Assembly (NCBI RefSeq): GCF_014205275.1
Contig: NZ_JACHND010000001.1
Location: 1,922,001 to 1,986,000, forward strand
Length of the DNA stretch: 64,000 nt
Direction: 5' to 3'
Source of the DNA: Sphaerisporangium siamense
GTDB lineage: Bacteria > Actinomycetota > Actinomycetes > Streptosporangiales > Streptosporangiaceae
In this document: one piece after another, positions 1 through 64,000 of the stretch
How positions within the stretch are numbered: position 1 is the first letter of the stretch
How the letters are laid out: each line of letters starts with the position of its first letter
Program-made: the position numbers and the translations under genes
Notes under the pieces: model-generated
Database searches by the model: none
The model's input: the letters and a program-made list of their open reading frames with translations, nothing else
Told to the model about the DNA's origin: nothing

Positions 1-719
1 GGCGTGGAGAAGCCGAACCACTTGGCGCCGCCCACGGACGAGAAGTCGGCGAGGCCCATGAACCAGGAGATCACGGCCCCGAGCGCGAGGCCGAAGAGCA
101 CCGAGATGTTGCGGACGAACCCCTTGAACAGGCGGTTCACCAGCACGATGATCGCCACGACGGCGAACGCCAGCAGGATGTACCGCACGCTCGCGTAGGT
201 CGGCGCGGCCGGGTCGGAGCCGATGATCAGGTCGGCGCTCACCTTGATCAGCGAGAGCCCGATGATCGTGATCACGCAGCCGGTGACCAGGGTCGGGAAG
301 AACCGCAGCACCTTGGAGAACGGCCGGGCGATCAGTATCCCGAACACGCCGGCCGCGATCATCGAGCCGTACATGGTCGGCAGGCCGTACTCGGAGCCGA
401 TCAGGATCATCGGGGTGAGGAAGGTGAACGAGGCGCCCGCGACCACCGGCATCCGGATGCCGAAGAAGCGGGTCAGCCCGAGGCTCTGGATGATGGTCGC
501 GATTCCGGCCACCAGCAGGTCGGCGTTGACGATCAATGCGATGGTGTGCGTGTCGAGTTTCAGCACCGCGCCGAGCACGAGCGGAACGGCCACACAGCCC
601 GCGTACATGATCAGCATGTGTTGCAGGCCGAAGAAGAACAACTGGGGGATGGGCAGCACTTCGTCGACCGGGTGGCGACGGGAAGCCGCTGACTGGGGTG
701 CGCGGACGGTAGGTGACAC
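1..719 (-). CDS. NCS2-family nucleobase:cation symporter, N-terminal part (runs off the window)
   Basis: About 239 residues read leftward from a GTG at 719 and leave the window, so roughly half of a permease is present. The start is preceded by AGGAG about 6 nt away. The protein opens with the family hallmark PQLFFFGLQHMLIMYAG and continues through several hydrophobic segments, including MPVVAGASFTFLTPMILIG. This is typical of uracil/xanthine/urate permeases (NCS2), which carry nucleobases or related heterocycles across the inner membrane with a proton. It is transcribed divergently from the hydrolase genes to its right, behind a good -35/-10 pair at 906-934. That suggests it imports the substrate those enzymes open. 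Which base it carries cannot be told from this fragment. Confidence 0.9.
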   Translation of the reverse strand, partial: MSPTVRAPQSAASRRHPVDEVLPIPQLFFFGLQHMLIMYAGCVAVPLVLGAVLKLDTHTIALIVNADLLVAGIATIIQSLGLTRFFGIRMPVVAGASFTFLTPMILIGSEYGLPTMYGSMIAAGVFGILIARPFSKVLRFFPTLVTGCVITIIGLSLIKVSADLIIGSDPAAPTYASVRYILLAFAVVAIIVLVNRLFKGFVRNISVLFGLALGAVISWFMGLADFSSVGGAKWFGFST

Positions 720-905
720 GACGGTCTCCTGGGCACTGAGCGGAAACGCGCCCTGGTCCCTCCGGCGGCGTCGACGCGGGCCATGATCCGGAGCTATGGG
801 CGGACGTGTGTCGATTCCTGCGCGTGCAGGAATCCTCGCTGATCCGACGGTCGAGGTTGCCGTCGAGAGCCGTGAAAGAGGGGGATCCGGTACTGCGGTA
901 TATGG

Positions 906-934
906 AGATTAAGGGCGCCCTATATCACTGTCAA
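906..934 (-). promoter_or_regulatory. Promoter for the NCS2 permease (TTGACA-17-TAATCT)
   Basis: On the minus strand TTGACA (934-929) is followed by a 17-bp spacer and TAATCT (911-906), a near-consensus housekeeping promoter. Transcription would start near 899, giving a 5' leader of about 180 nt before the GTG at 719. Confidence 0.65.
907..926. promoter_or_regulatory. Palindromic operator candidate in the permease promoter spacer
   Basis: GATTAAGGGCGCCCTATATC has a perfect 10-bp core AGGGCGCCCT (912-921) and matching GAT/ATC outer arms. It fills the spacer and overlaps the -10 of the permease promoter. A regulator bound here would block that promoter. The locus' own GntR protein is the obvious candidate, by position only. 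Confidence 0.4.
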
Positions 935-938
935 CGGC

Positions 939-967
939 TTGTTTCCCTGCCGTTCGCTGCTTAGGAT
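939..967 (+). promoter_or_regulatory. Candidate promoter for the rightward catabolic genes (TTGTTT-17-TAGGAT)
   Basis: TTGTTT (939-944), 17 bp, TAGGAT (962-967) lies back to back with the permease promoter, the two -35 boxes being 4 bp apart. The start would fall near 974, inside or next to the GTATACCG repeat, about 60 nt before the GTG at 1034. Confidence 0.4.
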
Positions 968-1033
968 CCTGTATACCGTATCCCCGCTGACCCACCGTCA
1001 GACACCCATTCCCCCTCACCGAGCGGAGGCATC

Positions 1034-1780
1034 GTGCGGCCGACCGCGCGGCGGATAGGCATGATCACCCCGTCGTCCAACACCGTTGTGGAGCCCGTGA
1101 CCGGAGCACTGCTGGACACCCGGCAGGACGTCTCGGTCCACTTCACGCGGCTCCGGGTGACGAGCATCAGCCTCGATCCCGCCGACACCCGCCAGTTCGG
1201 GCAGGACTCCTTCGTCGAGGCGTCCCGGCTCCTCGGTGACGCCCGCGTCGACGTCGTCGCCTGGAACGGCACCTCGGGCTCGTGGCTCGGTCCCGACCGG
1301 GACGAGCGCCTGTGCCGTGCCATGGCGCGGGCCGCGGGCACGCCCGCGACGACCTCGACGCTGGCCATCCTCACGGCGCTGCGCACCCGGGCGGTCCGGC
1401 GCCTCGGCCTGCTCACGCCGTACACGCCGGACGTCGGCGCGGCCATCGCCGCGCACTACGCCGGCCAGGGCTTCCCCGTCCACGTGGCGCGCCACTTCGG
1501 CCGTACCACCAACTACGACTTCGCGCTGATCACGGACGCGGAGCTCGACGACGCCTTCGGCGGGCTCGCCGCCGCCGGCTGCGACGCCGTCGCGGTGGTG
1601 TGCACCAACGTGCGTGCCGCGCACCTCGCCGCCGGATGGGAGAGCCGGACCGGCGTCCTGGTGGTCGACAGCGTCGCGGCGACGCTGTGGCACGCCCTCG
1701 GACTGGCCGGGGACACGACACCGATCACCGGGTACGGCGGGCTGCTCGCCCGCCCGCCCGCGGCCCTCACGCAGAGATGA
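1034..1780 (+). CDS. Asp/Glu/hydantoin racemase superfamily enzyme (maleate isomerase/arylmalonate decarboxylase-like)
   Basis: The 248-residue protein opens with [14 protein letters not shown], the N-terminal signature of maleate cis-trans isomerase and arylmalonate decarboxylase relatives. It has the two-lobed layout of the Asp/Glu racemase superfamily, whose members use one or two Cys residues for proton transfer or C-C/C-N chemistry. A Cys occurs in [12 protein letters not shown] near residue 195. A GGAG lies upstream of the GTG start. It is the first gene of the rightward set and overlaps or abuts the deacetylase-fold gene. In a ring-cleavage locus, candidate roles are racemase of a hydantoin-like intermediate, isomerase of a maleamate/maleate-type product, or decarboxylase. 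The sequence does not decide among them. Confidence 0.75.
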
Positions 1781-1788
1781 GAAACCCC

Positions 1789-2736
1789 ATGGCCAAGGAC
1801 ATAAAGATCCTCATCGGCGTGGACGTCGACGCCGTCGCCGGCTGGCTCGGCTCCTACGGCGGCGAGGACTCGCCCAACGACATCCAGCGGGGCGTGTTCG
1901 CCGGCGAGGTGGGCACCCCGCGCCTGCTCCAGCTCTTCGAGCGGTACGGCCTGCGCAGCACCTGGTTCATCCCGGGCCACTCCATCGAGACCTTCCCCGC
2001 CGAGATGGCGGCCGTCGCCGAGAAGGGGCACGAGATCGGGGCGCACGGCTACTCCCACGAGAACCCCATCGACATGTCCCGGGAGCAGGAACGCGACGTG
2101 CTGGGCCGCTGCGTCGAGCTGATCCGGCGGCTGTGGGGACGCCCGCCACGCGGCTACGTCGCCCCCTGGTGGGAGATGAGCCGCAATACCACCGACCTCC
2201 TCAAGGAGTACGGCTTCTCCTACGGCCACTCGCAGAACTACAACGACTTCCACCCCTTCTACGCCCGCGTGGGCGACGAATGGACGAAGATCGACTACAG
2301 CCGCCGCGCCGACGACTGGATGAAACCCCTCCGGCACGGCGACGAGGTGGACCTCGTGGAGTTCTGCGGCAACTGGTACGTCGACGACCTGCCGCCGATG
2401 ATGTTCGTCAAGAAGTCCCCCAACAGCCACGGCTTCGTCAGCCCCCGCGACGTCGAACAGCTCTGGCGCGACCAGTTCGACTGGGTCTACCGCGAACTCG
2501 ACTACGCGGTGTTCCCCATGACGCTGCACCCCGACGTGTCCGGGCGGCCGCAGGTGTTGCTGATGCTGGAACGGCTCTTCGAGAGCTGGCTCGACCTGCC
2601 CGGCGTCGAGTTCACCACCTTCGACGCGGCGGCCGACGACTTCCGGCGGCGCTATCCTTTCGAGGGCGCCGAGCGGCCGGCGCCGGTCGGGAGCGGTCCT
2701 GGACCGAGGCGGACCACCGGGGAGACGGCCCTGTGA
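1789..2736 (+). CDS. Polysaccharide-deacetylase-fold hydrolase, HpPgdA/cyclic-imidase/PuuE type
   Basis: 315 residues closely resembling, as I recall it, Helicobacter HP0310 (PgdA): [20 protein letters not shown] near the N-terminus, the metal-site stretch [13 protein letters not shown], then GYVAPWWE and [11 protein letters not shown]. This branch of the NodB fold also contains PuuE-type allantoinases and bacterial cyclic imide hydrolases, so amide-ring opening is as plausible as sugar deacetylation. No signal peptide is present, which fits a cytoplasmic small-molecule enzyme. I chose ATG 1789 because MAKDIK aligns with homolog N-termini; ATG 1777, overlapping the upstream stop as ATGA, is the alternative. 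The C-terminal tail after residue ~295 is extra and proline-rich. Neighbours (permease, amidase, AllG-like protein) favour a ring-opening role. Confidence 0.8.
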
Positions 2737-3425
2737 GCAGGCAGGCTGACGCGCCGAGTTTCGACATCGACGCCGACTACAAGCCCCTCAGGGACCGGGT
2801 CCGCGACGAGCTGCGCCAGCGCATCATCGACGACGTGTACCCGGCCGGCACACGGCTCGTCGAGACCGAGCTCGCGGCCCAGCTCGGGGTCTCGCGGCTG
2901 CCGGTGCGCGAGGCGATCCGGGCGCTGGAGACCGAGGGGTTCGTCAGGACGATCCCCCGCCGGGGCGCGGTCGTGGTGGAACTGTCCGCCGAGGACGTCG
3001 AGGAGCTGTTCGACGTGCGGGAGGCGCTGGAGGTCCTGGCCAGCCAGCAGGCGGCGACCCGGGCCACCAAGGCCGAGCTGCGGCGCGTCCGCGGCATCCT
3101 CGACCGTGGCCGCAAGGCGCTCGACGCCGGGGACCGCATCGCCCTCGGCAAGGCCAACGAGGCCTTCCACGACGAGATCCTGAAGCTGTCCCACAACACC
3201 CTGCTCCAGGCCGTGCTGGAACCGCTGCAGGGGCGGCTCCACTGGCTGCTGCGCCAGACCGGCGACCCGTACGACCTGTTCGAGGAGCACGCCGCGTGGT
3301 TCGAGGCGATCGCCTCGGGCGCGGCCGACCTCGCCGCCGAGCGTGCCCGCAGGCATGCCCGGCTGAACCGCGAGATCGTGCGGAACCTCCTGGCCGAGCG
3401 GCAGCACCGCGCCCCTTCCGCCTAG
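2733..3425 (+). CDS. GntR-family (FadR/FCD subfamily) transcriptional regulator
   Basis: 230 residues: an N-terminal winged helix (about 15-80, with [20 protein letters not shown] as the recognition region) and a C-terminal all-helical FCD ligand domain. The FCD domain has the expected acidic and His positions ([25 protein letters not shown]). The GTG start overlaps the preceding TGA (GTGA) and follows GGGGAG. FCD regulators usually bind small carboxylates or pathway intermediates and sit beside the genes they control. The palindromes at 896-978 are candidate targets, by position only. Confidence 0.88.
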
Positions 3426-3543
3426 CGGACACCCAGGCGTCCGCGCCTCGCCCTCTCCCACGGCGGACGGGTCGTTCCCGCCGTGTCCCCACCCACCGTC
3501 ATCTCGCGCTGCCGCGCTGCCCTTTTCCCCCGGGAGCTCCACC

Positions 3544-4809
3544 ATGTCCGACGCCACGCAGCAGACCCTCGACGCCCTCGACGGCACCGCCGTCCATCTG
3601 CGCCACGTCCGCAAGGCGCGCGACGCCACCGACCAGGTCGGGCCGCGGCGCTTCCTGCACGCCGGGCCGCCGATCGAGCTCGCCGCCGTCCCCGGGCCCA
3701 TGCGGGGCGCCATCATCGCGGGCCTGCTGCTGGAACGCGAGGCCGCCTCCGCCGCCGAGGCCGAGGCGATCATCGACCGCGGCGAGGTGAGCATCAGCCC
3801 GTGTCACGACGCCGGCGCGGTCGGGGCGATGGCCGGGATCATCACGCCGGACACCCCCGTCGTGGTCGCCGAGACCCCCGGCGGCATCCGGACGTTCTCC
3901 CCGCTCAACGAGGGCATCGGCGGCGCCATGCGCTACGGGTCGTACGACGAGGTGACGCTGGCCCGGCTGCGGTGGCTCGGTGACGTGCTCGCCCCGGCCC
4001 TCGACGAGGCCGTGCGGCGCTCCGACCCCCTCGACCTGCCGGCCCTGGTGGCCGAGGGGCTGCGGCGGGGCGACGACTGCCACAACCGGCTGGTCGCGAC
4101 CACCGCGGCCCTGCTCGCCGCGCTCATCCCAGGCCTGCTGCGCAGCCGCTTCGACCGCGAGGACATCGCGAAGGTGGTCGCGTTCATCGCCGGAAACGGG
4201 CACTTCGCCCTGCCCTTCGCGATCTCGGCCGCCAAGGCGGTCACGCTCGCGGCGAGCGGTGTCCCCGGTAGCCCGGTCGTCACGGCCATGGCGAGCAACG
4301 GGCGGGAGTTCGGCATCCGCGTCAGCGGGCTCGGCGACCGCTGGTTCACCGTGCCCGCGCCGGTCGGCGACCCGGTCCTGGTGGAGGGGGCCACCCTCGA
4401 CGACGTCACGCCGACCATGGGCGACTCGATGATCGCGGAGACGGCCGGCTTCGGCGCCTTCGCGATGACCGCGGCGCCCGCGATCATGTCCTTCGTCGGC
4501 GGCGACGCGGCGCGGGCCCACGAGATCACCCGGCGCATGCGGACCGTCTGCGCCGGGACCAGCGAACGCTTCCTCATCCCCGGCGAGGACTTCCGCGGCA
4601 CGCCGCTCGGCATCGACGTGCACAAGGTGCGCGCCACCGGCGTCGAACCCGTCATCAACAACGGCCTCGCGCACCGCGAGCCGGGACGCGGCCGGGTCGG
4701 CGCGGGGATCACCCCGATCCCGGTGGAGCCGTTCGCCGCGGCCAGCAGGGCGCTGGAGGAAGAAGGCCACGCCGGACGGGCCGCCGCCACCGAGGGGGCG
4801 CACGCGTGA
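3544..4809 (+). CDS. DUF1116 protein, AllG/YlbE-like (oxamate carbamoyltransferase subunit family)
   Basis: 421 residues matching E. coli YlbE (AllG) along its length as I recall it: LHAGPPIE, GPMRGAIIAGLLLE, ISPCHDAGAVGAMAGI, LNEGIGGAMRYGSYDE, FGIRVSGLGDRWFTVP, MGDSMIAETAGFGAFAM and a final GLAHREPGRGRVGAG. AllG is one of the AllFGH proteins that form oxamate carbamoyltransferase at the end of E. coli allantoin catabolism. No AllF/FdrA or AllH gene is in the window, although sequence beyond the permease is unseen. The ATG follows GGGAG. A 118-bp gap separates it from gntR, and its stop overlaps the amidase start. A carbamoyl- or ureido-intermediate role is likely. Whether it is oxamate here is open. 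Confidence 0.8.
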   Translation: MSDATQQTLDALDGTAVHLRHVRKARDATDQVGPRRFLHAGPPIELAAVPGPMRGAIIAGLLLEREAASAAEAEAIIDRGEVSISPCHDAGAVGAMAGIITPDTPVVVAETPGGIRTFSPLNEGIGGAMRYGSYDEVTLARLRWLGDVLAPALDEAVRRSDPLDLPALVAEGLRRGDDCHNRLVATTAALLAALIPGLLRSRFDREDIAKVVAFIAGNGHFALPFAISAAKAVTLAASGVPGSPVVTAMASNGREFGIRVSGLGDRWFTVPAPVGDPVLVEGATLDDVTPTMGDSMIAETAGFGAFAMTAAPAIMSFVGGDAARAHEITRRMRTVCAGTSERFLIPGEDFRGTPLGIDVHKVRATGVEPVINNGLAHREPGRGRVGAGITPIPVEPFAAASRALEEEGHAGRAAATEGAHA

Positions 4810-6368
4810 GCGGCACCGGCATCCCCGCCTTCACGCCCGCCGATCTCGCCGCCGTCGCCGCCCGGTGGGGACTCGACCCCGACCTGGTGGGCCGGCTCGG
4901 CCCCGCGCTGGACCGGATGCGGGACGCCTACGGCCGCGTGCGCGACCTGGCGACCGAGGGGCGCGCCCCCGAGCCCCCGCCCGTCGCGGTCACCCGCGTC
5001 CCGCGCGGCCCGGACAATCCCTACGGAGCCTGGCTCTACCGGGTGGACGACCCCGGGCGGCACGGAACCGGGCCGCTCGCCGGGCGGACGGTGACCGTCA
5101 AGGAGTCGATCGCGGTGCGCGGCGTGCCGATGACCCTGGGCAGCCGCCTCATGGCCGATTTCGTCCCCGGGTCCGACGCGGCGGTCGTCGGCCGGCTGCG
5201 GGACGCCGGCGCCGTCATCGCCGGCACGTCGGTCTGCGAGGACCTGTGCTACTCCGGGTCCAGCTTCACCAGCGCGCACGGCCCCGTCGGCAATCCCTGG
5301 GACCCGCGCCGCGCGGCCGGAGGGTCCTCCAGCGGGGCCGCGGTCCTGGTGGCCACCGGGCAGGCCGACTACGGCATCGGCACCGACCACGGCGGCTCGG
5401 TCCGCAACCCCGCCGCCTGGTGCGGCGTCTTCGGCCTCAAACCGACGTACGGCATCGTCGGGTACGACGGCGCGATGCCCACCGAGCGCACGCTGGACCA
5501 CATCGGCGTGCTCACCCGCGCCGCCGCCGACCTCGTCCCCTTCCTGGAGGCCGCCGCCACGCCCCCCACGGCGCGCGATTCGCACGCCGACGGGTACGCC
5601 CGCGCGGTCACCGGGCTGCGCGCCGGCGTCCTCGCCGAGGGATTCGGCTGGCCGGACCGCTCCGACCCGCGCGTGGACGGCGTGGTCCGCGAGTCGGCGT
5701 GGGCGCTGGAACGGCTGGGGCTGACCGTGTCCGAGGTGTCGGTGCCGCTGCACCGGCACGGGAGGGACGTCCACCTGCCCATCTCGATCGAGGGCGGCCT
5801 CACCACCGTCTTCGAGTCCCGTCTCCAGGGCAACAACCACTTCGGGCCCTACCACCCGAACTTCGGGGAGACCTTCGGCCGGGCGCTCGCCCGCAGCCCC
5901 GAGGACATCCCGGTCGGCGGGGTGCTGGCGCTCGTCGGCGCCACGCTGCTGCGCGACGCCACCCACGGCAAGGTCATGGCGTACGCGCAGCAGGTGCGGG
6001 CGCGGCTGCGCGACCAGGTGGACCACGCGTTGCGCGCGGTGGACCTGCTCGTCCTGCCTGCCGTCCCGATGCCGCCGCACCCGCTCCCGGCCGACCCGCG
6101 CGCGGCGGTCATCGACACCGACCTCCCCTTCGAGATGCACGACAACAACTGCGTGTTCAACCTCACCGGGCACCCCGCGCTCAGCGTTCCCTGCGGGTTC
6201 GTGGACGGGCTGCCGGTCGGCATGCTCCTGGTCGGACGGCCCGGCACGGACGCGCGCCTGGCCCGTGTCGCGGCCGAGTTCGAGGAGCGCGTCTTCCGCT
6301 GCCCGCCACCACCGCACGACCTGCCCGAGGCGCAGGACGAACTTCCCGTCGCGAGGAGCGGACGATGA
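4806..6368 (+). CDS. Amidase-signature family amidohydrolase
   Basis: 520 residues with the complete amidase signature: catalytic Lys in TVTVKESIAVRGVPMT, and the Gly/Ser-rich stretch RAAGGSSSGAAVLVATGQAD supplying the cis-Ser and nucleophilic Ser. The oxyanion region TDHGGSVRNPAAWCGVFGLK follows. Cytoplasmic; hydrolyses a C-N amide bond. The GTG start overlaps the upstream TGA, and the stop overlaps the next ATG, so it is tightly coupled to the AllG-like and DUF2237 genes. In related loci such amidases act on ureido acids, allophanate-like compounds or half-amides. GatA is unlikely because no gatB/gatC are adjacent. Confidence 0.88.
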   Translation: MSGTGIPAFTPADLAAVAARWGLDPDLVGRLGPALDRMRDAYGRVRDLATEGRAPEPPPVAVTRVPRGPDNPYGAWLYRVDDPGRHGTGPLAGRTVTVKESIAVRGVPMTLGSRLMADFVPGSDAAVVGRLRDAGAVIAGTSVCEDLCYSGSSFTSAHGPVGNPWDPRRAAGGSSSGAAVLVATGQADYGIGTDHGGSVRNPAAWCGVFGLKPTYGIVGYDGAMPTERTLDHIGVLTRAAADLVPFLEAAATPPTARDSHADGYARAVTGLRAGVLAEGFGWPDRSDPRVDGVVRESAWALERLGLTVSEVSVPLHRHGRDVHLPISIEGGLTTVFESRLQGNNHFGPYHPNFGETFGRALARSPEDIPVGGVLALVGATLLRDATHGKVMAYAQQVRARLRDQVDHALRAVDLLVLPAVPMPPHPLPADPRAAVIDTDLPFEMHDNNCVFNLTGHPALSVPCGFVDGLPVGMLLVGRPGTDARLARVAAEFEERVFRCPPPPHDLPEAQDELPVARSGR

Positions 6369-6760
6369 CCGCGCTGAACGTCTTCGGCGAGCCGCTCCGG
6401 CCGTGCGGCTTCGACCCGATCACCGGATACCGCCGGGACGGCTATTGCCACACCGGCCCGGACAACCCCAAAGGGCACACGGTCTGCGCGATCGTCGACG
6501 AAGGCTTCATCGCCTTCCAGACCACGGTGGACAACGACATCGCGACGCCCCGGCCCGACCTCGCCTTCCCCGGGCTCAAGCCCGGCGACCACTGGTGCGT
6601 CATCGCGTCGAAGTGGTACGAGGCGTACCTGGCGGGCCGCGCCTGCCCGGTGAACCTCGCGGCGACCGACATCCGGGCGCTGGAGGTGATCCCGCGCGAG
6701 GCGCTGATGGAGTACGGGGTGGACCTGCGGGCGGGCGACGGCGGGGACACCGCGCGGTGA
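6365..6760 (+). CDS. DUF2237 family protein of unknown function
   Basis: 131 residues carrying the family pattern almost throughout: NVFGEPLRPCGFDPITGYRR, DGYCHTGPDNPKGHTVCAIV, FPGLKPGDHWCVIASKWYEA and a conserved ALEVIP near the end. The conserved Cys/His/Asp positions hint at a metal site or catalysis, but no function is established that I know of. It begins with ATGA overlap on the amidase and ends in a GTGA overlap on the MFS gene. This makes it an integral part of the operon rather than a passenger. Confidence 0.8.
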   Translation: MTALNVFGEPLRPCGFDPITGYRRDGYCHTGPDNPKGHTVCAIVDEGFIAFQTTVDNDIATPRPDLAFPGLKPGDHWCVIASKWYEAYLAGRACPVNLAATDIRALEVIPREALMEYGVDLRAGDGGDTAR

Positions 6761-8028
6761 GCCGCTGGGACGCGCTGCGCGCCTACTCGGCCCTGCCCGC
6801 CACCACCGGTCCCTGGTTCCTCGCGGTCACGCTGGTCGGCCGCGTTCCCGCGAGCATGGGGCAGCTCGGCGCGCTGCTGCTGGTCAGCGGGGCCACGGGC
6901 TCCCTGGCGCTCGGCGGCGCCACGGCCTCGGCCTTCGCCGTGGGGCAGGCGGCCGGCGGGCCGCTCGTCGGGCGGGCGGCGGACCGCTATGGGCACCGGC
7001 CGGCCGGGCTGGCCGCGGCGCTGCTGCACACGGCGGCCCTCGTCCTGCTGGTGGTGTGCGTCGCGCGGGACGCGCCCACGGGGGCGGCGCTGCTGTCGTC
7101 CGCGGTCGCGGGCTTCTCGGTGCCGCAGGTCGGCCCGCTGTCCCGGGCCCGCTGGACCGCGCTGGCCCACCACGGACGGCTGCCCATGGCGCGTTTCCCG
7201 GCGGCGATGAGCTTCGAGGGGACCGGGGACGAGTTCGCGTTCGTTCTCGGTCCCGCGCTGGTCGGCGTCATCGCGTCGGCGACCTCGCCTCCGGTGGCGG
7301 TGCTCGTGGCCGCCGGGCTCACGGTCACGACGTGCGTGGCGTTCGCCCTGCATCCCACGGCCGCCGCGGTCGCCCGGGGCCGGGGCAGGGACGCGGGCGC
7401 CGCGGCCCCGGTGCTGCGCGTCCCGGTGTTCCTGCTCGCCGCCGGGCTGACCGGCCTCGGGTGCTACTTCGGCGCGGTGCAGGCCGGCGTCACCTGGCGC
7501 GCGGTCGACGCCGGCGCCGACGGGGCGGCCGGGCTGATCTACGCGGTGCTCGGGCTGAGCAGCGCCCTCGCCGGCGTGCTCGTGCCGATGCTGCCCGCGT
7601 CCTTCCCGCTCGCCCGCCGGCTCCAGGCGGGTTTCGTGCTGCTCGCCGTCCTCACCCTGCCTCTCGCGATCGTCGGCGGGTTGCAGGCCGGCGGGCTGTG
7701 GCCGCTCGGCCTGCTGATCGTGCTGCCCGGCGTCACGATCGCGCCGATCCTCGTCACCGCCTACACCCAGGCGGAGATGACGGTGCCCGTGGCGAGGATC
7801 TCGTGGGTCATGACGCTGCTCACCTCCGCCGTCGTCGTCGGCTACGCGATCGGCGCCCTGCTGTCCGGCACGCTCGCCGACCGGTACGGCCCCCTCGCGG
7901 CCTTCCTGATCGCGCTCGGCGCGGCCGGCGTGGGCATCACGGCCAGCGGCCTCGGGCGGCGCCGGCTGGCGGCACTACGCCCTAACGGAATGGCGCCCCA
8001 CGAACGGAATCCTGCGGAAATTTCCTGA
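6757..8028 (+). CDS. Major facilitator superfamily transporter
   Basis: 423 residues with about twelve hydrophobic segments and the MFS loop 2-3 motif GRAADRYGHRPAG, echoed by GTLADRYGPLAAF in the second half. The GTG start overlaps the DUF2237 stop. As last gene of the unit it may export a product or import a second substrate, complementing the NCS2 permease at the other end. No substrate can be read from the sequence. Confidence 0.85.
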   Translation: MSRWDALRAYSALPATTGPWFLAVTLVGRVPASMGQLGALLLVSGATGSLALGGATASAFAVGQAAGGPLVGRAADRYGHRPAGLAAALLHTAALVLLVVCVARDAPTGAALLSSAVAGFSVPQVGPLSRARWTALAHHGRLPMARFPAAMSFEGTGDEFAFVLGPALVGVIASATSPPVAVLVAAGLTVTTCVAFALHPTAAAVARGRGRDAGAAAPVLRVPVFLLAAGLTGLGCYFGAVQAGVTWRAVDAGADGAAGLIYAVLGLSSALAGVLVPMLPASFPLARRLQAGFVLLAVLTLPLAIVGGLQAGGLWPLGLLIVLPGVTIAPILVTAYTQAEMTVPVARISWVMTLLTSAVVVGYAIGALLSGTLADRYGPLAAFLIALGAAGVGITASGLGRRRLAALRPNGMAPHERNPAEIS

Positions 8029-8188
8029 TCTTTCGTGATAGGACGGCCCAAGGGAAATTCGGTTCGGCCGGGCGCTTCGCGGTGGCACGCCCGTGGTGGC
8101 CGCTTGTCGCGCCGCCGGTCACGGGGCCGTCGACGGGGATGTTCCGACGGGTGTCGCACGGGGGCCGGCCGACGACGATTGGAGCACT

Positions 8189-9772
8189 GTGCGACCTAAG
8201 TACTCCCTGCTCGCGGCCGTCTTGGTCGCGGTGGTGGCGCTGTTACCCGCCACCACCGCCGCGAGCGCGGACACCCGTGACGAGGCGTCGGGGGACGCGG
8301 GGAAGGGCCGGATCTCCTGGGCGCCCTGCGAGGAGGAGCCGGCCGCCGAGTGCGGCACGCTGGCCGTCCCCATCGACTGGGACCGGCCGGGCGGGCCGAC
8401 CGTCGACCTGGCCCTCGCCCGCCGCAAGGCCACCGATCCCGCGGCGCGGATCGGATCTCTGGTGATCAACCCCGGAGGCCCCGGCGGGTCCGGTGTCGAG
8501 TTCGCCTACAACGCGCCGGGCTTCTTCACCGAGGAGATCCAGCGGCGGTTCGACCTCGTCGGGTTCGACCCCCGGGGCGTGGCGCGCAGCCACCCGGTCA
8601 TCTGCTCGGCGTCGGTGTACAACCAGATGCCGTACGCGATCATGAAGAGCCAGGCGGACTTCGACAGGTGGACCGCCTATTCCAAGAGGCTGCGCCAGGA
8701 CTGCCGGGCCCGCACCGGCCCGCTGTACGACCACGTCGACTCGGTCGACGTCGCCCGCGACATGGACGCGATCCGCGCCGCGCTCGGAGAGGAGAAGCTC
8801 ACCTACTACGGGGTCTCCTACGGCACGCTGATCGGCCAGATGTACGCCGAACTGTTCCCGCACCGCGTCCGGGCCCTGGCTCTGGACAGCAACATGGACC
8901 ACAGCCTCGGCGTGAAGGCGTTCCTCGACACCGAGGCGGCCGCCGTCGAGGACTCCTTCGACGAGTTCGCCGGCTGGTGCGACCAGGAGCCGAACTGCGC
9001 CCTGCACGGCCAGGACGTGCGGGTCGTGTGGGAGCGGCTGCTGGCCAAGGCGCGCGAGGGCGAGCTGTACTACCCGGGGGTCCCTGACCGTCCGATGACC
9101 GAGGTGCAGGTCCTGTGGCAGGGCGTGCTCGGCACCGAGGGGCCCGCCTGGCAGCTGCTGAGCGAGATGCTGCGCTACCTGGACGGCGGGCCGCCGTCGT
9201 CGTGGCTGCCTCCGCTGCCCGGCCGGCAGCCGGTGGAGGGGGACGTCGCCCAGCTTCCCACCGCCGTCCTGTGCGAGGACTACAACCTGCGGGTGCGGAA
9301 CTACAAGGAGTACGCCGCGCTGCTGCGGAGCAACGCCCGCCTGGCCCCCGACATGCGCCTGAACCCGATGCCGATCGAGGACCTGCCCGTCTGCCTCGGC
9401 CACCCGACGAGCAACCCGCAACACCGCCTGCGGTACACGGGCAGCGCTCCGCTGCTGCTCGGCACCTCCATCCACGACCCCTCCACGCCGTACGCCTGGA
9501 CCACCGAGGTGGCCCGCCAGCTCGGCCCCAAGGCGAGACTGCTCACCTACGAGGGCTGGGGGCACCGCATCTACGGCAAGGAGGAGTGCGCCACGGTGCC
9601 CATCGACGACTACCTGATCTCGCTGACCGTGCCCCCGCGCGGCTTCCGCTGTCCCGTAGGCGGCGGAGCCGGTCCCGCGCTGCGGCAGCGGCCCGAGGCG
9701 TGGCCGACGGACGGGCTCCCGTGGGCCGCTCCGTCCGTTCCGGGGCCGTCGGCGCCGAAGACGTCCGGCTGA
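8189..9772 (+). CDS. Secreted tripeptidyl aminopeptidase-like alpha/beta hydrolase (peptidase family S33)
   Basis: 527 residues. An N-terminal signal peptide (hydrophobic 6-20, AXA-type cleavage near TTAASA) precedes an alpha/beta-hydrolase with oxyanion loop NPGGPGGSG and nucleophile motif YYGVSYGTL (Ser about 210). The C-terminal TAP-like part has the Asp in SIHDPSTPYAW and the His in GWGHRIYGKEEC. This is the Streptomyces Tap/SlpD-like group, which trims N-terminal peptides from secreted proteins. I set the start at GTG 8189 because it directly precedes the signal peptide and has a GGAG, though spaced only 4 nt away. It is separated by 160 bp from the MFS gene and is probably an independent unit ending at the hairpin at 9786-9836. 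Confidence 0.88.
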   Translation: MRPKYSLLAAVLVAVVALLPATTAASADTRDEASGDAGKGRISWAPCEEEPAAECGTLAVPIDWDRPGGPTVDLALARRKATDPAARIGSLVINPGGPGGSGVEFAYNAPGFFTEEIQRRFDLVGFDPRGVARSHPVICSASVYNQMPYAIMKSQADFDRWTAYSKRLRQDCRARTGPLYDHVDSVDVARDMDAIRAALGEEKLTYYGVSYGTLIGQMYAELFPHRVRALALDSNMDHSLGVKAFLDTEAAAVEDSFDEFAGWCDQEPNCALHGQDVRVVWERLLAKAREGELYYPGVPDRPMTEVQVLWQGVLGTEGPAWQLLSEMLRYLDGGPPSSWLPPLPGRQPVEGDVAQLPTAVLCEDYNLRVRNYKEYAALLRSNARLAPDMRLNPMPIEDLPVCLGHPTSNPQHRLRYTGSAPLLLGTSIHDPSTPYAWTTEVARQLGPKARLLTYEGWGHRIYGKEECATVPIDDYLISLTVPPRGFRCPVGGGAGPALRQRPEAWPTDGLPWAAPSVPGPSAPKTSG

Positions 9773-9785
9773 GCGCCTAGCGGAC

Positions 9786-9836
9786 GGCGCCGCGTGCGCC
9801 CGCGTCAGGAACCGGCGACGCGGCGCACGCGGCGCC
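9786..9836. terminator. Long hairpin between convergent genes, overlapping the SARP stop codon
   Basis: GGCGCCGCGTGCGCC (9786-9800) pairs perfectly with GGCGCACGCGGCGCC (9822-9836). After one bulged base, GCGTC/GACGC extends the stem to 20 bp. It lies 14 bp past the S33 stop and includes the last codons and stop of the SARP gene on the other strand. There is no U-tract, as is common in actinomycete terminators, and it could serve both directions. Confidence 0.6.
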
Positions 9837-12800
9837 GGACCGCGGCCAGCGCCTCAAGGGCCTGTTCCCGCCAGTGGGGCGAGCCGATCCGGCCCGCGAC
9901 GTCGGCGGCCGTCGCGTAGTGTTCCGCGGCGCGGGCGGGATCGTCCAGGAACTCCGCCAGCCGCCCGAGCGTGAGGCCCGCGGGACCGAGGGTTATCGCG
10001 GAGGTGTGCAGGCCGATCATGTCCTCCCGGGCGGGGAGGAGCAGGCGGTAGCACTCCTCGGCGACCTCGCGGGAGCCGAGGGCCATCGCGTTGCCCGCGC
10101 GCAGCGCCAGGTTGATCCTCAGGAAGATGTCCCGCCGCGGCCCGCGGTGCGCCGGCCAGGCGGACCGGGCCTCGTCCAGGCGCCCGGCGGCGACCAGCGC
10201 GCTGACGTGGAACTCGTCGATCGCCCCCGGCACGCGGTCGCGGACGGCGGCGAACTCGGCCACCGACTCGTGGGCACGGCCGCACGCCAGGCGTGCCGCC
10301 AGCTTGCTCATGCTCGCGAAGACGGCGGCGTTCGGGCTTCCGGCCTCGTCCATCCGGTCGCCGAGGACCGTGTAGGCCGCCTCGGCGCGCTCGAACTCGC
10401 CGTCCAGCAGGAGGCGCAGGGCGTCGAGGTAGGCGATGGCGACCAGCGCGAGGCCGAGCTGGCCGTTCGTGGAGTACTCGACGGCCCGCGCGGCGTGCCG
10501 CTGGGCCGTGGCCCAGTCGTTGCGCCCGAGCGCGACGTTGCACAGGGCGTAGTGCCCGAGTGTCTGGTAGCCCAGCAGGCCGCCGCGCGCGGAGGTCTCC
10601 AGCAGCTCGTGCCCGAGCGCCTCCAGTTCGTCCCCGTGGCCGGGTACGAACGCCACCCAGTAGCGCGCGTTGAGCGCCAGGCACAGCAACCGGGGATCGC
10701 CGACGCCGCGGGCGATCTCGACGGCCTCGGCGCTCGCGGCCTCCGTCACCTCGTCGTCGTGGCCCACCAGTTCCTGGGCCAGCGCGGCGAGCAGCCGGCA
10801 GCGCAGTTCGCCGGTCGCGGCGGGCAGGCGGCTCCTGAGCGATTCGACCAGGTCGGCGTCGAACCCGAAGTCGGCCTGCGAGATCCAGATCACGGGCGCG
10901 TCGTTGGCCACCGCGGCGCGGGCGATCGCCGCGGGGTCGCCGAGCGACCGGGCGATCTCCAGCGCCCGCCGGCGGTTGACCGCCGCCCGCACGAGGTCGC
11001 CCGCGCTCGCCTGCGCGGAGACCAGGCGGCACAGCAGGTCCAGCCGGGTGCCGTCCGCGGGTTCCGCGCCGAGGTCGAGGGCTCCGAGGGCGTTCTCCAG
11101 CAGGGTGGCCGCTTCCTTGTGCGCGTAGACGGCCGAGGCCTGGGCCGCGGCGCGCCGTGCGTACCGCGCGGCCTCGACGGCGGTGGCCGGCGTGGCGGCG
11201 GCCAGCGCGTGGTAGCCGAGCGCGCCGAGGTCGCCCGGTCGCACCCGCTCCAGCGCGGTGAGGACCTTGGCGTGCAGCCGGACGCGGCGAAGCCGGGGAA
11301 TGTCCTCGTAGAGGGTCTCGCGGACCAGGACGTGCGTGAAGCGGACCCGGCCGGGGCTCGGCTCGGTGAGCAGCCCGGCGACCACGCCCGCCTCAAGGCC
11401 GTCGAGCACGGCCTCCTCGTCGGCGTCCTGGACGGCGATCAGCACGTCGGCGTCGGCGTCCCTGCCCATGACGGCGGCGTTGCGCAGGGTCGTCCGCGCC
11501 GTCGCGGGCAGGCGCGCGATCCTCCTGCGGATGAGATCGCGCACCCCGGGGGGCAGTGAATGGGCGGCCGAGGCTCCTTCGGTCGCGAGCAGCCGGGCGG
11601 TCTCGGCCACGAACAGCGGATTGCCACCGGTCCGCTCGGTGACCGTACGGACGGTTCCCGGGTCGGCCGCCACGCCGGACCGTTCCAGCAGCAGGCGGCG
11701 GACCTCGTCCTCGCCGAGCCCGCGCAGGGCCACGTTCTCCGCCGTCTGGACGGTGAGGGCGGCCCGCGTCGCCACCAGGTCCTCGCCGTCCTCGGACGAC
11801 CGGTGCGTCAGGACCACCAGGACCGGGGTGTTCGCCAGCCGGGCGGCCAGGTGACGCAGCAACTGGAGGGTCGCGTCGTCGGCGCGGTGCACGTCCTCCA
11901 GCACCAGCAGCAGCGGCCCCGGCACGTTCTCCAGGTAGTCGCCCACCGCCTGGGCCAGCCAGAACCGGCCGGCCTGCGCGGAGTCCTCCCGCAGGAGGGG
12001 CGTGAGCCGTGCCTCGACGCCGGGGGCCGGGGGGTGGACGGCGAACAGGCCGCGCAGCACCTCGCTCCACGCCCACGCGGGCGGCACCCCGCCGAGCGTC
12101 TCGGGGCACCGGCCGACCGCGACCTGCCAGCCGTCGTCGTCCAGCCGCCGCAGCAGGGCGTCGGCCAGTGTGCTCTTGCCCGCGCCCGGATCTCCGCCGA
12201 GCCATGCCACCCGGAAACCGCGTCCGGCCTGCTCGGCGGCGGAGACGAGCCGGGCGAGCTCCGCCGTCCTGCCGATCATCTGGGACGGCGGCGCGGCCGG
12301 GGGCGCGGCGGGACGGATCGGCACGGTGAGCCTGGGCACGTCGAGGGCGTCGCTGTGCGCGAGGATGTCGGCTTCGAGGGCTCTCAGGGCGGGGCCCGGG
12401 TCCACGCCGAGCTCGTCGGCGAGGGTGGTCCGGGTCCTGCGGAGCGCCGCCAGGGCGTCGGCCTGCCGTCCCGAGCGGTAGTAGGCGAGAGCGAGCAGCC
12501 GTACCGCGTTCTCGCGCAGCGGATGGGCGGCGACCTGGCGTTCCAGCTCGGGCACGACCTCCGCGTGAGAGCCGAGCGCGAGCCCGGCCTCCGCGCGGCA
12601 CTCGGCTGCGATGATCTTCAGCTCGCGCAGCCGTGCCGCCTCGGGGGCCGCCCACTCCTCGTCGGCGAACTCGGCGAAGGCGGGTCCCCTCCACAGCGAC
12701 AGGGCGTCGTCGATGACCTGCACGGCGCTGGCCGGGCTTCCCCCGTTGAGCGCCGCCACCGCCGCGTCCACGAGCTTGGGGAACCGCCAGGCGTCGACGT

Positions 12801-13104
12801 GGTCGGGGTCGAGCCGCAGCAGGTAGCCGGGCGGGGCGCTCACCAGGACGGTGGCCGGGGTCCGCGGCGCCCGGTCCGGCTCCAGGACGCGGCGGAGGTT
12901 GGAGATGTAGACCTGCAGCGCGGCCAGCGCCTTCGGCGGGGGCTGGCCCTGCCACAGATCGTCGATGAACCGGTCCGTCGAGACCACGTGCCCGCCGGCG
13001 CAGACGAGTCTCGCGATCACCGCCCGCTGCAGCGGCGCGCCCAGTTCGACCGGGCGGCCCTCGACCTCGGCCTGGAACTGCCCGAGCACCCGCAAATGCA
13101 CCAT
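9805..13104 (-). CDS. SARP-type regulator with AAA ATPase and TPR-like C-terminus
   Basis: 1099 residues. Residues ~1-95 form an OmpR-like winged helix (RVLGQFQAEVEGRPVELG), ~100-250 the bacterial transcriptional activation domain (ending ELGVDPGPALRALEADIL), and ~275-620 an ATPase with Walker A GGDPGAGKST and Walker B LLLVLEDVHRADD. The rest is helical repeats. Large SARPs of this build activate secondary-metabolite genes by binding direct heptamer repeats. The nearest leftward genes upstream are the secreted protein and MMPL exporter, which could be co-regulated. It ends convergently with the peptidase gene across the hairpin at 9786-9836. The ATG start is preceded only by a weak GGGAA. Confidence 0.88.
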   Translation of the reverse strand: MVHLRVLGQFQAEVEGRPVELGAPLQRAVIARLVCAGGHVVSTDRFIDDLWQGQPPPKALAALQVYISNLRRVLEPDRAPRTPATVLVSAPPGYLLRLDPDHVDAWRFPKLVDAAVAALNGGSPASAVQVIDDALSLWRGPAFAEFADEEWAAPEAARLRELKIIAAECRAEAGLALGSHAEVVPELERQVAAHPLRENAVRLLALAYYRSGRQADALAALRRTRTTLADELGVDPGPALRALEADILAHSDALDVPRLTVPIRPAAPPAAPPSQMIGRTAELARLVSAAEQAGRGFRVAWLGGDPGAGKSTLADALLRRLDDDGWQVAVGRCPETLGGVPPAWAWSEVLRGLFAVHPPAPGVEARLTPLLREDSAQAGRFWLAQAVGDYLENVPGPLLLVLEDVHRADDATLQLLRHLAARLANTPVLVVLTHRSSEDGEDLVATRAALTVQTAENVALRGLGEDEVRRLLLERSGVAADPGTVRTVTERTGGNPLFVAETARLLATEGASAAHSLPPGVRDLIRRRIARLPATARTTLRNAAVMGRDADADVLIAVQDADEEAVLDGLEAGVVAGLLTEPSPGRVRFTHVLVRETLYEDIPRLRRVRLHAKVLTALERVRPGDLGALGYHALAAATPATAVEAARYARRAAAQASAVYAHKEAATLLENALGALDLGAEPADGTRLDLLCRLVSAQASAGDLVRAAVNRRRALEIARSLGDPAAIARAAVANDAPVIWISQADFGFDADLVESLRSRLPAATGELRCRLLAALAQELVGHDDEVTEAASAEAVEIARGVGDPRLLCLALNARYWVAFVPGHGDELEALGHELLETSARGGLLGYQTLGHYALCNVALGRNDWATAQRHAARAVEYSTNGQLGLALVAIAYLDALRLLLDGEFERAEAAYTVLGDRMDEAGSPNAAVFASMSKLAARLACGRAHESVAEFAAVRDRVPGAIDEFHVSALVAAGRLDEARSAWPAHRGPRRDIFLRINLALRAGNAMALGSREVAEECYRLLLPAREDMIGLHTSAITLGPAGLTLGRLAEFLDDPARAAEHYATAADVAGRIGSPHWREQALEALAAVRRRVRRVAGS

Positions 13105-13198
13105 TTCCCGAGAAGCATAGAGTTCGCCGCTCTCATCGGTACATAGGGGAGGGAAGGCCGCCGAGCCGCCCGAGACATGGTCTACGGCCGGAGCGCGG

Positions 13199-13822
13199 TC
13201 ACCGTGAGCAGGTCCAGTCCATGCGGATGAGCTCGGCCACCGCCGGGCGGGTGCTGGGCGGGTAGCTGCTGGCGAACGTCACGTACACCTGCTGCGGGTT
13301 CCCGACGGGCTCCACGACGGCGACGCCCGCGCCGCCCGCGAGCTCGGGCGACGCGTAGTACGTGTACGTGCCGCCCTGGTTGGCCATCCCCGTGTCGAAG
13401 TAGGGGTAGGCCGAGAGGCAGTTCATCTGGGTGGTGAGCGGCTTCGGGTCGTTCGACCGCACCATGGTGTTGTTCCACCTCTGGTACGTGGTCGGGGTCG
13501 CCGAGCAACCGTAGGTCGCCGTCACCGTCGCTTCCTCGGCGTTCGTGTTCGCCGCCGTCATGACCCAGCCGTCGCCGCCCGCGGCCCGCCCGATCTTCTT
13601 CGTCACCGTCACCCCCGGGCCGTACTCCGCACGGAACCCGCTCCGCACCAGATAGGGAGCGCCGGCGGGGCACGTCCGGGCGACGGTCACGGTCGCGCCG
13701 GGAGCGACGGGGAAAGCGTGCGTCACCTGCGTGTCGGCGGCCGACGCCGACGGTGCGGCGAAGACCAGGCCGGCGACGGCGAGCGCGGTCGCGGTCGCGC
13801 TGAGGGCGGCTTTTCTGGACAT
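13199..13822 (-). CDS. Secreted protein of unknown function
   Basis: 207 residues beginning after an excellent AAGGAGGA. A Sec signal peptide (positively charged MSRKAA, hydrophobic core to ~25, cleavage after APSASA) gives a mature protein of about 180 residues rich in Thr, Ala and aromatic residues. It has several Cys (ARTCPAGAP, TYGCSATP, QMNCLSAY, DWTCSR) likely forming disulfides outside the cell. I recognise no family. It lies 68 bp after the MMPL stop, behind an intercistronic hairpin, and just upstream of the SARP gene. Confidence 0.75.
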   Translation of the reverse strand: MSRKAALSATATALAVAGLVFAAPSASAADTQVTHAFPVAPGATVTVARTCPAGAPYLVRSGFRAEYGPGVTVTKKIGRAAGGDGWVMTAANTNAEEATVTATYGCSATPTTYQRWNNTMVRSNDPKPLTTQMNCLSAYPYFDTGMANQGGTYTYYASPELAGGAGVAVVEPVGNPQQVYVTFASSYPPSTRPAVAELIRMDWTCSR

Positions 13823-13839
13823 TGTGGTGTTCCTCCTTG

Positions 13840-13882
13840 GAAGTGCGCCGGATGCGAGTTCAAGAGTGTCCGGCGGCACTTC
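13840..13882 (-). promoter_or_regulatory. Intercistronic hairpin between the MMPL and secreted-protein genes
   Basis: GAAGTGCGCCGGA (13840-13852) faces TCCGGCGGCACTTC (13869-13882), pairing with one bulged base around a 16-nt loop. It fills most of the 68-bp gap and ends about 2 nt before the strong ribosome-binding site of the secreted-protein gene. It may be a terminator/attenuator or an mRNA processing or stability element. Confidence 0.4.
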
Positions 13883-13890
13883 GCGACGAC

Positions 13891-15993
13891 TTAGGAGGGA
13901 CTTGGTGAGAACCGGCGGTCGGCATGGTCCGTGCCGTCGGCGTCGGCGCGTCCCAGGCGTCCGGGCCACCAGGCGCGGGGCCCGAGGTTTCGTACCAGGG
14001 CCGGGACCAGCAGGGATCGGACGACCAGGGTGTCGAGGAGCACGCCGAACGCGACGATGAAGGCCGTCTGCACGAGGAAGGCCAGGGGGATCACCACCAG
14101 CGCGGCGAAGGTGGCGGCGAGCACGACGCCCGCCGAGGTGATCACGCCGCCGGTGGTGACCAGCCCGCGCAGGATGCCCTCCCGCGCCCCGTGACGCGCG
14201 GTCTCCTCCCGCACCCGGGACATGAGGAAGATGTTGTAGTCCACGCCGAGCGCGACGAGGAAGACGAAGCCGTACAGCGGCACGGACGCGTCGCTGCCGG
14301 TGAAGCCGAACACGTGCGTGAAGACCAGCGTGGAGACGCCAAGGGTGGCCAGGAAGTTCAGCGCCACGGTCAGCACCAGGAGCACGGGCGCGGTCAGCGA
14401 GCGCAGCAGGACGACGAGGATCAGCAGGATGATCCCGAGGACCACCGGGACGATGCGATAGGTGTCCTTCTTCGCGGTCTCCGTCGTGTCGTACCGCTGG
14501 GCGCTGTAGCCGCCGACCATGACGCCCTTCTCGGCGGCGAGCGCGGCCCGCAGCCGCTTGACCGTGTCCTGGGCGGCGTCGCCGTCGGGGGCGTCGCTCA
14601 GGGTCGCCTCCACCAGGACGAGCCCGTCGACGACCTTGGGGGTGTCGCCGGGGCGTCCGCTCCGGCTCGCCGGCGCGGCGCCGGACACGCCCTTGACGCG
14701 CCGGGCCGTCTCCGTGACGGCCGCCGCGCGGGCGGCGGGGGCGACGATGACCGCGGGCTGGCCCGAGCCGCCGGGGAAGTGCTCGCTCAGCGCCGCCTGG
14801 GCCGCCACCGACGGCGCGTCGTTGACGAAGGTCTCGTCCAGCGGGACGCCTCTGGCGTTGAGCTGCGGCGCGAACAGGGCGAGGCCGACCAGCGGGAGGA
14901 TCGTCGCGATCCACAGCCGTCGCGGGTGGCGGTCGACGAGGCCGGCCACGCGGCCCCAGATGCCGTGTCCTTCGGCGTCGGCCGGACGCGGCTTCGCCGG
15001 CCAGAGCGCCGCCCGTCCCAGCAGGACGAGCACCGCGGGAAGGAAGGTGAGCGCGCTGAGCGCGGCGCACACGATGCCGATGGCGCCCACCGGGCCGAGC
15101 GCGCGGTTGTTGGTCAGGCTGCTGAGCAGCAGCGCGAGCAGGCCGAGTGCCACGGTGGCGGCGCTGGCGACGATCGGCTCGAACGAGCGCCGCAGCGCGA
15201 CGCGGCCCGCGGCGAAACGGTCGGCGCCGGTGGCGAGTTCCTCGCGGAAGCGGGCGGTCAGCAGCAGCGCGTAGTCGGTGGCCGCGCCGATGACGAGGAT
15301 GAACAGGATGCCCTGCACCTGGCCGTCCACCCGGACGACGCCGTGGTCGGCGAGGAAGTACACGACCGCGCAGGCCAGGCCCAGCGCGAAGACGGCCCCG
15401 ATGATGATGATCAGGGGCAGCAGCACGCTCCGGTACACCGCCAGCAGGATGATCAGGACGGCGAGCAGGGCCACGCCGAGCAGTAGGCCGTCGATCCCGG
15501 CGAAGGCGTCGGACAGGTCGACCCGCGTGGCCGCCGGTCCCGCGAGCCGAGCCCGCAGGCCGTCGACCGCGACCGCGCCGCCGATGCGCTCCAGGGCCTC
15601 CCCGAGGGAGCCTTCGACGTCGGAGCCGAGCTGCACCACGCCCTGCAGTGCCCGGCCGTCGTCGGACGCGATGGCGGGCGAGGGGGTGCCGGCGACGCCC
15701 GCCGTGCCGCGCAGCGCGGCCAGGGCGCGGGTCGCCGCGGCGGTCTGCTCCGGGGTGACGGCGCCGCGGTCGGCGGTCCACACCACGATGAGCGGCTGCG
15801 TCTCACCCTCGCGGAACCGTTCCTGGACGTGCAGGACGCGTGTCGACTCCGCGCTCTGAGGCAGGAAGGCGGCCTGGTCGTTGGTGGACACCTCGGTGAG
15901 CTTGCCGGCGAACGGTCCGAGCCCGCCGCCGACGGCCAGCCAGACCAGCACCAACAGGGCGGGGACGAGCAGGCGGACAGATCGCCGTGCCAT
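13891..15993 (-). CDS. MMPL/RND-superfamily transporter
   Basis: 700 residues in the duplicated MMPL layout: one N-terminal transmembrane helix, a large extracytoplasmic domain, five helices, then the same again. Hallmarks include GAATDYALLLTARFREE in the first half and VALGVDYNIFLMSRVREE in the second, the GxxxDY motifs of this family. Such proteins export lipids, antibiotics or peptides using the proton gradient. It is divergent from a MarR gene across two palindromic operators, an arrangement typical of a drug- or metabolite-induced pump. Confidence 0.92.
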   Translation of the reverse strand: MARRSVRLLVPALLVLVWLAVGGGLGPFAGKLTEVSTNDQAAFLPQSAESTRVLHVQERFREGETQPLIVVWTADRGAVTPEQTAAATRALAALRGTAGVAGTPSPAIASDDGRALQGVVQLGSDVEGSLGEALERIGGAVAVDGLRARLAGPAATRVDLSDAFAGIDGLLLGVALLAVLIILLAVYRSVLLPLIIIIGAVFALGLACAVVYFLADHGVVRVDGQVQGILFILVIGAATDYALLLTARFREELATGADRFAAGRVALRRSFEPIVASAATVALGLLALLLSSLTNNRALGPVGAIGIVCAALSALTFLPAVLVLLGRAALWPAKPRPADAEGHGIWGRVAGLVDRHPRRLWIATILPLVGLALFAPQLNARGVPLDETFVNDAPSVAAQAALSEHFPGGSGQPAVIVAPAARAAAVTETARRVKGVSGAAPASRSGRPGDTPKVVDGLVLVEATLSDAPDGDAAQDTVKRLRAALAAEKGVMVGGYSAQRYDTTETAKKDTYRIVPVVLGIILLILVVLLRSLTAPVLLVLTVALNFLATLGVSTLVFTHVFGFTGSDASVPLYGFVFLVALGVDYNIFLMSRVREETARHGAREGILRGLVTTGGVITSAGVVLAATFAALVVIPLAFLVQTAFIVAFGVLLDTLVVRSLLVPALVRNLGPRAWWPGRLGRADADGTDHADRRFSPSPS

Positions 15994-16020
15994 GAGAGAC
16001 GCCTTTCGGTCACCCTATGT

Positions 16021-16053
16021 AACTCAATGATTGAGATACTCAATGATTGAGTT
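16021..16053. promoter_or_regulatory. Tandem MarR operators overlapping divergent promoters
   Basis: The 13-bp palindrome CTCAATGATTGAG occurs twice (16023-16035, 16039-16051) at 16-bp spacing, and the whole block is itself nearly symmetric. Each direction has a TTGAGA/TTGAGT -35 inside one palindrome and, 16 bp on, a -10-like TAATGT (plus strand, 16053-16058) or TACATA (minus strand). Binding of the adjacent MarR protein would shut both genes. Confidence 0.75.
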
Positions 16054-16069
16054 AATGTAGCATGGCCGC

Positions 16070-16540
16070 ATGGACGGCGACAGCGGGGAGGGCATCGATC
16101 TGCTGTCCTTCGCCGTGCGCCTGCGCCGCATGACCGGCGAGCTCAACCGCATCGCGCACGACTTCGCCCACGAGCACGGCCTGCACACCACCGACGTCCA
16201 GGCCCTCATCAAGATCTTCGACGCGCCGTCGCCGATCACCCCGAGCCGGCTGCGCGAGGAACTGAACCTCACCTCCGGCGCCGTCACCGCGTGCCTCGAC
16301 CGGCTGGAGCGCGCCGGGCACATCCGCCGTGTCCGCGACGTGCACGACCGCCGCGTCGTCCACCTGCACTACCTCGACACGGCGAAGGAGTTCGCCGCGG
16401 CCTTCTTCCGCCCGCTCGGCCAGAGCACCGACAACGCCCTGCGGCGCTTCACCCCCGACCAGCTCCGCACCGTCGCCGCCTTCCTCGACACCATGAACGA
16501 CGAACTCGACGCCCTCCGCGCCTCGTCGCGTTCCTCCTGA
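16070..16540 (+). CDS. MarR-family transcriptional regulator of the MMPL pump
   Basis: 156 residues with a MarR winged helix: TTDVQALIKIFDAP, ITPSRLREELNLTSGAVTAC as recognition helix, and the wing IRRVRDVHDRRVVHLHY. N- and C-terminal helices provide dimerisation. No ribosome-binding site precedes the ATG. If TAATGT at 16053-16058 is the -10, the transcript would start only about 5 nt before it, so near-leaderless translation is likely. It probably represses itself and the MMPL gene until a phenolic or drug-like ligand binds. Confidence 0.88.
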   Translation: MDGDSGEGIDLLSFAVRLRRMTGELNRIAHDFAHEHGLHTTDVQALIKIFDAPSPITPSRLREELNLTSGAVTACLDRLERAGHIRRVRDVHDRRVVHLHYLDTAKEFAAAFFRPLGQSTDNALRRFTPDQLRTVAAFLDTMNDELDALRASSRSS

Positions 16541-16607
16541 CCCTCCCTTCGGCGCGGTCGTCCGGCACGGTTGCGCCCTTTTTCCGTTCACCCTCCGATG
16601 GCAGGGC

Positions 16608-17222
16608 TCACACGGGCGCGCCGTCGCCGAACCGGCGGGTCGCCACCAGGGCGGCCAGGTCGGGCGCCAGGCGGAGCTCCGCCGCGTCGAGGCCGGGATG
16701 GCGGAGCCAGTGCGTCCGGGCCCGGTCGACCACGCCGTCATGGCGGGGCGGCCAGTGCCGGGCGGGGGTCAGGTCGTCGACGACCAGCGTTCCTCCCAGG
16801 GTGAGCAGCCGGTGCGGATCGGCGGGCCGCTCACCGTTCTTGCCCTGGCCGCCGCCGTCCAGGACGAGCAGGTCGTACGGCCCGTGCCGATAGATCTCGC
16901 GCCAGTCGCCATGGATCACCGAGACCTGTGGACGGCCGCGGAACACCCGCGCGGCCAGCGCCGCACGGTGCGCGTCCCGCTCGACGCTCACCAACCGCGT
17001 CCCCGGGCGGGCGCCCGAGACCAGCCAGGCCAGCCCCACACCACACCCGGTCCCGGTCTCCCCGACAGCCTCCGCGCCCGCCGCCAGCGCGTACAGCAAC
17101 CGTCCCTGCTCGGGCCGGCAGGAGAACCCGAACCCGGCCTCCCTGGCCACCTCGACGGCCTGCCGCACCAGGGGCGGCACCTCTGTCAGATCGGCGTACG
17201 CCGCGGTCCCGTCATCGGACAT
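16608..17222 (-). CDS. Class I SAM-dependent methyltransferase (O-methyltransferase-like)
   Basis: 204 residues with motif I as VGETGTGCGVGLAWL (residues ~53-67), an acidic residue after strand beta2 (LVSVERDAHR), VSVIHGDWREIY and LLVLDGGGQGKNG. The layout fits the small-molecule O-methyltransferase group. The ATG lies 4 bp after the polysaccharide lyase stop, so it is probably translated from the same message. No substrate is apparent, and the pairing with a lyase is unusual. Confidence 0.75.
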   Translation of the reverse strand: MSDDGTAAYADLTEVPPLVRQAVEVAREAGFGFSCRPEQGRLLYALAAGAEAVGETGTGCGVGLAWLVSGARPGTRLVSVERDAHRAALAARVFRGRPQVSVIHGDWREIYRHGPYDLLVLDGGGQGKNGERPADPHRLLTLGGTLVVDDLTPARHWPPRHDGVVDRARTHWLRHPGLDAAELRLAPDLAALVATRRFGDGAPV

Positions 17223-17226
17223 GCCG

Positions 17227-19584
17227 TCAGGGTAGGGCGGTCGCCGGGGATTTCGTCGGGGCGAGGCGGAGGGTGGTCGTGTGGGAGGCGCCGTGGTGGG
17301 TGTTCAGGCCGGTGAAGGTGAGGGTCAGGGGCGGGCCGAGGGTGGCGGAGGTCAGGGCGGGGGTGGTGCGGAGGACGGCGGCGGCGGGGCGGTCCCAGGT
17401 CACGGTGAGCGTGGGCAGGTCGCGGCGGGGGTCGGCGACGGTGAGGGCGGCGGTGCCGTCGCCGTGGTCCCGGGCCAGCACGGCGCAGGGGCCCGAGGCG
17501 GTGAGCGGGCCCACGGTCCCCGCCCGCCAGAAGTTGACGGCGGTGATCCCGAGCGAGGGGATGTGGACGCCCTGGTGGTGGCCGGTGTTGGCCAGCACGC
17601 GGGCCCAGCCGGGGTCGGCGGCGCGGACGCGGGTGGCGGCCCGGTCCGCGCCCGGCATCAGGAGGTAGGCATAGCCGGCCGAGACCGGGTCGACCCCATG
17701 GTCGAACCAGAGGGTGGCGTAGCTCCGGCTGACCCGCGGCGAGGACGCCGTGCCCCACGCGGAGGCGCCCGGGGCGGTGCGTTCCTCGCGGAGGGTGCGG
17801 AGGGCGGGGCAGGTCAGCAGGACGTAGCCGCCGTGGCCCTCCAGCCAGGCCCAGCCCTCCCGGTCGTCCACGGTGAGCAGGGCGTCGGTCCTGCGGTTGT
17901 CCATGATGGTCTCGACCGGGACGCCGTCGCGGGCGGTGATGCCCGCGCCGAGGCAGAGCACCGCGTCGTCCAGGAAGAACCAGGACTTGAACGCCTCCAG
18001 CGTGCTCTCCAGGCCGTACAGGTGCTGGCCGGCCGTCGCGTACGTGCCGTCGGTGGCGCCGCCGACCCACCGGGCGGGCGGCGGCGTGTCGCCCCAGGCT
18101 CCGCCGGCGCCGTCGGGCAGCCGCCGCGTCGAGACCGTGGTGCCGGGCAGGCGGTAGGGATCGACGGTGGTCCAGAACGAGTCGGAGTACTGGGCGCCGT
18201 GCCCGGGCACCCACCAGTAGAGCATCCCCGAGCCGGTGTGCCAGCCGCGAAGGTTCTCGCCGTTGCCGTGCTCGTAGTGGCCGACCGTGGACGACGCCAT
18301 GCTGAGCGCCGCGCACCAGCCGGGGCGGCGGTGGACGGCGCGGGCGCTCATCGGCATCAGGCGGTGCCCGGCGGGCTCGCGCGCCGCCGGGACGGCGTCG
18401 TCGGCCAGGATCCGGGCGAGGCGGGCGTGGAACGCCAGGTCGCCGTCCCTCAGCGCGGCGTCGAGCATGGGGGCGGCGGTGTCGCGCCGTGCCCATCCCT
18501 TCACCATGGCCCGCCAGCGGTCCCGCTCGGCGGGGGAGGCCGTCTCGCCGAGCAGCAGGATCGCCGCGGCGATCTCGCGCCCGCGCCGGTGGTCGCCGTA
18601 CGGCGCCCTGGCGAGCCCCCGGCCCCGGACCAGGTCCATGCAGAAGCCGTCGTGCACGAACGGCGCGAACGACCGTTCCACGCCGTCCAGGACGACCCGC
18701 GGGGCGGCCGGCTCCCACGGCGAGCCTTGGAGCACCGCGAGCAGGGTCGCGACCCCGGACAGCAGGGACGCCCCGTAGGCGCCCTGGTAGGGGACGGTCG
18801 AGTGCTGGATGAACGAGCCGTCCCGGTAGAACCCGTCCCCTTCGGTGACGTAGGCGAAGACCGGCGCCAGGGCGGACACGGCCCGCGCGGCCCGGCCGGG
18901 ATCGGAGGCGAGCATGGCGCGCAGCAGCACGACCAGGCACAGGTCCACGCGGTTGGCCCCGGTGCTCGTCCCGCTGTAGCCGGACAGCACGTCGCCGGGG
19001 ACGAAATGGTCCACCGCCGCCACGAGCGCCGCGCCGCGCGGGCCGGACAGCCCGATCAGCAGGGACGCGTCCAGCAGGGCCTTCGGCACGCCGATCCGCC
19101 AGTGCCACCAGTTCCCGTACGGCTCGGCGCCCGCCGCGTACACCCGCCGCCGGTAATGATCGACGCCGGCCGCGACGGCCTCGGCCAGGGCGGGATCCCC
19201 CGCGACCCCGGTGCCCGGCAGGACGCAGGCACGGGCCATCGCCCGCAGCCGGGCCGGGGTGGCGACGAAGGAGGGGAACGGCAGGTCCGGCCACAGCGAC
19301 GCGTCCGCCATGGTCATGGCCGCGGCGTGCCCGGCGGCCCGGGCTCCGAGCCGTGCCAGCCGGGCGCGGTACGGCTCGGCCGCGGCGTCGAAGCCGGACC
19401 CCGCGGAGACCTCACGCCAGCGGCGGCGCAACCGGTCGAACGAGGCGGCATGGACGGAGCCGGCCGGCGCCGGCGAGACCGGCGCCGCGGCCGCGGCGCC
19501 GCCGAGCGGGATCAGCGCGGTGCCGCCGAACCGCAGGAACCGGCGCCTGGAATATCCGCCCACGGGCGCATTATCGTGCCGCAC
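17227..19584 (-). CDS. Polysaccharide lyase family 8 (hyaluronate/chondroitin/xanthan lyase-like), Tat-exported
   Basis: 785 residues. A twin-arginine signal (SRRRFLRFGG followed by a hydrophobic stretch and an AAAAAP region) is followed by the alpha/alpha-toroid with GNWWHWRIGVPKALLD. The catalytic trio Asn211 (STGANRVD), His261 (GSFIQHSTVPY) and Tyr270 (GAYG) is all present. Beta-sandwich domains fill the rest to ~785, the usual size. It cleaves uronic-acid-containing polysaccharides by beta-elimination outside the cell. The GTG start at 19584 lacks a clear ribosome-binding site; GTG 19563 is possible and would leave the Tat motif intact. It follows the AraC gene by 27 bp. Confidence 0.85.
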   Translation of the reverse strand: MRHDNAPVGGYSRRRFLRFGGTALIPLGGAAAAAPVSPAPAGSVHAASFDRLRRRWREVSAGSGFDAAAEPYRARLARLGARAAGHAAAMTMADASLWPDLPFPSFVATPARLRAMARACVLPGTGVAGDPALAEAVAAGVDHYRRRVYAAGAEPYGNWWHWRIGVPKALLDASLLIGLSGPRGAALVAAVDHFVPGDVLSGYSGTSTGANRVDLCLVVLLRAMLASDPGRAARAVSALAPVFAYVTEGDGFYRDGSFIQHSTVPYQGAYGASLLSGVATLLAVLQGSPWEPAAPRVVLDGVERSFAPFVHDGFCMDLVRGRGLARAPYGDHRRGREIAAAILLLGETASPAERDRWRAMVKGWARRDTAAPMLDAALRDGDLAFHARLARILADDAVPAAREPAGHRLMPMSARAVHRRPGWCAALSMASSTVGHYEHGNGENLRGWHTGSGMLYWWVPGHGAQYSDSFWTTVDPYRLPGTTVSTRRLPDGAGGAWGDTPPPARWVGGATDGTYATAGQHLYGLESTLEAFKSWFFLDDAVLCLGAGITARDGVPVETIMDNRRTDALLTVDDREGWAWLEGHGGYVLLTCPALRTLREERTAPGASAWGTASSPRVSRSYATLWFDHGVDPVSAGYAYLLMPGADRAATRVRAADPGWARVLANTGHHQGVHIPSLGITAVNFWRAGTVGPLTASGPCAVLARDHGDGTAALTVADPRRDLPTLTVTWDRPAAAVLRTTPALTSATLGPPLTLTFTGLNTHHGASHTTTLRLAPTKSPATALP

Positions 19585-19611
19585 GCCCGTCGGGCGCGGC
19601 CGGCCACGCCG

Positions 19612-20625
19612 CTACGAGGAAACCGCGTCGGCGGAGGCCGGAGAACAGGGAACCGTTTCAGCGGAGGAGGCGGCCGAACGGACCTCGCTGGGAGTGTGGC
19701 CGAAGCGGGCGCGGAACACCCGGGCGAAATGGGCCTGGCTGGAGAAGCCCCAACGGTAGGCGACGTCGGCGATCGTCGTGTCGCGGGTGCCGGGACGGCT
19801 CAGCTCCGCGTACACCCGGCGCAGCCGCCGCTCCAGGATGTAACGGGCGGGACTGGTGCCGGCGGCCTCGAAGACGCGGGAGAGCTGCCGTACCGAGATC
19901 CCGAGGACGGCGGCGACCACGGCGGCGTCCAGCTTGGGGTCGTGCAGGTGCCGCTCGATGTGCTCCTCGGCGATGATGCGCTGGGTCAGCGACGACATGG
20001 GGCCGCCGTACCGCTGCAACGTGAGCAGCCGGATCAGCCCGATCACGGCGTGCTGCAACTCGCCGGGGTCGTCGCCGCCCTGCCGCGGCCCGACCAGGCC
20101 GCCGAGGAGCGAGCCGAGCGCCGACACGAGCGCGCCCTCGCGGGCCGACGCCCGGCCGAACAGCATGGGCACGGGGACGCCGCCGGGCACGCACGTCTCG
20201 GCGAACAGCTCGCCGGGGATGTCCACCAGGAACTGCTTCATGGAGGAGGAGAACCCGAACAGGTACGGGTTGCGCGTGTCGTACACCACCAGGTCGCCGG
20301 TGCCGGCCGCCAGGCAGCCGTCCTGGTGGTAGAAGACGGCGTCGCCCTTGACCAGCAGGCTGGCGAACACCGAGTCGTTGGGGACGGACCGCGCGAGGTG
20401 CGGCGTGCGCTCGACGACGTGCGCGTTCCCCGTGATGTGCGCGAGCCGCACACCGCCGACGCGCAGGTTCGTCTGCGTGGCCAGCAGCCCCTTGTCGGAG
20501 TAGGACCGGCAGGACAGGCCCACCAGCGCCTTCCGGTTGTACTCTTCCCAGAAGTGGACGCGCTCGGCGGGCGCGATGTCCTCTGTCGTGGCCCGGGAGA
20601 TCACGGAGATGGCGTCGGCGGGCAT
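19612..20625 (-). CDS. AraC-family regulator with AraC-binding-like N-terminal domain
   Basis: 337 residues. The N-terminal ~190 residues form a cupin-like ligand domain of the NphR/FeaR-like type (ERVHFWEEYN, CRSYSDKGLLATQTNLRVGG, FGFSSSMKQFLVDIP). The C-terminal ~100 carry two helix-turn-helices (VAAVLGISVRQLSRVFE and IADVAYRWGFSSQAHFARVF). I chose the ATG at 20625 over the TTG three bases upstream because AGGAGG sits 6-7 nt before it. It lies 46 bp downstream of the SDR gene and probably activates the cupin-MFS-ADH-SDR operon in response to its substrate. Regulators of this subgroup often sense aromatic acids or amines. Confidence 0.87.
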   Translation of the reverse strand: MPADAISVISRATTEDIAPAERVHFWEEYNRKALVGLSCRSYSDKGLLATQTNLRVGGVRLAHITGNAHVVERTPHLARSVPNDSVFASLLVKGDAVFYHQDGCLAAGTGDLVVYDTRNPYLFGFSSSMKQFLVDIPGELFAETCVPGGVPVPMLFGRASAREGALVSALGSLLGGLVGPRQGGDDPGELQHAVIGLIRLLTLQRYGGPMSSLTQRIIAEEHIERHLHDPKLDAAVVAAVLGISVRQLSRVFEAAGTSPARYILERRLRRVYAELSRPGTRDTTIADVAYRWGFSSQAHFARVFRARFGHTPSEVRSAASSAETVPCSPASADAVSS

Positions 20626-20671
20626 CAAGGACCTCCTTACCGCACGATCCTTGTCGAGAGTATGTCGAGAA

Positions 20672-21400
20672 TCAAACGGATAGGTAACCCCCGTCCACGG
20701 TGAGTATCGCTCCGGTGACGTACGCCGCCGCCGGCGAGCACAGGAAGGCGATCGTCGTCGCCACGTCGCGGGGGCTGCCGTAGCGGCCGAGCGGGATGCG
20801 GGCCAGCACCTCGGCGGCGGCCTCGGCGTCGTCGAGCAGGCCCCGGGCGAGCTGGGTCTCGACGAACCCGGGCGCGACCGCGTTCACGCGGATGCCCTCG
20901 GGCGCGTACTCGGCGGCCAGCGACCGGGTGAGCTGGGAGATCCCTCCCTTGCTCGCGCTGTAGGCCGGGCGGTCCTTGCTGCCGAAGAAGGCGAACATGG
21001 ACGAGACGTTGACGATCTCGCCACCGCCCGCGGCGAGCGCGGGCCGCGCCGCCTCGCACGCCACCATGGTGGCGGTCAGGTTGATGTCGATCACCCGCTG
21101 CCAGCGGCCGAGGTCGTACTCGTCGCGGTCGTGGCTGACGCCCGCGCAGTTCACCAGCACGTCGAGCCGGGTCTCCGCGCCGACCAGCCGGGCCAGGCCG
21201 TCCCGGTCCAGGACGTCGTGCTCGGCGACGCGCACGCGGGGATGGGCCGGCAGCTCGGCCGCGACCCGGGGGGCGAGGCCGAGAGCCACCACGTCCGCGC
21301 CCAGCTCGGCGAGGAGCGTGGCGGTCGCGGCGCCGATGCCCGAGGTCCCTCCGGTGACGAACGCGGTACGGCCGGCGAACAGGCCGTCCTGGAAGGTCAT
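20672..21400 (-). CDS. Short-chain dehydrogenase/reductase
   Basis: 242 residues with the classical SDR signature: TGGTSGIG cofactor loop (~14-21), NCAGVS, catalytic Ser in NVSSMFAFFG, and YSASK active-site Tyr/Lys. A C-terminal TGAILTVDGGY completes the typical length. It oxidises or reduces an alcohol/ketone with NAD(P)H in the cytoplasm. The ATG overlaps the alcohol dehydrogenase stop (ATGA). It is coupled with a zinc dehydrogenase, a carrier and a cupin dioxygenase, pointing to stepwise oxidation of an imported hydroxylated compound. Confidence 0.9.
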   Translation of the reverse strand: MTFQDGLFAGRTAFVTGGTSGIGAATATLLAELGADVVALGLAPRVAAELPAHPRVRVAEHDVLDRDGLARLVGAETRLDVLVNCAGVSHDRDEYDLGRWQRVIDINLTATMVACEAARPALAAGGGEIVNVSSMFAFFGSKDRPAYSASKGGISQLTRSLAAEYAPEGIRVNAVAPGFVETQLARGLLDDAEAAAEVLARIPLGRYGSPRDVATTIAFLCSPAAAYVTGAILTVDGGYLSV

Positions 21401-22455
21401 GACGCGCCTCCCGGCCGCACGAGCACCTTGATCTGGCCTTCGCCGCGCAGCAGCGCCTCGAACCCCTTGTCCACCACGTCGTCCAGCGCGATGATCGACG
21501 ACACGATCGCGGTGAAGTCCACGCCTTCCTGGGCGAGCCGGATCAGCTCCGGGTACGCGTGCCGGTACCCCACGCTGGTGAGGATGTTCTGCTCGCGGTT
21601 CACCAGGGCGAACGCGTCGATGCTCACGGTGTGGGTGAGGCCGAGGAACATCACGCGGCCGCCGTTCCTGGTCGCGTCCAGGCAGGTGCGCAGGGTGTGC
21701 TCCGCGCCGACCACCTCGAACGCGACGTCCACGCCCTCGCCGCCCGCCGCCTCGCGGATCAGGCCGGGCACCGCGGCGGCGTCGCGGGCGTCCACGAGGT
21801 CGGTGGCGCCGAGCCGTCCGGCCAGGGCGAGCCGTTCGGGGGAGAGGTCCGCCGCGATCACGCGCCGCGCGCCGCGCCGCGCCGCCAGCATCACGACGAG
21901 CAGGCCGATCGGTCCGAGGCCGACGACCGCGACGGTCTCGTCCCCCTTGACCCCGGCCCGCCGCACCGCGTGCAGCGCGACGGCCGCGGGCTCGAACACG
22001 GCCGCCTGCTCCAGCGAGACCGAGTCGGGCAGCCGGTGCAGCATGTACGCGGGGACGGTGGTCCGTTCCGCCAGCCCTCCGTCGCCCATCAGGCCCGCGA
22101 AGCCGAAGTGGCGGCAGATGTTGTACTCGCCGTTCAGGCACCTCGGGCACGTGCCGCACCGGTAGTGCGGCTCGACGGCGACCCGGTCCCCGACCGCGAG
22201 GCCGGTCACCCCCGGTCCCAGCGCGGTGACCGTGCCGCAGAACTCGTGGCCGAGGACCAGGGGCGCGGTCGCGCCGGATTCCGGGTGTGGTTCTTCCACC
22301 GGGATCGCGTGCGGCCCGTCGGCGTATTCGTGCAGGTCGCTGCCGCAGATCCCGCAGTAGGCGACGGCGATGGTCGCCTCCCCGGGCCCCGGCGCGGGGA
22401 CGTCCACGTCCATGACGCGGACGTCCCGTGCTCCGTACCAGACCGCCGCCTTCAC
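21397..22455 (-). CDS. Zinc-dependent medium-chain alcohol dehydrogenase (butanediol/sorbitol dehydrogenase-like)
   Basis: 352 residues: catalytic zinc residues in YCGICGSDLHEY and LGHEFCG, and a Cys-rich structural zinc loop CGTCPRCLNGEYNIC. The Rossmann motif is VVGLGPIGLL, with ADLSPERLALA after it. Overall it looks most like 2,3-butanediol/L-threonine/sorbitol dehydrogenases. The GTG start overlaps the MFS stop as GTGA. It probably acts in the cytoplasm on a secondary alcohol brought in by the adjacent carrier. Confidence 0.9.
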   Translation of the reverse strand: MKAAVWYGARDVRVMDVDVPAPGPGEATIAVAYCGICGSDLHEYADGPHAIPVEEPHPESGATAPLVLGHEFCGTVTALGPGVTGLAVGDRVAVEPHYRCGTCPRCLNGEYNICRHFGFAGLMGDGGLAERTTVPAYMLHRLPDSVSLEQAAVFEPAAVALHAVRRAGVKGDETVAVVGLGPIGLLVVMLAARRGARRVIAADLSPERLALAGRLGATDLVDARDAAAVPGLIREAAGGEGVDVAFEVVGAEHTLRTCLDATRNGGRVMFLGLTHTVSIDAFALVNREQNILTSVGYRHAYPELIRLAQEGVDFTAIVSSIIALDDVVDKGFEALLRGEGQIKVLVRPGGAS

Positions 22456-23735
22456 ACGGCCTCCCTCGCGGCGAGCCGCTTGCGGACGACGGCGGGGGCG
22501 GTCTCCTTCAGGGCGAAGGAGAGCACGACCACCACCAGCGCTCCGCCGGAGGCGATGAACATCGCGGTCTGCAGGCCCCACTGGTCGGACGCCCACCCGG
22601 AGACCATCGGGCCGATGAAGCCTCCGGCGAGCTCGCCCACGCCCATGATCACGCCGAGCGCGGTGGCCAGCGCCCCCGGCGGCACGGTCTCGGCCGGGAT
22701 CGTGGCCATGAACAGGGTGAAGCAGCCGAGCCCGGTGTACGAGACGATCATGAGCGCGCCGAGCAGGACCGGGTTGTCCACGTAGACGAGGAAGATCGGG
22801 CAGAGCACCGCCAGCGAGGTGAAGCCGATCAGCGCGGCCTTGCGGCCGATCCGGTCGGAGATGCCCGGGGTGGCGAAGCCCCAGAGCACCCACGCGACGC
22901 CGAGGCACGTCATGACGCCGCTCATCGTGCCGGGCGCGAAGCCCTTCTCGTCGGTGAGGAACTTGGGCGTGAAGGTGATCAGCGTGATGAACCACGTCAG
23001 GTAGAAGCAGGCGATCAGCATGCAGATCAGGACGTTCCGCTGCTTCAGCACGTCCTTCAGGGCGGGCTTCGGCTGGGCCGGCGCCGCCTCGGTCGCCTCG
23101 ATCGCCGCGGTCCTGACCAGCGGCGGCTTCTCGCGGACGTACTTCATGATCACCGCGGCGATGATGAGGCCGGGAAGGATCGTGACGAAGAAGGCGGTCC
23201 TCCAGCTGGTCGCCTCGGCCACCCACACCACCACGATCGGCGCGAGGATGCCGCCGAGCAGGCCGGCGGACGAGCCCTGCACCAGGCCCATGTTCAGGCC
23301 GCGGCGGTGCTCACGCGAGGTCTCCACCATGAGCGACTGCGCCATCGGCAGCACCGCTCCCTCGGCCACGCCCATGAGAGCCCGCGCGGCTAGCAGGCCG
23401 ACGAAACCCCCCATCAGGCCGGAGACCGACGAGAACACCGAGAACAGCAGTACGGCGACGATGAGGATCGGCTTGCGGCGGCCGAGCTTGTCGGACAGGC
23501 GCCCGGCCACCATGCCGGCCAGCGCCCACGTCAGCGCCAGCACGCCGGACAGGGTGCCGAGCTCGGCGTTCGACAGGCCGAAGTCCTTGTCGATGTACGG
23601 CGCGAGGAACGCCAGCGCCTGCCGGTCGAAGAAGACGAAGCCGAAGGCCACGAACAGGATGACGAGGAGACGGTTCTCGTACCGCCGCGACTCGTTCTCC
23701 AGGGCCGCCGGCGTGGGCGTCGAGATGTCGGTCAT
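22452..23735 (-). CDS. MFS transporter, ACS-like (organic/aromatic acid) family
   Basis: 427 residues with about twelve transmembrane segments, the first-loop motif GRLSDKLGRRKPIL and a second copy GISDRIGRKAALI. The start of helix 1 reads FGFVFFDRQALAFLAPYI, with the acidic/Arg pair in helix 1 seen in anion:cation symporters for aromatic and sugar acids. I prefer ATG 23735 (GGAG 6 nt upstream) to GTG 23738. It sits between the cupin and the alcohol dehydrogenase and probably supplies their substrate. Confidence 0.87.
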   Translation of the reverse strand: MTDISTPTPAALENESRRYENRLLVILFVAFGFVFFDRQALAFLAPYIDKDFGLSNAELGTLSGVLALTWALAGMVAGRLSDKLGRRKPILIVAVLLFSVFSSVSGLMGGFVGLLAARALMGVAEGAVLPMAQSLMVETSREHRRGLNMGLVQGSSAGLLGGILAPIVVVWVAEATSWRTAFFVTILPGLIIAAVIMKYVREKPPLVRTAAIEATEAAPAQPKPALKDVLKQRNVLICMLIACFYLTWFITLITFTPKFLTDEKGFAPGTMSGVMTCLGVAWVLWGFATPGISDRIGRKAALIGFTSLAVLCPIFLVYVDNPVLLGALMIVSYTGLGCFTLFMATIPAETVPPGALATALGVIMGVGELAGGFIGPMVSGWASDQWGLQTAMFIASGGALVVVVLSFALKETAPAVVRKRLAAREAV

Positions 23736-23763
23736 CACGTGCTCCGGGGGGAAACGCCGTCGG

Positions 23764-24297
23764 CTAACGGAAGAGAGAGTTGACGTAGTCCGCGCCGATG
23801 CCGACCTTCTCGTAGTGCGCGCGGCACATCGCGATGTAGTCGTGCACGTCGAAGACGCCCTCGGTCTCCCCGTTCTCGTCCAGCCAGATCAGCGGGCCCT
23901 TGACGATGAAGAAGGTCTTCATCGGCTCGCCGCTGTCATAGGCCACGAGAGTGTGCCCCTCGCCCGGGGCCTCGTAGATGAAGTCGCCGGCCGTGGCCGT
24001 CCAGTCCCGCTCCAGGTACCCCCACTTGCCCGAGATCGTGTAGGCGAAGACCTCGTGCGGGTGGTAGTGGCGGTTGACCAGCCCGGCCTCCTTCGCGCGA
24101 AGGATGTCGGCCCAGCTGTTGTCCTTCACATTGATCCACAGCGGACGCGACCCGACCGTCTCGGTGAACGGCACGTAGTAGCGGTCATCGTCCGTGGCGA
24201 CCTTGGAAAGGTACACTTCGGGAAGCGCGTCAGGCTTCTGGGAATTCTCAATCGGCTTGAGGTTCTTCCAGAACTCCGAGCCCGGGTTTTCCGGCAC
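23764..24297 (-). CDS. Cupin protein of the 2,4'-dihydroxyacetophenone dioxygenase family
   Basis: 177 residues. The cupin core NRHYHPHEVFAYTISGKWGY supplies His77 and His79, and His115 in APGEGHTLVAY completes the three-His metal site of this ChrR/DAD-like group. The length matches 2,4'-dihydroxyacetophenone dioxygenase, a non-haem iron enzyme that cleaves a C-C bond in an aromatic ketone. The GTG at 24297 is chosen because AAAGGAG lies 8 nt upstream and would be coding if the earlier GTGs were used. It is the first gene of the leftward operon. The exact substrate is unproven. Confidence 0.78.
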   Translation of the reverse strand: MPENPGSEFWKNLKPIENSQKPDALPEVYLSKVATDDDRYYVPFTETVGSRPLWINVKDNSWADILRAKEAGLVNRHYHPHEVFAYTISGKWGYLERDWTATAGDFIYEAPGEGHTLVAYDSGEPMKTFFIVKGPLIWLDENGETEGVFDVHDYIAMCRAHYEKVGIGADYVNSLFR

Positions 24298-24608
24298 GTT
24301 ACGAACTCCTTTCACGCCCACATGGCGAACCGTGCGTCAGAGTGAACATCCTCCGACCCTCATAGGTCTTTCCCCTCCCGGACGTGCGAGGTTGACGATT
24401 CGGGACACGCGCGAACCGGCGACGTCCGCGACCAGGCGTCCTTCCCCGGCTCCACGCGGGGATCGCGGCGTCCCGGAGGGACCAGCGGCACGTGAGTAAA
24501 ACTTTCGCCATGTGGATGGCCTGCTCGGAACCCCCGCGCGCTCGGCCGGCGCGCGACGGGATGGCGGGCTCGATCATCGCGCTCACGGCTCGCGAGCGTC
24601 CGCCACAA
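24298..24608. other. Non-coding stretch upstream of the cupin operon
   Basis: About 310 bp between the cupin start and the hairpin at 24609. It should hold the cupin operon promoter on the minus strand, but I see no convincing -35/-10 pair. Open frames here lack ribosome-binding sites and family signatures. Confidence 0.4.
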
Positions 24609-24648
24609 ACGGAGCAGGGGAGGTCCTTCTGGACCTCCCCTGCTCCGT
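24609..24648 (-). terminator. Perfect 18-bp hairpin terminator of the small membrane-peptide gene
   Basis: GGAGCAGGGGAGGTCC (24611-24626) pairs perfectly with 24631-24646 around a TTCT loop, and AC/GT extends the stem to 18 bp (24609-24648). It begins 8 bp beyond the TGA of the leftward 49-residue gene, so it is probably that gene's terminator. It may also insulate the cupin operon. Confidence 0.75.
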
Positions 24649-24656
24649 GGAACCTC

Positions 24657-24806
24657 TCAAGCGTTCGGCTGTGCCACCTGAACGGCCGGGACCGTGCCTG
24701 ACGCCACAGGACGCTCAGGCGCCTTCTGGGTCAAGTACACCATCCAGATCATGGCCGTACCCATCACGAACGCCGCTATTTTGAGCAGAATCTTGCTTTG
24801 GTTCAT
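24657..24806 (-). CDS. Small single-pass membrane peptide, 49 residues, unknown function
   Basis: ATG at 24806 follows AAGGA at 5 nt (AAGGAAACCGATG), and the frame ends at TGA 24657. The peptide starts MNQSKILLKIAAFVMGTAMI. A hydrophobic span at residues ~6-26 is flanked by Lys and Gln/Lys, then comes a Pro/Ala/Val-rich tail of about 22 residues ending QPNA. This looks like a membrane-anchored peptide or an uncleaved signal anchor, with N-in topology by the positive-inside rule. The gene is at the expected size for neither family nor domain that I recognise. Its support is the ribosome-binding site, hydrophobic segment and dedicated terminator. It lies 222 bp downstream of the AfsR-like gene, with palindromes in between. 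Confidence 0.55.
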   Translation of the reverse strand: MNQSKILLKIAAFVMGTAMIWMVYLTQKAPERPVASGTVPAVQVAQPNA

Positions 24807-24924
24807 CGGTTTCCTTATCAACGGCCTTCTTGTGCAAAGCCGTCATAGATGGACGTCATTGGCCATCGACTTGCATCGTGGGCGCAGTACTGCGAACTGC
24901 CGAGAGTGATGATTTATGATGCTA

Positions 24925-24964
24925 TGACACGCTAAAGCGTGACATCGCTAAGTTGATCTTAGCG
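24925..24964. promoter_or_regulatory. Pair of palindromes with shared CGCTAA half-sites
   Basis: TGACACGCTAAAGCGTGACA (24925-24944) contains the perfect 14-bp palindrome CACGCTAAAGCGTG. Directly after it CGCTAAG-TTGAT-CTTAGCG (24946-24964) is a 7-bp-arm inverted repeat using the same CGCTAA sequence. It lies between the AfsR-like stop and the 49-residue gene, so it could be an operator for the small gene or part of the terminator of the big one. Confidence 0.4.
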
Positions 24965-25028
24965 TATGCCGGGAGGGGTAGAGACGCTTATCGGATCGAT
25001 TCGGTTGCCATTTCGATCACGAAACCCG

Positions 25029-28000
25029 TCACGATTCGGCAACGTCACCTTGTGGGCCGAGTCGCCTCCGGAGCGTGCCGGCCTCGGGAACGCGCAACTG
25101 CTCGTAGTAATCGAGCGCCTGACGGAAAGAGGCCTCCGCCTTGGCCCGCTCGCCGACGCATGCCAGGGTCACGCCCAGGTCGTCGAGCGTGCGTGCCTCC
25201 TGATAGATATCGCCGATGGCCTGAGCATGCTCCAAGGCCTTTTCGTAATACGAGACGGCGATTTCGTACCGGTTTGCACGGTGATGTACCGCACCGATAT
25301 TGCGCAGAGCCTGCACCTCGTCCCCGCGTGCGGATATCTCGACCGCGATGTGCAGGGCCTTCTGGTAACTGATGAGCGCCTCGCGGTCCTTGCCGATGTG
25401 TGCGAGACAGGTGCCGATGTTGTTGAGGACGCGTGCCTCCGACTGCCGGTCGCCGATGTCGTGGTAGGCCGTCAGCGCCCGGCGATACTGTTCGAGCGCC
25501 TCGGCGTGCCGGTCGAGACGCTGGTAGATCTCCGCGACGTTGTTCAGCAGCGTGGCCCTGTTGGGAGGGCTCACCATCGGATCGACCGATTCGGCCTCCT
25601 CGTAGTGGCGCAGCGCCGCCATGTAGTCGCCGCGCCGCTCGTCAAGGTGGGCGGTGTTGTTGAGGGTCATCTGCTCGCCGCGTGGGTCGCCGACCTCGCG
25701 GTACAGCGCCAGGGCCGTGTCCAGGCGCTCAGCCGCCTTCGCGTAGTCGCCGCGCTCGAAATCAATCTTCGCCAGGTAGTTGAGAGTGCCGGCTTCACCG
25801 TGGCGGTCGTCGTTCTTCTGCCACAGCTCCAGCGCCTGCTGGTGGTAGCCGAAGGCGACATCGAGCTCCGAGCGGAACCCGTGCGCGAGCCCGTGCTCGT
25901 CGAGGAGATCGGCGACCGCCCGGTCGTCATGGGCGGCACGCTGGATCTCCAGTGCCTCGGCCGCCGAGCGCAGCGCCTCTTCGTAGTGGCCGGTTCGCCG
26001 GCGTACTGCGGTCAGATCCGCCAGGGCGCGCGCCATCGCCTGTCGGTCTCCCATCTCGCGCCACATGGTCACGGCGCGGGTGTGGAGCCGGGTCGCCACT
26101 GCCCAGTGCGCCCACAGGTAGAGATGCCGGCTCAGGACGTGGGCGAGGGTGGCGGCGTGTTGCCACCAGCCGTTGTCGGCGGCGTAGCGGGCGACGAGCA
26201 GCAGGTTCTCCAGTTCGGCGTCCATCCAGGCGTGGCCCTCGGTGGCCGACCTGATCGAGGGCCGGACGCCGAGGCTGGACGGCATTCCGATGGGAGCGCG
26301 CCCGCGGAAGGGATAGAGCATGCGGTCGGCGGCGTCGGCCGTGTACAGGAAGTGGTCGAGGGCGCGCCGGATCGTCGCGGTCGTCTCGGCCTCCGGCGCG
26401 CGGTCGGAGAGGCCGAGGGCGTACTCGCGGATGAGCGAGTGGAACGTGTAGCGCCCGCGCCGGGGCTCCATGATGAGATGGTGATCGAGCAGGGCGTCGA
26501 GGATCCTCTCCGCCGCCGCCCGGCTCGACGCCAGCAGCGCCGCGGCGGACGACGGGGTCAGGTCCACTCCCGGGTGCAGGCCGAGCCTGCGGAAAGCCTG
26601 CCGCTGGTAGGCGTCCAGGTCCCGGAAGGAGAGCTCGAAGGCAGCCGACACCCTGCGGTCCTCGGCCCAGATCTCCCCGAGCAGGCGGTCGGTTCTTTCG
26701 AGCAGCTCCACCAGGTCTGCGACGGTCCACGCGGGCCGGTGACGGTACCGGTTTCCCACCAGCGCGATCGCCAGAGGCAGGTAGCCGCATAATCGCACGA
26801 CCGTGGCGACGTCCTCGGCGCGGCCCGCGCGCTGGGGTTCGACGATGCGGGTGAACAGCGTGACCGCGTCCTCGGGCGACAGGGCGTCCAGGGACAGCGA
26901 CCGCACGCCGTCCAGCCCGGCGAGGCGCTTCCTGCTGGTGATCAGCACCAGGCAGCCGGGCGCTCCGGGCAGAAGCGGCCTGATCTGGTCGTGCCCGGCG
27001 GCGTCGTCCAGGACGATGAGCATCCTGCGGTGGGCGAGCTGGGTGCGCCAGGCCGTCGTGCGTTCCTCCAGTCCCTCGGGGATGGGGGAGACGCCGAGGT
27101 CGCGCAGCAGCCGGTCGAGCGCGGCCGCGGGGTCCATCCGCTCGCGCCGGGCGTCGTGGGCGTGCAGGTCGAGGAAGAGCAGCCCGTCGGGGTGGTCGCC
27201 GGCGAGCTGGTGCGCCAGGTGCACGGCCAGCGCCGTCTTGCCGACTCCGGGCATGCCGTCGATGGCGATGACGGTCACGGCGTCCTCGCGGGCCTGCTCG
27301 ATCATCATGCCGCCCAGTTCGGCGGCCCTGCCGGTGAACGTGGGGGTGTCACGGGGAAGGTTGTTGGGGCTCTTGCGGACAGTGGGCCGGGCCTCCTCCG
27401 GCAGCAGTTCCGGATCACCTTGAAGGATGCGCTGGAACAGCGTCTGGAGCGCGGGCCCGGGTTCGGTGCTGAAGTTCGCGACCAGGCGCCGGCGCGCCCG
27501 GCGGAAGGCGAGGATGGCGTCGACCCCCCGGCCGCCGCGGTACAGCGCGAGCATCAGCAGCTCGATCAGTTTCTCGTCGAAGGGAAAACGGTTCACGAGA
27601 TCGTCGAGCTCGGCCAGGAGATCTGCCGTCACGGCCTGCGCGATTTCGAGCTGGATCCGATCCACCGCGCCGTGCAGCAGTTCCTCTTCGAGTTTCCTAC
27701 GGGTGCTCGCGGCCCATGCGCCGGGCAGTCCGGCGAGCGGTTCTCCCCGCCACAGACCCGCCGCCTCTTTGTACAGGCGGACGGCCTCGTCGGCGTCGGC
27801 CACGGCACGCGCCTGTGCGCGCATTGAGCGGAATCGGTGGTAGTCGATGTTGCGCAGGTCGGTTTCGAGCACGTAGCCGCCGGAGGAGCGCTCGAGCCGC
27901 ACGCCTTCCTCGGCGCCGTTCAGCGGTTTCCTCAGCCGTGAGATCGACTGGTGCACCAGATCGCGCGCCTTGTTGGGCGGCGAGCCGTCCCAGACCTTGT

Positions 28001-28139
28001 GGAGGAACGACTCCACGGTGACGGGCGTTCCCGTCGACATCAGCAGGATGGCCAAAATATGGCGTTCTCTGGCCCACCCCAGGTCGAGCCGACGTCCTTG
28101 GGACCAAAACTCGACTGGCCCGAGAATACGGAAATCCAT
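25029..28139 (-). CDS. AfsR-like SARP regulator: winged helix, BTAD, NB-ARC, TPR
   Basis: 1036 residues: OmpR-like winged helix (~1-95, FRILGPVEFW...GGYVLETD), BTAD (~100-245), NB-ARC NTPase with Walker A GMPGVGKT (295-302) and MLIVLDDAAG as Walker B. About seven TPR repeats follow (~690-1020, e.g. RVLNNIGTCLAHIGKDREAL). AfsR-type proteins are STAND switches that activate secondary-metabolite or stress genes by binding direct repeats near the -35. A strong AAGGGG precedes the ATG. It is divergent from the GT-B/PfkB unit, whose upstream region holds 11-bp-spaced repeats (28261-28304) suited to a SARP. That unit is therefore the most likely target. Confidence 0.92.
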   Translation of the reverse strand: MDFRILGPVEFWSQGRRLDLGWARERHILAILLMSTGTPVTVESFLHKVWDGSPPNKARDLVHQSISRLRKPLNGAEEGVRLERSSGGYVLETDLRNIDYHRFRSMRAQARAVADADEAVRLYKEAAGLWRGEPLAGLPGAWAASTRRKLEEELLHGAVDRIQLEIAQAVTADLLAELDDLVNRFPFDEKLIELLMLALYRGGRGVDAILAFRRARRRLVANFSTEPGPALQTLFQRILQGDPELLPEEARPTVRKSPNNLPRDTPTFTGRAAELGGMMIEQAREDAVTVIAIDGMPGVGKTALAVHLAHQLAGDHPDGLLFLDLHAHDARRERMDPAAALDRLLRDLGVSPIPEGLEERTTAWRTQLAHRRMLIVLDDAAGHDQIRPLLPGAPGCLVLITSRKRLAGLDGVRSLSLDALSPEDAVTLFTRIVEPQRAGRAEDVATVVRLCGYLPLAIALVGNRYRHRPAWTVADLVELLERTDRLLGEIWAEDRRVSAAFELSFRDLDAYQRQAFRRLGLHPGVDLTPSSAAALLASSRAAAERILDALLDHHLIMEPRRGRYTFHSLIREYALGLSDRAPEAETTATIRRALDHFLYTADAADRMLYPFRGRAPIGMPSSLGVRPSIRSATEGHAWMDAELENLLLVARYAADNGWWQHAATLAHVLSRHLYLWAHWAVATRLHTRAVTMWREMGDRQAMARALADLTAVRRRTGHYEEALRSAAEALEIQRAAHDDRAVADLLDEHGLAHGFRSELDVAFGYHQQALELWQKNDDRHGEAGTLNYLAKIDFERGDYAKAAERLDTALALYREVGDPRGEQMTLNNTAHLDERRGDYMAALRHYEEAESVDPMVSPPNRATLLNNVAEIYQRLDRHAEALEQYRRALTAYHDIGDRQSEARVLNNIGTCLAHIGKDREALISYQKALHIAVEISARGDEVQALRNIGAVHHRANRYEIAVSYYEKALEHAQAIGDIYQEARTLDDLGVTLACVGERAKAEASFRQALDYYEQLRVPEAGTLRRRLGPQGDVAES

Positions 28140-28260
28140 TCGAGCCCCTTTTCCGAGGGACCTGCCTTAATGCTCTGGCCTGACATTTTTTCATCTATCC
28201 CGTGGCGAATCCAGTCATAAGTGGGCCCAGAGATGTGTGGGACGTCGTTTGCGTGGCGTC

Positions 28261-28304
28261 GCACAAGACCTCGGCAAGGGCGCCGCAAGGGTTTCCGCAA
28301 GGTG
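28261..28304 (+). promoter_or_regulatory. Candidate SARP-binding direct repeats upstream of the GT-B/PfkB unit
   Basis: CAAG recurs at 28264, 28275, 28286 and 28298, that is at 11, 11 and 12 bp, within GCACAAGACC, CGGCAAGGGC, CCGCAAGGGT and CCGCAAGGTG. SARPs are known to bind heptamer direct repeats at 11- or 22-bp intervals. These lie about 80-120 bp before the ATG at 28383 and 120-180 bp before the divergent SARP start. A short inverted repeat CGCTCG-AAGA-CGAGCG (28314-28329) follows. Confidence 0.5.
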
Positions 28305-28382
28305 CGGCGTCCACGCTCGAAGACGAGCGATGCAGGGATCGCTTACAGCCATAGGCTGCACTAAAGGGGGCAATTCGAACAA

Positions 28383-29594
28383 ATGTCTGGTCATGAATGG
28401 AACAAGGTGCCGATCGGGCCGGACGCCCGACGCTGGGTGACGCGGAGGAACTGCAAACTCGTCCTGGTGGTCGTCCACACCGTCACATCGGGACAGCGCC
28501 TGCTGGACACGGTTCGCCTCGTGGAGTCCGACCTGAGAATTCAGGTCGTCTTCACCATGGCCCCGGACGTCTTCAGCAACGGTGTGGAGCAGTTCGTCCG
28601 CCGAATCGGGGCGGTCACGCTTCCCTGGCTCCAGGCGACGCAGCAACGGTTCGACCTGGCCATCGCGGCGAGCCTCGGCGGGCTGCACGAGATCCACGCC
28701 CCGCTGGTGGTCATGCCGCACGGAGCGGGCTTCAACAAGCTGGTCCCGGCGCCCGGGCGTGCCGCACCGGCGCGGGGGCGCACGGCCTACGGGCTGGACA
28801 CGCAGCGGCTCGTGCACGACGGCGTCGTGATCCCGGCGGCGCTGGTCCTCGCGCATGAGGCCGAGAAGGCGCGGCTCGCCCGCACGTGTCCCGAGGCGCT
28901 TCCCATCGCCATGGTCATCGGCGACTCCTCGTACGACACGCTGGTCGCGAGCCTGCCCCATCGTGACGCCTACCGTCGCGCGCTCATGGTGGGCGGCGGA
29001 CAGAGGCTCGTGGTGGTCAGCTCGACCTGGGGCGCGCAGTCGCTCTTCGGCAGGCGTTCGGGATTCCTGCCGCGCCTGCTCGCCGAGCTGCCGCCGCAGG
29101 AGTTCCGCGTCGTGGCGCTGCTCCATCCCAACATCTGGTTCGGCCACGGCGTCTGGCAGGTGCGCACCTGGCTCGCCGAATGCCGGCGACAAGGGCTGAT
29201 CCTGCTCCCGCCGGGCGCCGACTGGAGGGGGGTCCTCGCCGCGGCCGACTGGATCATCGGGGACCACGGGTCCGCCACCCTCTACGGCACGGTCACCGGC
29301 GCGCCGGTGATGCTGGCGAACTGCCCGCGTGCCGCCGTGGACCCCGCCTCGCCCTCCGCCGAGCTCGCGGCCCTGGCTCCCCGGATCTCCCGGCGCACGC
29401 CGCTGCGCGACCAGTTGCTCAAGGTCGCCGCCGAGCGGAAACCGGAACAGTACCGCCGCGTCGCCGAACGGATCACCTCGGCCCCGGGCCGGTTCGACGA
29501 CAACATGCACCACCTCATCTACCGGCTGCTGAACCTGCGCCGCCCCGCCGTCCCAGCACAGCGGTCGGCCGCCGTCCCCTACCTCACTCAATGA
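28383..29594 (+). CDS. GT-B-fold / CDP-glycerol glycerophosphotransferase-like protein
   Basis: 403 residues. The two-lobed pattern includes HAPLVVMPHGAGFNK near residue 105-120, RLVVVSSTWGAQSLFG at the interdomain region, LHPNIWFGHG, and AAADWIIGDHGSATLYGTVTG at ~295. The last resembles the nucleotide-phosphate loop of TagF/CDP-glycerol glycerophosphotransferases and UDP-GlcNAc 2-epimerase-type GT-B proteins. No membrane segments. The ATG is preceded by AAAGGGGG at 11 nt, rather far. It is the first gene of a coupled trio with an unknown protein and a PfkB kinase. Its acceptor and donor are unknown. Confidence 0.6.
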   Translation: MSGHEWNKVPIGPDARRWVTRRNCKLVLVVVHTVTSGQRLLDTVRLVESDLRIQVVFTMAPDVFSNGVEQFVRRIGAVTLPWLQATQQRFDLAIAASLGGLHEIHAPLVVMPHGAGFNKLVPAPGRAAPARGRTAYGLDTQRLVHDGVVIPAALVLAHEAEKARLARTCPEALPIAMVIGDSSYDTLVASLPHRDAYRRALMVGGGQRLVVVSSTWGAQSLFGRRSGFLPRLLAELPPQEFRVVALLHPNIWFGHGVWQVRTWLAECRRQGLILLPPGADWRGVLAAADWIIGDHGSATLYGTVTGAPVMLANCPRAAVDPASPSAELAALAPRISRRTPLRDQLLKVAAERKPEQYRRVAERITSAPGRFDDNMHHLIYRLLNLRRPAVPAQRSAAVPYLTQ

Positions 29595-29623
29595 GCCACA
29601 TCACGCGGAAAGGGAGAACCGGC

Positions 29624-30286
29624 ATGCGGGACAACATGGTCGCCGTACGACTCTTCCGGGTCGAACCCATGCTGACGCTGACCAAGGCGCCGTGCAACAG
29701 CGCGACCCCGGACGGGTATACGGGCACGCCCGGCATCCTGATCATTCCCCGGCAGGGGCCGCTCCGCGCGCCCCATCTCATGCTCGTCGCCCGTGGGCCG
29801 CGCCGGTGCGAGCCCTCCCCGGGCGTTCGCGTGTTCGCCGACTCGCACGTCGTCGCCGGTCTCGGAGACGGCACGAACCAGGGCACGCCGGCCCTCGCCG
29901 ACGTGCTCACCGACGCGAGCGCGGCGCAGATCGTCGCCCCGCCGGAGGGGCCCGGCCTGCTCGACAGGTATCCCGGCTGCGGGGTCGCGGTCGCCGCGAG
30001 CCGGCACGGGTGCCTCGCCGGGCTGCGCGACGGCAGGCTCGCCGCGATCAGGGGCGCCGCGGGCTTCGCGGCCGGGGCGGACCCCTGGCCGGCCGTCTAC
30101 GGCTCGTTCGTCCACGGCTGGTGGACGGCACGGATGCCCCTGGAGGGGCTGGTCACCGCCTCGGTGATCGTGGGCCGCTACATCGGCAGGACGGAGAGCG
30201 GGCTCGGGTGCTTCCACGTGGCCGGGCGCGGGCGGATCCGGCTGGCGCGGCGCGCGCCCTGGAGCACCGGAGGGATGTCCGCATGA
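29624..30286 (+). CDS. Conserved-looking protein of unknown function between GT-B-like and PfkB genes
   Basis: 220 residues from ATG 29624, chosen for its AAAGGGAG 7 nt upstream. ATG 29591, overlapping the previous stop as ATGA, would add 11 residues. The sequence is globular with no signal or membrane helix and contains PCNSATPDGYTGTPGILIIP, HVVAGLGDGTNQGTPALADV, YGSFVHGWWTARMPLEG and a C-terminal SGLGCFHVAGRGRIRLARR. I recognise no family. Its stop overlaps the PfkB start (ATGA), so it probably works with the kinase and the GT-B-like protein on one small molecule or polymer. Confidence 0.65.
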   Translation: MRDNMVAVRLFRVEPMLTLTKAPCNSATPDGYTGTPGILIIPRQGPLRAPHLMLVARGPRRCEPSPGVRVFADSHVVAGLGDGTNQGTPALADVLTDASAAQIVAPPEGPGLLDRYPGCGVAVAASRHGCLAGLRDGRLAAIRGAAGFAAGADPWPAVYGSFVHGWWTARMPLEGLVTASVIVGRYIGRTESGLGCFHVAGRGRIRLARRAPWSTGGMSA

Positions 30287-31299
30287 CCGGCAGGATCGTC
30301 GTCGCCGGGGCCGTCAGCCTGTACATGTCGGTCGGCATCCGCGAGTTCCCGGTCGGGTACGCCCCCACCTGGTCGCCGCGCTGGCTCGTCACCGGCGTGT
30401 CGGGGGCGGCCGGCCACATCGCACGGGCCATGAAGGCCCTCGGCGACGAAGTGCGCCTGTGTGGCGTGATCGGCTGCGACCTGGCCGGCGGCGCGATAGC
30501 GTCCGACCTCGCCCGGGAGGGCCTGCTCGGCCCGGGCGTCGTCCGGGGGCCGGAGTCGTCCACCGGCTTGGTGCTGGTCGCGCCGGACGGACGGCGCATG
30601 GGCTTCCCGCACCTGGCCCCGGTGAACCAGGTCGTCTACCCATGGGACGTCCTCGCGTCCCAGGCGGAGGACGCCGACCTGCTGGTCCTCACGAACGCCC
30701 GGTTCGTCCGCGAGCTGGTGCCTCACGCCGGTCGGCTCGGCGTTCCCATCGCGGTGGACGTCCATCTGATCTCGGACGTCGCCGACGCCTACAACCGGCC
30801 GTGGCTGGAGAACGCTGATGTGATCTTCTGCAGCCACGAGTGCCTTCCGGTGCCGCCCGCCCGCTGGGTGGCGGACGTGTTCGCACGCTACCCGCGCTGC
30901 CGGATCGTCGGCGTGGGGCTCGGAGCCGGCGGCGCGCTCGCGGGCACGCGAGACGGATCCCTGATCAGGGTCGAGGCCGTCGCCCCGAACGGGGTCGTCA
31001 ACACCTCGGGCGCGGGCGACGCGCTCTTCTCCGGCTTCCTGCACGTGTGGCGTGCCACGGGCGACCCCGTGCGCGCGCTGCGGGCGGCGGTCGTCCACGC
31101 GGGGTGGAAGATCGGGCACCGGGCGCCGGCGGCGGCGTCGCTGAGCCGCGGGGAGCTGACACGGCTCGGTGAGGCGCACGCGCCGCCGACGACCGTCGGG
31201 CGCTGGGACGGTCAGGTCTCGCCCAGCCGCACCAGCCGCTCCTTCACCGGCCCGACGTCCGCGCCGCGTGCGGAGAGCAGGCGCAATGCCTCCTCGTAG
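30283..31299 (+). CDS. PfkB-family carbohydrate/nucleoside kinase
   Basis: 338 residues. The N-terminal sugar-binding GG-type region reads VTGVSGAAGHIARAMKALGDE. The C-terminal PfkB signature 2 is VNTSGAGDALFSGFLHVW, with the anion-hole GAGD and catalytic Asp intact; the usual D-T-x-G-A-G-D first Asp is Asn. It phosphorylates a sugar or nucleoside with ATP. The start overlaps the unknown gene by ATGA. Its last ~29 codons overlap the 3' end of the convergent NB-ARC gene by 88 bp, giving a Ser/Arg-rich tail after residue ~308 that looks like read-through beyond the fold. The true functional C-terminus may therefore be shorter. Confidence 0.85.
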   Translation: MTGRIVVAGAVSLYMSVGIREFPVGYAPTWSPRWLVTGVSGAAGHIARAMKALGDEVRLCGVIGCDLAGGAIASDLAREGLLGPGVVRGPESSTGLVLVAPDGRRMGFPHLAPVNQVVYPWDVLASQAEDADLLVLTNARFVRELVPHAGRLGVPIAVDVHLISDVADAYNRPWLENADVIFCSHECLPVPPARWVADVFARYPRCRIVGVGLGAGGALAGTRDGSLIRVEAVAPNGVVNTSGAGDALFSGFLHVWRATGDPVRALRAAVVHAGWKIGHRAPAAASLSRGELTRLGEAHAPPTTVGRWDGQVSPSRTSRSFTGPTSAPRAESRRNASS

Positions 31300-33344
31300 A
31301 AGGTCCGCGCGTCTTCGAGGCGCCGCTCACGGGCGGCCAGGTCTCCGAGCGCCTCCAGAGCCAGGGCCTCGCCCGCGTCCGAGCCGATACGCCGCATCTC
31401 GCGCAGTCCCTCGTCCAGCAGGCCGGCCGCCTCCGGCTCACCGACGCGGGCCCTGCCCAGGAGAATGAGCATCCGCGCCTGGTTATAGGGGTCGGACTCG
31501 GGCACGAGGAGCCGCCGCGCCTCCGTCAGGCGCGCGACGGCCTCCCGGGTCCGGCCCTGGCGGGTCAGCGCGTCCCCGAGGTCTCCGAGGGTGCGCGCGG
31601 CCCGCCGCTGCTCACCCGTCCGGCGGTAGCCGTCGAGGGCCTCCTCGAAGAGGGCGACGGCCTCGGCGACCCGGCCACGGTCCAGTTCGAGCAGGCCGAG
31701 CCTGCGGTGGCCACCGGCGATCCGCTGGGCGTCCCCCTCACGGCGCCAGATGTCCACGGCACCGCGAAAGTGGACCGCCGCCTCGTCGAGCCGGCCCAGA
31801 GCCCGCAGGGCCAGGCCGGTCCGGTTCAGCATCTTCGCCTCCGCGCGAGGGTTCGCGCCGTCGCGGGCCGCGGCCAGCCCCATCTGGTCGATCTCCAGCC
31901 GTTCCGCGTGGAGACCCCGGTAGAGGAACAGCGGCCACAGGGCCTCGACGAGTTGCCACGCGGTGGGGAACAGGCCCCGCTCGCTCGCGGTCCGCACGGC
32001 GGTCCTGAGGTTGGGAAGCTCCCGCTCCAGCCAGTCGAGCGCCGCCGCGGAGCCGTCGAACGCGACCTGCTCGGCGGGGACGTGGACGATCGCGTCGTAG
32101 GTGACGCGGCGGTACGGCATCACCGTCCGGCTCGCCGCGGCCGCGGTGTGCAGGTACCAGTCCAGCACCCGTCGCACCGCCTCCGCGCGGTCGGCGTCCG
32201 TGTCGTGTTCCTCGGCCATCTCACGGGCGTGCAGCCGGGTCAGCTCGTGCATGCGGACGGCGCCGCCCGGCGCGTCGTCGAGCAGGTTGGCGTCCACCAG
32301 CACGTCGAGCAGCCGCCGGATCTCGGCCCGCGACAGGTTCGCCATCGCGGCGGCGGCCCGCGCGTCGATCGTCGCGCCGGGGAAGAGCCCGAGCAGCCGG
32401 TAGACCCGGGCCGCCTCGGACGGGGACAGCGTTCCGTACGACAGCATCAGAGCCGCGCGGATCGTCATGTCATCCTCCATCGACAGCGCGCTGAGGCGCT
32501 GCCGCTCGTTGGTGAGAGCCTCCACCATGTCCGTCAGCGGCCGATTCGGCCGGGTGGCCAGCCGGGCGGCGGCGACGCACAGGGCGAGCGGCAGCCCGGC
32601 GCACAGCTGCACGAGCTCGCGCGCGGCGCCCGGTTCGTCGCGCACGCGGTCGTCGCCCACGGTCTTCTCCAGCAGTTCCAGGGCCGCGTCGGCGCCGAGC
32701 CGGTCGAGCCGCACGGCCTGGGCTCCGCGCGCGAGGAGGCCGCCGAGCCGCATCCGGCTCGTCACCACCGCGACGCTGCCCGCCGAGGCCGGGAGCAGCG
32801 GGCTCACCTGCGCGGCGGAGACGGCGTCGTCCAGCACCACGAGCAGGCGGCGCTCGCTGACCAGGGACTGGTAGAGCGCGGAACGTTCCGCAAGCCCGCC
32901 CGGGATCCGCTCCGGCATGATCCCGAACGCGCGGATGAAGCGGCCGAGGACCTCTGCGGGCTGCACGGGCGCGTCGGCGGCGTGCCCTTGCAGGTCGGCG
33001 AAGAGCCGGCCGTCGGGGAACGCGGCCCGTTCGCGGTGGGCCCAGTGCAGGACCACGGCCGACTTGCCGATTCCCGCGGGCCCGCTCACCACCGCGACGG
33101 CGGGGACGCCGCTCTCCTCCAGCCGGGTACGGATCGCGTCCAGCCGGGACAGCGCGGTGGTCCTGCCGACCAGGACGCCGGTGGCGGGGAGCTGGTTCGG
33201 CTTGGGCAGAGGGGGTGTGGCGTGGTGCAGGTGGATGTCGCCGTGGACGTCGCGCGCCTGGACGGCCGGGCCGTGCACCGTGCCGCTCAGCTCGTTGACC
33301 TGGGCCGCGACCTTCCGGTCCTCCCCGCGGGACTCGGCGTTCAT
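31212..33344 (-). CDS. NB-ARC/TPR STAND NTPase with N-terminal VQA-type motif
   Basis: 710 residues. Residues ~17-41 carry NELSGTVHGPAVQARDVHGD-like sequence, the G-x-V-x-G-x-x-V-Q-A-x-x-V-x-G-x-I-x-x-H pattern that precedes STAND modules in many actinobacterial proteins. The NB-ARC domain follows (Walker A GPAGIGKS 88-95, RRLLVVLDDAVS Walker B, GLPLAL motif). Then comes a winged-helix region and TPRs from ~480 to the end. It lacks the SARP DNA-binding part, so it is a sensor/switch rather than a classical regulator. It converges on the PfkB gene. With the AfsR-like gene it brackets the GT-B/unknown/PfkB trio. Confidence 0.88.
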   Translation of the reverse strand: MNAESRGEDRKVAAQVNELSGTVHGPAVQARDVHGDIHLHHATPPLPKPNQLPATGVLVGRTTALSRLDAIRTRLEESGVPAVAVVSGPAGIGKSAVVLHWAHRERAAFPDGRLFADLQGHAADAPVQPAEVLGRFIRAFGIMPERIPGGLAERSALYQSLVSERRLLVVLDDAVSAAQVSPLLPASAGSVAVVTSRMRLGGLLARGAQAVRLDRLGADAALELLEKTVGDDRVRDEPGAARELVQLCAGLPLALCVAAARLATRPNRPLTDMVEALTNERQRLSALSMEDDMTIRAALMLSYGTLSPSEAARVYRLLGLFPGATIDARAAAAMANLSRAEIRRLLDVLVDANLLDDAPGGAVRMHELTRLHAREMAEEHDTDADRAEAVRRVLDWYLHTAAAASRTVMPYRRVTYDAIVHVPAEQVAFDGSAAALDWLERELPNLRTAVRTASERGLFPTAWQLVEALWPLFLYRGLHAERLEIDQMGLAAARDGANPRAEAKMLNRTGLALRALGRLDEAAVHFRGAVDIWRREGDAQRIAGGHRRLGLLELDRGRVAEAVALFEEALDGYRRTGEQRRAARTLGDLGDALTRQGRTREAVARLTEARRLLVPESDPYNQARMLILLGRARVGEPEAAGLLDEGLREMRRIGSDAGEALALEALGDLAARERRLEDARTFYEEALRLLSARGADVGPVKERLVRLGET

Positions 33345-33697
33345 TCATCACCCGGAATCACGTCGAGAACACCCTTGGCCACATTCGTGAGGTCGCCGCC
33401 GGCGGAATCCTGATTCGCGCATGAATGATCGACATATTTCTTCCATGCTTGCCCGGGGCCGAACTCCAGTCAAGCGCGGAACGAATGCCGTTCCCCCATA
33501 ACGTGAGGCGATAGAAAGCGTTGGGGTGGAAGACGCCGGTATGAGGGGTATCCGGATTGATGTCCGGGGGGCGCGCCGGAAATAGCTGTGAACAATGTTA
33601 CATATGGTGTTCGGCGCTGCGGCGGGCGTCACTTTTCATGAGGGGAGGGCGACCGTCGCGGGGCGCCCTCGTGGAGGTGAGAGCGCCCCGGTGTGGG
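33345..33697. other. Intergenic region upstream of the NB-ARC gene
   Basis: About 350 bp, less GC-rich than its surroundings. It must contain the leftward promoter of the NB-ARC gene and, at its right end, the terminator of the VOC operon. No gene is supported: frames reading leftward into the NB-ARC start lack a start codon or a ribosome-binding site. Confidence 0.4.
33660..33689 (-). terminator. Hairpin terminator of the VOC/GMC operon
   Basis: GGGGCGC (33660-33666) pairs with GCGCCCC (33683-33689). After one mismatch CTC/GAG extends the stem around an 8-nt loop. It begins 8 bp after the VOC stop codon. Confidence 0.55.
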
Positions 33698-34135
33698 TCA
33701 GGCGTGGCGTTGGAGTTCTTCGGGGGGCTGGTCGACGTAGCCCTGGCTTATTTCGATGATCAGGCCGTCGGGGTCGCGGACCCATACGGTCTTCCAGCCG
33801 GGGATGTACTCGTCGAACTTCAAGGGGCCGAGGGTGATGTGGGCGTCGTCGCCGGCCTGGTCCAGGAAGGCGTCCACGTCGTCGACCTGGAAGGCCAGGT
33901 GGCGGGTGACGCCGGGGGTGGCGGGGCCGTCGTCGGACGCCTCGGGGGCGGGGGCGGCGGTGGTGGGGAACAGTTCGAGGAGGGCGTCACCGCGGCGCAG
34001 GAAGATGACCCGCGTGCCGTCCGCCTCCGCGACCCTCGCTCTCCTGAAGCCGAAGTAGCGGGTGTAGAACTCTTCGGTGGCCTTCTGGTCGCGGCAGTTC
34101 AGGCCGACGTGCGACCAGCGCGGGCTGTCGGGCAT
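33698..34135 (-). CDS. Vicinal oxygen chelate (VOC/glyoxalase-fold) protein
   Basis: 145 residues forming two beta-alpha-beta-beta-beta units. Metal-ligand positions are present: His in SHVGLNCRD, Glu in ALLELFP, His in RHLAFQVDDV and Glu in LIIEISQGY. The family includes glyoxalases, extradiol dioxygenases, epimerases and fosfomycin/bleomycin resistance proteins; the exact reaction cannot be told. It is the last gene of the leftward NTF2/GMC operon, 10 bp after the previous stop. Confidence 0.85.
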   Translation of the reverse strand: MPDSPRWSHVGLNCRDQKATEEFYTRYFGFRRARVAEADGTRVIFLRRGDALLELFPTTAAPAPEASDDGPATPGVTRHLAFQVDDVDAFLDQAGDDAHITLGPLKFDEYIPGWKTVWVRDPDGLIIEISQGYVDQPPEELQRHA

Positions 34136-34145
34136 CCGAACCGCC

Positions 34146-34517
34146 TCACTTACCGAGGATGGGCGCGAACGGCACGCTGTCGTGGAAGTTGGACATGTAG
34201 GAGATGAGCCCGTCGGTGACGACGAAGTAGTTGCACACCCCGGCCTCGATCGACTCGCCGCCGACCGTGACGGCGGAGATGCGCGAGACCACGGCCGCCT
34301 GCTCGCCCTCGACGACGACGTGGGCGGGGACGTTGGCGAAGCGCGCGTAGGTCTCCGGGAATCCCTTCATCATCCCGCGCAGGGTCTCCCGGCCCTCGAC
34401 GTGCCCGGCGAGCTGCTCGTCCATCACCTGGTTCTCGGCGAACAGGTCGCACCAGGCGTCCCACTCGCCGGCGTTGGCGAGCTCGTAGTAGCGCGTGATC
34501 ACTTCTCTGGTGTCCAC
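34146..34517 (-). CDS. SnoaL/NTF2-like protein 1
   Basis: 123 residues, a typical NTF2-like cone: EVITRYYELANAGEWDAWCD at the N-terminus, ENQVMDEQLAGHVEGRETL, and the C-terminal strand ISYMSNFHDSVPFAPI. The GTG start at 34517 follows AAGGGGAA. Members act as small cyclases, isomerases or dehydratases (SnoaL, ketosteroid isomerase) or bind ligands. Being one of three such proteins in one operon with two flavoprotein oxidases suggests post-oxidation rearrangement of the product. Confidence 0.8.
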   Translation of the reverse strand: MDTREVITRYYELANAGEWDAWCDLFAENQVMDEQLAGHVEGRETLRGMMKGFPETYARFANVPAHVVVEGEQAAVVSRISAVTVGGESIEAGVCNYFVVTDGLISYMSNFHDSVPFAPILGK

Positions 34518-34531
34518 GTGTGGTTTCCCCT

Positions 34532-34960
34532 TCAGGAGACGGGGGCGCTGTCCTGCACCCAGGTGGGAAGCGGGACGTCGATCTGCCGGAACAGGGTGAC
34601 GAGGTCGTCGACGGCCCAGCGCTCGGCGAAGCGGCCGTCCTCGACGCGCCAGAGCTCGTGGGTGTACCACTCCAGCGCGTTGCCGGTGGGGGCCACGCCG
34701 AGGAAGGGGCCGACGTGCCGGCCGGTGAGGCGGATCCGGGTGAAGACCCGGTCCCCGGCGCTGACGACCTCCTCGGGGTGGGCGACCATCTGCAGGGCCT
34801 CGATGACCGCGCCGAGGTTCGCCTGGTAGATCGACAGTCCCGCGACGTCGACGAGCCCGGGGTGGTGGTCGATGAAGTCCTCGGTCATCACCTCGCCGAG
34901 CCCGTCCAGCTCGCGTGCGTTGAAGAGCTGCGCGAAGCGCTGGTAGAGCTGCTCGCTCAT
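34532..34960 (-). CDS. SnoaL/NTF2-like protein 2
   Basis: 142 residues with the SnoaL-type polyketide-cyclase pattern: YQRFAQLFNARELDGLGEVM, DFIDHHPGLVDVAGLSIYQA, FTRIRLTGRHVGPFLGVAPT and ALEWYTHELWRVEDGRFAER. The HH and the Thr/His stretch line the pocket in relatives. ATG follows GGAG and overlaps the GMC stop (ATGA). Close spacing (14 bp) to the next NTF2-like gene. Confidence 0.82.
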   Translation of the reverse strand: MSEQLYQRFAQLFNARELDGLGEVMTEDFIDHHPGLVDVAGLSIYQANLGAVIEALQMVAHPEEVVSAGDRVFTRIRLTGRHVGPFLGVAPTGNALEWYTHELWRVEDGRFAERWAVDDLVTLFRQIDVPLPTWVQDSAPVS

Positions 34961-36516
34961 GGTGACTCCGTCCTGCCGAGCAGCAGGTCGGCGGCCTTCT
35001 CGCCGATCATGATGCACGGCGCGTTGGTGTTGCCCGCCACGATCTGCGGCATGATCGAGGCGTCGGCGACCCGCAGCCCCTCCACGCCGTGGACGCGCAG
35101 CCGGTCGTCCACGACGGACTCCTCGTCGTCGCCCATGCGGCAGGTCCCGGTGGGGTGCCAGAGCGTCCCGGCGTTCTCCCGCACGTACTCGGCCAGCTCG
35201 GCGCGCCCGGTGACCGTGGGCCCCGGCGCGATCTCCTCCTTGACCAGGCCCGAGATGGCGCTGGTCGCGGCGAGCGCCCGGGACAGCTCGATGGCCTCCA
35301 GGAAGCACTCGACGTCCGCCGGGTCGCTGAGGTAGTTCGGGTCCACGATCGGCAGCTCGGACGGGTCCGCGGACCGCAGCGTCACGGTGCCCGTGCTGCG
35401 CGGCTGGATGATGATCGGCGCGAACGTGAAGCCCGGCCCCTCGCGGTCGTAGGCGGGGGAGACGAACTTGATGCCGCCGAACGCCATCTGCAGGTCCGGC
35501 GGCCGGTCGGCCGGCGTCGCGCTGGTGCGGGTGAAGAACCCGGTCTCGGCGATCAGCGTCGGGACGAACGGGGGTTCCTCCCTGGCCAGGTAGCAGACCC
35601 CGACGACCATGTGGTCCTGGAGGTTCCGCCCGACTCCGGGCAGGTCGGCCACGACGTCGATCCCGTGCCCGCGCAGCTCGGCGGCGGGGCCGATGCCCGA
35701 CAGCTTCAGCAGGTGCGGGGAGTTGAACGCGCCGCCGCAGACGATGACCTCGGTGCTCGCGTACGCCTGCTGGATGGCGCCGCCGGCCACGTACTCCACG
35801 CCGACGGCCCGCTCGTTCCTGATCAGGACGCGGCTCGCCAGCGCCTCGCTCGCGATGGTCAGCCCGGGGTTCTCCAGCAGGGGGTGCAGGTAGCCGGTGG
35901 CGGTGCTCGACCTGTGGTGGTCGGGGGTCTTGCTGGTCTGGTAGTAGAAGACCGTCTCTTCCTGCTCGCCCGCGTTGTAGTCGAACCTCGGCCCCTGGTC
36001 CTTGAGCCCGACCTCGCCGCCCGCGGCGAAGAGCCTGGTCGAGACGGGGCTCGGGTCGGCGTGGTAGAGGACGCCGATCGGCCCGCCCGTGCCGCGGTAC
36101 TCCGACTGCCCGCCCTCGAAGTCCTCCAGCCTCTTGAAGTACGGGAGCACGTCGCGGTAGCCCCAGCCGTGGTTGCCCAGCGCGGCCCAGTTGTCGTAGT
36201 CCATGCGGTGGCCCCGCACGTACAGCATGGCGTTGATCGAACTGGAGCCGCCCCACACCTTGCCGCGCGCGATGGGCACCGTGCGGCCGTGCAGCGCCGG
36301 CTGGGGAGCCGTGACGTAGCCCCAGTCGATCTCGCTCGGGCCCCACAGGGAGATCGTGGACGGCACCTTCTCGTCGTGGATCTCGGGCCGGCTGTCGCGG
36401 CCGCCCGCCTCGATCAGCAGGACCGTGGCGTCGCTTCCGGTGACCAGCCGGTTGGCGAGGGCGGCGCCCGCGGACCCGGCGCCCACGACGATGAAGTCGT
36501 AGGAGGGGGCGCTCAC
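34957..36516 (-). CDS. GMC-family FAD oxidoreductase 1 (choline dehydrogenase-like)
   Basis: 519 residues. The FAD-binding VVGAGSAGAALANRL is followed by the GMC signature 1 region RGKVWGGSSSINAMLYVRG. Signature 2 is GAFNSPHLLKLSGIG, and the C-terminal active-site region is WHPTGTCRMG...NTNAPCIMIGEKAADLL. It oxidises an alcohol (or similar) using FAD. The start is a GTG overlapping the stop of GMC 2. It is clearly paralogous to its upstream neighbour. In alcohol-oxidising GMC enzymes the catalytic His-His/Asn pair lies in the C-terminal region; here the WHP His and the Asn in GNTNAP fit. Confidence 0.9.
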   Translation of the reverse strand: MSAPSYDFIVVGAGSAGAALANRLVTGSDATVLLIEAGGRDSRPEIHDEKVPSTISLWGPSEIDWGYVTAPQPALHGRTVPIARGKVWGGSSSINAMLYVRGHRMDYDNWAALGNHGWGYRDVLPYFKRLEDFEGGQSEYRGTGGPIGVLYHADPSPVSTRLFAAGGEVGLKDQGPRFDYNAGEQEETVFYYQTSKTPDHHRSSTATGYLHPLLENPGLTIASEALASRVLIRNERAVGVEYVAGGAIQQAYASTEVIVCGGAFNSPHLLKLSGIGPAAELRGHGIDVVADLPGVGRNLQDHMVVGVCYLAREEPPFVPTLIAETGFFTRTSATPADRPPDLQMAFGGIKFVSPAYDREGPGFTFAPIIIQPRSTGTVTLRSADPSELPIVDPNYLSDPADVECFLEAIELSRALAATSAISGLVKEEIAPGPTVTGRAELAEYVRENAGTLWHPTGTCRMGDDEESVVDDRLRVHGVEGLRVADASIMPQIVAGNTNAPCIMIGEKAADLLLGRTESP

Positions 36517-38033
36517 GAGGCGGCGTCCTGCTTGATGAAGTCGGCGACCCGCTCGGCGACCATGACCACGGCGGTGTGGCAGTTGCCGGTGGTGACCTCC
36601 GGCATGACCGAGGCGTCGGCGATGCGGAGCCCCTCGACGCCGTACACGCGCAGGCGCGGGTCCACCACGGCCAGCTCGTCGACGCCCATCTTGCACGCGC
36701 CGACGTAGTGGTAGTACGAGCCGAGGTTCTGCTTGACGAACTCGGTGACGTCCGCGCGGCTGGAGACGCCGTCGCCCGGGGTGACCTCCTTGACGCCCCA
36801 GTCGGCGAACGCATGGGTGCGGAACAGGTCGCGGGCCATTTCGAACGCGTCGACCATGCGCTCGCGGTCGGAGGGGTGCGACAGGTAGCGAGGGTCGGCG
36901 AGCGGCGCGTCCAGCGGGTCGGCGCTGGCCAGGCGCAGCGTGCCGCGCGCCAGCGGGCGGACGAGGCCGGGCAGCATGGTGACGAGCTGCGGGTGCGGCT
37001 CTGGCTGGAACTGCGCCCTGTGGATGAAGCCGATCTGCACGTCCGGGACCGCCCAGCCGCCCGTGTTGGCGAACAGGCACACCTCGGACATGTTCATCGT
37101 GGGCTCGGGGGCCGCGCGGTCGGTCATGTTGACCGGCGCGACGATGAGCACGTGGTCGTGGTAGTTCTCGCCGACGCCGGGGAGGTTCAGGCGGACGTCG
37201 ATGCCGAACTGCCTGAGGTGGCTCTCCTGGCCGATGCCGGAGAGCATCAGCAGCTTGGGCGTCTCCAGGCCGTTGGCGCAGAGGATGACCTCCGAGCCGG
37301 CGCGGGCCTGGCGCGTCTCTCCGCCGCGCACGTACTCGACGCCGGTGACCCGGTCGCCCTCGAAGAGCAGCTTGGTGGCGCGGGAGTCGGCGCTGAGGGT
37401 CAGGTTGGGCCGTCCGAGCGCCGGCAGCAGGTACGCCTGCCGGACGCCGAACCGTTTGCCGTCCTTGATGTCCAGGTGGTGCCAGCCGGCACCGGTGAGC
37501 TGGGCGTTGAAGTCGGGCGTGGAGGGGTGCCCGAGCTCGGCGCAGGCGTCGAGGAAGGTCTGGGACAGCGGGTTCGGCTGGTGCCTGCTCGCGTTGATGA
37601 CGTTGACGGGTCCGTCATGCCCGGCCGTCGGGTTGGTGTCGTCCTCCTGGGACTCCAGCTTGCGGAAGTACGGCAGCACGTCCTGCCAGGACCATCCGGT
37701 GGCCCCGTGGTACGCCCAGTTGTCGTAGTCCAGCGGCTGACCCCGCAGGTGGATCATGTGGTAGAGGTTGCCGGACCCGCCGATGCCCTTGCCGGCGGCG
37801 AGGTAGACCTTGCGCCCGCCGAGGGCGGCCTGCTCGGTGGTCCAGTACACCCAGTCGATCGGGGTGAAGTGGTGCTCGGCCCACCGGTAGGGAATGTCGA
37901 CGGTGTCGGGGATCGTGTCCGCGCCGGCCTCCAGCAGGAGAACCGTCGCGTTCTCCAGCTCGCTGAGCCTGTTCGCGAGCACTGAGCCGGACGCTCCCGC
38001 GCCCACCACTATGTAGTCATAGGTCTCGCTCAT
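36513..38033 (-). CDS. GMC-family FAD oxidoreductase 2
   Basis: 506 residues with VVGAGASGSVLANRL, the signature KGIGGSGNLYHMIHLRG, NGLETPKLLMLSGIG and a C-terminal YYHYVGACKMG...GNCHTAVVMVAERVADFI. The position that is WHP in its partner is YHYVG here, while the second region has His in GNCHTA. The two paralogs may therefore split substrates or steps. ATG 38033 follows GAGGT at 7 nt; the GTG six bases upstream is too close to that site. Coupled to GMC 1 by GTGA. Confidence 0.9.
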   Translation of the reverse strand: MSETYDYIVVGAGASGSVLANRLSELENATVLLLEAGADTIPDTVDIPYRWAEHHFTPIDWVYWTTEQAALGGRKVYLAAGKGIGGSGNLYHMIHLRGQPLDYDNWAYHGATGWSWQDVLPYFRKLESQEDDTNPTAGHDGPVNVINASRHQPNPLSQTFLDACAELGHPSTPDFNAQLTGAGWHHLDIKDGKRFGVRQAYLLPALGRPNLTLSADSRATKLLFEGDRVTGVEYVRGGETRQARAGSEVILCANGLETPKLLMLSGIGQESHLRQFGIDVRLNLPGVGENYHDHVLIVAPVNMTDRAAPEPTMNMSEVCLFANTGGWAVPDVQIGFIHRAQFQPEPHPQLVTMLPGLVRPLARGTLRLASADPLDAPLADPRYLSHPSDRERMVDAFEMARDLFRTHAFADWGVKEVTPGDGVSSRADVTEFVKQNLGSYYHYVGACKMGVDELAVVDPRLRVYGVEGLRIADASVMPEVTTGNCHTAVVMVAERVADFIKQDAAS

Positions 38034-38043
38034 GTTCACTACC

Positions 38044-38466
38044 TCACTTTTCCGCCGGCGACAGCTGGTTGAGCGCGCCGACGTGGTACTTGACGATGGC
38101 CAGGCCGTCCGGCGTCTTCGCCAGCTCCCACTCCTGGGTGACGCGGAAGCTGTTGCGGCTTCCGTCGGAGGTCTGGGTGGCCGTCCACACGACCTGGACG
38201 TCGACGTGGACGGTGTCGCCGTCGTCGCGGGCGCCGAGCCGCTCGACCACGTGCTCCTGGTCGGTGAAGGCGGCGCCGACGACGGCGTACCAGTCCCGGA
38301 AGTCCTCGTGGCTGCGCAGCGTGCGCTCCGGGAAGGCCATTTCGAGGTCCTGGTCGACGACGAGAGGAAGCAGCCTCTCGACCGGCTCGTGGGCGCTGAG
38401 CCGGTCGAACCACTGCCGCGCGAACTCCGCGGTCTCCGCGTCCAGCGCGGACTGATTGGCTGGCAT
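38044..38466 (-). CDS. SnoaL/NTF2-like protein 3
   Basis: 140 residues: FARQWFDRLSAHEPVERLLP, EMAFPERTLRSHEDFRDWYA, HVDVQVVWTATQTSDGSRNS and the final strand AIVKYHVGALNQL. It resembles NTF2-like proteins found beside dioxygenase or oxidase genes. GGGAG lies 8 nt before the ATG. It is the first gene of the operon, 10 bp before GMC 2, and lies behind an AT-rich region with an 11-bp palindrome. Confidence 0.78.
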   Translation of the reverse strand: MPANQSALDAETAEFARQWFDRLSAHEPVERLLPLVVDQDLEMAFPERTLRSHEDFRDWYAVVGAAFTDQEHVVERLGARDDGDTVHVDVQVVWTATQTSDGSRNSFRVTQEWELAKTPDGLAIVKYHVGALNQLSPAEK

Positions 38467-38495
38467 TATGCCACTCCCTTGAATAGTAACGGATT

Positions 38496-38506
38496 TTAAT
38501 TATTAA
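38496..38506. promoter_or_regulatory. AT-rich palindrome in the divergent GMC-operon/MFS promoter region
   Basis: TTAATTATTAA is a perfect 11-bp palindrome 30 bp upstream of the leftward NTF2-like gene. It stands out against the GC-rich background. It is a candidate operator or part of the leftward promoter. Confidence 0.3.
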
Positions 38507-38692
38507 GTCGGAAATGTGTCTCGGGGAGGATCCGCCGAAAAGCAGAACCGGACTCGGATAAATGCACGTAGTGCCGTGTCGGGACTTGACACAGTGCCCC
38601 GTGTTTTCGATGAATCCGGTTCTCCGCTTGATAGGCACACCCATAGCCTCGGCTGGTACTTGAATGCCCGTTAACGGGAGGGACCTCCGCCC

Positions 38693-39955
38693 ATGCGAGC
38701 TCGATCGATCGCGACCGTGCTGCCGGGAGGCGCGGCACGTCACCCGGTCCTTCTGCTGTCCCTGGGCACCTTCGCCCTGGGCACCGACGCCTTCGTGATC
38801 AGTGGCGTGCTGAACGAGGTCGGGCGCGAGCTAGGCGTTTCCCTGGGGACGGCCGGACTGCTCATCACCGTGTTCTCCGGCGTGTACGCGGTGTCGGCTC
38901 CCCTGCTGGCGGTGCTGACCGGAAATATGTGCCGCAGACGACTGCTCCTGCTGAGCCTCGCCGTGTTCGTCGCGGCCAATGTGCTGGCCGCCGTGGCGCC
39001 CAACTTCGGCGTGATGATCCTCGCCCGGGTGGCCGCGGCCGTCGGCGGCGCCATGTACACGCCCGTCGCGGTGAGCGTCGCCGCCACGCTCGCCGCCCCC
39101 TCCGAGCGCGGCCGGGCCCTCGCCGCCGTCGCCGCGGGCCTCACCGTCGCCAACGCGCTCGGGGTGCCGCTCGGCACGCTGATCGGCCAGGCCCTCCAGT
39201 GGCGCATGACCTTCGTCTTCGTGGCGATCCTCGGCGTGGTCGCCTACGTCGGGCTGCACCGCGCGCTGGGCGCGCTGCCGTCCCCCGGCGTCGCCTCGCT
39301 GCGCCGGCGGCTCGCCGTCGCCACGCTGCCCGGCGTGCCGACCACGCTGCTCGGCACATCCCTGGCCATCTGCGGCATCTTCACCCTCTACGCCTACCTG
39401 GCGTGGTTCGCCGGCCAGAGCGCGGGCATCGCCGGGGGCGCGCTCACCGTGGTCTATCTGATCTTCGGCGTCGTGGCGGTGGGCTCCAACCTGACGGCGG
39501 GCGTGCTCATCGACCGCACCTCGCCCACCCGCGTCGCGCTGCTCTCCATCGTCGGGCTGGCCGTCGTCTACACCGGCCTGTCGGTGTTCGCCGGGCTCGG
39601 CCTCTCCGGCACGGGCGCGGTGGTGACGCTGGCCGTGCTAGTCGGCGTGTGGTCGATGGTCGGATGGCTGTTCAACCCCTCCCAGCAGCAGCGCCTGCTC
39701 ACCGCCGCCGGCCCGCAGGGCGCGATCGCGCTGTCCCTGAACGCCTCGGCCCTCGCCACCGGGCAGGCCGTGGCCGGGGTCGTCGGCGGGCTCATGCTCG
39801 CCGCCGGGCCGGGCCCGCTCGCGCTCGCGGCCGCGGCCTGCGAGGTCCTCGCCGTGGCCGCGCTCGCCGTCTCGGCCCTCGCCGCCCGCCGGAGGGCCGC
39901 GGCCCCCGCCCGCCCGCTCGCCACCCCCGTCCCGTCCGAGTCGCACGTGCCCTGA
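38693..39955 (+). CDS. MFS exporter, DHA1-like
   Basis: 420 residues, about twelve transmembrane helices. The first reads LLLSLGTFALGTDAFVISGVL, as in CmlA/AraJ/DHA1 drug:H+ antiporters; the helix-5 antiporter-type stretch is LTVANALGVPLGTLIGQALQWR. GGGAGGG upstream of the ATG. It is divergent from the NTF2/GMC operon across a 226-bp region and may export that operon's product or substrate. Confidence 0.85.
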   Translation: MRARSIATVLPGGAARHPVLLLSLGTFALGTDAFVISGVLNEVGRELGVSLGTAGLLITVFSGVYAVSAPLLAVLTGNMCRRRLLLLSLAVFVAANVLAAVAPNFGVMILARVAAAVGGAMYTPVAVSVAATLAAPSERGRALAAVAAGLTVANALGVPLGTLIGQALQWRMTFVFVAILGVVAYVGLHRALGALPSPGVASLRRRLAVATLPGVPTTLLGTSLAICGIFTLYAYLAWFAGQSAGIAGGALTVVYLIFGVVAVGSNLTAGVLIDRTSPTRVALLSIVGLAVVYTGLSVFAGLGLSGTGAVVTLAVLVGVWSMVGWLFNPSQQQRLLTAAGPQGAIALSLNASALATGQAVAGVVGGLMLAAGPGPLALAAAACEVLAVAALAVSALAARRRAAAPARPLATPVPSESHVP

Positions 39956-40297
39956 CGACGCCCCGCGGCGTGTTCCTTCCCTACCTGACGAGGAGAAGAA
40001 GCGACGTGCATCCCACCACCCCCCACCCCCGCACCCTCACCGGGCCGCCTGCCCCGCCGGCCCCGGAGCGTCCGCGTCGGGCGCCATCAATTTAGGGGTT
40101 GTTTCCCCGTCTTTCCCGGGCACTGGGGATGACGCGCGCGGTTCTCCTGCCCGGTCAGGGCCCCACCGGCCCGGTCATGAATGAGTCATGTCTCAAGTGG
40201 CATCGAGAGTGCCACCATTAACAGGCTCTGTCCCCCCTTCTTCCGCTGCAAGAGGCTTGACACGAACGCGCTGCGCAAGCGGATGGGGGTGTACGCA
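39956..40297. other. Gap between the MFS gene and the first IS701-like gene
   Basis: About 340 bp. A 29-codon frame (GTG 40006 to TAG 40095) has AGGAG 10 nt upstream and encodes a Pro/Thr/Arg-rich peptide starting HPTTPHPRTLTGPP. It could be a remnant 5' end of a lost gene in the MFS operon, but support is thin. TTGACA occurs at 40257-40262 without a convincing -10. No inverted repeats typical of an IS end were noticed. Confidence 0.3.
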
Positions 40298-41494
40298 ATG
40301 ACCACAGCCACTGTCATGTCTAGTAGGGAGCCATCGCCGGCCCACGCTGTGGAGCTGGCGTCTTTGTGCCGGGACCTCTTCGCGTCCTTCACCAGGTCGG
40401 ACCAGCGTCGCTGGGGGGAGGTCTACGTCCGGGGGTTGCTGTCGGTGTCGGGGAGGAAGTCCATCCGGCGGATGGCCGAGCAGGTCGTCGGCTGGGAGGC
40501 CGAACAGTGCCTGCAGCAGTTCGTCAACCAGAGTCCGTGGGACTGGGTGCCCGTGCGGCGCCGCCTCGTGGAGCACGCGATGCCCGCCGTCCAGCCGAAG
40601 GCGTGGGTGGTCAGGGAAGTCGTGATGCCGAAGAACGGGTCCAGTTCGGTGGGCGTGGACAAACAGTACGCGCACTCCATCGGCCGGATGATCAACTGTC
40701 AGATGGGGCTCGCGGTGTTCCTCGCGGGCGACTCGGGGGCGAGCCCGGTCAACTGGCGGCTGCTGCTGCCGCGGAGCTGGGACGAGGACCCGGCCCGCCG
40801 CAGCCGTGCCCACCTGCCCCCCGCCGAGCGGCACCGGTCGCGCTGGGACCTGCTGCTGGACGCCGTGGACGAGATGATCGGCTCCTGGGGGCTGAGCCCC
40901 GCGCCCATCCTGGTGGACGCCTGCCACACCGCCCAGGTCGAACCGCTGCTGAGCGGCCTGGAGGAGCGCGGCCTGCGTTACGTGGTCCAGGTCACCGAGG
41001 GCACCCGGGTCTCGGTCGGGCCGCGCGCCCGCTGGTCGGCCACGCTCGGCGAGCTGGTCGCGCAGCGGGCCAGGCACGACGCCGTCATGCTGAGCCGCAG
41101 GGACGACATGAACGCGACCACGTCGAGGTTCGTGGCGCTGCCCCTGACGGAGCTGGCGGGCCTGTACGACATGGGCCCGGGGGGGCCGTACCGGGGGGCG
41201 CGCCGCGTGCTCGCGGAGTGGCCCGTCAGCCAGCCCGACCTGCGCGCGATCTGGCTCACCAACCTCAGCGGCTCTCGCCTGCTCGACCTGATCGGCCTGC
41301 TGAGGCTCGGTCACCGCGCCGACCAGGACCTGGCGACGCTGGCGGACGGCTTCGGCCTGCGGCACTTCGAGGGCCGCTCGTTCCGGGGCTGGCACCACCA
41401 CGTCACGTTGGTCTCTGTCGCCTTCGCCTACCGCCTGCTGCGCCGTCTGGAGGAGCGGGACGAGGCTGATCTGCGCCTGTGGTCGCGCGTGTGA
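40298..41494 (+). CDS. IS701-transposase-like protein 1, probably domesticated
   Basis: 398 residues with the IS701/DDE_5 build: DLFASFTRSDQRRWGEVYVR, RKSIRRMAEQV, LQQFVNQSPWDWVPVRRRL, SVGVDKQYAHSIGRMINCQM, VNWRLLLPRSWDEDPARRSR and FEGRSFRGWHHHVTL. Where active members have an Asp pair (roughly W-x-x-D-D-T-x-F-x-K-K-G) this one reads WVVREVVMPKNG, so the first catalytic Asp seems lost. The second motif keeps ILVDACHTAQ. The start at 40298 is fixed by GGGGGT 7 nt upstream, mirrored in the paralog. No flanking inverted repeats or target duplications were seen. A regulatory role is plausible because the paralog is coupled to a kinase gene. Confidence 0.75.
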   Translation: MTTATVMSSREPSPAHAVELASLCRDLFASFTRSDQRRWGEVYVRGLLSVSGRKSIRRMAEQVVGWEAEQCLQQFVNQSPWDWVPVRRRLVEHAMPAVQPKAWVVREVVMPKNGSSSVGVDKQYAHSIGRMINCQMGLAVFLAGDSGASPVNWRLLLPRSWDEDPARRSRAHLPPAERHRSRWDLLLDAVDEMIGSWGLSPAPILVDACHTAQVEPLLSGLEERGLRYVVQVTEGTRVSVGPRARWSATLGELVAQRARHDAVMLSRRDDMNATTSRFVALPLTELAGLYDMGPGGPYRGARRVLAEWPVSQPDLRAIWLTNLSGSRLLDLIGLLRLGHRADQDLATLADGFGLRHFEGRSFRGWHHHVTLVSVAFAYRLLRRLEERDEADLRLWSRV

Positions 41495-41699
41495 GGCGAG
41501 GCCACGACGGCGGCCCGCGCGGCCGCCCGCACGAACGCCGTCGGCGCGCCTGACCTGGCCAAGGGCGCGGCCGATGGCGCCGATCTTGACGCCGGCCTTC
41601 CCCGTGCGGGCGCGGAACCCGTCCACTTCGCCCGGCGCCACCATCCGGGGGAAACCGGCGCGCAGGGGACGGCCGGCCATTTCCGTGGGGGTAACTCGG

Positions 41700-42857
41700 A
41701 TGGTGGAGAAAATCGAATATCTGGTTCGCGACGCGTGGTGGTCTCCGTTCTGCGAAGACCTTTTCTCATCTTTCGCGCGGGCGGACCAGCGGCGCTGGGG
41801 AGACGTTTATCTGCAAGGACTGCTGACCGTTCCGGGTAGGAAATCCATTCGCCGGATCTCCGATCAGGTGGTGGGCCGCCCGGTGGACCAGTGCCTGCAG
41901 CAGTTCGTCAACCAGAGCCCGTGGGACTGGCAGCCCGTGCGGAAAAGGCTCGCCGGGCATCTGGCCGCGGCCTTCCGCGCGAAGGCGTGGGTCGTCGAGG
42001 AGGTCGCCTTCCCCAAGAACGGGGCCAACTCGGTGGGGGTGGCGCGGCAGTTCGCCCACTCCGCGGGCCGGCTCATCAACTGCCAGCTCGGGCTCGCGGT
42101 CATGCTGGTCGGCGAGCACGGGGGGTGCCCGGTGAACTGGCGGCTGCTGCTGCCGCGGAGCTGGGACGACGATCCGGCGCGGCGGGCCAGGACCCGCATA
42201 CCCGCGCACGAGCGGTACCGGTCACGATGGGAGCACCTTTTGGAGGCGATCGACGAGATGGTCCTCGACTGGGGGCTGCCTCCCGCGCCCGTCGTGGTGG
42301 ACGCGCGGGCGACGCCCCGGGTCGAGCCGCTGCTGCGCGGGCTGGAGGAGCGCGGGCTGAGCTACGTGGCCAGGGTCGGCGAGAGCGCGCTGATGCGGGG
42401 CCGCATGGCGGGATGGGGGTTCGGCGAGGCCGCCGGCGGAACGTCCGCGAACGGCACGACGCTCAGCGGCCCGCGCCGTGACCGGGGCCTGCGGTCCCAC
42501 CTCACGACCGTCCCGCTGGAGGTGCCGGGCGCGCTGGACGCCCCGCGGCCGAGGCGCCCCGCCAAGCGGTCGGTGACCGTCGAATGGGCGCAGGGCAGGA
42601 ACGGCCCGAAGGCGATCTGGCTCACCGACCTCGGGGAGTCACGGCTGCCGGAGATCGCCGGCATGATCGAGCTGCGGCGGCGCGCGGCCGCCCAGCTCGC
42701 GCTGATGGACGCCGAGTCGGGGCTGCGGCACTTCGAGGGCCGCTCCTTCCGCGGCTGGCACCACCACGTCACGCTGGTCTCCGCCGCGCACGGGTACCGG
42801 CTCCTTCGCGGCCTCGACGCCGAGCCCGCGCACGCCCGGGTGCGATCCTATGGGTGA
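41700..42857 (+). CDS. IS701-transposase-like protein 2, probably domesticated
   Basis: 385 residues, clearly paralogous to the preceding protein over its whole length (DLFSSFARADQRRWGDVYLQ, LQQFVNQSPWDWQPVRKRL, INCQLGLAVMLV, FEGRSFRGWHHHVTLVSAAH). The first catalytic motif reads WVVEEVAFPKNG, again without the Asp pair. The second retains VVVDARATPR. GGGGGT lies 7 nt before the ATG, the same spacing as in copy 1. The gene ends in ATGGGTGA, overlapping the histidine-kinase start by 8 bp, strong evidence of co-expression. A 205-bp spacer separates the copies. Divergence between copies is substantial, so the duplication is old. Confidence 0.75.
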   Translation: MVEKIEYLVRDAWWSPFCEDLFSSFARADQRRWGDVYLQGLLTVPGRKSIRRISDQVVGRPVDQCLQQFVNQSPWDWQPVRKRLAGHLAAAFRAKAWVVEEVAFPKNGANSVGVARQFAHSAGRLINCQLGLAVMLVGEHGGCPVNWRLLLPRSWDDDPARRARTRIPAHERYRSRWEHLLEAIDEMVLDWGLPPAPVVVDARATPRVEPLLRGLEERGLSYVARVGESALMRGRMAGWGFGEAAGGTSANGTTLSGPRRDRGLRSHLTTVPLEVPGALDAPRPRRPAKRSVTVEWAQGRNGPKAIWLTDLGESRLPEIAGMIELRRRAAAQLALMDAESGLRHFEGRSFRGWHHHVTLVSAAHGYRLLRGLDAEPAHARVRSYG

Positions 42858-44316
42858 GCGGCCACCGGGCCTGGCCGCCCGGCTGAGGGAGATCGAGCTC
42901 TTCGCCGAGCTGTCCGACGAGCAGCTCGGCTGGCTCGCCGGGGTGGGCACGCACCAGAAGCTGGCCGACGGGGACGTGCTGTTCCACGAGAACGAGCCCG
43001 CCGGGCACTTCTACGTCCTGCTCGGCGGCGAGCTGCTGTTCACCAAGGTCTTCGGCGGCCAGGAGCACGTGCTCACCAAGCACATCGCCGAGTCGACCCC
43101 CGAGCCGCTGCTCGTGCAGTACGACGGCAAGCGGCGCGCGGCGCACCAGTTCACCGGCGAGCTTCCGCTGCTGACCGACAGCGGCTACATCGCCACCGCG
43201 ATCTCCGCGGGCGGCACCGAGCTGATGGCCTACGACAAGGCGACGTTCCTGGACATGCTCACCCGCTGCCCGGAGGTGAGCCGGGTGCTGCTGCCCGTGC
43301 TGGCCTGGCGCATCCGTACGGTGGAGCTGGAGGCCGGGCGCAACCGCATGCTGGAGGGCCTCGGCACGCTCGCGGCCGGGCTCGCGCACGAGCTGAACAA
43401 CCCGACGGCCGCGATGGTGCGGGCCGCGGGCGAGCTGCGCGGCACGGTGGGCGAACTGACGGACGCCGCCATGCGCTGGGGGCGGGTGGCGACGGCCTCG
43501 GAGCGGCGGCTGATCACCCGCGTCTGCGAGAGCCTGCACTCCGGCGCCGGCCCGGGACGCTCCATGGACGTGCTGGAGGCCGCCGAGATCGCCGACGAGG
43601 TGATGGAGTGGCTCTTCGCGCACGACATCGACCGCTACCAGGACATCGGCACGGCGCTGGTCGACCGCGGCCTCGGCATCGAGACCCTCGACGAGATCGC
43701 CGCCGGCGTGCGCCCGGAGGCGCTGGAGCCCGCGATCGGCTGCCTCGGCCTGATCGTGCAGGCAAGGACGATGGTCGAGGACGTCGCCGAGGCCGGGCGC
43801 CGCATCGAGGCGCTCGTGGACACCACCAAGGCGTACACCAACCTGGACCGCGCCCCCGTGCGGGACGTGGACCTGTGGGAGGGCCTGGAGGCGACGCTGG
43901 CGATGCTGGCGCCCCGGCTCAGCGGCGTGCGGGTGCGGCGGCACTACGGTGACGTCCCGCTGGTCACGGCGTATCCGAGCGAGCTCAACCAGGTGTGGAC
44001 CAACCTCATCGACAACGCGGTGGACGCGATGGAGGGCCTCGGCGAGCTGCGGATCAGCACCAAGGTCGAGGGGCACCACGCGCTGGTGGAGATCATGGAC
44101 AGCGGGCCCGGCATCCCGCAGGGCGTGCTGTCGCTGTTGTTCCAGCCGTTCTTCACCACCAAGGACACCGGCCGCGGCACCGGCCTCGGCCTGCACCTGA
44201 GCCGGTACATCGTGTCCCACCGGCACGGCGGCACGATCGACGTGACGTCCGTGCCGGGGGACACGCGGTTCCTCGTGCGGCTACCGCTGACGAGGCGTCA
44301 GCTCTCGGCGCGGTAG
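42850..44316 (+). CDS. Cyclic-nucleotide-binding-domain sensor histidine kinase
   Basis: 488 residues. Residues ~12-145 form a cNMP-binding/CRP-like beta-barrel (LFAELSDEQLGWLAGVG, GDVLFHENEPAGHFYVLLGG). A linker region follows with H-box LAAGLAHELNNPTAAM (His180). HATPase signatures are NQVWTNLIDNAVDAM (N box), IMDSGPGIPQG (G1) and FTTKDTGRGTGLGLHLSRYI. No membrane helix, so a cytosolic sensor. The barrel may bind a cyclic nucleotide or serve as a protein-interaction sensor; a full phosphate-binding cassette is not obvious. Translationally coupled to IS701-like protein 2. Its 3' end overlaps by 19 bp the convergent receiver-flavoprotein gene, the likely partner. Confidence 0.88.
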   Translation: MGERPPGLAARLREIELFAELSDEQLGWLAGVGTHQKLADGDVLFHENEPAGHFYVLLGGELLFTKVFGGQEHVLTKHIAESTPEPLLVQYDGKRRAAHQFTGELPLLTDSGYIATAISAGGTELMAYDKATFLDMLTRCPEVSRVLLPVLAWRIRTVELEAGRNRMLEGLGTLAAGLAHELNNPTAAMVRAAGELRGTVGELTDAAMRWGRVATASERRLITRVCESLHSGAGPGRSMDVLEAAEIADEVMEWLFAHDIDRYQDIGTALVDRGLGIETLDEIAAGVRPEALEPAIGCLGLIVQARTMVEDVAEAGRRIEALVDTTKAYTNLDRAPVRDVDLWEGLEATLAMLAPRLSGVRVRRHYGDVPLVTAYPSELNQVWTNLIDNAVDAMEGLGELRISTKVEGHHALVEIMDSGPGIPQGVLSLLFQPFFTTKDTGRGTGLGLHLSRYIVSHRHGGTIDVTSVPGDTRFLVRLPLTRRQLSAR

Positions 44317-45941
44317 CGGTGGATCATCGCGACGGCCATCGCGCCCTCGCCGACGCTTGAGGCGATGCGTTTGATGGACTTGGCCCGGGCGTCGCCGGCC
44401 ACGAAGACCCCGGGCATGCTGGTCTCCAGCGGCAGGGGCTCGCGGGGCAGGTCCCAGCCGTCGATCGACTTCCTGGGCCCGAGGTCCTGGCCGGTGACCA
44501 GGAAGCCGTGGCCGTCGCGGGCCACGGCGCCGTCGAGCCATTCGGTGCGCGGCCGGGCGCCGATGAACGTGAAGACGTACTCGGCGTCCTCGGTCACCTC
44601 CTCGCCGGTGTCGAGATCGCGCAGCGTGATGCTTTCGAGCCGGTCGTCGCCGTCCGCGGCCACCAGGATCGTCCGCGTCCGCACGTCGACGTTCGGCGCG
44701 CGGCGGATCTCGTCGATCAGGTACTGCGACATGCGCGACTCCAGGTCGCCGGCGCGCACGAGCATCGTCACGTGCCGGGCGTGCCGGGAGAAGTGCAGCG
44801 CCGCCTGGCCGGCGGAGTTGGCCCCGCCGACGATCCAGACGTGCTGCCCGGTGCACAGGGTGGTTTCCGAGAGGGTGGCGCCGTAGTAGATGCCGGCGCC
44901 CTCGAAGCGGCCGGCCCCCTCGGCGTCGAACCTGCTGTAGGACAGCCCGGGGCACAGCAGGACGGTCCCCGCGCTGATCTCCTTGCCGTCGGCCAGGTCG
45001 AGGATCACCGCGCGCCCGGCGCGCCGCAGGCGTACGGCCTCCATGGGCGCGAGCAGGTCGACGCCGAACCGGCGGGCCTGGGACACGGCCCGGCTGGTCA
45101 GCTCGACGCCGGAGATGCCCGACGGGAACCCCAGGTAGTTCTCGATCCTGCTGGACGAGCCCGCCTGGCCGCCGGGGACGTACGCCTCCACGAGCAGCGT
45201 GGACAGGCCCTCGGAGGCGGTGTAGACGGCGGCGGCGAGACCGGCGGGGCCCGCGCCGACGATGGCCACGTCGTAGTGCGGGTGTTTCACCTCCATGGCG
45301 AGGCCGAGCGCGGTCGCGAGCTGCCCGGTGGCCGGGGCGGCGAGCCGCCTGCCGTCGGGCAGCAGGACCACCGGCAGCTCGTCCGTCGGGATGTCCTGGC
45401 CGGACTCGGTGGCGTCCTGGAACTTGAAGGGCTGGCGGTGGCGGGTGAGAAAGTCGCGCACGCGATGGGTGGCGGGCGCGAAGGGCAGGCCGATGACGGT
45501 GATGCCGCCGTAGGGCGGCTCGTAGCTCGACTGCCAGTCGGCCAGCAGCTCGTCGAGCACGGGGTAGAGCCGTTCCTCGGGAGGGTCCCACGGCTTGATG
45601 AGGTAGTGGTCGAGCCGGACCTCGTTGATGGCGGCGATGGCGACGCTGGTGTCGGCGTACGCCGTCAGGAGCACCCGGCGCGCCGAGGGGAAGCGGTCCG
45701 CGGCGGCGGCGAGCAGTTCGATGCCGGTCAGCTCCGGCATGCGCTGGTCGGAAAGGACCAGCGCGGGTTCCTCGTTGCGGTTGATCAGGGAGTCGAGGAT
45801 CTGGATCGCCTCGGCGCCCGATCCGGAGGTGAGAACGCGATAGCGGCCCTGGTAGGCCCGGATCAAGTCACGACGTATGGCTCTCAGCACGTGGGGGTCG
45901 TCGTCCACGGCGAGCACGACCGGGCGGTGCGGCTCAGGCAT
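44298..45941 (-). CDS. Response-regulator receiver fused to a thioredoxin-reductase-like flavoprotein without CxxC
   Basis: 547 residues. Residues 1-~130 are an intact receiver (Asp13-15, phospho-acceptor Asp65 in LVLSDQRMPE, Lys116 in YLIKPWD). About 140-215 resembles a glutaredoxin-like fold but has FAPATH in place of CxxC. Residues ~220-540 are a pyridine-nucleotide-disulfide reductase fold with AIVGAGPAGLAAAVY, WIVGGANSAGQAAL and PGVFVAGDARAKSIKRI. Where thioredoxin reductases carry CATC this protein has YYGATLSETTL, so no dithiol chemistry is expected. The flavoprotein may act as a redox/NADPH sensor or diaphorase controlled by phosphorylation. GGAG lies ~8 nt before ATG. It is convergent with the histidine kinase and divergent from the DJ-1/GlgX operon. 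Confidence 0.88.
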   Translation of the reverse strand: MPEPHRPVVLAVDDDPHVLRAIRRDLIRAYQGRYRVLTSGSGAEAIQILDSLINRNEEPALVLSDQRMPELTGIELLAAAADRFPSARRVLLTAYADTSVAIAAINEVRLDHYLIKPWDPPEERLYPVLDELLADWQSSYEPPYGGITVIGLPFAPATHRVRDFLTRHRQPFKFQDATESGQDIPTDELPVVLLPDGRRLAAPATGQLATALGLAMEVKHPHYDVAIVGAGPAGLAAAVYTASEGLSTLLVEAYVPGGQAGSSSRIENYLGFPSGISGVELTSRAVSQARRFGVDLLAPMEAVRLRRAGRAVILDLADGKEISAGTVLLCPGLSYSRFDAEGAGRFEGAGIYYGATLSETTLCTGQHVWIVGGANSAGQAALHFSRHARHVTMLVRAGDLESRMSQYLIDEIRRAPNVDVRTRTILVAADGDDRLESITLRDLDTGEEVTEDAEYVFTFIGARPRTEWLDGAVARDGHGFLVTGQDLGPRKSIDGWDLPREPLPLETSMPGVFVAGDARAKSIKRIASSVGEGAMAVAMIHRYRAES

Positions 45942-46031
45942 CAGGGCGTCTCCGATCGCTGAATGCAGAGTGGGGCTGGGCGTTTCCGCGCGCGCGACGG
46001 CGGGCCATGATTGGCCGGGCCACGTCACTTT

Positions 46032-46057
46032 AACCCGCATTTCGGTGTCGGCGTTCC
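46032..46057 (-). promoter_or_regulatory. SigR/SigH-like ECF promoter candidate for the receiver-flavoprotein gene
   Basis: On the minus strand GGAAC (46057-46053), 18 bp, GTT (46034-46032) matches the disulfide-stress sigma factor pattern GGAA(T/C)-N18-GTT. It is about 90 bp before the ATG at 45941. Confidence 0.4.
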
Positions 46058-46062
46058 GACAC
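46045..46062. promoter_or_regulatory. Palindrome over the ECF -35 element
   Basis: GTGTCGG-CGTT-CCGACAC is a perfect 7-bp inverted repeat that includes the GGAAC/GTTCC box. It could be an operator or a leader hairpin. Confidence 0.3.
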
Positions 46063-46221
46063 ATGACGAAGTACCGGCTGATTCGCGCGCTGACTATGAC
46101 GACTTGACGCAATAATCCGACTTCAGGAAGTGAGTCCCGCTCGGTCGAGCGCCCTTGTAGTGAAATATGCAAATTTGTTTGAATCCCGTCGCGGACGATT
46201 GTCGATCGACAGGAGCCATCG

Positions 46222-47046
46222 ATGCCGCGCAATATCCTTATCATTCTCTCCGAGTACGGGTACTGGGGAGAGGAACTTCTGGGGCCGCTGACCACATTCG
46301 ATGAACGTGGATATCAGAGCGTCTTCGCCACCCCCACGGGCAAGCGCCCGCGGGCCCTGCCCCCGAGCCTCGACCCCGGCTACGTCGACCCGCCTCTCGG
46401 GCGGCCGGTCACCACGCCCGAGGTCGCCGTGGCCGCCCGCCTGCTGGACGAGTCCGACCGCCTCGACGCCCCGCTCAGCCTCGCCGAGTGGATCCCTGAC
46501 CGGCCGTACTTCAGCGAGCAGAACTTCATCCGCAAGATCGAGGCCTACTACCGGGACATCGCCCGGCTGGACGAGGACGTCAAGCAGTACGACGCGCTGA
46601 CCATCGTCGGCGGCAGCGGCCCGATCGCCGACATGGCGAACAACGGCCGGCTGCACGAGCTGATCCTCGCCTTCCTGCGGGCCGGCAAGCCCATCCTCGC
46701 CGAGTGCTACGGCGTCGCCTGCCTGGCCTTCGCCCGTGACTGGGAGTCCCGCCAGAGCATCCTGTGGGGCAAGCACGTCACCGGCCACTGCAAGGAGTAC
46801 GACTACAAGGACGGCACCGGCTTCGTCGGCGTGGACTTCAACATGGGCCCGCCGCCGTACCCCCTGGAGTACATCCTCCGCGACGCCACCGGGCCCGACG
46901 GCCGCTACCACGGCAACGTCGGCAAGGAGACCTCGGTCATCGTGGACTACCCGTTCGTCACCGGACGCTCGACCCCCGACTCGTTCCTGTCGGGCCAGAA
47001 GCTCGTCGAGGTCCTGGAGTCCGGCCTGCGGCGCTACGGCTGGTGA
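46222..47046 (+). CDS. DJ-1/PfpI (Hsp31-like) family protein
   Basis: 274 residues. Core features are ILIILSEYGYWGEELLGPL at the N-terminus, DALTIVGGSGPIADMANN before the nucleophile elbow, and ILAECYGVACLAF with Cys162 as the expected reactive Cys. The middle insertion (LDPGYVDPPLG, RPYFSEQNFIRKIEAYY) and the extra C-terminal region resemble the Hsp31/glyoxalase III branch. Such proteins act as glyoxalases, deglycases or stress chaperones. AGGAG precedes the ATG. It starts a rightward run of seven stress/carbohydrate genes, 57 bp before a fusion protein that carries a second DJ-1 domain. Confidence 0.85.
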   Translation: MPRNILIILSEYGYWGEELLGPLTTFDERGYQSVFATPTGKRPRALPPSLDPGYVDPPLGRPVTTPEVAVAARLLDESDRLDAPLSLAEWIPDRPYFSEQNFIRKIEAYYRDIARLDEDVKQYDALTIVGGSGPIADMANNGRLHELILAFLRAGKPILAECYGVACLAFARDWESRQSILWGKHVTGHCKEYDYKDGTGFVGVDFNMGPPPYPLEYILRDATGPDGRYHGNVGKETSVIVDYPFVTGRSTPDSFLSGQKLVEVLESGLRRYGW

Positions 47047-47103
47047 TCACCATGACCTTGCCGCGCCGGTTCTCGTCGACCTCGTGCTGACGTGAGGTGC
47101 ACC

Positions 47104-49734
47104 ATGAGTGAGAAGCGTTTGGAAGGCTGCACTGTCGCGATACTGATGGAAAGCGACTACGTCGAGCCTGAGATCAACTACTACCAGCGCAGGTTCGTCG
47201 AGGAAGGTGCGCGGGTCGAGTTCCTCACACGGCTGTGGGGCCAGAAGTCGATCACCTTCCACGGCCACGAGTACCAGAACCCGTTCACCGTGTCCGGCGA
47301 CCTGGAGGCGGTGGACGACGACAAGCTCGACGAGTACGACATGTTCATCGTGCCGGCCGGCATGGTGTCCGACCGCCTGCGCTACACCGAGGACGTCCAC
47401 CAGCTCGCGCCGGCCGTCCAGCTCCTGCGCAGGGCGTTCGAGCGGCCGAAGCTGCTGAAGGGCATCATCTGCCACGGCCTCTGGCTGGCGGCCCCGATAC
47501 CCGAGGTCGTGCGGGGACGCCGTGTGACCTGCCACAACAACCTGATCGGCGACGCCCGCAACATGGGCGCGATCTACACCGACCAGGACGTCGTGGTCGA
47601 CGGGGACCTGGTCACCGGGCGCAGCTTCAACCAGTGCCACCTGTTCGCCCGCATGATGATCGACCTGGTCGCCGCCGCCCGCGCGCCCCGCGGGGCGCTG
47701 GTCACGGCGGGCGCGGGCACGGCCCCGCTGACGGCGGGCGGGCTCCCGGCGCGCGAGATCGCCGGCGGCGCGAACGGGTCCAACGGGTCCAACGGATCCA
47801 ACGGGTCCAACGGGTCCAACGGGTCCGCGACGGTGACCCCCGAGCTGGTCGCCCCCCAGGACAACGGGCGTGCCGTGCTGGAGCGCGCGGCGCCCGCGCG
47901 CCCGCCCGGCTACCACCCCGACTTCACCTTCTCGGACCTGGTCGCCGGCTACATCACCGGCTACGACCCGGCCCGCGACACGATCGACCTCAAGACCAAC
48001 GAGGGCAAGGCCGTCCAGGTGCGTCTCACCTCGACGACCTCGGCCGAGTTCCTGCGTAACCTCGGCGAGCCGTACGTCGACGCCACCGGCCACCTGGACG
48101 AGCTGCTCAAGCCCGGCGGGTACCTGTTCGCGTACGGCGTCTACTATCCCGAGCACGGCGCGTACACCTTCGAGGCCAAGCGCCTGGTCTTCCTCGGCAG
48201 GCAGGCCGGCGACTACAACTTCGAGCGGCCCGACTGGTGGGTGCGCCAGCTCGGCTCGCTCGCCAGGTTCTACAGGAAGGCGCAGTTCGGCGAGGGCGGC
48301 CCGATCGACTACACCGCCTACCGCACCGCGCTGCGTCTCGGGGGAGAGAAGACCCTGAACGCCAAGGGCGTGCAGGAGACCGACACGATCTCGCGCCTGA
48401 CCTACGGCATGGCCTCGGCCTACATGCTGACCGGCGACGAGGACTTCCTGGAGGTCGCCGAGCAGGGCACGCAGTACCTGCGCGACCACATGCGCTTCGT
48501 CGACCGCGACGAGGACGTCGTCTACTGGTACCACGGCATCGAGGTGCGCGAGGGCACCGAGCACAAGCTCTTCACCTCGGAGTTCGGCGACGACTACGAC
48601 GCGATCCCGATGTACGAGCAGATCTACGCGCTGGCCGGGCCCATCCAGCTCTACCGGCTGACCGGCGACCCGCGGATCCTCGCCGACGCCGAGGGCACGC
48701 TGCGCCTGTTCCGCAAGTTCTTCCGCGACCCCGAGCAGGGCGGCTGGTACTCGCACGTCGACCCGATCCTGCTCAGCCCGCACCACGAGTCGCTCGGGCC
48801 GAACCGGTCGAGGAAGAACTGGAACTCGGTGGGCGACCACGCGCCGGCCTACCTCACGAACCTGTACCTGGCCACGGGCGACCCCCGGCACGCGGAGATG
48901 CTGGAGGAGACGTTCGACCTGATCGTCAAGCACTTCCCGCAGGCCGGCAGCCCGTTCGTGCAGGAGCGCTTCCACGCCGACTGGTCGGCCGACCGCACCT
49001 GGAACTGGCAGCAGGACCGGGCCGTCGTCGGGCACAACCTGAAGATCGCCTGGAACCTGATGCGGATGATGGCGGTCAACCCCAAGGACGGCTACCGGCA
49101 GCTCGCCACCGAGATCGGCAGGAAGATGCCGCAGGTCGGCGCCGACCCGCAGCGCGGCGGCTGGTACGACGTCGTGGAACAGCACCTGCAGGAGGGCCAG
49201 GAGCTCCACCGGTTCGTCTGGCACGACCGCAAGGCGTGGTGGCAGCAGGAGCAGGCGATCCTCGCCTACCAGATCCTGGCCGGCCACACCGGCGACCCGG
49301 AGTTCCGGCGCAGGGCCCGGGAGGCCTCGGCGTTCTACAACGCCTTCTTCCTGGACCACGACGAGGGCGGCGTGTACTTCAACGTCCTGGCCAACGGCCT
49401 GCCCTACCTTCTGGGGAACGAGCGGTCCAAGGGCAGCCACTCGATGAGCATGTACCACGGCGCGGAGCTGTGCTTCCTCGCCACGGTCTACGAGCGCCTG
49501 CTGCTCGACGACGAGCCGCTGACCCTGCACTTCCGCCCCAACCCCGACGGCTTCACCGACCGCGTCCTGCGGGTCGCGCCGGACGCGCTGCCGCCGGGCC
49601 GGGTGCGGCTGGACTGGGTGGAGGTGGACGGCTCCCCGTACCAGGCCTTCGACGCGGCGGCGATGACCGTGAAGCTGCCCGACTCGAAGTCGCACCTGCG
49701 GGTCCGCGCCCACCTGTCGCCCGTGAGTGACTAG
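47104..49734 (+). CDS. DJ-1/PfpI domain fused to an N-acylglucosamine 2-epimerase-like domain
   Basis: 876 residues. Residues 1-~190 are DJ-1/PfpI (VAILMESDYVEPEINYYQRR, FIVPAGMVSD, IICHGLWLAA with Cys123). A linker (~200-260) contains six N-G-S repeats. A small domain (~268-368, DFTFSDLVAGYITGYDPARD) follows, and ~370-860 is an alpha/alpha barrel of the AGE/cellobiose-epimerase type (YWYHGIEVREG, DRAVVGHNLKIAWNLMRM, GSHSMSMYHGAEL). The barrel His/Glu positions are typical of sugar isomerases. ATG 47104 has AGG 6 nt upstream. The fusion ties an aldehyde/protein repair fold to sugar isomerisation, matching the debranching enzyme downstream. Reaction unproven. Confidence 0.82.
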   Translation: MSEKRLEGCTVAILMESDYVEPEINYYQRRFVEEGARVEFLTRLWGQKSITFHGHEYQNPFTVSGDLEAVDDDKLDEYDMFIVPAGMVSDRLRYTEDVHQLAPAVQLLRRAFERPKLLKGIICHGLWLAAPIPEVVRGRRVTCHNNLIGDARNMGAIYTDQDVVVDGDLVTGRSFNQCHLFARMMIDLVAAARAPRGALVTAGAGTAPLTAGGLPAREIAGGANGSNGSNGSNGSNGSNGSATVTPELVAPQDNGRAVLERAAPARPPGYHPDFTFSDLVAGYITGYDPARDTIDLKTNEGKAVQVRLTSTTSAEFLRNLGEPYVDATGHLDELLKPGGYLFAYGVYYPEHGAYTFEAKRLVFLGRQAGDYNFERPDWWVRQLGSLARFYRKAQFGEGGPIDYTAYRTALRLGGEKTLNAKGVQETDTISRLTYGMASAYMLTGDEDFLEVAEQGTQYLRDHMRFVDRDEDVVYWYHGIEVREGTEHKLFTSEFGDDYDAIPMYEQIYALAGPIQLYRLTGDPRILADAEGTLRLFRKFFRDPEQGGWYSHVDPILLSPHHESLGPNRSRKNWNSVGDHAPAYLTNLYLATGDPRHAEMLEETFDLIVKHFPQAGSPFVQERFHADWSADRTWNWQQDRAVVGHNLKIAWNLMRMMAVNPKDGYRQLATEIGRKMPQVGADPQRGGWYDVVEQHLQEGQELHRFVWHDRKAWWQQEQAILAYQILAGHTGDPEFRRRAREASAFYNAFFLDHDEGGVYFNVLANGLPYLLGNERSKGSHSMSMYHGAELCFLATVYERLLLDDEPLTLHFRPNPDGFTDRVLRVAPDALPPGRVRLDWVEVDGSPYQAFDAAAMTVKLPDSKSHLRVRAHLSPVSD
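47773..47826 (+). repeat. In-frame 9-bp tandem repeat encoding (Asn-Gly-Ser)6
   Basis: Six copies of AACGGGTCC (the third is AACGGATCC) encode the flexible linker between the DJ-1 and AGE parts. The near-identity at DNA level makes copy-number variation by slippage likely. Confidence 0.9.
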
Positions 49735-49742
49735 GAGTGGCG

Positions 49743-50078
49743 ATGCAACTCCGCACGGAACTGCGCGACGACGTCACGATCATCGCGCTCGAAGGATCCC
49801 TGGACAGCCGGACGGCGCCCCAGGTGCAGCAGGAGATCGAGGCGTTGTTCCCCGACCACGGGCTGGTGCTGCTGGACCTGAGCGGCACCAGCTACATGTC
49901 CAGCGCCGGGCTGCGCGTGCTGCTGCTCGTGTACCGCAGGGCCCAGGCGGGCACGGCGCGCCTGGCGCTCACCGGGGTCCCGGACGAGGTGCGCGAGATC
50001 ATGGCGGCCACCGGGTTCCTCGACTTCTTCACCGTCGCCGGGTCGGTGGAGGACGGCGTCAAGGCGTTGACGGTATGA
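49743..50078 (+). CDS. STAS-domain anti-sigma factor antagonist 1
   Basis: 111 residues. A full STAS fold: VTIIALEGSLDSRTAPQVQQ, LVLLDLSGTSYMSSAGLRVL with Ser54 at the position phosphorylated in SpoIIAA/RsbV, then ARLALTGVPDEVREIM. It would bind the RsbW-like kinase when unphosphorylated. ATG 49743 (AGGAG 5 nt before) is preferred over GTG 49737. The gene starts 8 bp after the fusion gene and overlaps GlgX (ATGA). Confidence 0.9.
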   Translation: MQLRTELRDDVTIIALEGSLDSRTAPQVQQEIEALFPDHGLVLLDLSGTSYMSSAGLRVLLLVYRRAQAGTARLALTGVPDEVREIMAATGFLDFFTVAGSVEDGVKALTV

Positions 50079-52156
50079 CGGCACACCAGGCCATCGAGCG
50101 CATCGACGCCTACCCGACGCGCAGGATCGCGGGATTCCCGGTACGCGCCGGGCGGCCGCTGCCGTTCGGCGCGACACCGGTGCCCGGCGGTGTCAACTTC
50201 TCCGTCTACTCCAACAACGCGACCGGGATGACGCTGGTGCTCTACCGGGCCGGCGAGCCGGAGCCCATGGCCGAGCTGCCGTTCCCGGACTCCTTCGTCA
50301 TCGGGGGCGTCTACGCGATGACGGTGTACGACCTCGACGCGGAGGGCATCGAGTACGGCTACCGCGCGGAGGGTCCCTTCGACCCCGAGCGCGGCCACCG
50401 GTTCGATCCCACGGTCGTGGTCGCGGACCCTTACGCCCGGTTGATGAGCGACGCCCGCACGGGGCCGCGGCGGTCACGGGTGGCCCTGGACGACTTCGAC
50501 TGGGAGGACGACAGGCCGCTGCGCCTGCCGCACGAGGATCTGGTCGTCTACGAGCTCCACGCGCGCGGCTTCACCCGTGACCCCTCCTCGGGGGTCACGG
50601 CGCCGGGCACGTACGCGGGGCTCGTCGAGAAGATCCCGTACCTGCGGGAGCTCGGCGTCAACTGCGTCGAGCTCCTGCCGGTCTTCGAGTTCGACGAGAA
50701 CGACAACCCCCGCGCGCATCCGGTCACCGGCGAGCCGCTGGCGAACTACTGGGGGTACAACACGGTCGGCTACTTCGCGCCCAAGGCGTCCTACGCCTCG
50801 ACGGGCCGGTTCGGGATGCAGGCCGACGAGTTCAAGAACCTCGTCAAGCAACTGCACCGGGCCGGCATCGAGGTCATCCTGGACGTGGTGTTCAACCACA
50901 CCGCCGAGGGCAACGAGTACGGGCCCACGATCTCGTTCAAGGGCCTGGACAACGCGACGTACTACATGCTCACCCCGGACGGGCACTACTACAACTTCAG
51001 CGGCACCGGCAACACGCTGAACTGCAACAACCCCGTGGTCCGCGGCTTCGTGCTCGACTGCCTGCGCTACTGGGCGTCGGAGTTCCACATCGACGGCTTC
51101 CGGTTCGACCTGGCCGCGATCCTCGGGCGCGGGCCCGACGGCGCGCTGCTGGCCAACCCGCCGCTGCTGGAGACGCTGGCCTACGACCCGGTGCTGCGCG
51201 ACTGCAAGCTGATCGCCGAGGCGTGGGACGCGGCCGGGCTCTACCAGGTGGGCAGCTTCCCGAACTACTGCCGCTGGTCGGAGTGGAACGGCCGCTACCG
51301 CGACACCGTGCGCCGGTTCGTCAAGGGCGACACCGGCGTGACGGGCGACCTCGCCACCCGCATGGTCGGCTCGCCGGACATGTACGCCCAGCGGGGGACC
51401 TCGGCGACGGTGAACTTCGTGCTGTGCCACGACGGGTTCACGCTCAACGACCTGGTGTCCTACAACGGCAAGCACAACGAGGCCAACGGCGAGGACAACA
51501 GGGACGGCGACAACAACAACCAGTCGTGGAACTGCGGGGTGGAGGGGCCGACCGACGATCCGGAGATCCTGGCCCTGCGCGCCCGGCAGATGCGCAACGT
51601 CTTCATGATCCTGCTGGCCAGCCAGGGCGTGCCGATGATCCTCGCCGGGGACGAGGTCGGGCGCACCCAGCAGGGCAACAACAACGCCTACTGCCACGAC
51701 AGCTCGCTGACGTGGTTCGACTGGAGCCTGGTCGAGCGCAACGCCGACCTGCTGCGCTTCGTGCGGCGCGCGATCGCCTTCCGCCAGGCCCACCCGGTCC
51801 TGCGGCGCGGTCCCGCCTCCGAGGTGAGCTGGCACGGCGTGCGGGCCTGGACGGCCGACTGGTCGGAGCACTGCCGGCTGATCGCCGGCATGTTCGGCAC
51901 CGGCGCCGGCGACAGCGTGTACGTCGCCGCGAACGCCCACTGGGAGGGCCACCTCCTGGAACTGCCGGAGCCTCCCCAGGGGACGGCCTGGCACCTGTTC
52001 GCCGACACCGCGGCGCCGCCGCCGTTCGACGCCCACGAACCGGGCGCGGAGCCCGTGCTGCCGGACCAGACGCACGTGGAGGTGGGCCCGCGCGCCGTCG
52101 TCGTCCTGGTCGCTCACAGCCAGGCGGACCAACGAGACAACGGGAAGGAGGAGTGA
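50075..52156 (+). CDS. glgX: Glycogen debranching enzyme GlgX/isoamylase-type
   Basis: 693 residues. An N-terminal CBM48-type domain (GATPVPGGVNFSVYSNNATG) precedes a GH13 barrel with YWGYNTVGYFAPKASY, nucleophile Asp345 in HIDGFRFDLAAIL, acid/base Glu382 in CKLIAEAWDAAGLY and Asp453 in LCHDGFTLNDLVSYN. The C-terminal beta domain completes the usual ~700 length. It hydrolyses alpha-1,6 branches of glycogen or limit dextrins in the cytoplasm. The ATG overlaps STAS 1, and its stop overlaps STAS 2 by one base (TGATG). No glgB, treY/treZ or other glycogen gene is adjacent, so its embedding among signalling genes is unusual. Confidence 0.92.
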   Translation: MTAHQAIERIDAYPTRRIAGFPVRAGRPLPFGATPVPGGVNFSVYSNNATGMTLVLYRAGEPEPMAELPFPDSFVIGGVYAMTVYDLDAEGIEYGYRAEGPFDPERGHRFDPTVVVADPYARLMSDARTGPRRSRVALDDFDWEDDRPLRLPHEDLVVYELHARGFTRDPSSGVTAPGTYAGLVEKIPYLRELGVNCVELLPVFEFDENDNPRAHPVTGEPLANYWGYNTVGYFAPKASYASTGRFGMQADEFKNLVKQLHRAGIEVILDVVFNHTAEGNEYGPTISFKGLDNATYYMLTPDGHYYNFSGTGNTLNCNNPVVRGFVLDCLRYWASEFHIDGFRFDLAAILGRGPDGALLANPPLLETLAYDPVLRDCKLIAEAWDAAGLYQVGSFPNYCRWSEWNGRYRDTVRRFVKGDTGVTGDLATRMVGSPDMYAQRGTSATVNFVLCHDGFTLNDLVSYNGKHNEANGEDNRDGDNNNQSWNCGVEGPTDDPEILALRARQMRNVFMILLASQGVPMILAGDEVGRTQQGNNNAYCHDSSLTWFDWSLVERNADLLRFVRRAIAFRQAHPVLRRGPASEVSWHGVRAWTADWSEHCRLIAGMFGTGAGDSVYVAANAHWEGHLLELPEPPQGTAWHLFADTAAPPPFDAHEPGAEPVLPDQTHVEVGPRAVVVLVAHSQADQRDNGKEE

Positions 52157-52476
52157 TGGCATTCAAGGCGAAGATGCAGATCGAGGACGGCACCGCGACC
52201 ATCAGGCTCGAAGGCGAGCTCGACGGCCGCTCGGCCCCCGAGCTCAACGACCTGGTCGTCAAGGCCGCCGAGCAGCATGTGGACCGGCTCGTGCTGCTGC
52301 TGGAGGAGCTGACCTACATGTCCTCTGCGGGCATCCGCTGCCTGGTGTTCGCGCACCAGAAGATGCCGGAGGACGCCGAGATCATATTGGTGGGCACCCG
52401 GCTCGACGTGGCGGAGACCATCAGGCTGACCGGCTTCGACCGCAGCATCGTGATGCGGGAAACCTTGGAGGCGTGA
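52156..52476 (+). CDS. STAS-domain anti-sigma factor antagonist 2
   Basis: 106 residues: ATIRLEGELDGRSAPELNDL, RLVLLLEELTYMSSAGIRCL with Ser57 at the phosphorylation position, EIILVGTRLDVAETIRLTG. It is preceded by a perfect AAGGAGGA. It is only moderately similar to STAS 1, so the two probably differ in partner or signal. Start overlaps the GlgX stop, and its own stop overlaps the RsbW-like ATG. Confidence 0.9.
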   Translation: MAFKAKMQIEDGTATIRLEGELDGRSAPELNDLVVKAAEQHVDRLVLLLEELTYMSSAGIRCLVFAHQKMPEDAEIILVGTRLDVAETIRLTGFDRSIVMRETLEA

Positions 52477-52943
52477 TGGCGGGATGCCGGCTCAAGGTCG
52501 ACGGCGCCGGCGGGTCCATCGCCGGGCCGGTCGCGGATTTCGTCGGGGCTCTGGCCGAGCGGGCCGGGCTGGGCAGACGCCCGGCCTACTGGCTGCGGCT
52601 GGCCGCCGACGAGATCACCACCAACATCGTGCAGCACGGTTACCGGGGGCGCTGCGGTGTGGTGGATCTTGAGGGCGGCATCGAGGCGGGCGCGCTGTGG
52701 CTGTGCATAGAGGACGACGCGCCCGCCTTCGATCCCCGGAGATACGATCCCGCCCCGCGTCTCGCCGTCCCGTTGCCCGTGCGCGAGCAGGGCGGATACG
52801 GCTTGATGCTCGCGATCGGCAAGGTGGACGAATTCAGATATCAGTACGTCGGGGGGCGCAACCGCAACACGTTGATCATGCGGCTGACCGGTTCCGGCGA
52901 AGCACATGGAGGGGTCGATGCCGAACGCGCTGGTGGTGTTTGA
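52476..52943 (+). CDS. RsbW/SpoIIAB-like anti-sigma serine kinase (HATPase_c_2)
   Basis: 155 residues. GHKL ATPase motifs: LAADEITTNIVQHGY (Glu46, Asn50), WLCIEDDAPAFDP (G1-like) and REQGGYGLMLA (G2-like). Such kinases phosphorylate STAS partners and hold a sigma factor or other target. ATG 52476 follows GGAGG. Its last 26 bp overlap the phosphatase gene. No sigma factor lies in the window, so the target must be encoded elsewhere or be an enzyme. Confidence 0.9.
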   Translation: MAGCRLKVDGAGGSIAGPVADFVGALAERAGLGRRPAYWLRLAADEITTNIVQHGYRGRCGVVDLEGGIEAGALWLCIEDDAPAFDPRRYDPAPRLAVPLPVREQGGYGLMLAIGKVDEFRYQYVGGRNRNTLIMRLTGSGEAHGGVDAERAGGV

Positions 52944-54180
52944 GACCGAGACGGGCGTGCCGAAGGTGGTGGCCGAGCTGCGCGAGGTGCTCCGCGCCGA
53001 CGGCTTCGACGTCACCTACAGCACTCCGGACGATCTGCCGATGCGCCCGGAGCAGGCGCCGCCGGACATCCTGCTGGTGTCCGCCTCGCTCGGCCTGCAA
53101 CGCGTCGCGCTCGTCGGCCAGCACTTCATGGTCGACGGGCGCACGCCCACCATCATCGCGTTCCCGGAAGACGACCTGGACGCGCTGGAGGAGTGCGTGG
53201 AGGGCGGGTTCGACTACATCACCCCGCCCTTCCGCCGCAAGCTGTTGCGCAGCCGCATGGAGTCCTGCCAGGAGAGATCCGCGCTCAGCACCACCGTGGA
53301 AGAGATGGCCGCGCTCGCGAGCCTGCGGGAGTACGAGCGCGACCTGCACATAGCCCGTGAGATCCAGTCGGGGTTCCTGCCCGAGCACCTGCCCACGCCG
53401 GACGGCTGGGAGGTCGGGGCGCGCTTCCGGCCCGCCCGTCAGGTCGCCGGCGACTTCTACGACGTCTTCACGATCGTCAACGGCCGCAGGCTGGCCTTCA
53501 TCGTGGCCGACGTCTGCGACAAGGGCATCGGGGCCGCGCTGTTCATGGCGCTCATCCGGACGCTGCTGCGGCACACCGCCGAGCACACCGGGGCGTCCCG
53601 CCTGGTCGAGGACGAGTTCCTGGTGTCGATGGACGGGGAGGGCGTGGGCGGGTCGGCGGCGCCGCTGCTGTCCCTGGGGGCGGGCCCCCTGGTCCAGGCG
53701 ATCCTCGGCACCAACCGGTACATGGCGCGCAACCACCTGAAGCAGGGCTACTTCGCGACCATGTTCTTCGGGGTCCTGGACCCGGTCTCGGGCGTGGTCC
53801 TCTACATCAACGGCGGCCACAACCCGCCGGTGGTGGTCCACGCCGACGGCAGGCGGAGCATGCTCCCGCCCACCGGACCGGCCGTGGGCATCCTCCCCGA
53901 CAGCTCCTACACCCTGGGGTACGTCCAGCTCGACCAGGGCGACACCCTGTTCGCCTACACCGACGGCGTCGTGGAGGCCCGGGACACGCAGGGCGGCCTG
54001 TACGGCACGCCCAAGCTGCTGGACCTTCTGGAGGCCAACAGGGGGCGGGACGTGGAGGGGCTGCTGGCGGAGGTGGACACCTCGGTGCGGCACTTCGCGA
54101 GCCACGCCGAGCAGAGCGACGACATCACCACCCTGGCCCTGCGCCGCGTCCCGCCGGGCGGGATCGCCGCGGCGAGGTGA
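52918..54180 (+). CDS. SpoIIE/RsbU-type PP2C phosphatase with N-terminal pseudo-receiver
   Basis: 420 residues. Residues ~1-115 look like a receiver (GFDYITPPFRRKLLRSRM resembles its alpha4-beta5 end), but beta3 ends in DILLVSASLG, with Ser/Ala where a phospho-acceptor Asp would be. A coiled linker (EYERDLHIAREIQSGFLP) precedes the phosphatase domain with RQVAGDFYDVF, IVADVCDKGIGAALFMA, LYINGGHNPP and LFAYTDGVVEARD, giving the metal-binding Asp residues. It should dephosphorylate the STAS proteins. ATG 52918 follows GGAGG at 5 nt. The operon ends at the hairpin 54192-54247. Confidence 0.92.
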   Translation: MPNALVVFETETGVPKVVAELREVLRADGFDVTYSTPDDLPMRPEQAPPDILLVSASLGLQRVALVGQHFMVDGRTPTIIAFPEDDLDALEECVEGGFDYITPPFRRKLLRSRMESCQERSALSTTVEEMAALASLREYERDLHIAREIQSGFLPEHLPTPDGWEVGARFRPARQVAGDFYDVFTIVNGRRLAFIVADVCDKGIGAALFMALIRTLLRHTAEHTGASRLVEDEFLVSMDGEGVGGSAAPLLSLGAGPLVQAILGTNRYMARNHLKQGYFATMFFGVLDPVSGVVLYINGGHNPPVVVHADGRRSMLPPTGPAVGILPDSSYTLGYVQLDQGDTLFAYTDGVVEARDTQGGLYGTPKLLDLLEANRGRDVEGLLAEVDTSVRHFASHAEQSDDITTLALRRVPPGGIAAAR

Positions 54181-54191
54181 GGAAGCGGTAC

Positions 54192-54247
54192 CCACGAGAA
54201 GACCCCGGCCCGGGAGGCGAGCCTCCCGGGCCGGGGTCTTCTCGTGG
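54192..54247. terminator. Perfect 26-bp hairpin terminator between convergent operons
   Basis: Bases 54192-54217 are exactly complementary to 54222-54247 around a CGAG loop, 11 bp after the phosphatase stop and 4 bp before the PKS stop. It is the strongest inverted repeat noticed in the window and can terminate in both directions. Confidence 0.85.
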
Positions 54248-54251
54248 CGGG

Positions 54252-57200
54252 TCAGGTCTGCTCGGCGGGCACCGCGGCGGCGGTCACCGCCTCGTACAGG
54301 TCCCCGGCGAGCAGGCCGATCGGCCGGGCGCCCAGCAGGTCGCCGACCCTCACCTCCACGGACAGGTCCGCCTTGATCCGCGCGCACAGCTTGGCGGCGA
54401 GCACCGAGTCCAGGCCGTGCAGGCTGAGGGACACCTCCGGGTCGAGCTGGTCGGGCGGCAGGCCGAGGAACTCGGCGAACCGCAGCATCAGGTACTGGCG
54501 GAACGCCTCCGGCGAGGAGGTCGCGAGGTCCGCGCCGTCGTAGGCCACGCCGGGCCGCTCGGGGGCCGCCGCCTCGAACACCGGCTCGGCCACGGGCGCC
54601 GGCATCGTGTCCTCCGGCAGGTCGATCCAGAAGCGCTTACGCTGCCACGGATACAGGGGAAGGGGCACGAACTTGCCCCCGGCGTAGAGGTGGTCCCAGT
54701 CGGGCTCACAGCCCCGCACGTACGCCGACGCGAGGGCGTGCAGCAGGCACTCCAGCTCCGGCTCCCCGCGGTGCAGCGAGGGGACGGCCGTCGCGTCCGC
54801 GCCCGCGGCCGCGATCTCGTCCTCGATGACGGCGCTCAGCAACGGGTGCGGGCTGATCTCGACGAACAGCGTGGGCGACCCCTCGGCCAGCACCGCGCGG
54901 ATCGCCGCGGCGAACAGCACCGGGCGGCGCAGGTTCTCCATCCAGTACTCCGCGTCCAGCTCCGCGCCGTCGACGACCCGGTTGAGCAGCGTGGAGTGCA
55001 GGGGAACCCTCCCCGCCCTGGGCCGCAGCGCGGACAGCGCCTCCAGCAGGGCCGGGCGCACGGGCTCGACCTGCGGGGCGTGCGAGGCGTAGTCCACCTG
55101 CACCTGCCGGCAGAACACGCCCTGCCGGCGCAGCGGCTCGATCACCTCGGCCAGCGCCTCGGGCGCGCCCGCGAGCACGCACGACCGCGCGCTGTTGACC
55201 ACGCCCACGCAGACCTGGTCGGCGTGCTCGCCGATCGCCTCGCGGGCCTGCCGCTCGTCGAGCTGCACGACCCACATCGCGCCCGTGCCCGCGAGCCCGT
55301 CCAGCAGGGCGCTCCTGCGGCAGACCACCGCCGCGCCCTGGCGCACGGTGAGGGCGCCGGCGGCGGTCGCGGCGGCGATCTCGCCCATGCTGTGGCCGAT
55401 GAGCAGGTCCGGTGTGATGCCCCAGTCCCCCCAGACGGCGGCCAGCGAGACCTGGAACGCCCACAGCGCGGGCTGGACCTCGCCGGTGGCCGTCATCGGC
55501 GTGTCGTCGCGCAGCCGCTCGATGACCGACCAGCCCAGCTCCTCCTGGATCGCCCGGTCGCACTCGCGCATGCGCCGCGCGAACGCCCGGTTCCGGTCCA
55601 GCAGCTCCCGGCCCATGCCGACCCACTGCGCTCCCTGGCCGGGGAAGACGAACACCACCCGGGACGGCCCCGACGCGCGCTGCGCGCCGCCGGCCACCGA
55701 CTGAGGGAACGCTCCAGAACCGTACGCCCGCAGGGACGCGGCCACCTTCTCGACGCCCCCCACGACGGCGAGCCGGTGCTCGTGATGGCTCCTGCGCCGG
55801 CCCGCGCTGTAGCAGACGTCGCGCAGGTCGGCGCCCGGGGCGTTCAGCGCCTCGGCGTAGCGCAGCGCCAGCCGCCGCAGCGCCTGGCCGTCCCTGGCCG
55901 ACAGGGGCAGCAGGAACGGCCCGGCGCCCGGCCGGCGCCGCGGGGTCTCCGCGGTGGCGGGCGCCTCCGCGAGCACGACGTGCGCGTTCGTCGCGGACAG
56001 CCCGAACGAGCTGACGCCGGCCATCGCGGGCCCCGGCTCGTCCGGCCAGGGCTGGGTGCGCATGACGGGCCGCAGCGGCGCGCCGGGCTCGTCGAACAGC
56101 GGATGCGGTTGTTTCACGTGGAGCGTCGCGGGGATGGTCTTGTGCTTGAGCGCGAGCGCCGCCTTCACCAGGCCGACCAGCCCGGCCGCGCCCTCACCGT
56201 GGCCGATGTTGGACTTCGCCGACCCCACCAGGCAGGGCCGCTCCGGCCCCCGGCCTTCGCCCATGACGCGGCTGAGCGCGACCAGCTCGGTGTAGTCGCC
56301 CCGCGGCGTCCCCGGGCCGTGCGCCTCGACATAGGCGACCTGCCCCGGTGACACGCCCGCGTCCTCGTAGGCGTCCCGCAGCATGGCCTCCTGGCCGTCC
56401 ACGCCCGCGGCGATGAGCGTGCCCGAGCCCCGGCCGTTGCTGTTGACCGCCGTCCCGATGATCGTGGCGTAGATCCGGTCGCCGTCGGCCATCGCCCGGG
56501 ACAGCGGCTTGAGTATCACGCTGACGGCGGCCTCGCTGCGCACGTACCCGTCCGCGCCCGCGTCGCCGAACCTGCTGCGGCCGGTGGGGGAGAGGACGCC
56601 CGCGTCGGCCAGGCTGAGATACAGGTCCGGGGCCAGCAGCAGGTTCACGCCGGCCACGACGGCCAGCGTGCTCTGCCCGGTCCACAGCTCCCGGCACGCC
56701 AGGTGGACGCCGAGCAGCGAGGTCGAGCAGGTCGCCTCCAGGCCCATGCTGGGGCCGCGCAGGTCGAAGAGGTAGGAGATGCGGCCCGCGAGCGTGCCCC
56801 AGTTGCCGGCGCCGACCGCGGCGTGCATGTCGTACAGCCCGGCCCTGCGGAGGATGTCCCAATAGTCGGACGGCAGGCAGCTCGTGTAGACGGCGGTCCT
56901 GCTTCCCGCCAGCCGGGACAGCGGGATCCCCGCGTCCTCGACGGCCTCGGCGGTGACCTCGATCAGGAGGCGGTGCTGCGGGTCGATGCGCAGCGCCTCG
57001 TGCGGAGAGATGGAGAAGAAGGAGGCGTCGAACTTGTCGACGTCCTCCAGGAAACCTCCGGCCCGTGCGGCGACGCGGTCCCACCACTCCCCGGTGGCCT
57101 GGTCCAGGCCGCCGGAGGGGAACCGGTCGGTGGGGATCTCCCCCACGGTGCAGCACTCGCCGGCCAGGACGTCCCAGAACGCGGACACGTTCGGGGCGCC

Positions 57201-57263
57201 CGGCAGCCGGCACGCCGCGCCGATGATGGCGATGGGATCTCGGGGACTGGTGGTGCTGTTCAT
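54252..57263 (-). CDS. Single-module type I polyketide synthase (KS-AT-ACP)
   Basis: 1003 residues. The ketosynthase (~8-430) has Cys179 in GLEATCSTSLLG and His315/His355 in VEAHGPGTPRGD and KSNIGHGEGAAG. The acyltransferase (~535-830) has Ser625 in IGHSMGEIAA and YASH at 725-728, the motif usually linked to methylmalonyl-CoA. The acyl carrier (~915-990) has Ser953 in HGLDSVLAAKL. There is no ketoreductase, dehydratase or thioesterase, and no N-terminal docking helix. The KS context ATCSTS differs from the usual DTACSSS. It makes one extension or works iteratively. Start overlaps the upstream ATPase stop (ATGA), with GGAGG before the ATG. Confidence 0.92.
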   Translation of the reverse strand: MNSTTSPRDPIAIIGAACRLPGAPNVSAFWDVLAGECCTVGEIPTDRFPSGGLDQATGEWWDRVAARAGGFLEDVDKFDASFFSISPHEALRIDPQHRLLIEVTAEAVEDAGIPLSRLAGSRTAVYTSCLPSDYWDILRRAGLYDMHAAVGAGNWGTLAGRISYLFDLRGPSMGLEATCSTSLLGVHLACRELWTGQSTLAVVAGVNLLLAPDLYLSLADAGVLSPTGRSRFGDAGADGYVRSEAAVSVILKPLSRAMADGDRIYATIIGTAVNSNGRGSGTLIAAGVDGQEAMLRDAYEDAGVSPGQVAYVEAHGPGTPRGDYTELVALSRVMGEGRGPERPCLVGSAKSNIGHGEGAAGLVGLVKAALALKHKTIPATLHVKQPHPLFDEPGAPLRPVMRTQPWPDEPGPAMAGVSSFGLSATNAHVVLAEAPATAETPRRRPGAGPFLLPLSARDGQALRRLALRYAEALNAPGADLRDVCYSAGRRRSHHEHRLAVVGGVEKVAASLRAYGSGAFPQSVAGGAQRASGPSRVVFVFPGQGAQWVGMGRELLDRNRAFARRMRECDRAIQEELGWSVIERLRDDTPMTATGEVQPALWAFQVSLAAVWGDWGITPDLLIGHSMGEIAAATAAGALTVRQGAAVVCRRSALLDGLAGTGAMWVVQLDERQAREAIGEHADQVCVGVVNSARSCVLAGAPEALAEVIEPLRRQGVFCRQVQVDYASHAPQVEPVRPALLEALSALRPRAGRVPLHSTLLNRVVDGAELDAEYWMENLRRPVLFAAAIRAVLAEGSPTLFVEISPHPLLSAVIEDEIAAAGADATAVPSLHRGEPELECLLHALASAYVRGCEPDWDHLYAGGKFVPLPLYPWQRKRFWIDLPEDTMPAPVAEPVFEAAAPERPGVAYDGADLATSSPEAFRQYLMLRFAEFLGLPPDQLDPEVSLSLHGLDSVLAAKLCARIKADLSVEVRVGDLLGARPIGLLAGDLYEAVTAAAVPAEQT

Positions 57264-58627
57264 GCGGCCTCCACTCCGCCTGTGACGTTCGGTCTCCCGT
57301 GGCCGGTGAGCATCGAGATCGCGACAGCGACGTCCCACCCCGAGCCCTGCTCGCCGCCGTGGAAGTCGCTCGCCAGGAAAGTCGCCTCGCCGGACCTGCC
57401 GGCCAGGAGCAGCGCGTCGATGAGACACGCCGTTATGTAGGGCGCCAGCCATGGGGGTCCGGCGTCGGCTCCGCCGGTGCCGAGTGCCAGCGCCCGTCGT
57501 AAATGGAAGACGGCCTGCTGCGGGTCGGCGCCGATCGTCGCCGTCGCCCGCGCGGCGTGCACGAACATGGCCGTCTCCCGGTCGTCGCGGTCGAGGCCCC
57601 CGATCCCTTCGGAACCGTCGGACCCGCGGCCGGTGACTGCCTGGATCCAGGAGCGGTAGGCGAGGTAACGCCCTCCGGGCCGGGGGCCGCGCAGCAGGGC
57701 GGCCTTGAGCAGGAACTCCTCTGCCGCCGCGGGCTCGCCCAGGCCGAACGCCAGGGCCATCGCCTTCGCCAGCGCGAGGTGCGGGGTCGTCTCGACCGTG
57801 TCGGTCGGCAGCGAGTCCAGGAAGACGAGGACGTCCCCGGTCCTGCCGTGGAGCAGCAGCAGGTGGGCGAGCACCGGGGCGACCATCTCCCCGGCGCCGC
57901 ACCACACGGCCGCCTTGCACAGTTCGTGGGCCCGTTCGAGCGACAGCTCGTACCAGGCCCGCGTCGCCGCCTTGGAGAGCAGGGCGAGCGACCCGCGCGT
58001 CTCCCCGCCGATCCAGGTGCTCACCTCCCGGAACTCCCACAGATTGTTGCGGCGCACGAAGTGGACACCGAGGTCGCAGGCGCCGATCAGCTCATGGAGC
58101 AGCGCCGGGTTCCCCCCGGAAGCGGCGTGCAGGGCCTCGGCCGTGGCATGGCGCACATGCCCCCCGACGACGTCGGCCAGCAGCGTCGTCACCTCGTCCA
58201 GGCTCAGCGGCGGGACGTGCACGTTGCGCCGGTGCGGCTCGAACCGCAGGCTGTCCGCCGGGTCCGGCTGCGGGACCGTGCCCGCGGGCGCGGTCGTGAC
58301 CAGGAGCGTTCCAGCCCCGCGCCGGCAAAGGTCGCGGAGCGTCAGCAATGTGGCGTGGTCGCTGAGGTGCGCGTCGTCGACCACCAGAAGCAGACGGCGT
58401 CCGTCCGCCTCCGGGATCCGGGCCGCGACCCCCGTGGGGCCGGCCGGCACCTCGAAACGGACGATCTCGTAACCCTCGGCCTCCGAGGACACGAGCGCCC
58501 GTTCGAGGAGCGCGGTACGCCCCACACCTCTTTCCCCCTCGATGATGATCGGACCTGGCACCCGGGCCCCCAGTGACGCGCGGATGCTTTCCAGCTGTCG
58601 ATTCCGGCCCACGAAATTCCACTGCAT
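57260..58627 (-). CDS. LAL-like AAA ATPase without a DNA-binding domain
   Basis: 455 residues. The N-terminus FVGRNRQLESIRASLG and the ATPase motifs (GERGVGRT at 31-38, LLLVVDDAHLSD at ~80-90) are those of large LuxR (LAL) regulators. But the Walker A Lys is Arg37, and the protein stops where the helical region would continue toward a C-terminal LuxR HTH, about half the usual length. It may be a truncated regulator or a dedicated accessory protein. Translational coupling to the PKS (ATGA) argues for retained function. AAGGGGG precedes the ATG. Confidence 0.75.
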   Translation of the reverse strand: MQWNFVGRNRQLESIRASLGARVPGPIIIEGERGVGRTALLERALVSSEAEGYEIVRFEVPAGPTGVAARIPEADGRRLLLVVDDAHLSDHATLLTLRDLCRRGAGTLLVTTAPAGTVPQPDPADSLRFEPHRRNVHVPPLSLDEVTTLLADVVGGHVRHATAEALHAASGGNPALLHELIGACDLGVHFVRRNNLWEFREVSTWIGGETRGSLALLSKAATRAWYELSLERAHELCKAAVWCGAGEMVAPVLAHLLLLHGRTGDVLVFLDSLPTDTVETTPHLALAKAMALAFGLGEPAAAEEFLLKAALLRGPRPGGRYLAYRSWIQAVTGRGSDGSEGIGGLDRDDRETAMFVHAARATATIGADPQQAVFHLRRALALGTGGADAGPPWLAPYITACLIDALLLAGRSGEATFLASDFHGGEQGSGWDVAVAISMLTGHGRPNVTGGVEAA

Positions 58628-58850
58628 AGTGGTTCCCCCTTATTTCCCCAGGCCGCATCCCAAGACGGCTCGCTGGGGTGCAAGACCGCATACGAACGTC
58701 TCCTGGCCTGGACGTTAATCAGGGCAGGCGACAATGGAAACGTCCGGCTCCGTGACTGCGCGGTCGTTGCTGTCGCACTTTCCACGATCACGCAGGCGGA
58801 ATCATGGCGTCAATCCAGAGATGACGGAATCTTCTCCGTACGGGGCGCGC

Positions 58851-59672
58851 CTATACCAGGCTATTCGGAGCGCCGTCGATCGGCAGATGGACGACGATGG
58901 AATGGAATGGACTGTCCATCACGCGCAGGACGGCGATACGGAAAGTGCAAGTACCGAGGCCGGGCACCGCGAGGGTCCTCGGACGGACGTGCTGTTCACG
59001 AACGTGCTGCTCGCTCCACCAGAGACGGAACTCCGCGCTCTCGTGCTCAAGGTCGCGCACGAGCTGGTTCATCTTCCTGTCGGCCGCCCTGCCGGCATAG
59101 GCGGCCCTTAACCGGGCCACGACATCGCGGGTGTCCTCGGCCCAGCCGATGATCCGCTTCTTGGCCTCCGGATCGGTGAGCATCCACCACAACATGTTCC
59201 TGCGGCCTTCGGGGAGGAGCTCGAAGTCGGTGTACCAATCGGTCGTGGCCTTGTTCCAGGCCAGGAGTTCGCCGTACTGATTGGCGGCGTAGACGGGAAA
59301 GGGCCCGTATCCGGCTATCTGGGTCACCTGCGTTACCAGATTCCTGCTCTCGTCATCGAGCTCGCTGGAAATCTCTGCAGAAGTCCTGTCGAGCGCGAGC
59401 AGGTGTATGTACTTGCGCTCGTCCTCCTCCAGGCATAGGACGTTCGCGAGGCTGTCGAGCACCTGGGGAGACGGGTGAATGTCACGCCCCTGTTCCAGGT
59501 ACGTGTACCAGGTGGGGCTGAGGCCGGCCAGCACGGCGACCTCTTCGCGGCGGAGCCCCTGTGTGCGCCGGCGGGCGCCGGCCGGAAGACCGACCTGCTC
59601 GGGCGTGATGCGCGCCCGGCGGTTGCGCAGGAACCGGGCGAGCTCCTGCCTTCTCTCGCTGCTGCCGGCCAC
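58851..59672 (-). CDS. XRE-family regulator with MmyB-like ligand domain
   Basis: 273 residues. HTH_31/XRE at ~8-85 (ELARFLRNRRARITPEQVGL, TQGLRREEVAVLAGLSPTWY, TYLEQGRD) is followed by the MmyB-like domain (GYGPFPVYAANQYGELLAWN, RNMLWWMLTDPEAKKRIIGW). These regulators often sit divergent from a flavin- or NAD-dependent oxidoreductase they control, exactly as here. GTG 59672 follows GGGGAG at 6 nt; an ATG 66 bp upstream would add an unlikely N-terminus. Confidence 0.9.
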   Translation of the reverse strand: MAGSSERRQELARFLRNRRARITPEQVGLPAGARRRTQGLRREEVAVLAGLSPTWYTYLEQGRDIHPSPQVLDSLANVLCLEEDERKYIHLLALDRTSAEISSELDDESRNLVTQVTQIAGYGPFPVYAANQYGELLAWNKATTDWYTDFELLPEGRRNMLWWMLTDPEAKKRIIGWAEDTRDVVARLRAAYAGRAADRKMNQLVRDLEHESAEFRLWWSEQHVREQHVRPRTLAVPGLGTCTFRIAVLRVMDSPFHSIVVHLPIDGAPNSLV

Positions 59673-59780
59673 GAAATCTCCCCTGCACCTGACGTGATAC
59701 GTGCCGGTCGTGCGCACGTCGCTACGACTGTAGGTCACTTACCGGCATATCGTCATCGAGTGGTATCCGGAGGTGGAGTT

Positions 59781-61004
59781 TTGGCGCTGTCGGGAAGTCG
59801 GATCGGCGTCGTGGGCGGGAGCCTGGCGGGCTGCGCCGCGGCCACCGTACTGCGCCGTATGGGCTGTGACGTGACGGTCTATGAAAGGACCACGGGCGAG
59901 CTGCGGAGCCGCGGGGTCGGTATTGCCCTTCCGATCGAAATGCAATACGAGCTCGTTTCGGGCGGCTATCTGCAGGAAAATGTGCCATTCGTATCGAATG
60001 TCGAGCGCAATTGGGTGGTGGAGGCGGGCGGCGGCGAAAGCAGGCTGATCTGGCGGCAGCACCTGCCCGCGGCCTTCACGAACTGGGGACTGCTGTGGCA
60101 GGGCGTGCGCGCGGCCGTCCCCGACGGGGTCTACCGCGCGGGCGTCACGGTGACCGACGTGCGCGCGGGCGACGACGGTGTCGAGATCGGGTTCGCCGAC
60201 GGCCCGCCCGAGCGGTTCGACCTGGTCATCGGCGCCGACGGCTACCAGTCGCGGCTGCGGCGGCTCGTCCACCCGCGCTCCCGGCTGAGCTACGCCGGGT
60301 ACGTCCTGTGGCGCGGCACCTGCGAGGAACACCTGCTCACCGACCCCGTCCTGCGGGAGCTGATCCTGCACGGCGCGGTGACCACGTGCTTCGACGGCGG
60401 GCACGCGATCCTGTACCGCATCCCCGCTGGCTACAGCGGCACGTCCGCGGACGGCGGGCTGCTGAACTGGGGCATCTACGGCCGGCCGCCGGAGTGGTTC
60501 GCGCTGCGCGGCGAGGCGTGGGTTCCCCCGGGGCGGGTGGACGGCGACCTCGCCGGGCACCTCGTCCGCCTGGTCGACGAGCGCCTCTCCGGGGGCTGGC
60601 GCCGGCTCGTCCGCAGGACCGGCACCCCCCGGCTGGCCATCCAGCCGATCTTCGACCTCACCATGCCCAGCTACGTGTCCGGCCGCGTGCTGCTGATGGG
60701 GGACGCCGGCACCGTCGCGCGTCCCCACACCGGGGCGGGGGCGGTGAAGGCGCTGCGCGACGCCATCGCCCTGGGACGCATCGCGCGCGAGCACGACGAC
60801 TGGCGGCGGGTGTTCGCCGCCTACGACGCCGAACGCCGCGCCGAGGGCAACGCCACGGTCGAACTCGGCCGCCGCCTCGGGCACGCCCAGGTCGAACGGA
60901 CCCCCGACTGGGCCGGGATGACCCCGGCCGCGTTCCAGGAGTGGGTGCGCGACACGGTGGCCGGCGGCTCGCGCTACCTGTACACCGAACTGGGGGACGG
61001 CTGA
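59781..61004 (+). CDS. FAD-dependent monooxygenase (PHBH-like)
   Basis: 407 residues. IGVVGGSLAGCAAATVLRRM is the dinucleotide fold, followed by VYERTTGELRSRGVGIALP, the DG motif LVIGADGYQSRLRRLV, and the GD motif VLLMGDAGTVARPHTGAGAV. The layout is that of group A aromatic/polyketide hydroxylases. A TTG start at 59781 is used because GGAGG lies exactly 7 nt upstream; no in-frame ATG/GTG is better placed. It is divergent from the XRE gene over 108 bp and may tailor the product of the nearby KS-AT-ACP enzyme or detoxify an aromatic. Confidence 0.87.
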   Translation: MALSGSRIGVVGGSLAGCAAATVLRRMGCDVTVYERTTGELRSRGVGIALPIEMQYELVSGGYLQENVPFVSNVERNWVVEAGGGESRLIWRQHLPAAFTNWGLLWQGVRAAVPDGVYRAGVTVTDVRAGDDGVEIGFADGPPERFDLVIGADGYQSRLRRLVHPRSRLSYAGYVLWRGTCEEHLLTDPVLRELILHGAVTTCFDGGHAILYRIPAGYSGTSADGGLLNWGIYGRPPEWFALRGEAWVPPGRVDGDLAGHLVRLVDERLSGGWRRLVRRTGTPRLAIQPIFDLTMPSYVSGRVLLMGDAGTVARPHTGAGAVKALRDAIALGRIAREHDDWRRVFAAYDAERRAEGNATVELGRRLGHAQVERTPDWAGMTPAAFQEWVRDTVAGGSRYLYTELGDG

Positions 61005-61179
61005 CCCGGGCCGGCCGACCGGCACGGCCGTACGTGGAACTACGACTGCCATCATCAACGCTTTCTGGGAGCCCGCCTCGCGGCGGAGCAAACTGGAGAT
61101 CGGCAATAGGGAAGGACGCCTGGATGCGGACCCGTAATCCCAACGCGCGCCGCGACGCCCCGCCACGCGGAGCGGCGCG

Positions 61180-62271
61180 ATGCACCTGATCACCATCGCC
61201 GCAGGGCTGATCGGGGTCGCCCTGGTGCTGGTGGTGTGGCTCAGCGTGCTGCGCACGGTCTTCACGCCCCGGATGCGGACCTCCCGGGCCGCGCGCAGGG
61301 TGCTGCGCGTCGTCGCCCCCTGCGTCCTCGCCGTCGCCCGGCGCGTTCCCTGCTACCGCCGCGAGCGGGTGCTGGACATGTGCGCGCCGATCACCCTGTT
61401 CGGCATCGCCGGAGTCTGGGTCGGCGCGTCGCTGTTCGGGTTCTCCCTGATCGGATGGTCCCTGGACGGCCTGGCCTCCGGCGAGGTCACGCTGGCGGAC
61501 TTCCACGTGAACCGCGCGCAGGAAGGACCGCTCGCCGGGCTGGTGTGGGTCTCGGAGGCGCTGCTGCTGGCCGCCATCACCACCTACATCCTGCGCTTCA
61601 CCGACGCCTACGGCCGCCGCGAGCGCGTCGTCGCCAGGCTCGCCGGCCGCGTCGTCCAGCCGCAGGACGCCGACGCCCTGCTGGTCACCTACCTGCGCAC
61701 GGGCTCGCGCGACCATCTCGACACCATGTTCGGCCAGTGGACCGACTGGATGACCGATGTGGAGAGCACCCATGTCGCCTACCCCGCCCTGACCTTCTCC
61801 CGCCCGGCGGGCGACCTGTGCTGGCTGCGCGCCGCGGTGACCGTCCTCGACATCGCGGCCGTCACCGAGGCCGTGGCGCCGAACTGGGCGCCCCCCTGCA
61901 CCCGCGCCCTGCTGACCACCGGCTCCCGGTGCATGCAGCGCCTGGCCGCGGAGTTCGCCCTCGTGCTGCCCCGCGCGGTGGTCAGCCTCCAGGGCCGCGA
62001 GGAGCGCAGCTTCTCCGACACCCTGCGCGCGGCGCAGAACGTCGGCCTGCCGGCGCAGCGCGAGGAAGAGGAGGCGTGGCTGGTCTTCCAGAGCCTGCGC
62101 ACCCGCTACGCGCCGCACGCGCACGCCATGGAGACGCACCTGCTGTACGAGGACGTCGACGTGGAGGACGACGAGGACGACGAGGACGTCGATCCCGGGC
62201 CCGTCCCCGCCCCCGCGGAGGACGGCGAGATCCGCGGGCGGGTCCCGCACAAGGACGAGGCCCGCCGCTGA
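61180..62271 (+). CDS. Integral membrane protein with acidic C-terminal tail, unknown function
   Basis: 363 residues. Hydrophobic segments lie at ~2-24 (LITIAAGLIGVALVLVVWLS), ~67-92 (LFGIAGVWVGASLFGFSLIG) and ~112-132 (LAGLVWVSEALLLAAITTYI). A ~180-residue cytoplasmic helical part and an acidic DVDVEDDEDDEDVD stretch near the end follow. The membrane part recalls an ion-channel pair of helices, but no TVGYG filter is present. GGAG lies 7 nt before the ATG. It ends convergently with the nucleotidyltransferase over a hairpin. Confidence 0.65.
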   Translation: MHLITIAAGLIGVALVLVVWLSVLRTVFTPRMRTSRAARRVLRVVAPCVLAVARRVPCYRRERVLDMCAPITLFGIAGVWVGASLFGFSLIGWSLDGLASGEVTLADFHVNRAQEGPLAGLVWVSEALLLAAITTYILRFTDAYGRRERVVARLAGRVVQPQDADALLVTYLRTGSRDHLDTMFGQWTDWMTDVESTHVAYPALTFSRPAGDLCWLRAAVTVLDIAAVTEAVAPNWAPPCTRALLTTGSRCMQRLAAEFALVLPRAVVSLQGREERSFSDTLRAAQNVGLPAQREEEEAWLVFQSLRTRYAPHAHAMETHLLYEDVDVEDDEDDEDVDPGPVPAPAEDGEIRGRVPHKDEARR

Positions 62272-62276
62272 ACGCC

Positions 62277-62302
62277 TCCCCGCCCGGCGGCCCGGGCGGG
62301 GA
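62277..62302. terminator. 11-bp hairpin between convergent genes
   Basis: TCCCCGCCCGG (62277-62287) pairs perfectly with CCGGGCGGGGA (62292-62302) around CGGC, 6 bp after the membrane-protein stop and 20 bp before the nucleotidyltransferase stop. Probably bidirectional. Confidence 0.6.
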
Positions 62303-62322
62303 TCGGCACGTCGGTCCCCACG

Positions 62323-63609
62323 TCAGTCCACGAGGTCGCCCACCGTGGTGAGCCGGGCGCCCGCGGGCACCTCGTCACCGCTGCGGACGGTCAGCCGGGG
62401 GTCCACGGTGACGCCGGTCAGCCGCGTCCCCTCCTGGACGGTCGCCTCGTGGCCGAGCGCGGTGAAACCGTCCAGAACGGTGGCCGACTCCAGCGAGGAC
62501 TCCACGGACGCCATCATCCCGACGTGCGTGTCGACCAGTCGCGCGCCCGCGCCGATGATCGCCCCGTCGAGGCACGCCACCCGTTCCAGGTGGCACCAGG
62601 CGTGCAGGTCGACGCCGTCGCCCACATAGGAGTCGCGGATCACCACGCCGGGCCCGATCTCGACGTCCCTGCCGATCCAGGCGTTCGGGCCGACGCGCAC
62701 CAGGCCGGCGGCCAGCTTGGCGGCCAGCGTCATGCCGCTGACCTCGTCGCGGCGTGCCAGCGAGGACGGGTGGATCGTCGGGGTGCCGGTGCCGCGCAGG
62801 CTCGGGTACCCGCCCGACAGCGCGTCCACCAGCGTGATCAGGTACTCGCGGGGGTTGCCCAGGTCGCCGACCTTGGCGATCGGGCTGTGCCGCACCGGAT
62901 GCCCGTGGGAGACCAGCCACGGCAGCAGGTCGCGGCCCCAGTCGAGCCGGAGCCGCGCGAGCGCGCCCAGCTCGGGGGTAGCGGCCAGCTCGCGCAGCCG
63001 CGCGCAGTCGACCACGTACAGGCCGGTGCTGATCGGCACCCGGGAGGGATCGGCCACCATGTCGTTGACCACCTGCAGCGGCGGCTTCTCCACGAACTCG
63101 CGGATCCGGCCCCGCTCGTCGGCGACCATCGTCCCGTACGTGCCCGCCACCTCGCGCGCGGTCCTGTGCACGGTCGCGACGGTGACCACGGCGCCGCTGC
63201 GCACATGGTCCGCGACGAGCGCGGTGAGGTCGAACTCGAACAGCGAGTCGGTGGGGAAGACGACCGCGACGCCGCGCAGGTCCCATTCCTCGGCGACGCT
63301 GAGAGTGGCCTGCCCGGAACCGGTGTTGAACCGGTCGGCGCGCGCCCTTGAATACTCGATTCGCACGCCGAGCGCGTCGCCGTAACCCAGTGCGTCCTTG
63401 ACCTGATAGCGATTCTCGCGGCCGTTGGCGGCGATATAGAAATTCCTGACGCCCTGCTGACTGAAAGAAGCCACCTGCCATTCGATGAGCGGGCGGCCGA
63501 TGAAAGGGACGGTGGCTTTGCTGCGCAGATGTCCCGGGCCTTCGAGTGTCAGCGGGCGGGCGCGCACGCCCCTGCCGCCCGCCAGGGCGATCGCGGCGAT
63601 GTCAGACAC
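62323..63609 (-). CDS. Sugar-1-phosphate nucleotidyltransferase with C-terminal left-handed beta-helix
   Basis: About 428 residues. The N-terminal NTP_transferase domain starts IAAIALAGGRGVRARPLTLE, with KATVPFIGRPLIEW, VFPTDSLFEFDL and REFVEKPPLQVV. The C-terminal ~130 residues are hexapeptide-type beta-helix (GPNAWIGRDVEIGPGVVIRD, GDGVDLHAWCHLERVACLDG). It makes an NDP-sugar from NTP and sugar-1-phosphate, in the GDP-mannose/dTDP-glucose pyrophosphorylase group. The start is uncertain. GTG 63609 sits just before the conserved fold but has only a weak TGGGG. GTG 63783 would add ~58 residues that look non-coding. Confidence 0.8.
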   Translation of the reverse strand: MSDIAAIALAGGRGVRARPLTLEGPGHLRSKATVPFIGRPLIEWQVASFSQQGVRNFYIAANGRENRYQVKDALGYGDALGVRIEYSRARADRFNTGSGQATLSVAEEWDLRGVAVVFPTDSLFEFDLTALVADHVRSGAVVTVATVHRTAREVAGTYGTMVADERGRIREFVEKPPLQVVNDMVADPSRVPISTGLYVVDCARLRELAATPELGALARLRLDWGRDLLPWLVSHGHPVRHSPIAKVGDLGNPREYLITLVDALSGGYPSLRGTGTPTIHPSSLARRDEVSGMTLAAKLAAGLVRVGPNAWIGRDVEIGPGVVIRDSYVGDGVDLHAWCHLERVACLDGAIIGAGARLVDTHVGMMASVESSLESATVLDGFTALGHEATVQEGTRLTGVTVDPRLTVRSGDEVPAGARLTTVGDLVD

Positions 63610-64000
63610 CCGTGCCCCAGGTGTGAAAGATGCCGTGACCGGGCGTTTCGTTGCGTCGATGAGTGGATGCGACGTCGGCGGGAGCGGCGCTCCGGCTCGG
63701 TGTGGACGTCGCTGCGGGCAGGTGCGCCATGGTGCCCCCTGAGAACGGTGATGAGGAGGACGCGCTTCATTGTTATCATTCACCGTTCGGCAGTCAGATC
63801 GGCCGTGACGAAATTCGGAAGCATTTCGTCATGTCGGGCGGGCGCTGATACAGGGGTTTATCGTGACCGGCGGCGGCGGCCCGCGGCTTTCCCCGTTGAA
63901 AGCCGCGGAAGTCCCTCCGCGCGTCGGTCACCTGATATACATTCGCGGTCGCGATAGCGACGCTGAAATGGGCCCGCGGCGGGCGCGGGCCGTGTGAATT
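63610..64000. other. Upstream region of the nucleotidyltransferase gene; no gene seen
   Basis: About 390 bp to the window end. The part near 63770 (TTGTTATCATTCACCG) is AT-richer and may hold the leftward promoter. Beyond it are only inverted repeats, described separately. No frame has a start, ribosome-binding site and family signature together. Confidence 0.4.
63863..63931. repeat. Nested inverted repeats near the window end
   Basis: CCGCGGCTTTC (63881-63891) pairs perfectly with GAAAGCCGCGG (63898-63908) around CCCGTT. Outer arms GTGACCG (63863-63869) and CGGTCAC (63925-63931) can close a larger stem. A further GTCGC-GATA-GCGAC lies just to the right. It may be a terminator for a gene beyond the window or a structured leader. 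Confidence 0.4.

Follow-up and report, generated by a model that had tools for sequence, protein, structure and literature searches.

The window, a 64,000-nucleotide stretch of the Sphaerisporangium siamense genome, carries seven genes on the forward strand between positions 46222 and 54180, all of which were confirmed as the initial annotation had named and placed them. The first encodes a DJ-1/PfpI-like protein (46222..47046; ThiJ_like, PF17124, 1.5e-15), and the second joins a DJ-1 domain (PF01965, residues ~15-190) to an AGE/GlcNAc 2-epimerase-like enzyme (PF07221; 47092..49734, with GTG 47092 and ATG 47104 as alternative starts). They are followed by STAS1, an anti-sigma-antagonist-like protein identified by domain match and a STAS tree (49737..50078), a GlgX-type debranching enzyme of an operon-specific subfamily (50075..52156; TIGR02100 and a GlgX tree) and STAS2, a second anti-sigma-antagonist-like protein (52156..52476, or from GTG 52153), recognized by domain match, tree position and AGE-fused orthologues. 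The last two genes encode an RsbW/SpoIIAB-like serine kinase (52473..52943; HATPase_c_2 domain match and N box) and a SpoIIE/PP2C phosphatase with an N-terminal pseudo-receiver (52906..54180; domain match and PP2C acids). Successive junctions measure 45 bp, 2 bp, -4, -1, -4 and -38 bp, and a terminator-like hairpin on the same strand closes the operon (54193..54246; 25-bp stem, -59.4 kcal/mol, z -9.3). The gene set and the tight junctions support the earlier description of a complete partner-switch module laid out for co-expression with carbohydrate enzymes. That description began the unit at 46222 and so missed a recurring neighbourhood: a response regulator fused to a thioredoxin-reductase-like flavoprotein (RR-TrxR; 44298..45941 on the reverse strand, start ATG 45941), divergent from the operon and assigned by domain matches and an operon-associated subfamily, and the adjoining histidine kinase with a cNMP-binding domain (42850..44316, forward strand; domain matches).

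The residues of a SigB/SigF-type switch are all present, namely the phosphorylatable serine of the STAS proteins, the N-box Glu and Asn of the kinase and the PP2C Asp set of the phosphatase. With duplicate rows counted, serine fills the STAS1 Ser56 column in 65 of 68 rows from actinomycetes and in 19 of 19 from cyanobacteria, and E47 and N51 of the kinase N box are invariant in the aligned rows (85 rows and, separately, 24 rows). Where the receiver of the phosphatase should have its phospho-acceptor Asp, 34 of 34 aligned rows from actinomycetes have S, A, P, N or Y, so this receiver is not a phosphorylatable one.

The initial annotation knew of no described system with this arrangement, and we had to reject the label of an undescribed system. 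Gene set and order are those of slr1855-slr1861 in Synechocystis sp. PCC 6803, part of its icfG cluster, for which kinase and phosphatase biochemistry and carbon phenotypes have been published. According to two papers (PMC12329169, PMC8670252), the cluster spans slr1852-slr1862, and its operon encodes an AGE (slr1855), a STAS protein (slr1856), GlgX (slr1857), a second STAS protein (slr1859), IcfG (slr1860) and an RsbW-like kinase (slr1861). In our operon STAS1, GlgX, STAS2, the phosphatase and the kinase take the positions of Slr1856, Slr1857, Slr1859, IcfG/Slr1860 and Slr1861, respectively, PCC 6803 being matched through the gene order given in the papers and not by sequence. Phylogenies give a similar picture. 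A single group, apart from other GlgX, unites the operon GlgX proteins of actinomycetes and cyanobacteria with that of one Trueperaceae MAG (38 of 53 rows, SH-aLRT 100), STAS1 (25 rows, support 86) and STAS2 (33 rows, support 96) each form a cross-phylum group, and the 18 other STAS domains of the host fall apart from both (support 80). The operon AGE, which is 92% identical to that of S. album, groups with the cyanobacterial operon copies. Judged by gene content, gene order and trees, the operon is the actinomycete counterpart of the icfG cluster known from cyanobacteria.

The cluster is patchily spread; it occurs in 17 of 200 genomes from the order, in 2 of 396 from the phylum and in 26 of 292 from cyanobacteria. 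Sixteen of the 17 AGE-bearing genomes of the order, our own included, have the second DJ-1 (DJ-1b), AGE, STAS1, GlgX, STAS2, kinase and phosphatase together, with DJ-1b and AGE counted separately; 13 of them have the gene order of the window and in three the phosphatase has moved upstream. The initial annotation had named a gene order unique to this genome as fatal to its proposal, and the order is in fact conserved in other genomes. In the seventeenth genome (G073), STAS1, kinase and phosphatase are absent within the stretch. A separate first DJ-1 gene is present in 14 of 16 fetched stretches, and a match to it of at least 200 bits lies at most 9 kb from AGE on the same strand at 70 of 80 named-contig loci. 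Among 103 AGE loci that continue downstream for 7.3 kb or more, STAS2 was found in 101 and STAS1 in 87. Since these loci were picked through AGE, the constancy of AGE is partly a selection effect. The proposal that AGE is the most constant member was kept only as far as a reciprocal search with the kinase allows, and that search relieves the bias only in part. It returned four cyanobacterial genomes with the kinase and without AGE; in three of them the stretch contains STAS1 but lacks STAS2, and STAS2 is present in the other (L293). Two further genomes (G745, G787) encode the kinase at a place distant from AGE. One locus (L078) had been scored as lacking kinase and phosphatase in a one-strand count, and a STAS1-STAS2-kinase-phosphatase set lies on its opposite strand, 5 kb off.

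The AGE part has the 2-epimerase fold in its predicted structure (pLDDT 88.9), and its best PDB matches are a glucose 2-epimerase (8h1l) and a cellobiose 2-epimerase (3wkf). Conserved active-site histidines, which we take to be the catalytic residues, are present. At 11 of 109 scanned loci a single frame joins DJ-1b and AGE.

The initial annotation proposed a switch acting directly or indirectly on storage carbohydrate; with GlgX as the centre of control, the switch would gate GlgX directly and hence glycogen breakdown. Several features are in keeping with that version: GlgX is flanked by the two STAS genes and overlaps both at its ends, it belongs to an operon-specific subfamily whose three catalytic acids are conserved in the alignment, and a kinase-bearing cyanobacterial genome without AGE (L294) retains STAS1-GlgX. 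However, the host has three GlgX in all, so that the operon copy was rejected as the sole debranching enzyme. This copy passes TIGR02100 (675 bits, cut-off 641), but the two non-operon copies score higher and fall outside its group, leaving it apart from the housekeeping GlgX. Reduced clusters in an actinomycete (L060) and a cyanobacterium (L195) keep AGE-STAS2-kinase-phosphatase and have lost GlgX and STAS1, and the clusters with a STAS2-AGE fusion (see below) that were placed in the tree carry GlgX of another clade. GlgX-centred control is thus weakly supported, and we regard direct gating of GlgX by the switch as improbable.

STAS2 and AGE lie in a single open frame at 10 loci, representing nine distinct cyanobacterial genomes, with both Pfam domains above cut-off in the two that were scanned. 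A kinase orthologue is missing from all nine fused genomes (best match 60 bits), against scores of 170-197 bits in 7 of 7 unfused genomes, and STAS1, kinase and phosphatase have been lost together in 9 of 9 fused clusters. The phospho-Ser column of the fused STAS2 holds serine in one of nine, threonine in four, aspartate in three and alanine in one. In the actinomycete G073, a separate lineage, STAS2 is kept, unfused, after GlgX with proline in this column, and a search of that genome at a threshold of 1e-28 gave no kinase orthologue. From the fusion, together with the loss of kinase and phospho-Ser, and from the retention of STAS2 after like losses in G073, we infer that STAS2 docks on AGE. 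The counts above also speak for a link of the two, STAS2 being more regular than STAS1 at the 103 AGE loci and missing from the stretch in three of the four cyanobacterial genomes that have the kinase and no AGE.

The fused AGE proteins form one clade (support 99) nested inside cyanobacterial AGE, and the fusion counts as one evolutionary event, not nine. The threonine of four fused STAS domains could still accept phosphate, and a STAS domain fused to an enzyme could have another role. One Saccharothrix strain is the source of L086 and L108, two actinomycete clusters that are unfused and have STAS2 and no kinase; the kinase in the third cluster of this strain (L064) could serve them in trans. 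A STAS2-specific motif was also considered as a candidate docking site. In a first, smaller tally it was found in 24 of 25 STAS2, 8 of 8 fused, 0 of 25 STAS1 and 0 of 18 other proteins; it was dropped, as the pattern is present in 69 of 103 STAS2 rows and looser forms overlap a similar run of STAS1 residues.

The patchy spread fits horizontal transfer, and the operon could in principle be a cassette acquired in this way, its signalling genes and its enzyme genes being co-transcribed for unrelated ends without functional coupling. We consider this very improbable, given that the set recurs in a Trueperaceae MAG as well as in actinomycetes and cyanobacteria, and given the two kinds of AGE gene fusion, and the joint loss of STAS1, kinase and phosphatase in every fused cluster.

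The earlier statement that no sigma factor is present was borne out for the window. A profile built from six SigB/F/G-like host genes, which recovered 6/6 in leave-one-out controls, found no SigB/F/G-type sigma gene there, nor in the 2.19 Mb of 109 related loci, of which two lack AGE and a few overlap. Two SigB/F/G-family genes above the model cut-off are present in the host genome and would suit a classical switch, with the kinase as anti-sigma factor for a remote SigB/F-family sigma, the two STAS proteins as antagonists and the enzymes as co-regulated cargo only. The standard motifs of the kinase and both STAS proteins also fit, as does the report in PMC12329169 that Slr1861 binds SigC, acts as an anti-SigC factor and phosphorylates Ssr1600, Slr1856 and Slr1859. 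By that account at least one arm of the Synechocystis switch has a sigma output. The 109 sigma-free loci count against a classical switch, although a remote sigma is compatible with them, and the SigB-like promoter pattern GTTT-N13-17-GGGTA has no exact match in the window, which is a weak test. A classical switch also fails to explain the AGE-STAS2 fusion and the persistence of STAS2 where kinase and phospho-Ser are gone. We hold it to be possible but rather doubtful.

The best explanation in our analysis, with an even chance of being correct, is an icfG-type partner switch, controlled by phosphorylation and co-produced with a set of sugar enzymes of its own, whose STAS2 output arm would lie on AGE. 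The switching core would consist of STAS1, kinase and phosphatase and would set the state of STAS2. The kinase would phosphorylate both STAS proteins and the PP2C phosphatase would reverse this on STAS1, activities reported only for the Synechocystis counterparts, where the phosphatase acts on the first STAS protein and the kinase on both (PMC12329169, PMC11619594). Loss of Slr1859 (STAS2) impairs growth there, though it is the poorer substrate, while loss of Slr1856 does not (PMC11619594). As output arm, STAS2 would dock on the 2-epimerase-like AGE, here fused to DJ-1, and the switch would thereby gate reducing-sugar processing, for which the dedicated GlgX would provide oligosaccharide. In addition, a remote sigma may be bound by the kinase, as SigC is by Slr1861. 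Comparison with related genomes suggests that the switch does not act only via transcription but has one arm that holds a sugar epimerase. It is plausible, if tentative, that a metabolic enzyme is the primary output: unphosphorylated STAS2 would bind and control AGE directly, the sigma link would be secondary, and some cyanobacteria would have hard-wired the contact by fusing STAS2, discarding kinase, phosphatase and STAS1. Partner switches with non-sigma outputs exist; we know of none that directly controls a sugar-metabolising enzyme, and such control would be new if true.

The dedicated RR-TrxR paralogue beside the operon suggests a redox input, which could reach the switch via the histidine kinase/RR-TrxR pair and the pseudo-receiver of the phosphatase. 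Of the 17 genomes of the order that have the operon, 10 carry the operon-associated RR-TrxR subfamily and seven lack it, against 1 carrier among 183 others. The pair follows AGE-STAS2 in five of nine fused clusters, and RR-TrxR is missing, within the stretch, from four.

The icfG cluster has so far been studied as a cyanobacterial carbon regulator, and its mix of enzyme and signalling genes is unexplained. Since heterotrophic actinomycetes have an orthologous operon, the basic task of the cluster does not depend on CO2 fixation, and the role of the second STAS protein finds a specific and testable explanation in the fusion of AGE with STAS2 and the loss of the kinase. The literature searched, which covers few subscription papers, contains no report of the cluster outside cyanobacteria or of an AGE-STAS fusion.

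Compared with the RsbU-RsbV-RsbW-SigB and SpoIIE-SpoIIAA-SpoIIAB-SigF systems, the operon likewise encodes a kinase, a STAS phosphoprotein and a PP2C phosphatase, their catalytic motifs being conserved, but it differs in having two STAS proteins, interleaved enzyme genes and no sigma gene in the operon or the 109 related loci. The phosphatase resembles RssB/HsbR of Pseudomonas aeruginosa in its receiver fold, long helix and PP2C domain (top Foldseek hits 3f7a and 3eq2), although the actinomycete protein lacks the receiver phospho-acceptor Asp. The AGE is predicted to fold like AGE-superfamily 2-epimerases such as the Runsl_4512 glucose 2-epimerase and cellobiose 2-epimerases (best E 2e-18; TM 0.72-0.88 by target length and 15-20% identity over ranks 1-25), with additional N-terminal and C-terminal beta regions. 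The closest parallel is icfG itself. AGE, STAS, GlgX, STAS, PP2C phosphatase and RsbW-like kinase are likewise contiguous on one strand, and in the trees of GlgX, STAS and AGE the proteins are orthologous to the cyanobacterial operon copies and not to host paralogues (paralogues were included for GlgX and STAS only). The host here is a heterotrophic soil actinomycete, to which a role in the inorganic-carbon response cannot transfer directly; the kinase gene precedes the phosphatase gene, and the divergent RR-TrxR and histidine kinase sit alongside. The phosphatase input is a pseudo-receiver here and GAF-GAF or PAS in two cyanobacterial phosphatases scanned, and the fusion partner of AGE is DJ-1 here and STAS in some cyanobacteria.

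The seven plus-strand genes of the operon (46222-54180) encode, in order, a DJ-1-like protein, a fusion of DJ-1 with a 2-epimerase-like enzyme (AGE), a first STAS protein (STAS1), GlgX, a second STAS protein (STAS2), an RsbW-like kinase and a SpoIIE phosphatase. Successive junctions are 45, 2, -4, -1, -4 and -38 bp, and the 3' end is a hairpin with a 25-bp stem. The host genome is 8.5 Mb, and the operon AGE is 92% identical to that of S. album. Upstream, a divergent gene starting at 45941 joins a response regulator and a thioredoxin-reductase-like flavoprotein in one protein (RR-TrxR), with a cNMP-binding-domain histidine kinase beyond it; the pair spans 42850-45941. A DDE-superfamily transposase-like gene (41574-42857) lies immediately ahead of the histidine kinase. 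On the minus strand are a convergent large ORF that resembles a type I polyketide synthase by eye (54252-58040) and a gene for a protein with a nucleotidyltransferase domain and hexapeptide repeats (62323-63783). In related clusters a thiamine-pyrophosphate enzyme is encoded between the two DJ-1 genes, which in the window are only 45 bp apart; genes of the EthD and SnoaL-like kinds lie nearby in both phyla (such genes are at L030:3355-4971, L036:1730-2503, L037:1104-1523 and L187:2860-5082).

The fusion protein as query matched 17 of the 200 genomes of the order and its AGE part 2 of 396 genomes of the phylum sample (host counted in both), while an AGE profile matched 26 of 292 cyanobacterial genomes, centre genome included. 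A GTDB contig scan gave at least 586 pattern matches, at least 559 of them relatives. Among the best 80 of these at least 559 relatives (74 from actinomycetes, one from a Trueperaceae MAG and five from cyanobacteria), GlgX was adjacent in 78, the kinase and the phosphatase each in 68, and the complete two-STAS set in 64. The complete set was also found in 14 of 27 additional AGE-bearing loci, one from genome G551 and the other 26 from 25 cyanobacterial genomes among the 26 above. Contig ends account for some of the gene absences. The gene arrangement reported in the initial annotation is present as described and conserved in other genomes.

Judged by sequence, the operon copies across phyla belong to a single orthologous system. 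A 53-row GlgX tree placed the operon copies downstream of AGE (20 actinomycete, 17 cyanobacterial and one Trueperaceae MAG row) in one group with an SH-aLRT of 100, outside which fell the host's two other GlgX, cyanobacterial stand-alone copies and the copies preceding fused AGE genes. A STAS tree of 76 rows, built on a short alignment, resolved STAS1 (25 rows, support 86) and STAS2 (33 rows including fused copies, support 96) as two groups, separate from the host's 18 other STAS domains (support 80). Both trees were quick searches with a single support measure, and some rows were flagged for long branches or odd composition.

The phospho-serine columns, the kinase N box, the PP2C aspartates, the GlgX acids and the AGE histidines, which we take to include the catalytic residues, were conserved in nearly all aligned rows, among them a few duplicate loci. 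The predicted phosphatase model (pLDDT 90.1) has an N-terminal receiver-like domain, a long helix and PP2C, and is closest to P. aeruginosa RssB; unlike in RssB, the receiver phospho-acceptor aspartate is missing in all 34 actinomycete phosphatase rows. Two cyanobacterial cluster phosphatases have Pfam GAF-GAF or PAS domains in place of the receiver-like domain, so the phosphatase input has been swapped between lineages; a third one scanned had no additional Pfam domain. A Streptosporangiaceae MAG carries kinase and phosphatase in one open frame (L053:14473-16341). The predicted AGE model (pLDDT 88.9) has a 2-epimerase fold with an additional N-terminal beta region.

Of 115 distinct AGE loci, 103 had at least 7.3 kb downstream; STAS2 was present in 101 of these and STAS1 in 87. 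In one of the two loci without STAS2 (L200) the AGE match is two separated pieces and STAS2 lies elsewhere with GlgX and the kinase (L297); in the other (L201) AGE is very divergent. Ten AGE loci have STAS2 and no STAS1, kinase or phosphatase on the same strand, namely eight fused loci plus L086 and L108, which together with L064 are the three AGE clusters of Saccharothrix strain ALI-22-I; kinase and phosphatase occur in L064 and in neither of the others. Kinase and phosphatase are kept in five AGE loci that have no STAS1, and GlgX is missing as well from two of the five (L060, L195). An Actinoplanes locus (L078:18948-21384) pairs an AGE-STAS1-GlgX-STAS2 set with a convergent set of STAS1-STAS2-kinase-phosphatase on the opposite strand. 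A reciprocal search found the kinase in 16 of the 200 genomes of the order, all among the 17 AGE-bearing ones and at the same cluster, and in 19 of 292 cyanobacterial genomes. In two of these 19 (G745, G787) it lies far from AGE, and four lack AGE. Of these four, three contain STAS1 but not STAS2 in the stretch (one also has GlgX), and the fourth (L293) contains STAS2 but not STAS1. STAS1 thus tends to accompany the kinase and phosphatase, and STAS2 to accompany AGE; as the genomes are related, few events stand behind the counts.

Ten loci from nine distinct cyanobacterial genomes encode AGE with STAS2 as its C-terminal domain in a single open frame, and both domains exceeded the Pfam cut-off in the two fusion proteins scanned. 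Fused AGE proteins group in a single clade (support 99) within cyanobacterial operon AGE; the fusion was therefore one event. Their clusters' GlgX precedes AGE and belongs to another clade wherever placed in the tree. With the operon-kinase profile, none of the nine fusion genomes yielded an orthologue (best 60 bits, five without a match at 1e-10), and all seven unfused genomes scored 170-197 bits. In the phospho-serine column, four of the nine fused STAS2 have T, three D, one A and one S; the threonine may still be phosphorylated. The actinomycete G073, a second case separate from these fusions, retains an unfused STAS2 with proline in this column; STAS1, kinase and phosphatase were not seen in the 15-kb stretch, and the kinase profile had no match in the genome at 1e-28. 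Another genome has a second AGE copy (L173, G723:C72), whose open frame of 722 aa is similar in length to the AGE-STAS2 fusions, besides the reduced unfused cluster L195.

On comparative evidence, the new proposal with the best support makes STAS2 a putative enzyme-docking output of an icfG-type switch. G073, with STAS2 kept in the absence of kinase and phospho-serine, counts for it; L078, L064 and the far-lying kinases of G745 and G787 count against it. Control of glycogen mobilisation centred on GlgX, as initially proposed, is the weaker reading.

The natural candidate for the input is a redox signal. RR-TrxR genes 48-53% identical to that of the window are common in the order, 124 of 200 genomes having some match at 1e-120. 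A closer subfamily (at least 59% identity) occurs in only 11 of the 200: 10 of the 17 operon genomes, within about 11 kb of AGE, and one of 183 non-operon genomes (G030); seven operon genomes lack it. The window copy belongs to this operon-associated subfamily and is distinct from the commoner copy at G000:C1:5159788. In five of nine fused clusters, AGE-STAS2 is followed on its own strand by a similar RR-TrxR and histidine kinase pair, which was not in the stretch for the other four.

As given in the cited passages, the Synechocystis icfG operon contains slr1855 (N-acetylglucosamine 2-epimerase), slr1856 (STAS), slr1857 (isoamylase/GlgX), slr1859 (STAS), slr1860 (the IcfG phosphatase) and slr1861 (kinase) (PMC12329169, PMC8670252). 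Its kinase is described there as phosphorylating both STAS proteins and controlling SigC jointly with Ssr1600 (PMC12329169), and IcfG as dephosphorylating Slr1856 and not Slr1859; growth in low carbon with glucose is reported as impaired by loss of icfG or slr1859 and unaffected by loss of slr1856 (PMC12329169, PMC11619594). The arrangement had been thought undescribed, a view that fails because this type of operon is already known: the window operon is of the same kind as the Synechocystis icfG operon.
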